A DNA stretch of 35,970 nt, from IMG/VR virus record IMGVR_UViG_3300030390_002240, positions 1 through 35,970 of that record; one strand, given 5' to 3'. Under the pieces are notes generated by a model. That model was given only the letters and a program-made list of their open reading frames with translations, was not told the origin of the DNA and ran no database searches. The DNA comes from a virus. Positions 1 to 35,970 of the stretch are shown here, in pieces; within the stretch, counting starts at the first letter, position 1; every line of letters starts with the position of its first letter. The position numbers and the translations under genes were made by a program.

Positions 1-109
1 CTTGTAAAGCAAACCACATACCAATAATAGTCACCATGGCAAAGCCAACAGCTATCATTGTTTTTATGCTTATATTAAACCCCGTATTTTCATTCAATTC
101 TTTTGCCAT
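1..109 (-). CDS. Small membrane protein, N-terminal part only (runs off the left edge)
   Basis: An ATG at 109-107 opens a reading frame of 36 codons that stays open to the window edge. It begins MAKELNENTGFNISIKT and continues with a hydrophobic run (about residues 17-36: MIAVGFAMVTIIGMWFALQ), which reads as one transmembrane helix after a short polar N-terminus. It lies 20 bases after the outer-membrane protein gene and has an A-rich leader (CTAGAAAA) instead of a Shine-Dalgarno sequence. Short single-helix proteins at the end of a phage structural block are sometimes holins or spanin parts, but nothing visible here proves that. The C-terminal part is missing, so the function is open. The gene itself is likely real because of its start context, its open frame and its place in the unidirectional cluster. 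Confidence 0.6.
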   Translation of the reverse strand, partial: MAKELNENTGFNISIKTMIAVGFAMVTIIGMWFALQ

Positions 110-129
110 TTTTCTAGTTTTGAGTATAG

Positions 130-1179
130 TTAAAATATTACATAATTTACACCAAACTTAAAGTCATACCACTCTCTATTCCAATACTTGTTATATTTCC
201 CCTCAACAAAGTAACCTAAATGTTTTGTTTGCTTGTAACCAAGTATTAAACCACCATTATAATCTAACCATTGACTACCCTCGTATTTATGATAAGAGTA
301 ATCGTTACCCCCTTCTAAGTGATAAGGCATAACGTTAGCCCAAGCGTGTGACCAAAATGATTTTGTGTAGTGATAATAATCAAAACCAACAACAATAGAG
401 TGTTGTATTATTTGATCTAACTCATTACGTTTTCTTTCAGTATAATCAGCTAACATTGTAGGTATAACAACCTCTTCCCAAACCTCTTTGCTTGTTGCAA
501 CGAGTTCTCCTTCAGGAGAAATATACTCACTAGCAGCTACATTGACATTGTAGCCTTCTTGTAGTGCTAGGTAAGTGTAATGTATATTGCCATTGCTAAG
601 CACCCACTCTGCTAAAGGATCGTAACCATAAGGTTCAGATAACCTTTGAGCAAGCCCAGCATTAAAGGACAATTTGTCATTAACTTTATATCTATATCTT
701 TCTGACGTTTCAAGATATTTAATATCAGCAAAACCATCTTCTAAGTATTCACCTTTTAGTATATACTTATCATCTACAAATCTTATAAAGTGATGCTGAT
801 CTAAATATTCATTACCTTGTTGTCTTTTGTAATCTACTTCGAATAAAAACTCTAAGCCACGTACTTTACCCACGTTAGCACCATCTGACCAAGAGTCTTC
901 TGTGCCATCATAAAAAGTACTAGCTCTATTTTCATAACCAAACCTTGCGATCTTACGTATACCTAAAGCTAAGTTGTAATCATACGGCGTTTTTACTGTT
1001 ACAGTATTTAAACCATCAGTTACAGAAAACACATCTACATCTGATATTGAATTACCACCGTTAGCTGCAGCATAAAACGTAGCAAATTTAAAATACTTTT
1101 TAAAGTTTTGTGAACAACATTTTTTTGGCGTAGCGCAAGCAACAAGTGCTATACACATTATTATTATTAATTTTTTCAT
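130..1179 (-). CDS. Exported outer-membrane beta-barrel-like protein (349 aa)
   Basis: The protein starts MKKLIIIMCIALVACATPKK: a basic start, a hydrophobic core, then L12-V13-A14-C15, which fits a lipoprotein signal (lipobox). A signal peptidase I site after the CCSQ at 21-24 is an alternative. The mature part alternates polar and aromatic/hydrophobic residues in short segments typical of transmembrane beta strands, and the chain ends in FGVNYVIF with a terminal phenylalanine, the usual mark of outer-membrane barrels. I see no enzyme motif. Its ATG overlaps the stop of the 3472-residue ejection protein (ATGA), so the two are translationally coupled. A phage-encoded surface protein could alter the infected cell, for example in superinfection exclusion, assist lysis, or be a virion part; this is inference. 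The barrel fold is fairly likely; the function is unknown. Confidence 0.7.
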   Translation of the reverse strand: MKKLIIIMCIALVACATPKKCCSQNFKKYFKFATFYAAANGGNSISDVDVFSVTDGLNTVTVKTPYDYNLALGIRKIARFGYENRASTFYDGTEDSWSDGANVGKVRGLEFLFEVDYKRQQGNEYLDQHHFIRFVDDKYILKGEYLEDGFADIKYLETSERYRYKVNDKLSFNAGLAQRLSEPYGYDPLAEWVLSNGNIHYTYLALQEGYNVNVAASEYISPEGELVATSKEVWEEVVIPTMLADYTERKRNELDQIIQHSIVVGFDYYHYTKSFWSHAWANVMPYHLEGGNDYSYHKYEGSQWLDYNGGLILGYKQTKHLGYFVEGKYNKYWNREWYDFKFGVNYVIF

Positions 1180-4100
1180 ATATTAACTACTCTTCTTTTT
1201 GATTTCTTTGGGTTTATAACTCTACGATCTATAATTTTTCTACTTGATTTTTTTCTATCAATAATTCTTCTACCTCCAGCTGAAGTTGCAGATTTTTGTT
1301 TTCTATTTAAACCAACGTCCCATCTATTCCAACCAAGCACCATTGCTATTCTTTGCCAAATAGCGTTTTGACTATCTAATGATTCTGATAAATTATTAAC
1401 TTTGTTAATAGCTCTGTTTAAAGGTATATTTGTACCAGCTTCAACAACACCACTTATAGCCTCAGCACCTAACATCCACTGTCCTTCTTCTATTTCGTCT
1501 CTGTTAAATTTATAAGTTTGCAAAGCGTTGTACATTTTTCTTAACTTTATTCCAACTGGTGGTGAAAAGTTTGCAAATTCTAAAACTACATACTCATAAT
1601 CAGCTCTACCGCCTTTATCAGCTTCTATATTAAATCTTCTAACCATGTTTTTAATAGTAGAGACAATAGCACCATAAATACCTATACCTCTTAAACTACC
1701 ATCAAGCATACTATTAAGCATACGCTCTTTTTTACCCTTCAAAAATTCTTCTTCCTCGTCATCATCTAAAAATGGTAAAGCAAATAATGCCGACTGTAAA
1801 GAGTAAAATATTAAGTTTTGAGCAAAACCGTAGTAAATTATTTTAGAAACATGAGACTTAGCATCACCTCTACCATTTATTAAATCAAGAAAAGCTTTCT
1901 TTTGAATTCTAGAATACTGCATAGGCGTGTTTTGAAAAGCTAAAACTAATCTACCTAACACAGAAGCTTGCTCTTGAGATATTAAATCTGGCCTAGACGA
2001 CTGCTGTGTTTTTTCAGCTATTTCTTGAAAATCAACAAATGCTTTTTCTTTAGCATCAGTCTCTGACATACCTTCAGATAAATATTTATTTATTCTATTT
2101 CTATAAAACGTAGCACCACCAGAAGCTATAGCAAAACTATCAGCCATTTGCGTAGGTAAAAATCCTTTTTGAAGTATAAACCTTATTGCTGCATTTGTTT
2201 TACCAGTAAAACCTTTTGTCCTAGAAACACTTTGCATTAATTCCGCAGCGTTTAAATCTTGTTGTAAACCAGATCTTCTTTGCTTTAACATGTCTGAGTT
2301 AAACAAGAAAGAAAAATCTTCCCAGTATTGTCCTTGATTAGCAAACGCGCTTGCTGCGTTAAATAAATTATTGTCTTCCCAATTAATAAAGTTAACAGCG
2401 GATATAGTTTGTAGAACAGCGGATCTTGCGTTGAAAAACATGGTAGCACCAATAGAACCATTGATGTAGTTCATAAAATTATTTACCATTTTGTTTTTAC
2501 CAATATTTCTATTAGTACCGTTTTCCATTCGCCACAATATATCTTGCAAAGCTTCTCTTACGTTTTTACCATACAAAGCCTCAATCTTATTCATGTTCTC
2601 TCCCTCAAGCTCACCTTTACCATTCCAGTCGCCAAAAATTGCTTTTCTATTCTCAACAAATTCTGTTAAATAATCTTTTCTTCTAACCTCATTACCTTTT
2701 TGGTTTATGTCATAAGAAATACCTTGAGAAATCCACTCATCAGTTGGCTCTACATAACCTTCACTTGCTCTTGATATTAAACCTAAAGAGTCTGCAAAAG
2801 CTTTAAGGTCCTGATCACTCTCAACAATGTCTAGTAAATTTGCAAGATCTGTTTCTGATAAACCAGGAACCTCGTAACCAGCTTTATTCCATAAGTAAAC
2901 TCTAACAGCGTCTTCAACAATAAAATCATTGTTTAGTATTAACTCTTTTAACCTTTTTCTTAACCCAGATTGTTTTAATAAATCTTTATACTCGTTAGAA
3001 GATTGTTGTTTTGCTGTGTTTATTTTGTTATGAGCTTTGGCAAAAGGTCTTAGTAATATTTCTTCAAAAAACTTATAATCAAGATCTCCTTGAACTCCTT
3101 TACCTATAAAATTGTATAATAAACCTGCGAAGTCTTCAGCTGAAGGTGCTATCCATAATTGAAACCTACCTTTTCCTTCACCTCTTTTTTCTCCTTTAGT
3201 TTTAGAAAATCTTTTTTCAGCATCAACACCACTTTTTCTTTCAAGCATTTCATTAAATTGTCTACTATAATTAATGCTTTGTTTTCCTTTAGCTTGTCTA
3301 ACTTTTGACTTAATATCAAATTGATCTAAAACGTTTTTAACTACTTGCACATTTTGCAAGGCGTCATCAGCAAAATATATATCGTTGTAACCATCACCAA
3401 CCTTATCTACTATCCACAACGCTTTTGATTCTGGTGTTGAATTAGCAAGCCCAGTTATATTTTCTATAGGTATATCTATACCAACTCCTTTTAAAAACAA
3501 CTGTATAGACGCGGCTGAGTTAACTGGCCTAGCTGTTAATATAAAATTATCTTTTATACCAAACTTTTTAATTCTATTAATAAACTTTTGTAAAAAAGGA
3601 CCAGGTCTACCATCTACAACTTTGCTAAATTCTGAGAAATCATAAACATAACCTTGCTCTAAAAGATCTGCTCCTTTAGCAGCAAACTCCTCTGCTGTTA
3701 GCTTACCAGTTGTACCATCTGGAGTTGTAAACAAAACTTGTGAATTACTACGAGCTAAAGTGTCGTCAAAATCCCATATACTTATACCTTTGACTTGATT
3801 GTCTTTAGCCATTTGATCAGACTTTCTAATAGCTCTAGTGTATGATATTGAACTTTTAGAATTAGCAGCTGCTGATGTTTCTTTTTGTAACCTAACATAA
3901 CCATCACCATGTCTAGTCTGCTTACCATCCAAGCTTATAATAACTTTTAGCTCTGGATCACCTAGTGTTTTTTCACCATACATTCTACCAAGTGCTCCTT
4001 TTAAATCACCAAGTTTTTTTCCTTCTTCGTAATTTTCTTGCATTAAATATTGCATACCCATTTTGGAAACAATTTTGTCCATTTTTTTAGGTATTATATT

Positions 4101-7100
4101 TACTACAAATTCTTCAAAAATATTTTCAAGATCTTTTTCTACGTTTTCAGCGTTGTTAGATTTTACTATGTCTGCTATTTTAAGCATTAACTGGTGATGC
4201 GGTGTTAAATGATCGTATTCTAATTCTTGACCAACTTTACTTATGTCACCAGTGTATTTACCATTAACCATTAATCCTTCAGCCATACCATATACATAAG
4301 CAGCTTTTCTTGATACAGACTCCATACTACTACCAAACATAAACAACTCTTGCACAACATCCATCTCATTAAACAAATCGTCTTGATTATTGTATCTTTC
4401 AGTTGCTATTTTAACCATAAAAGTTATTAGCCTTCTAGCTTGCATTGCTTGTTCTTTCCTGCTTTCAAAATCAAAACTACCTTTTTGCATTTCTTCAATA
4501 ACGGCCTTAGAACTTTCTGAATAACCTTTTTCAATTCCTAAATCTTTTTGAATTTTGTTATTGTATTTTGTATCTCCTAGTTTAAACACTGTATTAGCTC
4601 TGTTTACCAAAGCTACATAATCACTTGCGCTAAAAGCTACTTGAGAGTATTGTTTTGTTTGTCCACGCTCGCTTGTGCTTTTAACAAGTCTATAACTACC
4701 ATCAGACTTTGGCATAAAAGTATTGTCACCTAAAACCCCTTGACTAGAATACATAGCCTTCATCATGAACAACCACTCGTAAGCCTCTTTCTTACTTAAA
4801 TTACCGGACTCAACAAGTTTTTCTATTTCTTTTACTTTGTTTACAAGGTTTTTTCTACCGTTTATAATACCTTTTTTAGTAAACGCAGCATTTTTAGTAA
4901 GCGTTCCACCATCAGGACCAGTCATACCAAACTTACCGAAAACATCTATATCGTTTTTTTCTTTACTTTGTAAATTCTCTTGTACAAATTTATCTAAACC
5001 TCTTGGCACTTCCATGCCCATTATTTCGTAATTAGCTTTTATAGTTCCGTATTGAGTTAAAAGACCTGTTGCACCAAACAATTGATTTGCTAATTCAATA
5101 GCACCATTTACTTTTTTACCTTTAGCATCAACACGATTTAATCTATCACCAAAAGTGTTTTTAAATATATCTTTTATTTTACCCACTAGCTCCTCACCAA
5201 TATATCTATCTTCTATTAATTCTATTTCTTCTTTAATTACAGATAATTCTTCTCTAACTATAGCTTGCTGTGCTTGTGTAGCATATCTACTAAAGAATAC
5301 ACTTTGAGCCATTTTAGACTTACCGTCTTCCATGTTAGCTCTTACTAAATTGTCAAGATCACCTGTTCTTTTAGATACATCAACTATAGTTTGTATTGTT
5401 GCAACGGTACCTATTATATTTAGCATAGATATAACTGATTGTTGAGCCAACCTATCTTCTCTAAAAGATTTACCGTCAATTATACCTATCATACTTTCTA
5501 ACAATGCCACATCTACAATAGGTTTTTTATGCCATATAAAATTGTTACGAACCCGCTTACCTTTATTGTAAAAATCTTTATATTTAGTTCTTGATATTCC
5601 AGTTGCTTCATAGGTAGATGTGTGACCCTCTGGTAGTATAGCTCCAAGAAACTCCATACCTAGTTTTTTTAGTGCCATTTGAGCATTTAACAACTCGTTA
5701 GAACCTCTTTGCTTTTGTCTTCTTAAGTTTTTAGCAAAAGGTTTTTTAGAGTATGGACTTAACTTTTCAGCATCAACACCAAATCGCTTTGCAATAACTT
5801 TATAAAGGATATTTGGCATGTCTTTATAAGACTTGTTTAAATCTATTATTTTACCTTCACCGTCAATAAACCCTAACTCATCTAGTTCTTTTATTCTAGC
5901 GGCTTCTTTTTCTTTTGTTTTAGCTGGTCCTTGATTTATTAATTCAAAACCTCTTGTTATAACTTTATTAAACTCAGCAAGTAAACCTAATTTTTTCCCA
6001 ACGTGCACCTTACCATCTAACTCTTCGTCTTGAACGTTGTCAGCATCAGAGTCGTCTATTATGTTAGCAACATCTTTCATATCGCCAACATCTTCACCAG
6101 TTCTGTCTTCAACCTTACCTTTTTGTTCTTCATTGTAAACATCTCCAGCTCTAAAACTTACTCTTGAATTTAAATAAGCAAAAAAGTCATCATTTTCAAG
6201 GTTAAAACCTAGTATATCACTGTATAAAGCAGAGTAAACTCTTTTTACAAAGTCTTTTGTTTCTTCTGGTGATCTTGCTACTTTTAACTTTGCAGCTATT
6301 AGTCTGTCAAAAATGTTTAGTTGTTGAATTATTTCAGCAGCTTTTTTAGCTCCTCCATTTTTCCAAGACTCAATAGTATAACCTAAAACTAAATCTCTTA
6401 CTAACTGCTCGTCTTCACTAAAATCTTCAAAGTCTTCTTCGTTAATTACATTTAGCTCTGGGTCTCTTTCAAATTCAATAGAAGCTTTACCTTCAGTTTG
6501 TTTTTCTATAGGATCTTGTTCTACGTCAACACTAGAGTCAATACCAACTTCTTTTTCTAAAGCTCTCTGTTCTTGAACATCTGCCATTTGTTGGTTTTGT
6601 CTTATAAACTCTGAGCTAACATTTACTAAACCTTGATTTTTTATTTTGCTAAAACCTTTACTAAACCTACCTCTCATAAACTCTCTGTTGTAATCTTTAA
6701 TAAAGTTTATAACATCTTGAGTTGATTTAATTTTCCAATTTAAACCTGTTTCTCTACCCATACGTCTAAACAAAGATGTTACTTGTCCTAAAAACCCAGT
6801 TGACATTTGAATATCACCTTGAGCTAAGGCTTCTGAAAATATAGTTAAAACTTCTTCCCACTGAATTTCTCCAGTTGATTTGTTTAAATAAACACCATCT
6901 TCCATTCCTTTCATAAACTTACCACCAACATAGCTTTGTGAAAAGCTTTTGCCATACGTTTGTTTTAGTTTGTTTAATAAAGCAAAACCCATTGCTTTTA
7001 TAATTTTCTTACCTTGTTTTGTTTGAGAAGTTTGAAATAACAAAGCATGAAAAGATTCGTGTCCAGCAACAAAGAAGTTACCACTACGAATAGCAGCCTC

Positions 7101-10100
7101 TTTGTTTATAACAAAAAAGAATTTACCATCTTTTTGGTAGAAAAAACCGGGTTGAACAGATCCATCTACTAAAGCAACTTTAGAATCATTTAATGTTCTT
7201 TTGTCTTTTTGAAGTTTTTTAATTTTCTTTTTATTCTTTTTATCTTTGTGCTTGACGTTTGACTCTTCGTCTGTAAGTTCTTGTATTTGTTTATCAATTT
7301 CTTCAATTCTCTGATCTACCTCGTCGTTTATTTTTTGTATTTGTATACTTCTTTTCTCAGACTCATTATCGTACTCGTCTTGATCTAAAACAATTATAGA
7401 TCCATTTTCAACATCACTTTTTGAAGTTCCAAATAAAGAAACCATATTGTTGATGCTTTTGTTTAACAACTCTACACCACTTTTAACACTACCAGTTTCT
7501 TGAATTTGCTTGTTAATTTCTTTTATTTGATTGTTAATCTCAGTGGCTCCAGCGCTATAAGGATCTAAACCAGCAACTTGTTTTTGTAATTTTAATTTTT
7601 TCATTACAAGATCAACCTCTTGAACTGTAGAGTATTTTGATAATTGAGACTGCGCCTGTTGTATTAACACAGCTTGCTCTTTTGTAGCTTTTAATTTTTT
7701 TATTTCTTGCAAATGTATTTGCTTAAGCTCTCTACCAGCTTTTGTTCTTTTATCAGGTATGTTATCCATAGCAGACTGAATAGCATTGATTTGATTGTCT
7801 ACTTCAGTTATTAGTTTTCCTGACTTTTTAGCGTAATAAGCATAAACTTTTTGTTTACGCATTCTCATGTTTCTTCTTCCTTTTTGAGCACCTAGACCTC
7901 CAGTTAAGAAAAAAGTTGCACTTATCATTTGACCAACAGCGTTTACATCTTGTATTTCTGGCGAGTAATTAGTTAAAAAGCTACTTTTAACAACGTCGTT
8001 TAAAGCCATGTCTAAAAATTCTTCACCAAACTCACCAATCATATCAGGTATTAAAGTTGCAAAAGAAGGGCCAATAGTTTTTTTCCAGTTTGTTATAGCT
8101 TTTAAATCTCCAGATTTTAACTTTTTTAAACCAGTTATTAAGTTGTTTTGTGCCTTTTTACCCATTAGTGTATTAAACCACTTGTATTCTGGTATTATTG
8201 CTTGAGAAACACCTGTCGCAAGACTTGTTGCTTGTGCGTATAAAAATGCTTTTTCAGGATCAAGGCCTCTTGCCCTACCATCAGCCATTCCTTCAAAACC
8301 AATAAGTTTTTGATTTAGTTTTACCTGCGCTAAACTTCTATTTAAAGTTTCACTACCTTTAACCTTGTAACCTAAACGACTAACCCAATTCATGCCGTCT
8401 TTATTAAGCTTATAACGCATGTCACCTTTACCAATTCTATTGGATTTAGCAATTTTCTTTATGTTAACTTTAGCTTTTGCTAATTCTTGAACGTATGATA
8501 GCCCAGTAAATATTGAGTGAGCAGTGTGATACAAAAACTCACCAGGGTTTTCTGACCTTAAATTATCCCACGAGAAAAACTCTCCTAACGCACCTGGCGC
8601 ATCTTTTAAGCTTTCAATTTTTCCAAAAGCGTCAAGATTTTTCCAAGGTGTAGCGTCTTTATCATAAGGTAAATAACCCTCAGAAGGAGCTATAAGTTCT
8701 AACAAGTAGTCTGTAACCAAACTTTGTGGACCATAACCACCTCCTACATTTTCTTCTTTTTCTAAATAACCTAAACCTTCAAAAAGAGCTAGTGTAAACA
8801 AGTTGTTTCTAACACCACCTTTTAAAACAGCGTTAGATGCTTTTAAACTACCTCTTAGTTGAAGCTTAGCATTGTAGTAAGACATTCCTATATTAAAGAT
8901 ATGACCAACAACCGGTATGTGTTTTAACCCGTTTTCCCAAGCTTTAAACTCTCCTTCTAAGTTTTCAAAATTGTGCTTGTTAAAAACACCTTCTGCAGCA
9001 TTGAAATTTAAAGCTTTAAAAACAGCCTCGTACTCTGCTTTTAAATCATCTTGCCTTTGATTTAACTCTACTTTTTCTTTTTCTAAATTATCATAAGTGG
9101 TAAGTAAACTTTCTCGTTTAGCATTTAAACCTGGTAAACTGTTGTTTATTTCTTCTTGAGCTTTTTTAGCTACATCTTCATTTATGTAACCAGTAGTTCT
9201 TTCAGTGTTGTCTGGGTTACGCTCAAAAGTTGAGTTTTCACTTACAACTTTTTTAAGATCGTTTAGTCTTTGTAACTCAGTCTCGTAAATATTTTTTTCT
9301 TTTAATAAATCAGTCTCAGCATCATTAAAAAGATTTATGTCGTTTTCTAAGTCACAACTTTGGTCTTCTGTTTTTTTAACGTATTCATTTAAAACATACA
9401 TTTTAGATTTATAAATAATTTCATTTTTCCTGTCTTTATTTAAATCTAAAGCTAAGTTATTTTTTAACCTTGCTGTTTCTGTGTTTGTAAAAAACATTAA
9501 AGATGCTGCTTCCATCTCTTTTGCTAGTAATCCAAAATCTAAATTTTCAGACTCATGACCACCAAAAAGAGCAACAACTTTATTAAGATGAGAACCCGAG
9601 TATTTTGAAAGAGAAAAAATTTCAGTAAACAATTCTCTGTTGCTAGCCATAAGTTCTCTAGCTTTAGTCACGTCTTCAGTTTCGGAAGGTGTTGCATCTT
9701 GAAAAGCTAACTCACCATCAATATTGTTTTTGCTAGCATAATTTAACCACTCTTGTTTATTGCTAAATTTTGCCTTAGGGTACATTTGTGTTAAATGTGC
9801 TAAAGCAGAGTTTGTAGATTTTTTATCGTGCTCTTCTACTAGTTTAACAGCGTTTTCGTGATCTTTTTTGTCTAGTATATTTTCAGTTGATATATCTAAA
9901 CCATTTTCATTAGCACCAATTTTAACACCAGCATCTTCTAATCCGTTTTTTGTTTCATCAACATACTTAATATCATCTTTACTCAATATCACTAACTGAG
10001 CACCAGCACCAGTTGGTCCACCACCTCCACCCATTCTGTCAAGACCAAAACTTTCTGTAGTATTGTAGTTTTGCACATTGGTCACCACTCTTTCATCCGG

Positions 10101-11594
10101 TGCCTCGTTTAAATTGTTAACATCAACATTTTCACCTTTTGCAAGTTGATTTATAAGATCATCATCAACCTCACCTTCAACTTTAGCTTTAGATTTATCT
10201 GTAATGTCAGGAAAATCATCTACGTCGTCTTGTTCTTCCTCTTCTATTATTTCGTACTTTCCTTCTTCAACCTTTTTCTTTTTTGGTCCTTGACTAGTTG
10301 TTAGCTCAACATTTTCATTTAACCCATCAAGACTTTTGTCTAAATCGCTTAGTTTACTTAATTCATTTAAAGTGTTTTGTGGGTTTTCTAAATAATCTTG
10401 AACAGTAAAACCTCTTGCTACTAGTTTTTCTACATATTCAGGGTTGTTAGCATTGGCTTCAACCTGTTTGTCTTTGTGTTTAAACTTCTCAGTAGTTTCA
10501 GTAGTTTCAGTAGTTTCAGCAGTGTTAATTCCTGTTGTAATATTACCACCAGTTGTTTGTGTACCGGTTGGTATTCCAGAAATCACCTCATCGCCAAATC
10601 CACCAGCACCATTATTAGCAACTTTTTTTGGATCAAGAAAGTTACCATTACTTTGTACTTCTACGTTACCATCTAAATTAACGTTTTTATGTTTGTTGTT
10701 TTTATGTTGATTGTTTTCTTCCACTACGACCGTAGTAGGATCAGTTTTTTTATCGACTTGATTTAACTGTGAGTTGCTATAGTTAACATTGTTATCCATG
10801 CTTAATTTTTCCCCAGTTACTGGATCTACTATGTTTGGTTTAAAACTAACATCGTTTCCTGTTGGTGAAGAACCTAATACTGCGGATAAGCTGGTTTTAA
10901 AATCTTTATTAATACTGTTTGACCAATTAAAATCAAACTGCTGGTTACCAGTAATTTTTTGCTTAAATTTAATAATAGGACCGTTTGGTATTGAGTCTTG
11001 GTAAACTTGAGAAGTGTTAAAATCATTTTCAGCAAACTCATTTAAATTACCACCATAAAAAAAGAAATTTTTATTATCTTTACCTTGGCTTGCAGATGTG
11101 TTAAAGTTGAAATCAGATCCTTTCTTTATTTTTTTAGCCTTAGTTGAGTCAACAGCTTCAAAATGATAATGTGGTTGAGCCACACCACTAGAATCAACAG
11201 CAAGCCTTTCATCAATCATTCTAATGTTGTGCTTTTTAAAAAGAGCTACACCATTAGGTGTAAGATCTGGTCTAACGTACTCTCCATTAACTTTAGCGTT
11301 TGGATCAAAGTCTTGACCAAACAAATACTTCATTAATCCAAGATCATCTTCAGACTTTATACCTAAATCAAACGCATTACCAGTGAAATGAGCACTTCCT
11401 GTTTTGTAGCGTTTATTCCCTTTAGAGTTTACTCCAGGGTGAGTGTCTTCATTTCTTGTAGTAGAAGTTATAGTGTAACCTAAATCTAAACCCTCTACTT
11501 CTTGAAAAAAAGCGCCAAGCTCTTGAGCGACACCACCACCTTGGTCTCCTCTCCTTCTCCAAATGCTACCTTTTTTTTCCGCTTCTACTGTCAT
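1176..11594 (-). CDS. Giant multidomain ejection (internal virion) protein, 3472 aa, with M15 peptidase, HExxH and HAD domains
   Basis: This gene fills almost a third of the window. Domains in order: an M15-type peptidoglycan peptidase motif set at about 30-150 (SAHFTGNAFD with H69 and D76, and PHYHFE with H144); a low-complexity acidic stretch with TTE repeats at about 355-370; a coiled-coil region around 1270-1480; an HExxH metalloprotease motif (H1512, E1513, H1516, with candidate third ligands E1581/E1588); a HAD phosphatase at about 2600-2770 (DFDDT at 2608, T2687, K2724, DD at 2743); a C-terminal region with membrane-like helices that resembles the polyvalent-protein domains of phages; and a basic repetitive tail (3442-3471). 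It follows 260- and 601-residue proteins in the order of T7 gp14-gp15-gp16, where gp16 also begins with a peptidoglycan hydrolase. It is probably injected with the DNA. T7 gp16 is 1318 residues, so this protein is far larger. Assignment to the ejection role is inference from order, size and the N-terminal hydrolase. Confidence 0.8.
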   Translation of the reverse strand: MTVEAEKKGSIWRRRGDQGGGVAQELGAFFQEVEGLDLGYTITSTTRNEDTHPGVNSKGNKRYKTGSAHFTGNAFDLGIKSEDDLGLMKYLFGQDFDPNAKVNGEYVRPDLTPNGVALFKKHNIRMIDERLAVDSSGVAQPHYHFEAVDSTKAKKIKKGSDFNFNTSASQGKDNKNFFFYGGNLNEFAENDFNTSQVYQDSIPNGPIIKFKQKITGNQQFDFNWSNSINKDFKTSLSAVLGSSPTGNDVSFKPNIVDPVTGEKLSMDNNVNYSNSQLNQVDKKTDPTTVVVEENNQHKNNKHKNVNLDGNVEVQSNGNFLDPKKVANNGAGGFGDEVISGIPTGTQTTGGNITTGINTAETTETTETTEKFKHKDKQVEANANNPEYVEKLVARGFTVQDYLENPQNTLNELSKLSDLDKSLDGLNENVELTTSQGPKKKKVEEGKYEIIEEEEQDDVDDFPDITDKSKAKVEGEVDDDLINQLAKGENVDVNNLNEAPDERVVTNVQNYNTTESFGLDRMGGGGGPTGAGAQLVILSKDDIKYVDETKNGLEDAGVKIGANENGLDISTENILDKKDHENAVKLVEEHDKKSTNSALAHLTQMYPKAKFSNKQEWLNYASKNNIDGELAFQDATPSETEDVTKARELMASNRELFTEIFSLSKYSGSHLNKVVALFGGHESENLDFGLLAKEMEAASLMFFTNTETARLKNNLALDLNKDRKNEIIYKSKMYVLNEYVKKTEDQSCDLENDINLFNDAETDLLKEKNIYETELQRLNDLKKVVSENSTFERNPDNTERTTGYINEDVAKKAQEEINNSLPGLNAKRESLLTTYDNLEKEKVELNQRQDDLKAEYEAVFKALNFNAAEGVFNKHNFENLEGEFKAWENGLKHIPVVGHIFNIGMSYYNAKLQLRGSLKASNAVLKGGVRNNLFTLALFEGLGYLEKEENVGGGYGPQSLVTDYLLELIAPSEGYLPYDKDATPWKNLDAFGKIESLKDAPGALGEFFSWDNLRSENPGEFLYHTAHSIFTGLSYVQELAKAKVNIKKIAKSNRIGKGDMRYKLNKDGMNWVSRLGYKVKGSETLNRSLAQVKLNQKLIGFEGMADGRARGLDPEKAFLYAQATSLATGVSQAIIPEYKWFNTLMGKKAQNNLITGLKKLKSGDLKAITNWKKTIGPSFATLIPDMIGEFGEEFLDMALNDVVKSSFLTNYSPEIQDVNAVGQMISATFFLTGGLGAQKGRRNMRMRKQKVYAYYAKKSGKLITEVDNQINAIQSAMDNIPDKRTKAGRELKQIHLQEIKKLKATKEQAVLIQQAQSQLSKYSTVQEVDLVMKKLKLQKQVAGLDPYSAGATEINNQIKEINKQIQETGSVKSGVELLNKSINNMVSLFGTSKSDVENGSIIVLDQDEYDNESEKRSIQIQKINDEVDQRIEEIDKQIQELTDEESNVKHKDKKNKKKIKKLQKDKRTLNDSKVALVDGSVQPGFFYQKDGKFFFVINKEAAIRSGNFFVAGHESFHALLFQTSQTKQGKKIIKAMGFALLNKLKQTYGKSFSQSYVGGKFMKGMEDGVYLNKSTGEIQWEEVLTIFSEALAQGDIQMSTGFLGQVTSLFRRMGRETGLNWKIKSTQDVINFIKDYNREFMRGRFSKGFSKIKNQGLVNVSSEFIRQNQQMADVQEQRALEKEVGIDSSVDVEQDPIEKQTEGKASIEFERDPELNVINEEDFEDFSEDEQLVRDLVLGYTIESWKNGGAKKAAEIIQQLNIFDRLIAAKLKVARSPEETKDFVKRVYSALYSDILGFNLENDDFFAYLNSRVSFRAGDVYNEEQKGKVEDRTGEDVGDMKDVANIIDDSDADNVQDEELDGKVHVGKKLGLLAEFNKVITRGFELINQGPAKTKEKEAARIKELDELGFIDGEGKIIDLNKSYKDMPNILYKVIAKRFGVDAEKLSPYSKKPFAKNLRRQKQRGSNELLNAQMALKKLGMEFLGAILPEGHTSTYEATGISRTKYKDFYNKGKRVRNNFIWHKKPIVDVALLESMIGIIDGKSFREDRLAQQSVISMLNIIGTVATIQTIVDVSKRTGDLDNLVRANMEDGKSKMAQSVFFSRYATQAQQAIVREELSVIKEEIELIEDRYIGEELVGKIKDIFKNTFGDRLNRVDAKGKKVNGAIELANQLFGATGLLTQYGTIKANYEIMGMEVPRGLDKFVQENLQSKEKNDIDVFGKFGMTGPDGGTLTKNAAFTKKGIINGRKNLVNKVKEIEKLVESGNLSKKEAYEWLFMMKAMYSSQGVLGDNTFMPKSDGSYRLVKSTSERGQTKQYSQVAFSASDYVALVNRANTVFKLGDTKYNNKIQKDLGIEKGYSESSKAVIEEMQKGSFDFESRKEQAMQARRLITFMVKIATERYNNQDDLFNEMDVVQELFMFGSSMESVSRKAAYVYGMAEGLMVNGKYTGDISKVGQELEYDHLTPHHQLMLKIADIVKSNNAENVEKDLENIFEEFVVNIIPKKMDKIVSKMGMQYLMQENYEEGKKLGDLKGALGRMYGEKTLGDPELKVIISLDGKQTRHGDGYVRLQKETSAAANSKSSISYTRAIRKSDQMAKDNQVKGISIWDFDDTLARSNSQVLFTTPDGTTGKLTAEEFAAKGADLLEQGYVYDFSEFSKVVDGRPGPFLQKFINRIKKFGIKDNFILTARPVNSAASIQLFLKGVGIDIPIENITGLANSTPESKALWIVDKVGDGYNDIYFADDALQNVQVVKNVLDQFDIKSKVRQAKGKQSINYSRQFNEMLERKSGVDAEKRFSKTKGEKRGEGKGRFQLWIAPSAEDFAGLLYNFIGKGVQGDLDYKFFEEILLRPFAKAHNKINTAKQQSSNEYKDLLKQSGLRKRLKELILNNDFIVEDAVRVYLWNKAGYEVPGLSETDLANLLDIVESDQDLKAFADSLGLISRASEGYVEPTDEWISQGISYDINQKGNEVRRKDYLTEFVENRKAIFGDWNGKGELEGENMNKIEALYGKNVREALQDILWRMENGTNRNIGKNKMVNNFMNYINGSIGATMFFNARSAVLQTISAVNFINWEDNNLFNAASAFANQGQYWEDFSFLFNSDMLKQRRSGLQQDLNAAELMQSVSRTKGFTGKTNAAIRFILQKGFLPTQMADSFAIASGGATFYRNRINKYLSEGMSETDAKEKAFVDFQEIAEKTQQSSRPDLISQEQASVLGRLVLAFQNTPMQYSRIQKKAFLDLINGRGDAKSHVSKIIYYGFAQNLIFYSLQSALFALPFLDDDEEEEFLKGKKERMLNSMLDGSLRGIGIYGAIVSTIKNMVRRFNIEADKGGRADYEYVVLEFANFSPPVGIKLRKMYNALQTYKFNRDEIEEGQWMLGAEAISGVVEAGTNIPLNRAINKVNNLSESLDSQNAIWQRIAMVLGWNRWDVGLNRKQKSATSAGGRRIIDRKKSSRKIIDRRVINPKKSKRRVVNI
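1182..1271 (-). repeat. Basic C-terminal repeat tail of the giant ejection protein
   Basis: The last 31 residues contain four copies of a five-residue unit R-(R/K)-(I/V)-(I/V)-(D/N): RRIID at 3442, RKIID at 3452, RRVIN at 3457 and RRVVN at 3467, joined by KKSS and PKKSK linkers. The tail is strongly basic. It could bind DNA or act as a packaging tag that draws the protein into the capsid; both are guesses. Confidence 0.7.
3285..3797 (-). other. Domain: HAD-superfamily phosphatase in the giant ejection protein
   Basis: All four HAD motifs are present in order and with normal spacing: ISIWDFDDTLA (nucleophile D2608, acid/base D2610, T2612), FILTARP (T2687), K2724 in a TPESKALW context, and IYFADDA (D2743, D2744). 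The strand-loop pattern around each motif is also right. The domain is therefore likely an active Mg2+-dependent phosphatase acting on a small molecule, nucleic acid end or protein; the substrate is unknown. Confidence 0.8.
6810..7082 (-). other. Domain: HExxH zinc metallopeptidase-like segment in the giant ejection protein
   Basis: Residues 1510-1520 read AGHESFHALLF, a textbook HExxH helix (H1512, E1513, H1516) with hydrophobic neighbours. About 65-70 residues downstream is WEEVLTIFSEALAQ, where E1581 or E1588 could be the third zinc ligand of a gluzincin. Zinc peptidase domains are known in large phage polyvalent proteins, where cleavage of the protein itself or of host factors has been proposed. 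Which of these applies cannot be told from sequence. Confidence 0.6.
10492..10518 (-). repeat. Short tandem repeat encoding TTE units
   Basis: Three exact copies of the 9-base unit GTAGTTTCA (plus-strand reading) lie here in frame and give the ETTETTETTE segment of the giant ejection protein, in a flexible acidic stretch between its peptidase and coiled-coil parts. Copy-number change would keep the frame. Confidence 0.8.
11145..11507 (-). other. Domain: M15-type peptidoglycan peptidase at the N-terminus of the giant ejection protein
   Basis: Residues about 30-150 hold the S-x-H-x-x-G-x-A-x-D signature (S67, H69, G72, A74, D76) and, about 70 residues later, PHYHFE with H144 as the third zinc ligand, as in D-Ala-D-Ala carboxypeptidases and phage endolysin endopeptidases of family M15. 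The usual acidic residue three places before the last histidine is not present (P141 there, H142 two before), so the general base may lie elsewhere. In a virion protein this domain would open the cell wall at entry. No separate endolysin gene is visible in the window. Confidence 0.75.
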
Positions 11595-11610
11595 ATATTA
11601 TATTAAATTA

Positions 11611-13416
11611 TTAAGAACCAGTAAAGTTAAAGTTACCAGTATTATTAAAGTTAAAAGGCTTTTCTTTGTTTTTTTCATCGTTTAACAAAACTCCACTAGC
11701 AGTAGAGTTAGTGCTTGTGTTTGTATTTGTATTTGTATTTGTATTTGTATTATTGTTAACGTTACTATTCATGTTATTATTCTCAGACACGGGACTTGCT
11801 AATATACTTACCTTTGGTGGAGCTTCTTTGTCTTCAGAAATTTCTTCTTCATTTGTATTTATAGAAGCTAAATCATAAACATTTCTATCTAATCCCCAAG
11901 TTTTAGGATTTTCGTTTAAATTTCCTAAATTAGTAAACATACCTTTAGTGTTTTGCTTAATAAACGTTTTAAATGCTGACATTTCAGAGGTGTTATTAGG
12001 ATTGTAGTATTTAGCAGTTCCATTTTCGTCATCACCAACCATGTACAAAACATTTTCATCTTTGTCTTCAACAATTTCAACGTTAATATTGCTTGAATTA
12101 AACAAGTCTACTATTTCGTTTGAAGCATTATTAGGATCATTTAAATCGTTATATAAAGCTTTATCTATAAACATATCAGTATAAAGCTCTTTTTTAGCAA
12201 TTTGACCTTCAGCTGGAGTGTTAAAATATTCTATTTCTCTACCAGTACCATCAGTTGCATTATCTCCTAAAAGAACTTTGCTTTCACTTATTGCTTGATT
12301 TACCTTTTTAGTTTCTAGACCATCGGCTGTAGCTTTTGAGTAAAACTTAGAAAAATTTCTTAAATTAGCGTCATTACTATTTCTGTCTCTTAATATAGCT
12401 TCTAATGCTTGTGCTCTGTTAACTGGAGCTGAATCACTTTGAGCTGTACTAGGATCGCTAATCGCGTTTAAGGTTGAAACGTTAGTGTCTACAGGGTATG
12501 AAGATATTGGTTTTCCATTGTATTCTAACTCATCACCATTTAAATCTTTGTAATAATTTTCATCAAGACTACCACTAATAAACATATTACCAAAGCTAAT
12601 ATTTTGACCATCACCAGATATATCTCCAAATATCATATCCATTTTTTGATTATAGTTTGGTGCTGAACCATCAGGACCACTAGACATCATATTGTTATAT
12701 AAAGTATTGGCATTACCATCAATATCAAAGCTTTCCGAAGCACTTCGTAATTGTGTTAAGGTTTTGTTGTTGGAAACAGTTTTGTTCCAGCTTGCTAATA
12801 TTGTAGCATGACCTTCTTTATACTCAGCCGCAACTTTTGGCGGAGCAGGAAATTTAGTGTTAGGATCATTATCATAAGTTGTACCGTCATCCATAACATA
12901 AGTTTCAAAACCATCACTGTTAAAATCTCTTTTTGCTCCAGCAACTATTTCTTTAGCGTGATTTAATTCATTTGGATCTTGACCTGAAGAGTATGAGTTT
13001 GTTTGTCTTATCTTTGAAGCCTCAACATTGTGCTTATACTTTTCTGTTTGTGCCTGTGTAATTCTATTCATTTTAGAAATACCAGCATTGTAACCAGCTT
13101 GAGCTTCTAAATTACTAGGATCATCTACTAAAGCTCTAGCAAAGTCTTGAACCTCTAAAGACGTAGCGTTTATTATAGGTTGTATTTGAGTTCTTTCTTC
13201 TGCAGTGACAGTAGGTATCATACTAACTTCGTTAAACTGTTGCATAACATTATCAAACTTTTTTTGCAATACAGCATTTTTATCTGCAGCACTTTTAACA
13301 ACTTTATTTATAGTACCATCAATAACTTGGTTTATTTCGCTAGTATAGCTTTTACCTGTTTTTTGACCAATTGCCATACCTGTAGCCATTGACCCATATG
13401 CGTTTGTTTTTGCCAT
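11611..13416 (-). CDS. Probable internal virion/ejection protein (601 aa)
   Basis: I recognise no enzyme motif. The first ~130 residues (MAKTNAYGSMATGMAIGQKTGKSYT onward) look helical, the middle is polar and rich in Asn, Asp and Ser, and residues about 545-580 are a low-complexity Asn/Thr linker coded by a hexanucleotide repeat. The chain ends in NFNNTGNFNFTGS. Its ATG overlaps the stop of the 260-residue gene by one base (TAATG), so translation is coupled, and the giant ejection gene starts 16 bases after its stop. By position and size it corresponds to T7 gp15 (747 residues), the middle ejection protein. That is inferred from gene order, not from sequence similarity. A plain structural role is the alternative. 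Confidence 0.7.
   Translation of the reverse strand: MAKTNAYGSMATGMAIGQKTGKSYTSEINQVIDGTINKVVKSAADKNAVLQKKFDNVMQQFNEVSMIPTVTAEERTQIQPIINATSLEVQDFARALVDDPSNLEAQAGYNAGISKMNRITQAQTEKYKHNVEASKIRQTNSYSSGQDPNELNHAKEIVAGAKRDFNSDGFETYVMDDGTTYDNDPNTKFPAPPKVAAEYKEGHATILASWNKTVSNNKTLTQLRSASESFDIDGNANTLYNNMMSSGPDGSAPNYNQKMDMIFGDISGDGQNISFGNMFISGSLDENYYKDLNGDELEYNGKPISSYPVDTNVSTLNAISDPSTAQSDSAPVNRAQALEAILRDRNSNDANLRNFSKFYSKATADGLETKKVNQAISESKVLLGDNATDGTGREIEYFNTPAEGQIAKKELYTDMFIDKALYNDLNDPNNASNEIVDLFNSSNINVEIVEDKDENVLYMVGDDENGTAKYYNPNNTSEMSAFKTFIKQNTKGMFTNLGNLNENPKTWGLDRNVYDLASINTNEEEISEDKEAPPKVSILASPVSENNNMNSNVNNNTNTNTNTNTNTSTNSTASGVLLNDEKNKEKPFNFNNTGNFNFTGS
11721..11750 (-). repeat. Hexanucleotide microsatellite coding for an Asn-Thr run
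   Basis: Five exact copies of TTGTAT on the plus strand (ATACAA on the coding strand) lie in tandem, flanked by degenerate copies. They encode alternating Asn-Thr in the C-terminal linker of the 601-residue protein. A 6-base unit keeps the reading frame, so slippage would change linker length without breaking the gene. Confidence 0.85.
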
Positions 13417-14198
13417 TATTTGATATTCTTTTTCATTTCCTCAAAACTAAATTTTCCTTGTGCATTAAATCCTCCAGCTAAACCACCAGCAATATCACCT
13501 ATACCACCTATTAAAGCAGCTTGATTTGCTGCTACAGCTTGGTTAGCTTGTTGTAACTGACCAGCCTCCATGCCAAGTAAAGTTGATTGTTTGCTTGCTT
13601 CTGCTTGTTGAGACCTGTAAGCACCTTCACCTCTAAGCTTGTCAGTGTCAGCAAAGCCTTTAGCCGTAAGAGCAGAGTTTTGGTTATCTTGTTGAGCTGT
13701 CATTAAATCAATTTTAGATTGAGCTCCTGCTTGTAGTTGTTGGTTTTTAGCCTCTTGCATACCTATAGAAGCAGATGCTTGTTGCATTGATTGACTTTGT
13801 TGATTTGCTAATGCCTGTGCTAAACCACCTATACCTGATCCACCTGCAGCACCAGCCATGTTTTGCATTATATTTGCTGCACCTTGTTGTGATTGCTGTG
13901 CCATAAACTCTGCTTGCTGTGTATTAACAGTCATGTCTTCATAAGCATTTTCTACACCTTTAAAAGCATTGCCAAGGTTTTGAAATCTATTTCTTACACT
14001 ACCAAAAGTATTACTAGTGTCTAATCCTTGATATATACTTTTTTGTGTATCAAAAGCATCTTGAGCAGTTTGTTGCTGTCCGTCTAGCTTGTTTTTTTGT
14101 GCAAGACTCATACCAACTTTCGCTAAACCACCCACAGCTGTTAGTAGTGGTAGTATAGCGTAATTAACTTGCGGTATATATTCTATGTATTCTATCAT
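13416..14198 (-). CDS. Probable internal virion protein, Ala/Gln-rich (260 aa, T7 gp14-like by position)
   Basis: An N-terminal hydrophobic stretch (about residues 13-32, YAILPLLTAVGGLAKVGMSL) is followed by a long Ala/Gln/Ser-rich helical region (about 40-215, with many NQQ, QQS and QAG steps) and a second Gly-rich hydrophobic stretch near 224-243 (ALIGGIGDIAGGLAGGF). Two membrane-prone ends around a helical body fit the smallest protein of the ejection trio, the role of T7 gp14 (196 residues), which inserts in the outer membrane. It is the first of three consecutive genes of rising size (260, 601, 3472). The first ATG was kept; the leader is A/T-rich. The function is inferred from composition and order. 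Confidence 0.7.
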   Translation of the reverse strand: MIEYIEYIPQVNYAILPLLTAVGGLAKVGMSLAQKNKLDGQQQTAQDAFDTQKSIYQGLDTSNTFGSVRNRFQNLGNAFKGVENAYEDMTVNTQQAEFMAQQSQQGAANIMQNMAGAAGGSGIGGLAQALANQQSQSMQQASASIGMQEAKNQQLQAGAQSKIDLMTAQQDNQNSALTAKGFADTDKLRGEGAYRSQQAEASKQSTLLGMEAGQLQQANQAVAANQAALIGGIGDIAGGLAGGFNAQGKFSFEEMKKNIK

Positions 14199-14237
14199 TT
14201 TATTGTCTTATTTTATTATAATTACACCTTATGTGTA

Positions 14238-14594
14238 TTATTTACTACTTTCAGATATAATAGAGCCAACACTAAAAAGCTCCATTTTAGTTGTTTCATT
14301 GGTTTGCATTGTAACATCTGCATAGTAACCTAATAAAGCAGAAGTACTTATTTTGTTGTTTTTACCAAAAAACACAAAGTCACTAGTACCAGGTGTTTGT
14401 CTAGTTGTGCTAGAACCAACGTCTACTGTTATTGTTTTTTTATCTGCAGATATAGCGGTACACTCTCCAACAAAATGAGTTTTTGGTGGATTCTGAGTGT
14501 CTTTAAAATAAACGTTGTCTCTTGACGCTGTGTTTGACAGAGCTTGTAAAGAAGCGTTTACTGGGTTTGCAAATGTTAGTGTTATTGTTGCCAT
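14238..14594 (-). CDS. Small beta-rich structural protein (118 aa)
   Basis: The sequence alternates strand-like segments (MATITLTFANPVN, KTITVDVGSS, ALLGYYADVTMQ, MELFSVGSIISESSK) and lacks charged helices or catalytic motifs. Proteins with the same FFGKNN...LLGYYADV...ELFSVGSE-type ending are familiar to me from uncultured marine phages, where they lie among tail or virion genes; this is recollection, not a search. It sits 8 bases after the 427-residue beta protein and 39 bases before the ejection trio. A decoration, tail or fibre-associated role is most likely. Confidence 0.65.
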   Translation of the reverse strand: MATITLTFANPVNASLQALSNTASRDNVYFKDTQNPPKTHFVGECTAISADKKTITVDVGSSTTRQTPGTSDFVFFGKNNKISTSALLGYYADVTMQTNETTKMELFSVGSIISESSK

Positions 14595-14602
14595 ATTTTT
14601 TA

Positions 14603-15886
14603 TTAATTTTGTGTTACACCTGCTTGACTGGCTTGTTGGTTTACAGTGTCATATATAGATCTTAGTGGATTTGATTCTTTAGCAGCTTTTGTTCTTGTAG
14701 GTTTTACCGCAACATCACTTTGCACTAAAGCAGTTCCATTGCTTGTTATTGTAAATGTTATCGGTGATACAACACTCACAAACGTGTCAGAGCCTATTTC
14801 TGTTAGAGTAAATGTATAAACTATATTGGCGGATGTATTGTTTTTAGGAAAACTTACTTGTTGTGAGTAGATGCCAGTTGAACCAATTGTTTTTGTAGCG
14901 GAAGGTATTAAAGAAGAAATAAAAGACAAAGTAACACCACTACCAACTGTTCTTGCAGATGACAACGTTACTACATGTGTACTAGTGTTTACAGCGGCAA
15001 CAGTGTCACCTACCGTTATTCCAGTTCCAGTTACCAAAGATCCAACAAGTATATTTGCTGATTGATTTGAAGCTACAGTAACCGTAGCACCTGTTGTGCT
15101 TGCTTGTGTTGTTCCAGTTACAGTGTTTGAAACCGCGGCTACAGTTAGTGTTGCACCTGGATCACCATAAACAACAAGGTGTCTAGTGTCTTTTCTTTTA
15201 TTTATACTTCTTAAAGTGGAAGAAGTGTTAAGTTTAAAATTAGTCCTATCACCAACCTCTTGGTTTGTTGGGCTAAACGAAGATGTGGGTGGTGTTTTTG
15301 CTAATAAATCAAAACCATATATTTTTGTAGAACCAGCAGTTTTGTCTTGGCTTGCTCTACAAGTAACACTTATAACGTCATCACTAGCACTAGACCTTAA
15401 AGGCACAGTGTGAGTTATAGTGTAAACTCTTGAGGTTAATTTTTCAGAAGTTTTTGTATCAGTTACCTCAACAAAGTAATCATTAATATTGTTAACATCA
15501 CTAAAATCAATTGATGGTGGTGGAGTTAAAACCATTTCATCATCTCTGGTTATAGTTAACTTAAAAATGCTAGTATCTTTATATCTACCAGTGTTGCTAT
15601 ACACACTATCTGTAGCAGTAAAAGTTATTTCAGTACTATTACTTATTGACTGAGCAGAATCTAATGTTATTTTTGTTCTTCTAGTTGTAGAAACAAACTC
15701 TTCTTCCACAGCACTAACTAGCAAGCTAACTGGCGAGCCAGAATAACTAACTTTCATACCAACTCTTATCTGACTGTTTAGCGTAACAAAAAGAGTGGTA
15801 GAACTAGAACTAGCAGCTACAGATGTGCTTGTAGTTGTTTGTGTAAAAGTGCAACCTTCAATTAATGTATTTATTTTACCAGCCAT
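14603..15886 (-). CDS. Beta-rich tail/appendage protein with a duplicated adhesin-like module (427 aa)
   Basis: The protein is almost wholly Ser/Thr/Val-rich beta sequence. Two copies of one module can be seen, at about residues 18-91 (TLFVTLNSQIRVGMKVSYSG...ITLDSAQ...ITFTA) and 258-324 (VTVASNQSANILVGSLVTGTG...VVTLSSAR...LSF). The pattern is strand, VGM/VGS, VxGxG, strand, TLSSA, strand. The C-terminus (about 392-427, TRTKAAKESNPLRSIYD) is different and helical, perhaps an attachment point. It starts 2 bases after the stop of the 2427-residue tail protein, which carries a third copy of the module. A fibre, Ig-like or decoration role is likely; no receptor or enzyme can be named. Confidence 0.65.
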   Translation of the reverse strand: MAGKINTLIEGCTFTQTTTSTSVAASSSSTTLFVTLNSQIRVGMKVSYSGSPVSLLVSAVEEEFVSTTRRTKITLDSAQSISNSTEITFTATDSVYSNTGRYKDTSIFKLTITRDDEMVLTPPPSIDFSDVNNINDYFVEVTDTKTSEKLTSRVYTITHTVPLRSSASDDVISVTCRASQDKTAGSTKIYGFDLLAKTPPTSSFSPTNQEVGDRTNFKLNTSSTLRSINKRKDTRHLVVYGDPGATLTVAAVSNTVTGTTQASTTGATVTVASNQSANILVGSLVTGTGITVGDTVAAVNTSTHVVTLSSARTVGSGVTLSFISSLIPSATKTIGSTGIYSQQVSFPKNNTSANIVYTFTLTEIGSDTFVSVVSPITFTITSNGTALVQSDVAVKPTRTKAAKESNPLRSIYDTVNQQASQAGVTQN

Positions 15887-15888
15887 AT

Positions 15889-18800
15889 TTATTGTTGTGT
15901 TTGATATGCGCTTCCACTTGCAACAGTTATTGTAGAAGTGCTATTATTACTAGGGAAAGTACCACTGTAAGATACTCTTATTTTTACTTTTGTACCATCT
16001 TGAGTTATTGCAGCGCTAGCTGTTATACCGCTTGAGTTTGCAACGGTAACAGCAAAATCAGTAAAAGAAACAGCCCACTGTATTCCGTTAATAACTTGTG
16101 GGTGTATATAAAAATCTATTGTTTGTGTTTGTGCCATTGTTCCAGCATCATCATTAAAAGACAATGTTAGGTCTGTACCTGTAGAGTCTGAAGAACTATT
16201 GTTTAAATTCCATTTTTTAGGAGCAATATTTGATGCTATGTCAACAGCTGTCACAGTGTGCGTAAAATACTTTGCATAAGAACCTATGTTAACCGACGCT
16301 GGCGATCCAATACCTTGAATGCTAAAAGACTGTAGCTTTAAGTCGTCAATATCATGATCATCACCTTGTATAAAGTTAAAGTATTTACCTTCTTTTTCTA
16401 CAAAAGTAGTTATTGAACCTGACTCGTTTTCTGTTGCTATTGCAGAAGCTTTCCAACCAGAAGTTCCCTCGTAGTTTATAGACTTAAATGATTTTATAGA
16501 ACCTGGCGCATCGTTAAAAACAAACTTAATACTAGAGTCATACTGCACCCCATAAAAATTCATTCTTGTTAAGTTTTTGTTGTGTAACCAAAGTTCACTA
16601 ACACCATCACCATTTGTATCTGAAAAGCTATAATAATTTCCAGCAACTGAAATACTGTTTTCTGGAATAAACGACTTTAAACTTGTCCAGCCATTTACTT
16701 TTTCTGTAAAACTAACTGTTTTACCATTTAACGTTATGTTGTATAGATCTTTACCTTCGTCATAACCACCTATAACGGTTATAGAGTTGCTTAGATTGTC
16801 TTTAAAGAAGTCAGACATACCTTTAGCTGCTACATCTGTTATACCATCACCAGAAAGCCTTAAAACAGCGTTTCTTTTTTTATCAGCATAATACATTCTA
16901 TATCCAAAATTTGCAAAAGATTCAGGGTTTGTTGATATACCGTACTCACCAGCAAAAGGTATAGTTTGGCCTAACACTTTATTAGTGGCTATTAACTGCG
17001 GGTTTCCATCGGCATTAAATAAAGCGTCTTTATTTGCTAATACTTTTAAAGTTTTGTCTTCACATAACACTACAACGTTGGTATTTCTAGTAAATAGCTT
17101 TTGTATACTACCATAGTCAGGGTTTAAATCTTTAGTTATTTTTTCTGCTTGTATAAATTGGTTTAACCTATTAACACCACTTGTTTCGTTGTATATACCA
17201 GAGTATATCATAGAGTATTTTCTATGATCTTCTTCATATGTTTGCTCTAGTATTGTAGATACAACAGGTCCTTTATCCATAAACACAGCATTAAAGTCGT
17301 CAAAAAGCCTGTTAGACTCAACCCCATTACCAAAGCTAAAGCAGTTATGCCAGTCTAAAACAACTGATGGTATGTTATATATACCAGACACAGGTGTTCC
17401 AGTTGATGCACTTAAAAGTCCACCGCCAACATTAACACTACTACTCGTGACAACGCCACCTATTATATCTTCTTCTGTTTTAAATACATGGCTATAAACA
17501 ACATCTCCATTTGCGTCTTTTAGGCCAACTTCAATTTCTGTTCCAGTTTTGCAATTTTGAAATAGCTGAGCTGGATCAACTTGAAATTGGTTGTTCGATG
17601 TGTTATTAGTATCTGAAACTATTATAGTTGCTGTTGTTCTAAATATTGCCAAAGAACCAGTAACACTTGTATCTGCTAATCTAATAAACATACCGTTTTT
17701 TAAAACTATACTGCTAGTTGGTGTTTCGTAAAACAAGTTTAAATCTGCTCTTTCTTTTGGTAAAACTTCAAAAACCGCAGGTGTTTGAGTTGAAAACGTT
17801 TTGTCACCAGTATCAAGCTCCGCTATAGATATTACACATGAGTTTGATAAACTATGATCAACTCTATTCGCTTTTGTATCAGCTTCTGATATAGAACCTG
17901 TGGCAGTACCAAAAGTAGCATTTGCACAAGTTAAACCCATAGGTGTTATAGCTGCTTTTCCACTTCTAAAAGCTGTAGAAGGATCTGTTGGGCTCCAAAC
18001 AATAGGTTTATTTAATTGTAAGTCGACACATATACCTTGGTTATAGTAAGATTCTTTATCATACTGTCCGTCTTCCCAAACAGCTCTTGAAAGTTCAGAA
18101 GAACCTTTACCACCAAGACCATTGTTCCACCAATCTATATCGGCACTAGCTCCAAAACCATCTGTAAATTTACCAAAACCAATATCTCGTAAATAAATAG
18201 TAGACATTCCAATTGCACCAGCGTGATTGTTAAACACAGCGTGATTTCTAACTACATTTACAATAGTATATACCGTAGCGGTTGGATCTCCAATAATTCT
18301 AAACTGAGTACCAGTTCTTGTCAAGTGATTATACATACCATACTTATCACCTAAATTACCAACTGTAGCTTGATTTGATGGTATTCCAAACCACTTAAAA
18401 GAACAAGCGGTGTTTCCAACAACAAAACCATGTCCTCTTCTAAGCGAGTTTGACACAGCCGTGTGATATAAATCAGCTTCGTCTGTCCAGCTCAAAGAAC
18501 TATCAATACACATTGAAGGATTGTAAGTTATACCATCTGTGTTTTCACCATTATAACCATTTATCCAATAAGCATCATCAGCAAATTCACCTAAACTACC
18601 TTTTTTAAAACCTTCTGTAGTACCTTTTACCCTTACACCATGTGTTGTATAATCTGCAATTTTTAAGTTACCATTAATCATAAATGTTAAACCGTGAGTC
18701 TTAAACAGTGTTGTGTTACCTGTAAACCCTCCAGGTTTTAATCCAAGTTCAGGCGTTTTATTGCTAAATAAAAGTAAATCTTCTAATATACTTGCAGCAC

Positions 18801-21800
18801 CGTGATAATTTACATCTGTTTCATCAGAGTAGTTTATTACATTTGCCTCGTTTCCTGAAGCATTATCGTTTAACCAGCTATGAGCCCAAGTTGCAGGTGA
18901 AGATGTTTTACTTTTCCATATTTGAGCTGTAGCTAGAGCTTCAGTTATGTTTTTGTTTAGTACAGAGTCTCTTTTTATTTTTAAGAAAAACTTCCCTTTA
19001 AATTCATCACCATAACCTTCTTGAGTTTCTTTACTAAACTCACAAACAAATTTGTTGTCTTGTGGGTTTGGTATTACAGTTGAATTTTCAGTGTAAGCAC
19101 TATCATCTGTTAATCTTCTTATTGCAGCAACTGGCGATTCTCCAAGAAAAGAAACATCACCACCAAAAGACTCTTTAACTTCAAATATAAAAGACTCATA
19201 AATATCTTTAAACATAACGGCTTGACCTTCTGTAAATTTTGTAAACTTTTCGCTTAGTTTAACAGAAGTTCCGTTTACAATCTCTTTTACGGTAATTTTT
19301 TGACCAAAAGCTGTTATGCTTGATGACTCACCAGTACAAATGGCCATACCCACAGATATATTTGTTGAGCTAGCAACATTAAGAGTTGTGCTTGTCATTA
19401 CCGCTGTTGTTGTTGTTCTTACAAACCCGTCTGTTTCTACTACATTTGTGCCTGATGCTATTCTGTTTAAAAATTGTTTTCTATATATTTTAGAGGTTTC
19501 GTAATGCTTTGAAGCACTTCCATCTGCTAAAGATTTAAACTGAACATATCTGTCTTTAAAATCATAAAAAACTCCATTAAGCTCACAAGATTCGTTAAAC
19601 AAATCTAATAAATCATTATCTCCGTCTAAATCTTTTGCTGATATTAAAAACCTACTATAACCTTTAGAAGGATATTGACCTGATTGTAGTATATATTTTT
19701 GATTTTTCTTTTGTGTTGTGTTGTCGTCAGAGTCTACTTGTGGGCCTACAGAAAATGTAGTTGCCGAGTTTGAAATACCAACCTCCTCTTTTTTATACTT
19801 TATATAGTCAGGTGCGTTTGATTCTTTGTCTAACACCTTGTATTTTACAGTAGAAGTATTATCTTGTATTGCTACAGTGTCTTTTGCATGAGATTTTTTA
19901 AGAACAATATAGTCTCCAATAGAAACTTTATTTGTATCTGAAGAAGGAAAAGAAATCCAAACATTTTCTTCTTCCTCAGCATTGTAAAAACGATCCATAG
20001 CAATATTGTAAAATTCAGAAGAAGCGTCTTTAACCCAGTACTTGTAATGTGTTGCCCAGTCTGGTGCTTTTGAATTAACTTTTACACTAAAAGAATTTGC
20101 ACAGCTAGAAAACTCTTGCCCAACTTTTACAACTCCTGATTCGTCAGAAAAAACAGGTGTTTGTCTACCAAATCTATCTAAATAAGAAACTCCAACCTCA
20201 TAATCTCTTATTGATTTAATTGACTTAGTCGCAGTGTTATTTTGTATATCGTTTTTTTGAAGTTTTACATCAATATTTACAGGTATATCAGAAATATTAT
20301 ATTGTTGAACATAGTTACCATATAGTAATCTATTAGCTGTTACCTCTTGTGCTTTTGCTTTTCTAGGAACGTTATCGTAAGATCTTAATAGTTGATTAGA
20401 TGGTAATAAAGATTTTATTTCTTCTTTTGTTATAGTTATTTTACCATCGTTGTAAAGATTATCTAAGTCTGATTTTTTAAGTTTTTTTACAACATAAACG
20501 CTAGTTTCGTTAGATTTTTTAGAAATTAAATCTAAACCAATTACATCCTTAGGCTTGTTTCTAAAACCACTTATTTCTATTTTTCTTAAATTATTAAACA
20601 TGGCTTTGTTATAACCATCTTCAGCATCAAAAACATAACCTATTTTAGACTCTGGTAAAAACGCTATTGGAGTAAAAGGAGAAAAAGAAGAGTATTCGTT
20701 ATCTATGTACTTCCATCTATAAGCAAATCTAGGCATTTCAAACTCGTATATAGGATCTTGCTGCTCTCTTAAAGAAGTCCAGCTGGTAGTAGCATCTCCT
20801 GTTATCGCACCTATTTTACTATCAATAGATATTACTTCAGTGTTAAAAGTTTTTCTTCCGCCGTTTGGTGTTGTTCCATACCTACCACCAATTACATAGC
20901 TTGTATTTGTAGCTTTTTTAATAACTATATCATCTATAACACCGTTCCATCTAGTGTCATTGTATAATTTTATTTTAGAAAGACTTAATGCTCCATCAGC
21001 AACAGCTCTTTGCTTCCAGTAAACAGTTTTTGTACCAGTAGTATATGTGTCTAAAAATATTTCGTTAGGGCAATGATGTTGACCATCTACAAAAGTACCT
21101 AGTAATAATTTTAAAACACCTTTGTCAGTGCCATTTCCAGTTGTAGCTGTTGTCACACCGTAAGTCATTTTGTATACCTCACCGTCTACTAAAGCTTCTG
21201 ATAAAGTATTCTCAGCAAAACCCCACTCACTGTTTGGACTTGTTAAAGCGCCACTTGTTACAAAAAATGCAGCATCTGTAGCACTTGTAGTTATAGCCGT
21301 TCCTGAAGTAGTTCCTGAGCTACCACCAAAAGAAGTCCAGCCAGTAGTAGAACTAAAATCACCATTTTGAACCTTGTCATTACCAACAACACCATCACCT
21401 ACAGCATTTACTTGTGACTTAGCTATTTTAGTAATGTTAGAAGTACCAGCAACTTCTTCTAAAAGCTTTAATCTAACAACAATATCACTGTCACTTTCAG
21501 GATCACCTATGTCACCTATATTAGTTTTTAATTTTATAATGTCTCCAGTTTCGTAAGCAACATTTCCATAAAAGTTAAAAGGCTCAATAGATATAATTCT
21601 TGGCCCAGACATACAGATTATACTGCTAATTGTTATAACACCTGTAGTGTTTGCGCTTGCAAATATTTTTAACTGTTTACCTGTTGATTTAAAAATATAG
21701 TTAAACTGCTTTGTAGACGTGTTGGTTTGTACAACCTCATAACCAATACCACTTGCATTACTACTAGCATCGTCGTGAGAAAAACCAATTTCTCCACTAC

Positions 21801-23172
21801 CACCTGTTCTACTTATAGTTACTGATATTTTATATATATGACCGTCTATTAATCCAGATGAACTAGGTGTTATACCCTCTAAATAAACAGTTGAACCAGT
21901 ACTGTTTGTAGAGGTGTAAGTACCAGCAGCACCTTTAGTCCAACTAGCATCAGAGTCAGAGCTAACAGCTAATATAATATCTGTTCCTGTTCCATTTTTT
22001 AATAAACCACCGTCTAAAAGTAAGCTTCCATCAGCATTTTTATAAGGAGAACTGCTAACGCCTGTAGGTTTGTTTATAACTTGATTAGTTGAGTTTGTGT
22101 ACTGCCAAAGGTTTGTGTTGTTAAAAGGCTCTGACCACTCGCTTATTCTTATTTTTCGATTAGCAGATATTAAAGACGTTGATTTTATTTGTCCATTTAA
22201 TCTTATTCTATGATTTAAGTAATCAACATCTCTTATGGTAAAAGACTCTGTAGGTTCTACCCAGTTTGAAGAGTGAGTAGATATTCTTACTCTCATACCT
22301 TTTCTCACACCTTGCCATTTCATGTAACTACTTTGTTTTCCTATAACAGCAGACTCTGAAGGATCAAAACATATAACGTCACTTGCACTTTCGGCAACAG
22401 TAGTAAGAATAGCTCTTTCTAAATATGTTTCTTCTGTTATGTTTTTTTGATGTGAGTGTGAACCAGCACCTCTAGCAAACACGTTGTGAGCATTTGTTAA
22501 GTCAAAACCATGTCTTTGTTCAGGAGAAACGTTATGTGTATTTTTGTGAGTGTGGGTTTTACCTTCAACATTACCTTCTCGCACTTTACTTGAAAGTGTT
22601 ATTTTAGGAGCGTTTAAAGGATATTTTTTTATGACAGTTATATCATCTTGTGTAAACTTTTTTGTTGCTTGTAAGTTTATACCGTCTTTGAAAAGAGATG
22701 TTGAGGTAAAGTTGGGTGAGTAGTGTCTGTTAATGTTAAGTTGCCTTGGCTCATTTAAATTATCAGTCCAAAATAAAAGATCATCAATTACATTTATACC
22801 AGTTATTAAATAGTTGGTGTTAAACTTTAAAAACCTATCAACATCAACTTCTTCTTTATCTACTAGTAAAGGTGTAATTTCATCTGTTTCTGGATTATAC
22901 TTTGCTATAGCATCTACAGTGTTACCCTTAATAAACCAGATTATAGTGTTGTCTTTTTTGTTTACATAAGAACCTATACACTTAGCGCCAGCAATATTAA
23001 TATTAGATTTAACTACATTTCCAAAAGCGTTTTGAACGGCGCCAAGGTCGTCTTCTTCTGAAGAACTAACGTCTATATTAAAAGCTTCTCTATATTCACC
23101 TTTTGGGATTAATCTTTCATCAAGATCTTGATTCATCTTAGCCCCAGTGAAATTATTTTTAATTTCTGGCAT
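15889..23172 (-). CDS. Very large tail protein (stabilisation/muzzle type), 2427 aa
   Basis: The N-terminus (GAKMNQDLDERLIPKGEYREAF..., then GAVQNAFGN and TGINVIDDLLFWTDN at about 124-138) matches my memory of P22 gp10-like stabilisation or crAss-like tail muzzle proteins, which close the neck and form a short tail. Added parts: a His-rich patch (207-241), two jelly-roll modules like carbohydrate-binding domains (about 375-520 and 603-750, the second starting NGDFSSTTGW and ending GVIDDIVI), an adhesin-like module (about 1250-1323), a propeller-like core around 2050-2280, and an Ig-like C-terminus (about 2330-2427). It starts 3 bases after the stop of the second ring protein. It is much longer than T7 gp12 (about 800 residues) because of the inserts, which may help bind surface glycans. 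Tail assignment is good; the exact role is inference. Confidence 0.75.
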   Translation of the reverse strand: MPEIKNNFTGAKMNQDLDERLIPKGEYREAFNIDVSSSEEDDLGAVQNAFGNVVKSNINIAGAKCIGSYVNKKDNTIIWFIKGNTVDAIAKYNPETDEITPLLVDKEEVDVDRFLKFNTNYLITGINVIDDLLFWTDNLNEPRQLNINRHYSPNFTSTSLFKDGINLQATKKFTQDDITVIKKYPLNAPKITLSSKVREGNVEGKTHTHKNTHNVSPEQRHGFDLTNAHNVFARGAGSHSHQKNITEETYLERAILTTVAESASDVICFDPSESAVIGKQSSYMKWQGVRKGMRVRISTHSSNWVEPTESFTIRDVDYLNHRIRLNGQIKSTSLISANRKIRISEWSEPFNNTNLWQYTNSTNQVINKPTGVSSSPYKNADGSLLLDGGLLKNGTGTDIILAVSSDSDASWTKGAAGTYTSTNSTGSTVYLEGITPSSSGLIDGHIYKISVTISRTGGSGEIGFSHDDASSNASGIGYEVVQTNTSTKQFNYIFKSTGKQLKIFASANTTGVITISSIICMSGPRIISIEPFNFYGNVAYETGDIIKLKTNIGDIGDPESDSDIVVRLKLLEEVAGTSNITKIAKSQVNAVGDGVVGNDKVQNGDFSSTTGWTSFGGSSGTTSGTAITTSATDAAFFVTSGALTSPNSEWGFAENTLSEALVDGEVYKMTYGVTTATTGNGTDKGVLKLLLGTFVDGQHHCPNEIFLDTYTTGTKTVYWKQRAVADGALSLSKIKLYNDTRWNGVIDDIVIKKATNTSYVIGGRYGTTPNGGRKTFNTEVISIDSKIGAITGDATTSWTSLREQQDPIYEFEMPRFAYRWKYIDNEYSSFSPFTPIAFLPESKIGYVFDAEDGYNKAMFNNLRKIEISGFRNKPKDVIGLDLISKKSNETSVYVVKKLKKSDLDNLYNDGKITITKEEIKSLLPSNQLLRSYDNVPRKAKAQEVTANRLLYGNYVQQYNISDIPVNIDVKLQKNDIQNNTATKSIKSIRDYEVGVSYLDRFGRQTPVFSDESGVVKVGQEFSSCANSFSVKVNSKAPDWATHYKYWVKDASSEFYNIAMDRFYNAEEEENVWISFPSSDTNKVSIGDYIVLKKSHAKDTVAIQDNTSTVKYKVLDKESNAPDYIKYKKEEVGISNSATTFSVGPQVDSDDNTTQKKNQKYILQSGQYPSKGYSRFLISAKDLDGDNDLLDLFNESCELNGVFYDFKDRYVQFKSLADGSASKHYETSKIYRKQFLNRIASGTNVVETDGFVRTTTTAVMTSTTLNVASSTNISVGMAICTGESSSITAFGQKITVKEIVNGTSVKLSEKFTKFTEGQAVMFKDIYESFIFEVKESFGGDVSFLGESPVAAIRRLTDDSAYTENSTVIPNPQDNKFVCEFSKETQEGYGDEFKGKFFLKIKRDSVLNKNITEALATAQIWKSKTSSPATWAHSWLNDNASGNEANVINYSDETDVNYHGAASILEDLLLFSNKTPELGLKPGGFTGNTTLFKTHGLTFMINGNLKIADYTTHGVRVKGTTEGFKKGSLGEFADDAYWINGYNGENTDGITYNPSMCIDSSLSWTDEADLYHTAVSNSLRRGHGFVVGNTACSFKWFGIPSNQATVGNLGDKYGMYNHLTRTGTQFRIIGDPTATVYTIVNVVRNHAVFNNHAGAIGMSTIYLRDIGFGKFTDGFGASADIDWWNNGLGGKGSSELSRAVWEDGQYDKESYYNQGICVDLQLNKPIVWSPTDPSTAFRSGKAAITPMGLTCANATFGTATGSISEADTKANRVDHSLSNSCVISIAELDTGDKTFSTQTPAVFEVLPKERADLNLFYETPTSSIVLKNGMFIRLADTSVTGSLAIFRTTATIIVSDTNNTSNNQFQVDPAQLFQNCKTGTEIEVGLKDANGDVVYSHVFKTEEDIIGGVVTSSSVNVGGGLLSASTGTPVSGIYNIPSVVLDWHNCFSFGNGVESNRLFDDFNAVFMDKGPVVSTILEQTYEEDHRKYSMIYSGIYNETSGVNRLNQFIQAEKITKDLNPDYGSIQKLFTRNTNVVVLCEDKTLKVLANKDALFNADGNPQLIATNKVLGQTIPFAGEYGISTNPESFANFGYRMYYADKKRNAVLRLSGDGITDVAAKGMSDFFKDNLSNSITVIGGYDEGKDLYNITLNGKTVSFTEKVNGWTSLKSFIPENSISVAGNYYSFSDTNGDGVSELWLHNKNLTRMNFYGVQYDSSIKFVFNDAPGSIKSFKSINYEGTSGWKASAIATENESGSITTFVEKEGKYFNFIQGDDHDIDDLKLQSFSIQGIGSPASVNIGSYAKYFTHTVTAVDIASNIAPKKWNLNNSSSDSTGTDLTLSFNDDAGTMAQTQTIDFYIHPQVINGIQWAVSFTDFAVTVANSSGITASAAITQDGTKVKIRVSYSGTFPSNNSTSTITVASGSAYQTQQ

Positions 23173-23175
23173 GTA

Positions 23176-24288
23176 CTAGTGTTTTATATGTTTTGACTTT
23201 CCTCTCATTGTTTGTTCTAACTCTCTAGGTTTTAAATTAGACAGTCTTAACTTTGCTGTTCTTATAGCAGCTCTTTTTTCTTTTTTAAATCTATTTACTA
23301 TGTATTCTTGTACGTTTGCTTTTGTAGCTAATATGCCATGGGCTATATATTTATAAACTGCTTCTTCTGCAAACTTATGAATTACCATTTCACCATCAGT
23401 AGCTAAACCATCACTTACGTATTGTACAACAACAAGTTTTGTGTTTACATTAGAAGAAAAATTTATTTTACCTTTTTCTTCATCAATAAAGTAATAGCCG
23501 TTTGCATTTGCTGAATCTGGGTTAATACCAAAACGTCTTCCAAAATTTGAGTCATAAATTTTAGTATCGTAATTAATATCATCAGTTACAGTTCCAGACA
23601 AATTTTTTCTTCTTGCTAAAGTTGTAGAATCAGAACCTGTTAAATATTCGCCTTGATCGTTGAAAATGTATTCATATGTACCATCTTGAGATATATCTGT
23701 TGGATTTCCAGTATGTCTTATTGGACTTAAAGGTCTATATATTCCAGAATTATCTACCCAAGAAATATTTACGTAGTTAACATAATCTGGAGGTAAATCC
23801 ATTTGCAAACTAGAGTCTATTTCAACTTCCTGTGCTTTTGTAGACTTAAGAGTGTCGTAGCTAAGTTCTTGAAAAGCTCTTTTAGCATAAAAAACAACGT
23901 CAGTTCTTCTTGCTCTACTTATTAACTTGTCTTCACCAGTGTATGCTACTATAAAGTTATTTGTTATATCATCTAGTGATATGTGTTTATAATTACCTAA
24001 ATTTGGATTAATTAATATAACTTCAACAATTGTGTTTACAGGTATTTGAGTGTCTAACACTAAAACGCCAGTAGAACTAGTGTAGCTTGTTATAGCAACA
24101 CTAAATGCGGAAGCTAAAGTTCTTTGTGTTTTAGTAACACTACCTACAGTACCTGTTAAAAAAACATTAAACTCAGCTGAACTTGATGGTAGAGCTGGAT
24201 AATCTAATGTAAAATTAGTTTGATTAGCTGTAGCTGTAAAACTATTAAACCCGTGATATTGCTCTTTTGTTCCTTTAAATAATCCCAT
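23176..24288 (-). CDS. Neck/tail ring (adaptor) protein 2 (370 aa)
   Basis: The N-terminal ~110 residues are a beta domain (FNSFTATANQTNFTLDYPA...). From about residue 110 follows a conserved helical/beta part: DDITNNFIVAYTGEDKL, SRARRTDVVFYAKRAFQELS, LPPDYVNYVNISWVD, and a basic C-terminal helix region (RFKKEKRAAIRTAKLRLSNL...RGKSKHIKH). I recognise this arrangement from head-tail adaptor or ring proteins of marine phages; the similarity is remembered, not computed. It lies between another ring-type protein and the large tail protein, the place of the connector and tail-tube genes in T7 (gp11) and P22 (gp4). Its ATG lies 3 bases after the previous stop. No catalytic motif is seen. Confidence 0.7.
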   Translation of the reverse strand: MGLFKGTKEQYHGFNSFTATANQTNFTLDYPALPSSSAEFNVFLTGTVGSVTKTQRTLASAFSVAITSYTSSTGVLVLDTQIPVNTIVEVILINPNLGNYKHISLDDITNNFIVAYTGEDKLISRARRTDVVFYAKRAFQELSYDTLKSTKAQEVEIDSSLQMDLPPDYVNYVNISWVDNSGIYRPLSPIRHTGNPTDISQDGTYEYIFNDQGEYLTGSDSTTLARRKNLSGTVTDDINYDTKIYDSNFGRRFGINPDSANANGYYFIDEEKGKINFSSNVNTKLVVVQYVSDGLATDGEMVIHKFAEEAVYKYIAHGILATKANVQEYIVNRFKKEKRAAIRTAKLRLSNLKPRELEQTMRGKSKHIKH

Positions 24289-24291
24289 ATG

Positions 24292-25011
24292 TTATTGTTT
24301 TTCTTGTTGTGTTTTTTTGTTATCTTCGCCTGTAGCTATTTGATACATACTAGGGTCTTGTAATACTATTCCTGCTAAAGCAAGTATTTTTATAACTAAA
24401 GTTGTTTCTTCAGATTCGTGTAACTGTGGGTTTGTTGATGTTCCACTATTGTATAAAGCAGTACCACTTACGTCTGTGTAACCCCAAACAATATCAGTTG
24501 GCCTAGCAACATAATTACAAGTAATATTACTAACGCTATATGCTGGTGTTGGTGAAGATGGAAAAACTTTAATAGTAGTGTCTGTTTTACGAACGTAAAC
24601 AGGGTGGGTTGTTGTTGGCGCTGCTAAAGGTGAACGCTCTACGTATAATAATTCTTTTTTATTTATTTGTTCTACTTCTACATCATAACCAGCTGCTCCG
24701 TAAAAAACCAAACCTAACCTATAAACATCTGTAGGTAAAGTTAACTGGTTTCCACTAACAGCAGACATAGAAACTCTATACTTCTCAAAAGGACTTATTT
24801 TTTCTTCTAGTAAACTAATCATATTAGAATACTCTGTGTCATTGCTATTTACTCTATCAAATTTATTAATGTCATAAAAATATTCTTCATAAACCTCCAT
24901 TTGAGCTTGGTTAGCTAATAAGTTAAATTCTTGCGGCGTTATATAGCCTCTTTGTTCTTTATTAGCTATTGCTAATACTCTTTGATATACTGTATCTATA
25001 CTTATAGCCAT
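24292..25011 (-). CDS. Neck/tail ring (adaptor) protein 1 (239 aa)
   Basis: The protein opens with a helical segment, IDTVYQRVLAIANKEQRGYITPQEFNLL, followed by ANQAQMEVYEEYFYDINKF. This is the helical start typical of phage head-completion or tail-tubular adaptor proteins. The middle has the PTDVYRLGLVFY / VEQINKKELLYVERSPLAAPT pattern, and the C-terminus ends LHESEETTLVIKILALAG...QEKQ, a helix that in such proteins docks on the portal. It is the first tail gene after the head block and is preceded by a 61-base gap that holds a marked hairpin. The A-rich stretch TTAAAAAACAAAT directly before the ATG serves as leader. Ring or adaptor identity is fairly secure from pattern and position. Confidence 0.7.
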   Translation of the reverse strand: MAISIDTVYQRVLAIANKEQRGYITPQEFNLLANQAQMEVYEEYFYDINKFDRVNSNDTEYSNMISLLEEKISPFEKYRVSMSAVSGNQLTLPTDVYRLGLVFYGAAGYDVEVEQINKKELLYVERSPLAAPTTTHPVYVRKTDTTIKVFPSSPTPAYSVSNITCNYVARPTDIVWGYTDVSGTALYNSGTSTNPQLHESEETTLVIKILALAGIVLQDPSMYQIATGEDNKKTQQEKQ

Positions 25012-25024
25012 ATTTGTTTTTTAA

Positions 25025-25067
25025 TTTGTAGTTTGCAATCGCCCCGTAGAGCGACTGCTTCTACAAA
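25025..25067. promoter_or_regulatory. Long imperfect hairpin in the gap before ring protein 1
   Basis: The gap folds as TTTGTAG-TTT-GCA-A-TCGC, loop CCCGTAGA, then GCGA-C-TGC-TT-CTACAAA (plus strand): 14 paired bases with one A/C mismatch and one small internal loop. On the coding strand the hairpin is followed by A-rich, not T-rich, sequence and ends 13 bases before the ring-protein ATG, so it is not a normal intrinsic terminator for that direction. It may be an mRNA processing or stability element, or affect translation of the next gene. Confidence 0.6.
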
Positions 25068-25072
25068 GGTTT

Positions 25073-25888
25073 TTACTTCAATTGTTTTTCAATATTTGTA
25101 AATATTTCCATACCTTCATCAGTTTTAAACCAAGCGGCTAAAGCTGAGTATGGATGTTCATCAAATGGAACGTTCATTAGTTTTCTATTATTAGAAGACC
25201 AAGTAAATGTTCTTTGATCTGAAGATAAACTTACTATTCCTTTTTCAACTGCTTTTATACCTGTATTTCTAAGCTGAACATTTTCATCGTTAACTAAGTC
25301 TAAGAACAGTGTAGGGTTATGCTTGGCATATAATAGTGTATCTCTTTTAAGTTCCTTAGAACTCATCTTAGACACATCAGATCCAAGCTCTACTCTCATA
25401 ACTGCTTCCATTAAATCTACATCTAAATTTACAGCTGTAGTAAGTGCTTCTATTTCAATTTCAATATCATTTACTTCGTCTTGAGCCACAACTTCTGGTC
25501 TCCACTCTTCGTAAACTTTATTTAGCATTGGGTGGTATAAGGAAAGTAATTTTTGTAACATAACATCTTCTTTAGTTACGGTTAAAACACCTTCATAAAA
25601 CACAATATGTTCCATGTTTTGTGGTCCTTGCATTTCATCAACAAAAACAGTTTTTTGATTTTTGCAATACTTAACTTCTCTTTGATAACCTTTTTCAGGG
25701 TCAAACCAAAACAAACCTCTACTTTTTAAGGTTAATGTTAATGGTGACATGTTATTTTTTAAAAGGTATGTTCTATCTTTTAATTCCCACTTATTTTTTT
25801 TTGGTTTTGGAGTTTCCATAACCTGTACTTTTTCTATATGCTCATCGCCAGGATCTCCCGCGTAAGCTTTTTTTGTTGTTTTTGCCAT
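25073..25888 (-). CDS. Structural protein of unknown role, next to the major capsid gene (271 aa)
   Basis: The N-terminus is basic and disordered (MAKTTKKAYAGDPGDEHIEK), followed by a compact beta-looking part (about 35-105: KNNMSPLTLTLKSRGLFWFD...HIVFYEGVLTVTKEDVMLQK) and a helical second half with ELGSDVSKMSSKELKRDTLLYA. The C-terminus has SSDQRTFTWSSNNRKLMNVP. No enzyme motif is seen. It is the first gene after the capsid terminator and has an AT-rich leader nearly identical to that of the scaffold gene. Position suggests a capsid-associated or head-completion protein, but I cannot name a family. Confidence 0.65.
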   Translation of the reverse strand: MAKTTKKAYAGDPGDEHIEKVQVMETPKPKKNKWELKDRTYLLKNNMSPLTLTLKSRGLFWFDPEKGYQREVKYCKNQKTVFVDEMQGPQNMEHIVFYEGVLTVTKEDVMLQKLLSLYHPMLNKVYEEWRPEVVAQDEVNDIEIEIEALTTAVNLDVDLMEAVMRVELGSDVSKMSSKELKRDTLLYAKHNPTLFLDLVNDENVQLRNTGIKAVEKGIVSLSSDQRTFTWSSNNRKLMNVPFDEHPYSALAAWFKTDEGMEIFTNIEKQLK

Positions 25889-25917
25889 AATATAATATAT
25901 AATAAAATTAGTAAATA

Positions 25918-25947
25918 AAAGAACCGAGGCCGAAGCCCCAGTTCTTT
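25918..25947 (-). terminator. Intrinsic terminator after the major capsid gene (UUCG tetraloop)
   Basis: On the coding strand the sequence is AAAGAAC-TGGGGC-TTCG-GCCTCG-GTTCTTT followed by TATTTAC. The 13-base-pair stem has only G-T wobbles as imperfections, is closed by C-UUCG-G, the most stable RNA tetraloop, and runs into a T-rich tract. It begins 11 bases after the capsid stop codon. It would end or reduce transcription and protect the 3' end of the abundant capsid message. Confidence 0.85.
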
Positions 25948-25958
25948 AGTTAAATATG

Positions 25959-27452
25959 TTATCTCTTTAATAACATAAAGTTGTTTGTAGCTTGAGAGAT
26001 TAAACATCTTTCTGATAGATAATTAACTTCCATTGCATCAAGGTCAGAAGTAACGTTTCCGCCAACTGAACCAGTAACCCAAGTTTTTAATCTTCTATTA
26101 TCAGTGTTTGAAGCTCTGTAACGAATATGTAGGAAAGGTCTTTTCATATTTTTCCCCATAGTTTGATCATAAACAGTAGTTACACCTGCAGGTACTAAAA
26201 GTCCGGAGATTTTAGAAAAACCTGGAGATAAACTAGCCATTGATCCGTAAGCCATTTTGTCATTTAAGTATTTCCAGTCAGTTTTGTAGAAGTCGTAAGA
26301 TCCACGTCTGAAACCAGAGAAACCTAAATTTAACGCCATGTCAGATGAGTTATCGAATAAACCATACCCAACGTTAGCAGCAGCAACTCCAGCACCAATA
26401 AATGATAACATGTTGTCAACGGATAAAGTTTCAGTTCTGTCTAAGTAAAGCATATTTTCTTCAATAGAACCTTCAAAGTCTAATTTAGCCACGATAGCGT
26501 CGATAGCATTCATGTCAGCTTGGTTATTTCCTGAAGTGTTAGCAGTGTTGAAAGTATCAAGAGAAACGTGTCCTCTATCTTCAATAGCTGCAAATAAACC
26601 TTCAGTACCAGCTTCAGCTTCATTTGAACCACCAGTTCCTAAAAGAGTATCTAACTGAGAACCTGTAGCTCTTACAGACTCTAACATAGACATTTCCATG
26701 TAGTCATTGAATCGAGCTCTAGTATCACCTTCAGCTTTTAAGTACCACATGTAACCATTTTGTCCTTCTTCACCAGTCACTTCTACCCATCCAATTTGAG
26801 AAACATCAGATCCGTTTACTTGGAATCTATCTCTTAGTATAATTGGCTTGTTAGAAAAAGACTTAAATGTAGGAGTCAAAGTAGCTCTGTCAGTTCCTAA
26901 AGTAGAACCTTTTGCATATTCAGAACCATAAACCATCACTCTAAATACAGAAGCTGTAGTATAAGTAGCTGCTCCAGATCCACTATCTAAAGTAGCTTGA
27001 GTGTAAGGTATTACAGTACGCTTTGTAGTAGTAGGTGCTGCAGTAACTAAACATTTAACTGTAGTTCCTACGTTTGTAGCAGTAGTACCATCAACAGTAC
27101 AGTATAGTAATACAGTATCGTTAATTCTGAACATTGCAGCGTCAGCAGCTGATGCAAACGTTAAGTTGTCGTCAGCGATGCTAGTACTTGCAGCAGTAGT
27201 AGCTGATAAGTGAAGTCTACCCTGCTCAGACCAAACTACTTGGTCAGCAGACATAGCTTCTTCAGCTCCTACCATTGATAAAAATCCTGATAACATTCTG
27301 TTACCATATCTTTCTACTTCAGCTTCGTAAAGCTCAGGTAGATATTGTTGTGCCCATCCAGTTGCAAAGTCTAAGTAATTATTAGCCAATGTTTGTTGAG
27401 TAGGCCCGGCGATAGCGTTTAAATTACCACCGGCTACGAATGATTGTGCCAT
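25959..27452 (-). CDS. Major capsid protein (497 aa)
   Basis: The N-terminus (about 14-85) reads AGPTQQTLANNYLDFATGWA ... YGNRMLSGFLSMVGAEEA ... QVVWSEQGRLHLS, which I recall from capsid proteins of Bacteroidota podoviruses including crAss-like phages. A Thr/Ala/Val-rich beta insert follows at about 85-180 and the rest is mixed helix and strand, with EEGQNGYMWYLKAEGDTRAR near 230 and a C-terminus ending SERCLISQATNNFMLLKR. The gene directly follows a probable scaffold gene and is followed by a strong terminator, both typical for the major capsid gene, and its length suits an HK97-fold capsid protein with an insertion. Similarity is from memory. Confidence 0.82.
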   Translation of the reverse strand: MAQSFVAGGNLNAIAGPTQQTLANNYLDFATGWAQQYLPELYEAEVERYGNRMLSGFLSMVGAEEAMSADQVVWSEQGRLHLSATTAASTSIADDNLTFASAADAAMFRINDTVLLYCTVDGTTATNVGTTVKCLVTAAPTTTKRTVIPYTQATLDSGSGAATYTTASVFRVMVYGSEYAKGSTLGTDRATLTPTFKSFSNKPIILRDRFQVNGSDVSQIGWVEVTGEEGQNGYMWYLKAEGDTRARFNDYMEMSMLESVRATGSQLDTLLGTGGSNEAEAGTEGLFAAIEDRGHVSLDTFNTANTSGNNQADMNAIDAIVAKLDFEGSIEENMLYLDRTETLSVDNMLSFIGAGVAAANVGYGLFDNSSDMALNLGFSGFRRGSYDFYKTDWKYLNDKMAYGSMASLSPGFSKISGLLVPAGVTTVYDQTMGKNMKRPFLHIRYRASNTDNRRLKTWVTGSVGGNVTSDLDAMEVNYLSERCLISQATNNFMLLKR

Positions 27453-27472
27453 TTTTTTATTGTTTTAAATTA

Positions 27473-28666
27473 TTATTTTTGTTTAAGTTTTAACTTAAAA
27501 TTAGAAGAGTTATCTCCAATCACTCTATATTTAACTTTACCAGACTCATTACTAAAAGTTTGTCTAGGGTTCATGTTAATGTTCTTAGCTTTTTCAATAC
27601 TAGTTTTAGTAGCATCTGCTTTGCCTTGTTCATAGAAATGATTTGCTATAGCATCAGCGTTCATAGCTGTAAATAAAGATTTGTGATACCCTTTCGCATC
27701 GCTCATAACACCGTCTTCGTTAAGAAACTTCTTAACAAAATTATTAATGTCACTTTGCGTTTGTTTAATCTCACCACCGTTTTTCACATTAAATCTGTAC
27801 TTTTTGTCACCGACACTATATTCAAAACCTTTGAACTCATCGTTGAAAACCTTTTCAGTTTTTTGTAAAAAAGTATTTTTTTGTTGTGATGCTACTTTTT
27901 GAGTCTCTTCTGACTCTTCGTTATATTTATTATAAAAATCTAAAGCTGTTTTTGCTTCAGGTGTTAACCTTGAGCCAGCTTTAATTTCCTCATAATATTT
28001 AGACTTTAACCCGTCTAAGTAGGTTTTAGCGTCGGCAACTTGCTCTTTTAACGCTATTTTTTTCTTTCTTTTATCTCTTTCAGAATCATCTTCAGATATA
28101 CTAAAGTCATCTTCAATTAAAAAGTTTATTTCTTCAGAAGTTAAATGAGATTTTGTTTGTTTGTAATATTCTTTTAATAAGTTATTTTCATCTAAACTAG
28201 AATAGTCTTGATTTAACCTAACGTAATCTTCTATATTACCACCGGTTTCTTCCATAAAGTCTACAACTTTTTTCAAGTTTTCAGGTAGAGCTTTTCCAGT
28301 TTCAGCAGATTCAATCATAGCTTCTTGAGCTTTTTCAGCTAAATTTTCAACTACTTCCTCCTTAACAGTATCTTCTTTTACTTCTTCAATAATTTCTTCT
28401 AATACTGGAGTTTCTTGTGCTTCAACTTCCGGTTGTACTTCTTCTTGTTTTTCTGTGGACTCGGCATTATTAGGCTCTGTAGCCACTCCCTCGTCGACAG
28501 GGTTATCTTCTTTAACTTCATTTTCTTGGTTTTTTGGTTTTGATAAATCTACTTTTATAACCTCATCATTGTTAAAATTTTTTAAGGTTGGTTTTTTTAT
28601 TTTTAATTTACCTGTTTCCTCAGGTGTTTGTGTAACCTGTTCGGTTACGTTTTCGTTTTCTGCCAT
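27473..28666 (-). CDS. Probable capsid scaffolding protein (397 aa)
   Basis: The first ~115 residues are strongly acidic and low in hydrophobics (many EE, VEAQE and EEIIEEVKED steps), the centre is helical and charged (about 180-290), and the C-terminus is basic (SGKVKYRVIGDNSSNFKLKLKQK). This acidic-to-basic, helical layout just upstream of the capsid gene is typical of T7 gp9- and P22 gp8-type scaffolds, where the basic C-terminus binds capsid subunits. No protease motif is seen, so a protease-scaffold fusion is unlikely. Family membership is not recognisable from sequence alone; composition and position carry the call. The leader is AT-rich and nearly duplicates that of the 271-residue gene. 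Confidence 0.72.
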   Translation of the reverse strand: MAENENVTEQVTQTPEETGKLKIKKPTLKNFNNDEVIKVDLSKPKNQENEVKEDNPVDEGVATEPNNAESTEKQEEVQPEVEAQETPVLEEIIEEVKEDTVKEEVVENLAEKAQEAMIESAETGKALPENLKKVVDFMEETGGNIEDYVRLNQDYSSLDENNLLKEYYKQTKSHLTSEEINFLIEDDFSISEDDSERDKRKKKIALKEQVADAKTYLDGLKSKYYEEIKAGSRLTPEAKTALDFYNKYNEESEETQKVASQQKNTFLQKTEKVFNDEFKGFEYSVGDKKYRFNVKNGGEIKQTQSDINNFVKKFLNEDGVMSDAKGYHKSLFTAMNADAIANHFYEQGKADATKTSIEKAKNINMNPRQTFSNESGKVKYRVIGDNSSNFKLKLKQK

Positions 28667-28696
28667 AATATAATATTATAAAATTAATAAAAATAA

Positions 28697-31120
28697 TTAA
28701 CTAGGGTCAAATTGCCCTAAATTAAAATCACCTCCTAAACTATCATTACCTGTAGACTCAAAGTTTTTAGCACCAGCATCGTTATTTCTTTGCTCTATCA
28801 TTTCACTTTGTTGAGTAGCTTGGATTTTTGTTCTTTGATCTTTACGATCTTCTTTCATGTTTTCGTTATTAGATTTAGCAGACACATCCATCTGTCTTAG
28901 CTTCATGTTCATTTGAAACTCTAATTCCATTAACTCTTTTTTATACTTAACCTCTGTCTCTTGTTGCATCATTTTTAACTGAGATTTAGTTTGCTCTAAT
29001 TGAGCTTCCATCTGCATTGCAGCTTGATTTTTTTGCATTTCAGCTTGAGCTGCAGCTTGAGCCGCTTGCTGGTTTGTTTGAGACTGCATCTGCATATTTC
29101 TCTCTTGTGTTTGCTGATCTTTTTCTTGTTTCTTTTTTCTACGTATTTTTAGTAATTGGTTTGCTAACTTTACATTTTTAATTTCTCTAAGATCAATAGC
29201 GTCTTCTAGTTCTATACTTTGCTGTTGTAAAGCCATTTGTATATTATTTTCAAGCACTGCTTTCTCTTCTTCGTCAGGAGTTAGTTCTATAAATATACCA
29301 AAGTCGTATAAATGTAATTCTTTTAACTCTTCAAGTATACCAACATTGTGAGCACCTATAGCTTGTACAAAAGCATCTTTAGTTGGAGAGTACTCAATAA
29401 CGTCAGATATTCTTAATGATAATGCTTCTGCAGTTTCGGCTGTTAAAAATAAACCTGATTGCAGTATATGCCTTGTTGCTGTATTACTATTTGCTGCAGC
29501 TAATTTTTGCACGCCTACTAAAGCGTTTTTATCTGGCATGCTACCATCTCTAGCTTCGTTTAATCCGGTTACATCTCTTATCATTTGTAAATAATAATTG
29601 TAAGTTTGAATTAAACTTTGCATTTTAGCACCACCGTTTCCACTAGCTATTTCTTGAATAGGAACTTTACCTGGGTTCATATCACCATCAGCAGTCATTG
29701 ATCTACCTATAATACTACCCGTTTGGAAAAACATGTTTAAAGCTTCTTGTGGGTTGTAATTTGTTCCGTTACCTAAATCTATTTCAGCAAGACCGTCAGC
29801 ATCTAAGTATATACCATCTGGAACTAACCTAGACATTACTTGTTGTAGCTTTAAGTGAGTAAGTTGAATCATGTCAGCAAAACTAGTTATTCTACTAACT
29901 AGACTTTCAATCTTACCTTTGTACATACGTGGAGCTACAATGCTGTAGTTGGTTTTTACTTTAGTATAATTACTTTTAGGTCTTAGCATGTTTTCTGCTA
30001 AACTCCAGTGTAATAATTTAGAAGTCCCTAACACCATAGCACCTTCGTATAAAACTTCTATAGCTGTTGAAAGCTTTTGAAAATCTCCTTCTAAGTCTTT
30101 AGGTGGATCAAATTTATCAGTTTTTAATATAGCTTTTTCCCCTCCTGTACCTGTTTGTTTTACTTTGTATACTTCGTGGTTATAAGTTTTAAAGTTAAAA
30201 TATAAAACTTGTATTTTGTTTGGGTCAAACTCAGCGCCAGCTCCATAACCACTTTCTCTATTACTGTTTTGATAAGATTTACTAGAAATAATATTTTCAA
30301 GTTCTTCTTGTGTTAAGTCAGGAAATTGTTTAATTAGCTCGCTAATCGCTATTGTTTTTACTTCACCAACATAATATATGTCTTCAAAATACGGTGACTC
30401 AGTATAAGAGTAAACTAGTTTTGCAGGGTCTACGTGATCAATTGTTATACCTTCAGACTCATTGTAACAAGTTTTTGTAGCACCAATACCTAAAACAGCA
30501 AGATCATAATAAAATTGCTTTTTAATCAACTCATACCTATTACCTTCCATCAAAACATTTATAGCTTGTTCTTCAGCAATTTCTATTTCTTGTTTGTAAG
30601 TTAGTTGCATATGCAGGTCCAACTCTTCTTTACTTTGCGGAAGTTCTTGAACAGAAGATCTTTTAACGTTTATATTAAAGTTTTGCTCTATTTGATCATT
30701 AAAATCTTTAGCAGCCATATCTGTAAGTATGTCTTGCATGTATTTAGATCTTTTTTCTATACCCATAGGGTCTTGAGAATAAGCTTTAACATCATATGTT
30801 CTTTCTGATATACCATTAACTACAATATCTACAAACTTAGGTATAATAGGTACTGGCTTCCAGTCTAAGTTTAAATATGATAAATCACCATTAATAGATA
30901 ATTCATCTTTGTACTTTTGAATTGATTGTTCTCCTCTAGCATAGCTTTTAAGTTTGTGGTATTCAACTTTGTTTGCAGCAAACTTATTAGCACCACCAGA
31001 GCTATTAAACCATTCTCTCTGAATAGCTTCACCTACTTGTAAGCCATACTCAGCAGATGCTTTTTCAGCATCGCTAACTGTTTGACTTGGAAAATAATCT
31101 TTTATAACTGACTCAGCCAT
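28697..31120 (-). CDS. Portal protein (807 aa)
   Basis: The large portal body includes RGEQSIQKYKDEL, SYLNLDWKPVPIIPKFVDIV (about 85-105) and later VDPAKLVYSYTESPYFEDIYY, a pattern of portals from Bacteroidota podoviruses (from memory). Beyond about residue 657 comes a ~150-residue basic then Gln/Met-rich coiled-coil tail (QTNQQAAQAAAQAEMQ, LEQTKSQLKMMQQETEVKYKK), ending in an acidic Gly/Asp tip (GGDFNLGQFDPS). It starts 2 bases after the terminase stop, the classic terminase-portal-scaffold-capsid order. As a dodecamer it would form the DNA channel; the coiled tail would project as a barrel into the capsid, as in P22 gp1. Confidence 0.85.
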   Translation of the reverse strand: MAESVIKDYFPSQTVSDAEKASAEYGLQVGEAIQREWFNSSGGANKFAANKVEYHKLKSYARGEQSIQKYKDELSINGDLSYLNLDWKPVPIIPKFVDIVVNGISERTYDVKAYSQDPMGIEKRSKYMQDILTDMAAKDFNDQIEQNFNINVKRSSVQELPQSKEELDLHMQLTYKQEIEIAEEQAINVLMEGNRYELIKKQFYYDLAVLGIGATKTCYNESEGITIDHVDPAKLVYSYTESPYFEDIYYVGEVKTIAISELIKQFPDLTQEELENIISSKSYQNSNRESGYGAGAEFDPNKIQVLYFNFKTYNHEVYKVKQTGTGGEKAILKTDKFDPPKDLEGDFQKLSTAIEVLYEGAMVLGTSKLLHWSLAENMLRPKSNYTKVKTNYSIVAPRMYKGKIESLVSRITSFADMIQLTHLKLQQVMSRLVPDGIYLDADGLAEIDLGNGTNYNPQEALNMFFQTGSIIGRSMTADGDMNPGKVPIQEIASGNGGAKMQSLIQTYNYYLQMIRDVTGLNEARDGSMPDKNALVGVQKLAAANSNTATRHILQSGLFLTAETAEALSLRISDVIEYSPTKDAFVQAIGAHNVGILEELKELHLYDFGIFIELTPDEEEKAVLENNIQMALQQQSIELEDAIDLREIKNVKLANQLLKIRRKKKQEKDQQTQERNMQMQSQTNQQAAQAAAQAEMQKNQAAMQMEAQLEQTKSQLKMMQQETEVKYKKELMELEFQMNMKLRQMDVSAKSNNENMKEDRKDQRTKIQATQQSEMIEQRNNDAGAKNFESTGNDSLGGDFNLGQFDPS

Positions 31121-31122
31121 AT

Positions 31123-33339
31123 TTATTCTTTAATTAATTTAGATGCGTTACCGTCATTAGAATATCTAGCAATGCTTATGTTTAGTTTTGGTTTTACTAT
31201 TTGAGCGTGTGGTGTGTATAAATGTCTGTTGTTTGCCATTATAGCTAAACCAGAGCTTATTGATGCATCATGCTTTGTTCTTTTATTTATATCAAACTTA
31301 GCCCAATCGTTTAGTAGTTCGTTAAAATAACAATTACCAAACTGTCCTTCTTTGTCTAACCCTACGTGGCTTTGTATGTACATTTCTATAGCCGCCGCGT
31401 GAGCTTGTTTTATGTCTTCACTTGAGTTTGGTATTCCACCAACCTCTTTTTCAGCTATAGAAAGTTTATTCCATTTCTTGTCAGGTCTGTTCATACTATA
31501 ACCTCTATAACCTCTTCTTTTTAAATAGTACAGTAAGCGTGGTTTATTGTTCTCTGCGAGTATAGGCATCCCGTAAAATACTAACGCCATTAGAACGTCT
31601 TCAAAGAATATCTCTGCAGTTTGTGGTCTAGCTAAGTACTCTAAGAAAAATGTATTAGCTGGTGCATCTTCCATACTAAACTTCGTTAAACCGTGTAAAG
31701 CACCTTTTGAACCTATACCATCAACAGTTCCTGATATGTCATAACTATCACAACCAAAAGCACCCATGTGTTCGTTACCAGGCCATTTAATACCGTTTTT
31801 AATTACAACCTTGTTTTGTATATTTGTTGGTGGCACCCAGCTTACTTTAAATCTACCCTTTGGATCTGGATAAAATATTACTTTAGAGTCTTTAACACCG
31901 TTAACCCATTGAAAGTTACCTGTTGAAATACCTAAGGTTCTAGACATTTCCTCGTTGTAATCTATTTGTTCGTATAGTTTAACCAAGTTAAATATACTGT
32001 TTTTTGTTTCATCTCTAAACGCGTGTTCTGTAGTTCTTGGAAACTGTCTATAAAATTCGTTTAACGCATCTTGATCACCTTTTAAACCATCAGCTTCATT
32101 TTGCCAGTTTTCTACAACACCTATATCTATTAACTCTCCGTGTGGGTCGAAGACTTCATGATCCGGAGTATTGAAGACTGGGCTTCCGTGCTCATCAATA
32201 AATCCTTCGTAGTTCCACTCCATTGGGATAAAAAGAGAATATAAACCAGACGCTGTCTGTCCGTTTCTATTTCGCTTAGTAACATCAGATGCTCCATATA
32301 ATTTTTTAAAGTTATCACCTCCTTTGTCTAATGCGTTAGATGTTGATCCCATCATACACTTACCTATAATTCTACTACCTAACCTTAAACACGTTTTTGT
32401 AACTCGCCAGTTATTTAAAATATTATCAGGTCTTTCCCATTTACCACTTTCATCATGTACTAACAGTTGAAGTTTTTCTCCGTCATAACTGTTATCACCT
32501 GTATTTTTCCAATCAATAGTAGTATCAAGTCCAGCCAAGTCTTCCTGCTTCTCATTAGCAGTAATTTTTTTACGCGTGAACTTACTTGCAGGAACCCTAT
32601 AAGCAAGCTCAGACTTAGGCCTGTCCATACCGTCTTGAATCGGTTTAAAAAAGAACGGATAGTTAACCGATATTGGAACCACCTTGTCTGTAAACATTTT
32701 TTTAGCATCTGCTCCTGTTTTAGATAACACGCCAAATCTAGCGTCACTTGATATTGTAGCTTGGTTAACTGTTTCAGCTGATGACATAAAAGAAAAACCA
32801 GATCGTCTGTTTTTAAGGTAACACATACCATAACATCTTTTATCTGCTTTGCATGCTTCCCAAAATATATAAAATAATCTATTAGCTTCTCTAAAGTCTG
32901 GCGCGCCTACATCAATCTTACTCCACTGTAAGTACATGTAGTGTGTACCTGTTATATATGTTGGTGTTCCATTGTTATTAAACCAGAAACCTTCTTCTCT
33001 ACGTTTAAACTCTTCATCTATATAATCAAACCAACTTGATTTTTTTTCTTCAGGATAACTACGCCAGTCAAATATATTTTTAAGTCTACTTAATTCTTTT
33101 GGATATTCAAACTGTTTCCACTTTTTTTCTTTGTTAACGTATATATCTTTTGGTTGTTTTGGTAATGCTATCTGAAAGTTTTGTATTTCAATAATTTCAC
33201 CGATTTGACCATTTCTTGATATAACTACAATATTATGTTCTTTATTGTAACCATACGTCCACTTGTTAGTTTTATTAAGTCTGTTTATAGTAGTCTTTTT
33301 TATAGGTTCAACTACTTTAAATAAATTTTGCTCGTACAT
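31123..33339 (-). CDS. terL: Terminase large subunit (738 aa)
   Basis: The ATPase half has a deviant Walker A, K176-NRRS-G181-F-S183, that aligns with the lambda gpA form KSARVGYSK (lysine at the start, none before the Ser). Walker B is LLVHDE (D296, E297) and motif III is GSTSN (331-335). The nuclease half has candidate acidic residues D531/D534 (FGCDSYD), E596 and D691 (TKHDASISSG), the RNase H-like set. GTPTYITGTHYMYLQW and NRRSGFSFMSS are familiar to me from Bacteroidota phage terminases. The start codon overlaps the stop of the 91-residue gene by one base (TAATG). It drives ATP-dependent DNA packaging and cuts concatemers. Confidence 0.93.
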   Translation of the reverse strand: MYEQNLFKVVEPIKKTTINRLNKTNKWTYGYNKEHNIVVISRNGQIGEIIEIQNFQIALPKQPKDIYVNKEKKWKQFEYPKELSRLKNIFDWRSYPEEKKSSWFDYIDEEFKRREEGFWFNNNGTPTYITGTHYMYLQWSKIDVGAPDFREANRLFYIFWEACKADKRCYGMCYLKNRRSGFSFMSSAETVNQATISSDARFGVLSKTGADAKKMFTDKVVPISVNYPFFFKPIQDGMDRPKSELAYRVPASKFTRKKITANEKQEDLAGLDTTIDWKNTGDNSYDGEKLQLLVHDESGKWERPDNILNNWRVTKTCLRLGSRIIGKCMMGSTSNALDKGGDNFKKLYGASDVTKRNRNGQTASGLYSLFIPMEWNYEGFIDEHGSPVFNTPDHEVFDPHGELIDIGVVENWQNEADGLKGDQDALNEFYRQFPRTTEHAFRDETKNSIFNLVKLYEQIDYNEEMSRTLGISTGNFQWVNGVKDSKVIFYPDPKGRFKVSWVPPTNIQNKVVIKNGIKWPGNEHMGAFGCDSYDISGTVDGIGSKGALHGLTKFSMEDAPANTFFLEYLARPQTAEIFFEDVLMALVFYGMPILAENNKPRLLYYLKRRGYRGYSMNRPDKKWNKLSIAEKEVGGIPNSSEDIKQAHAAAIEMYIQSHVGLDKEGQFGNCYFNELLNDWAKFDINKRTKHDASISSGLAIMANNRHLYTPHAQIVKPKLNISIARYSNDGNASKLIKE

Positions 33340-33614
33340 TACTTAGATCTACCTTCTGCAAAACCTTTAAAAACTTTTGGCTTATCTTGTTCTGTTTCTT
33401 TACCTTGAAGCAAGTTGTCTTCTTCTTGTATTCTGTTAAGTATTTCAAATGCATCAAATATGGCTAGCTTTTTAGTTGCTGCAGCATTTTTTAATCTGTC
33501 AGCAGATATATCATCGTCAGAATCTACAATATCTTCTTTAGCAACTTTAATAAGCTCTTCAACAGCTCTATGCCCAGCTTGGATTATACGTTTCTTCGTT
33601 TCCTTGATATTCAT
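33339..33614 (-). CDS. Probable terminase small subunit (91 aa)
   Basis: A small charged helical protein (ETKKRIIQAGHRAVEELIKV, DDDISADRLKNAAATKKLAI, FDAFEILNRIQEEDNLL) with a basic C-terminal tail (KVFKGFAEGRSK). It directly precedes the large subunit, with TAATG coupling, the usual place of the small subunit that recognises phage DNA and regulates the motor. It overlaps the previous gene by 47 bases; the start at 33614 was kept because the conserved-looking helix begins there, but a later start is possible. A different helical adaptor is the alternative. Confidence 0.65.
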   Translation of the reverse strand: MNIKETKKRIIQAGHRAVEELIKVAKEDIVDSDDDISADRLKNAAATKKLAIFDAFEILNRIQEEDNLLQGKETEQDKPKVFKGFAEGRSK

Positions 33615-34149
33615 ATTTAATTATAATTTTATTTGATTTTACTCTATAAAGCCTTTGTCCGTCAATAACAAACTCATATTTACCTACAGCTTTAAACTGT
33701 ACTAAGCTATTTTTTTCAACAGTACCGTCGGAGTAAACAACAATACCTTGTAACTTTTCACTTCCTTTGTAAAGTAATTTGTTATCTTGTTTTAATGGTT
33801 GTATAAAACAATAACCTTCTAAAGCTTTCCAACCACTACCATTATTATACGCAAATATTTGATCTTCATTTAATATATAAGCATCTTTGTTAAAATAACT
33901 TCCGCTATTTTTTTCAATGCCATATTGGTTGTGCCATCTTCTAAATACATTGTGATGAACTATAACTGTGTCTCCAACCTTTATGTTTGTCAGTTTAGCT
34001 ATTGGTACAGCTTTAACAATAGCTTCTCTGTTTGTAAATTGATGGTGAGATACCTCAGTATTTAATATAAGTTCTTTATCACCAACTTTTTTTATATTAT
34101 TATATCTTTCACCTTTTGGTTTTACAACAAAAGTGTAAATACCTCTCAT
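33568..34149 (-). CDS. Tandem GroES-like (co-chaperonin) protein (193 aa)
   Basis: Two GroES-like halves can be seen. Half 1 (about 3-104) has GIYTFVVKPKGER, then AIVKAVP...IKVGDTVIVHHNVF, and ends YILNEDQIFAY. Half 2 (about 112-178) has GYCFIQPL, then GIVVYSDG...SLVQFKAVGKYEFVIDG, and ends QRLYRVKSNKIII. Each follows the family order of an initial (V/I)xP strand, a G(x)V strand, a VGD or charged turn, then a final ILxxDI-type strand. Phage co-chaperonins such as T4 gp31 help the host chaperonin fold capsid protein, which suits a gene just upstream of the head block. The first half has an extra insert (RRWHNQYGIEKNSG). GroES membership is by pattern, not by search. Confidence 0.55.
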   Translation of the reverse strand: MRGIYTFVVKPKGERYNNIKKVGDKELILNTEVSHHQFTNREAIVKAVPIAKLTNIKVGDTVIVHHNVFRRWHNQYGIEKNSGSYFNKDAYILNEDQIFAYNNGSGWKALEGYCFIQPLKQDNKLLYKGSEKLQGIVVYSDGTVEKNSLVQFKAVGKYEFVIDGQRLYRVKSNKIIIKYEYQGNEETYNPSWA

Positions 34150-34373
34150 TACTTATACTCTAAGTTATACTCTACGGATATAGCCATGTTTTTATTAAAG
34201 TCTTTCCACGGTATAACTTCTCTGCCTTTTTTAATATATATAGAATACTTGTTTTTTTCTTCTAATATATCGCAGATAGTATGACCACCATACACTTCTT
34301 GCCCAACGGCATAGTGCATGGCGTCATTTTTATAATCTTTTCCTATAGATATTTTACGAATCAGCTTGTTCAT
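34149..34373 (-). CDS. Conserved small protein of unknown function (74 aa)
   Basis: The sequence MNKLIRKISIGKDYKNDAMHYAVGQEVYGGHTICDI and its continuation look like a small beta-rich fold. Its start overlaps the end of the 94-residue gene by 20 bases and its stop overlaps the GroES-like start by one base (TAATG), so it belongs to the same translationally coupled string. I recall similar small proteins in marine phages near the terminase genes, but no function is known to me. Confidence 0.6.
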   Translation of the reverse strand: MNKLIRKISIGKDYKNDAMHYAVGQEVYGGHTICDILEEKNKYSIYIKKGREVIPWKDFNKNMAISVEYNLEYK

Positions 34374-34638
34374 CTTTGTATTTTAAGTCTCCTGTTCTCA
34401 CATCAATATCAGCGTCTCCATAAGTATCTTGTAATTTAGCTTGCATAATTCTTACTTGGTCTTGATGACCAGCTAGTTTATGTAACAAATCGTGCTCTGC
34501 AGCTCTTGTTCTACCTATGTTTAGGTGTAAGTTATCTATTTGTTTTACTAAATTTTGCAAATCACTTAGTTCTTGTTCTTGCAGTTTTTCTGCTTTTACT
34601 TTAAGGTCTTTAACCTTAGGTGTTTTTCTTTTTGCCAT
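34354..34638 (-). CDS. Small coiled-coil protein of unknown function (94 aa)
   Basis: The basic start (MAKRKTPKVKDLKVKAEK) is followed by a Leu/Gln-rich helix with heptad-like spacing (about 18-70: LQEQELSDLQNLVKQIDNL) and a short acidic tail (DIDVRTGDLKYKDEQADS). It has no enzyme motif. It is the first gene after the 72-base AT-rich gap, which makes it a candidate for the start of the packaging/head transcription unit, although no clear promoter was found. Confidence 0.6.
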   Translation of the reverse strand: MAKRKTPKVKDLKVKAEKLQEQELSDLQNLVKQIDNLHLNIGRTRAAEHDLLHKLAGHQDQVRIMQAKLQDTYGDADIDVRTGDLKYKDEQADS

Positions 34639-34691
34639 TTTATTTAATTTAAGTTAATTTTATTGTTATTTATCTATTTATAATATCACAT

Positions 34692-34717
34692 AAAATAGTG
34701 AATAATTACACTATTCT
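34692..34717. other. AT-rich inverted repeat overlapping the stop of the 78-residue gene
   Basis: AAAATAGTG and CACTATTCT flank an 8-base loop (9 pairs with one wobble), within the 72-base gap 34639-34710 and reaching into the preceding stop codon. It is AT-rich and not followed by a clear T tract beyond the stem, so it is at best a weak terminator. The rest of the gap is AT-rich sequence in which I find no promoter. Confidence 0.35.
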
Positions 34718-34947
34718 TCATCTTCTACATACCACTCACCATTAACATCATTTAATATTGTTAATATTTCTGTGTAAGTGTAAGTTGTTTTACCTTGTAA
34801 GAATGTTGGTTTGGAACCTTCATACTTTACAAAAGTTTTTGTATTGTCATTATTCCACCTCAATGTTTCCGCAGATGTTTCTTGTACCTTGGTAAAATCT
34901 ACAGAGCTTACATCACTGCTTGTTATTATTACGTATTTTCTTTCCAT
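34711..34947 (-). CDS. Conserved small protein of unknown function (78 aa)
   Basis: The protein begins MERKYVIITSSDVSSVDFTKVQ and continues with ETSAETLRWNNDNTKTFVKYEG and SKPTFLQGKTTYTYTEILTIL, ending in an acidic tail. It looks like a compact alpha/beta fold. It starts 1 base after the LamG gene stop. I recall similar short proteins beside fibre genes of marine phages, but no role is known; a fibre-assembly helper is a guess. Confidence 0.6.
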   Translation of the reverse strand: MERKYVIITSSDVSSVDFTKVQETSAETLRWNNDNTKTFVKYEGSKPTFLQGKTTYTYTEILTILNDVNGEWYVEDEE

Positions 34948-34948
34948 A

Positions 34949-35893
34949 TTATGGTGTGTCTGAACTATCTATGTTGCTACTATTAATTATTGATAAGCTG
35001 AAAGAGTTGCTAGAGTCATCAGTTAACGTTTCGTCCTCATCACTATAACCTTCCATAGTGTAGTAAGCCAATAATCCTGAATGACCGCTTTCGTCTTTTG
35101 GCGATCCTGAGTTGTATATAGATGTAATTTCAGAAGCTGTTAGTTTATCATTAAATAAAGCTATATCGTTCATGTGACCATTAAAAGGGTTTGTGTTGCC
35201 TGGAGGGTGATTTCTACCAAAACCTACAACTGCAGGACCAGTTCCATCATTCCAAGTATTTCCTATTGCATCAGTATCTTTAAGTGAAGCATCTATATAT
35301 AGTTTAGTCTCATTGTTAGCCGCTGTTTTAGATCCATACTCCCAAGTAAAAGCTACATGATGCCAGTTACCATCGTTTTCTAAACCGGCTTGAGAATTAA
35401 CCACGTTTGTAACGTTAGACACTTTAATATTACCTCTTATTCTACCAGCAGCGTTATTCCAAAGAAGTAATACTAGATTTGTAGTTCCTTCTTCAGGACT
35501 TAATTGAAATATAAACCCATTACCAGACATTGAATCTAACTTAACCCAAACACTGATAGAACCAGCGCCACGCGTTGAGCCTCCATTAATAAATTGTTGA
35601 GCAAGACTACCAGACCCTTCTAATCGATCGTTAGTTCCATCAAAATCAAAACTTTTATTATCAGCAAATGCGGCTGCAGCATCATGGTCGTATTGATAAA
35701 ATTCAGTCATTGCATGCGGCGCACTACCGTCAGGTCTATTACTAGAGGCGTTAGCTGTATTAATAGTTGCTACAGTACCGTTAGAACATTGCAAAAGACT
35801 TGCTTGTGTTGTTGCACTAGCATTATAAGTGTTAGTAGCTAGCTCAGCTCTAATACCAGCAAGACTTAAAACACCACTACTTGGAACAGCCAC
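34949..35893 (-). CDS. LamG/concanavalin-like tail or decoration protein (314 aa)
   Basis: Residues about 1-71 (MAVPSSGVLSLAGIRAEL..., ending MTEFYQYDHD) are a module often seen at the N-terminus of phage fibre proteins, probably a virion attachment part. Residues about 80-265 have the LamG/concanavalin pattern: FDFDGTNDRLEG, then GSISVWVKLD, DGNWHHVAFTWE (174-185), LYIDASLKDTD and GHMNDIALFNDKLTASEI. Such beta sandwiches bind glycans or proteins. The start is a GTG at 35893, inside the end of the upstream fibre gene (17-base overlap), so the two are coupled. A host-surface binding role is likely but the ligand is unknown. Confidence 0.75.
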   Translation of the reverse strand: MAVPSSGVLSLAGIRAELATNTYNASATTQASLLQCSNGTVATINTANASSNRPDGSAPHAMTEFYQYDHDAAAAFADNKSFDFDGTNDRLEGSGSLAQQFINGGSTRGAGSISVWVKLDSMSGNGFIFQLSPEEGTTNLVLLLWNNAAGRIRGNIKVSNVTNVVNSQAGLENDGNWHHVAFTWEYGSKTAANNETKLYIDASLKDTDAIGNTWNDGTGPAVVGFGRNHPPGNTNPFNGHMNDIALFNDKLTASEITSIYNSGSPKDESGHSGLLAYYTMEGYSDEDETLTDDSSNSFSLSIINSSNIDSSDTP

Positions 35894-35970
35894 TGCAAAG
35901 TTCTTTTAGTTCATCAATTTGTTTTTGCTGATCTTTAACAGCTTCTATCAAATAACCTACTAAGTTACCA
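35877..35970 (-). CDS. C-terminal end of a tail fibre/spike with an S74-type chaperone tail (runs off the right edge)
   Basis: A frame open from the window edge ends at TAG 35877-35879 and gives the last 31 residues: GNLVGYLIEAVKDQQKQIDE then LKELCSGCSK. The LxxYLIEAVKxQQKQIxELK helix is the typical trimeric coiled coil at the end of the intramolecular chaperone (peptidase S74) of phage fibres, which is cut off after folding. The chaperone core with its catalytic Ser/Lys lies outside the window, so cleavage cannot be judged. The CSGCSK end has two cysteines. Its stop overlaps the GTG start of the LamG gene. Confidence 0.65.
   Translation of the reverse strand, partial: GNLVGYLIEAVKDQQKQIDELKELCSGCSK

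Follow-up and report, generated by a model that had tools for sequence, protein, structure and literature searches.

Large polyvalent proteins, in which a zincin metallopeptidase is the most common domain, have been proposed to be injected into the host together with phage DNA (Iyer et al. 2017, PMC5512222). In the N4 vRNAP, a large helical domain comes after an HExxH domain (PMC12633501), and the protein contains no cysteine, an absence that may matter for injection (PMC2784036, PMC3915230). A giant protein encoded in a virus record of 35,970 bases, analyzed over its full length and called the window here, is best explained as an ejected protein that carries a wall-cutting domain, a zincin, and an HAD phosphatase and is packaged as part of a three-protein module. 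This reading as a whole is very probable.

The main genes of the window all lie on the minus strand and follow the sequence terminase, portal, capsid-type protein, 2427-residue muzzle, small genes, 260-residue protein, 601-residue protein, giant, and 349-residue signal-peptide protein (Table 1). The virion-gene cluster resembles those of Cellulophaga and Flavobacterium podophages, and the relatives of the terminase are MW202828 (63% identity), Elemovirus, Cellulophaga phages phi18:3 and phi38:1, and Tenacibaculum phage Gundel_1. The phage is read as an uncultured podovirus of Bacteroidota type with a crAss-like tail. As in the window, a giant closes the virion cluster of MW202828, Elemovirus, phi18:3, and phi38:1, and the Gundel_1 giant (gp74) is located two genes before the terminase gene. 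A blastp comparison of the window giant with the giants of the other isolates compared gave no match, which indicates strong divergence. At the other end of the window, a 314-residue protein with a LamG/concanavalin-like domain (PF13385, 2.3e-19) is encoded at 34949-35893 and adjoins a GroES-like gene at 33568-34149.

Table 1. Coordinates of the features discussed in the text.
Feature	Position in the window	Strand	Basis
349-residue signal-peptide protein, lipoprotein/outer-membrane type	130..1179	-	Sequence; 4-base overlap with giant
Giant open reading frame, 3472 residues, proposed ejected large polyvalent protein	1176..11594	-	Closes the virion cluster, also in isolates
Conserved C-terminal domain of polyvalent-protein type, all-helical (residues 2781-3472)	1179..3254	-	Identity in relatives; AlphaFold2; BFVD
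Residues 2590-2790, predicted HAD phosphatase (D2608, D2610, T2612 / T2687 / K2724 / D2743, D2744)	3225..3827	-	Conservation and predicted fold
Residues 1437-1651, gluzincin-type metallopeptidase (H1512 E1513 H1516 ... E1581)	6642..7286	-	HExxH and invariant downstream Glu
HESFH zinc-binding motif, residues 1512-1516	7047..7061	-	Sequence
Putative zinc peptidase domain of M15/LAS type in residues 1-165 (S67-x-H69...D76, H142-x-H144)	11100..11594	-	Motif set; weak hhalign to M15_3
Proposed second ejection protein, placed like gp15/gp72; 601 residues, 0 Cys	11611..13416	-	47% identity to L001 gene at same place
Proposed first ejection protein, placed like gp14/gp73; 260 residues, 0 Cys, hydrophobic N-terminal segment	13416..14198	-	Cys count; homologues in 73 loci
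Muzzle-like virion protein, 2427 residues, crAss_MUZ_C domain	15889..23172	-	PF25729 4.6e-11; phrog_14478 6.5e-142
Portal protein	28697..31120	-	phrog_6547 2.9e-152
Terminase large subunit	31123..33339	-	phrog_6681 5.4e-168; 63% identity to MW202828

The giant open reading frame starts with ATG, has zero internal stops, and encodes 3472 residues on the minus strand. The sequence-only reading of this DNA had assigned three motif sets to this single chain, and all three are present at the residues it gave: H69, D76, and H144 within SAHFTGNAFD...PHYHFE, HESFH at 1512-1516, and DFDDT (2608-2612), LTAR (2686-2689), and ADD (2742-2744). The number of chance copies expected from the composition of the giant is 0.0007 for S.H..G.A.D, 0.02 for HExxH, and 0.67 for D.D.T. 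As a single-sequence query, the whole giant retrieved nothing usable from Pfam, PHROGs, or the PDB, and its own sequence gave no clear match to cultured phages (tblastn, no match). Relatives were collected from IMG/VR by a peptide scan with the HAD region (18 loci) and by a profile scan that yielded at least 524 confirmed relatives, 80 of which were kept for analysis; a genome scan added 10 MAG contigs. Queries from two other family members matched the C-terminal part only in Gundel_1 (tblastn E = 2e-3) and the HAD part in a metagenomic phage of 462 kb (E = 1e-6). The family is large and apparently uncultured save for these remote matches.

In the HAD region, D2608, D2610, T2612, T2687, R2689, K2724, D2743, and D2744 are unchanged across 103-106 sequences, where motif IV was partly built into the scan patterns and motifs I, II, and III were not. 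The AlphaFold2 model of the domain (pLDDT 74, pTM 0.68) has a HAD fold. Foldseek comparison of this model with the PDB, a check proposed in the sequence-only reading, returned mostly HAD enzymes as top matches with probabilities of 0.98-1.0 and E-values just above 0.001. Because D.D.T alone is not significant, the assignment rests on the complete motif set (2608-2744), its conservation, and the predicted fold. Conservation and modeling together identify the HAD domain of the giant as real and intact and as a predicted phosphatase. This phosphatase appears to be the conserved core of the family, a feature described here for the first time from sequence comparison. A related HAD domain is encoded by the 462-kb metagenomic phage (LR756500.1, 143145-143654), and a stand-alone version of 170-180 residues is found at 10001-10519 of a Flavobacteriaceae MAG contig (L035).

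The nearest Pfam family of the HAD domain is DUF2608 (PF11019), which is matched by 11 of 15 members with a best value of 2.4e-5; the score of the window's own domain lies under the cut-off. The Foldseek matches include the DUF2608/Lem4 group and Pnkp1. In four relatives (L018, L019, L032, and L033) a P-loop kinase interrupts the HAD domain in the stretch that separates motif I from motif II; AAA_33/Zeta_toxin was tested in L018 and L033 and reached 4.7e-17 in L033. The kinase insertion favors a nucleotide or a nucleic-acid end as the substrate, and a nucleotide or nucleic-acid phosphate is the tentative first choice. The DUF2608/Lem4 similarity favors a phosphoprotein, which ranks second and is rather unlikely. 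The inserted kinases and the Pnkp1 match also suggest a more specific role, compatible with the best explanation, in which the HAD domain would be part of a PNKP-like nucleic-acid repair activity delivered at entry against RNA- or DNA-cutting defenses. That role is possible and somewhat doubtful, as the window giant has no P-loop kinase beside its HAD domain, no RNA ligase (PF09414) was detected in 25 related records, and both Pfam and Foldseek point also to the DUF2608/Lem4 group.

HExxH is present in 87 of 93 full-length relatives (giants of more than 2200 residues), where shuffling predicts 1.1, and it played no part in selecting these 93 proteins. Shuffling thus rules out a chance occurrence of the motif. 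HDxxH replaces it in five of the remaining six (L039, L041, L042, L057, and L092), and L052 is without either form. Alignment of 54 zincin copies with a mean column identity of 18% reveals invariant H, E, and H positions, which follow from the way the copies were selected, and a single invariant glutamate that was not selected, corresponding to E1581 of the window giant. The zincin profile also matches the Elemovirus giant (31 bits) and MW202828 (17 bits). The protease motif first read at 1512-1516 is substantiated by this conservation, which identifies the region as a gluzincin at the level of sequence.

The C-terminal domain of about 690 residues (2781-3472) has 39-84% identity across 53 relatives. 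Its AlphaFold2 model is all-helical (pLDDT 81, pTM 0.77) and has no meaningful match in the PDB. The BFVD matches of this model include proteins named 'Large polyvalent protein associated domain' with a probability of 1.00; TMq is ~0.35-0.48 for the polyvalent-named entries, at 11-14% identity, and reaches 0.66 among the remaining distant matches, with identities of 11-16% over all of them. The C-terminal profile also matches Gundel_1 gp74, a 'structural protein', with 34 bits. A search of the giant for an RNA polymerase found neither a DxDGD motif nor a Pfam polymerase match. The location of the giant in the virion cluster, and the fact that its C-terminal half is the best-conserved part, would also fit an internal or tail protein of purely structural function, with enzyme-like domains that are relics or structural elements. 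Relics would decay, and the catalytic residues are instead the most constrained positions, with HAD motifs I-III invariant and E1581 invariant in the divergent zincin columns, which makes a purely structural protein quite improbable.

The N terminus of the giant contains the M15/LAS pattern HxxxxxxD plus HxH (H69, D76, H142, and H144). Residues 1-165 have no significant match to an M15 profile or family in Pfam, and hhalign to a small M15_3 set gave P = 0.0025 over the S.H..G.A.D region at a probability of only 12%. DUF5715, a weak Pfam match, was rejected because the members compared did not show the motif. No clear second example of the domain was detected by the IMG/VR peptide scan, an IMG/VR DNA pattern, or searches of the PDB and 297 Bacteroidota genomes, and comparison with the MW202828 M15 protein and the Gundel endolysin gave nothing. 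The domain is also absent from the relative L008/L001, which is 83% identical in the C-terminal part. The M15 residues reported earlier are in place, without a significant profile match and without conservation in the family.

The window belongs to a five-member clade (support 100) whose N-termini differ. The window giant has the M15/LAS-type domain, L008 and L050 an NPGNI type, L055 a GH108 domain (2.5e-8), and L060 an SLT transglycosylase (2.9e-8). A Phage_lysozyme N-terminus is found in one further host, probably L081 by motif. In L008 and L050, residues 1-200 combine an NPGNI start with a WW/YKGKT...TYSG core that is conserved; this domain has no Pfam match and by position is probably another murein hydrolase. 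The presence of other murein hydrolases (GH108 and SLT) at the same place in close relatives supports action of the M15-like domain on the cell wall. The wall hydrolase of the sequence-only reading is retained as one of several exchangeable N-termini and does not characterize the family as a whole. Exchange of the entry hydrolase among close relatives appears from these sequences to be new. Restriction of the M15-like N-terminus to the window, with its absence from L008/L001 and the IMG/VR scans, could also mean that it is a chimera produced by assembly, or the outcome of a recent accident, and not a working part. This origin is very improbable, given that the upstream neighbors of the window giant and the L001 giant are orthologous (47%) and that relatives bear other hydrolases at the same site. 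Replacement is thus the rule in the window's clade.

The giant is the third and largest product of three consecutive genes (260, 601, and 3472 residues), an order that is the same in 87 loci and agrees with the size order of T7 gp14-15-16 and DEV gp73-72-71 (PMC8954989, PMC10925440). The trio (1176-14198) contains 1 cysteine in 4333 residues versus 23 expected from the other window genes (P = 2e-9). Across 87 related loci, cysteines per 1000 residues number 0.27 and 0.60 in the two genes that precede the giant (median 520 and 251 residues) and 5.4 in the third gene before it. Cysteine is likewise scarce in four isolates. The positive control, consisting of T7 gp14-16, N4 gp50-52, P22 gp7/20/16, and crAss001 gp45, gp46, and part of gp47, has 3 cysteines in 10,534 residues; other late genes have 160 in 20,955. 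The giant and the two preceding gene products resemble the ejection proteins known from T7, N4, and P22 in being nearly cysteine-free, which supports ejection, and the exclusion could reflect virion assembly and not passage through the envelope. Cysteine loss over exactly three genes, with a return to normal in the next upstream gene, is a possible general sequence mark for ejection modules in unannotated phages. In phi18:3, the annotation assigns three proteins (gp123, gp121, and gp120) to the virion on the basis of MS/MS; gp121 is the equivalent of the 601-residue protein, and gp123 is the positional counterpart of the giant and not a demonstrated homologue. Injection in the manner of T7 gp16, as suggested in the sequence-only reading, is supported by several independent lines, namely the position and size order of the three genes, the near absence of cysteine, the polyvalent C-terminal fold, and the phi18:3 counterpart, and is not accompanied by sequence homology to gp16.

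The giant is encoded among late genes, the virion proteases of other phages work during assembly, and no separate endolysin was identified within the window. These points are consistent with late action, in which the M15-like domain would be the endolysin, the zincin a maturation protease, and the HAD domain an enzyme of the producing cell. This alternative is improbable: the relative MW202828 has a separate M15 gene outside its giant, the cysteine exclusion is restricted to the ejection trio and does not extend over the whole late region, and an N-terminal hydrolase on a last-gene giant is the T7 gp16 pattern. Action at entry is the preferred reading.

The 349-residue protein encoded downstream of the giant has a lipobox-like start and a C-terminal aromatic residue of the outer-membrane type. 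Its homologue is found downstream of the giant in 63 loci at a median gap of 31 bases, and 42 of the 52 complete ones end in F, W, or Y. The L001 homologue is split, probably by a frameshift.

A course of events that would connect the computed domain identities, conservation, gene order, cysteine exclusion, and C-terminal fold match can be modeled on T7, N4, and the polyvalent proteins (PMC5512222), from which packaging, ejection, enzyme activities, and the order of steps are taken. The 260-, 601-, and 3472-residue proteins would be packaged in the virion as an ejection module. Following adsorption, the tail would open and the trio would be expelled through it, the giant probably in unfolded form. 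In the periplasm, the M15/LAS domain at the N terminus would cut peptide links of the peptidoglycan while the conduit forms, and the long downstream part of the giant would enter the cytoplasm. There the HAD domain would, ahead of phage gene expression, remove phosphate from a host or phage substrate, and processing of the giant (or of a host protein) would most likely fall to the zincin. The C-terminal helical domain may be the common scaffold of polyvalent ejected proteins.

A bolder proposal, offered as speculation, is that uncultured phages forming a very widespread group send a dedicated HAD phosphatase into the cell along with their DNA, when no phage gene has yet been read. The enzyme would disarm a host response based on phosphate, whether a nucleotide signal, a cut nucleic-acid end, or a phosphoprotein, and would be borne on a modular ejection protein whose wall enzyme is exchanged as hosts change. 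If so, an entry-delivered phosphatase without a characterized member is common to more than 500 environmental phage contigs, and the targets of phage dephosphorylation during the first minute of an infection become open to direct test. The polymerase-bearing plan of N4 vRNAP would then have a counterpart with other enzymes in the place of the polymerase and a wall enzyme at the tip that is exchanged among close relatives.

The giant resembles large polyvalent proteins (PMC5512222) in its disparate enzymes on one chain, its zincin, its putative peptidoglycan-cutting domain, and its C-terminal fold match. Unlike many of them, it has no recognized Pfam polyvalent domain (none above the cut-off); such a domain is common and not defining, so its absence is not counted against membership. 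Zincins and wall hydrolases are already known from polyvalent ejected proteins, whereas a HAD phosphatase is the conserved core in the family of the giant, and the main text of PMC5512222 has no mention of phosphatase or haloacid. The HAD domain is like the DUF2608/Lem4-like phosphatases, which are its nearest sequence family and among its top fold matches, and differs from them in sitting inside a giant virion-type protein and in its score below the family cut-off. The window shares with crAss001 (cargo gp45-gp50, PMC10172136) a muzzle-type tail, cargo genes directly after the muzzle, and low cysteine; the crAss001 cargo has RNA-polymerase-associated proteins, and none were found in the window. 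Like T7 gp16 (PMC8954989), the giant is the product of the last and largest of three consecutive genes, has at its N terminus the motif set of a putative murein hydrolase, and is almost devoid of cysteine. It differs in its hydrolase type, its 2.6 times greater length, its protease and phosphatase domains, and its lack of sequence similarity to gp16. Profiles of the three conserved domains of the giant had no match in T7 gp16, P22 gp16, or N4 vRNAP. The giant is therefore said to work like gp16 and not to be a member of its family. N4 vRNAP (gp50, with gp51 and gp52) and DEV gp71-73 have in common with the giant and its neighbors a length of ~3,500 residues, a single zincin-type HExxH, a large helical C-terminal region, near freedom from cysteine, and the same gene order. 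The giant is distinguished from N4 vRNAP by the absence of a recognized RNA polymerase and of detectable sequence homology and by the presence of the HAD phosphatase. These comparisons are best read as placing the giant in the polyvalent class, as an ejection protein like T7 gp16 and N4 vRNAP that bears a predicted phosphatase and in which the searches detected no polymerase.
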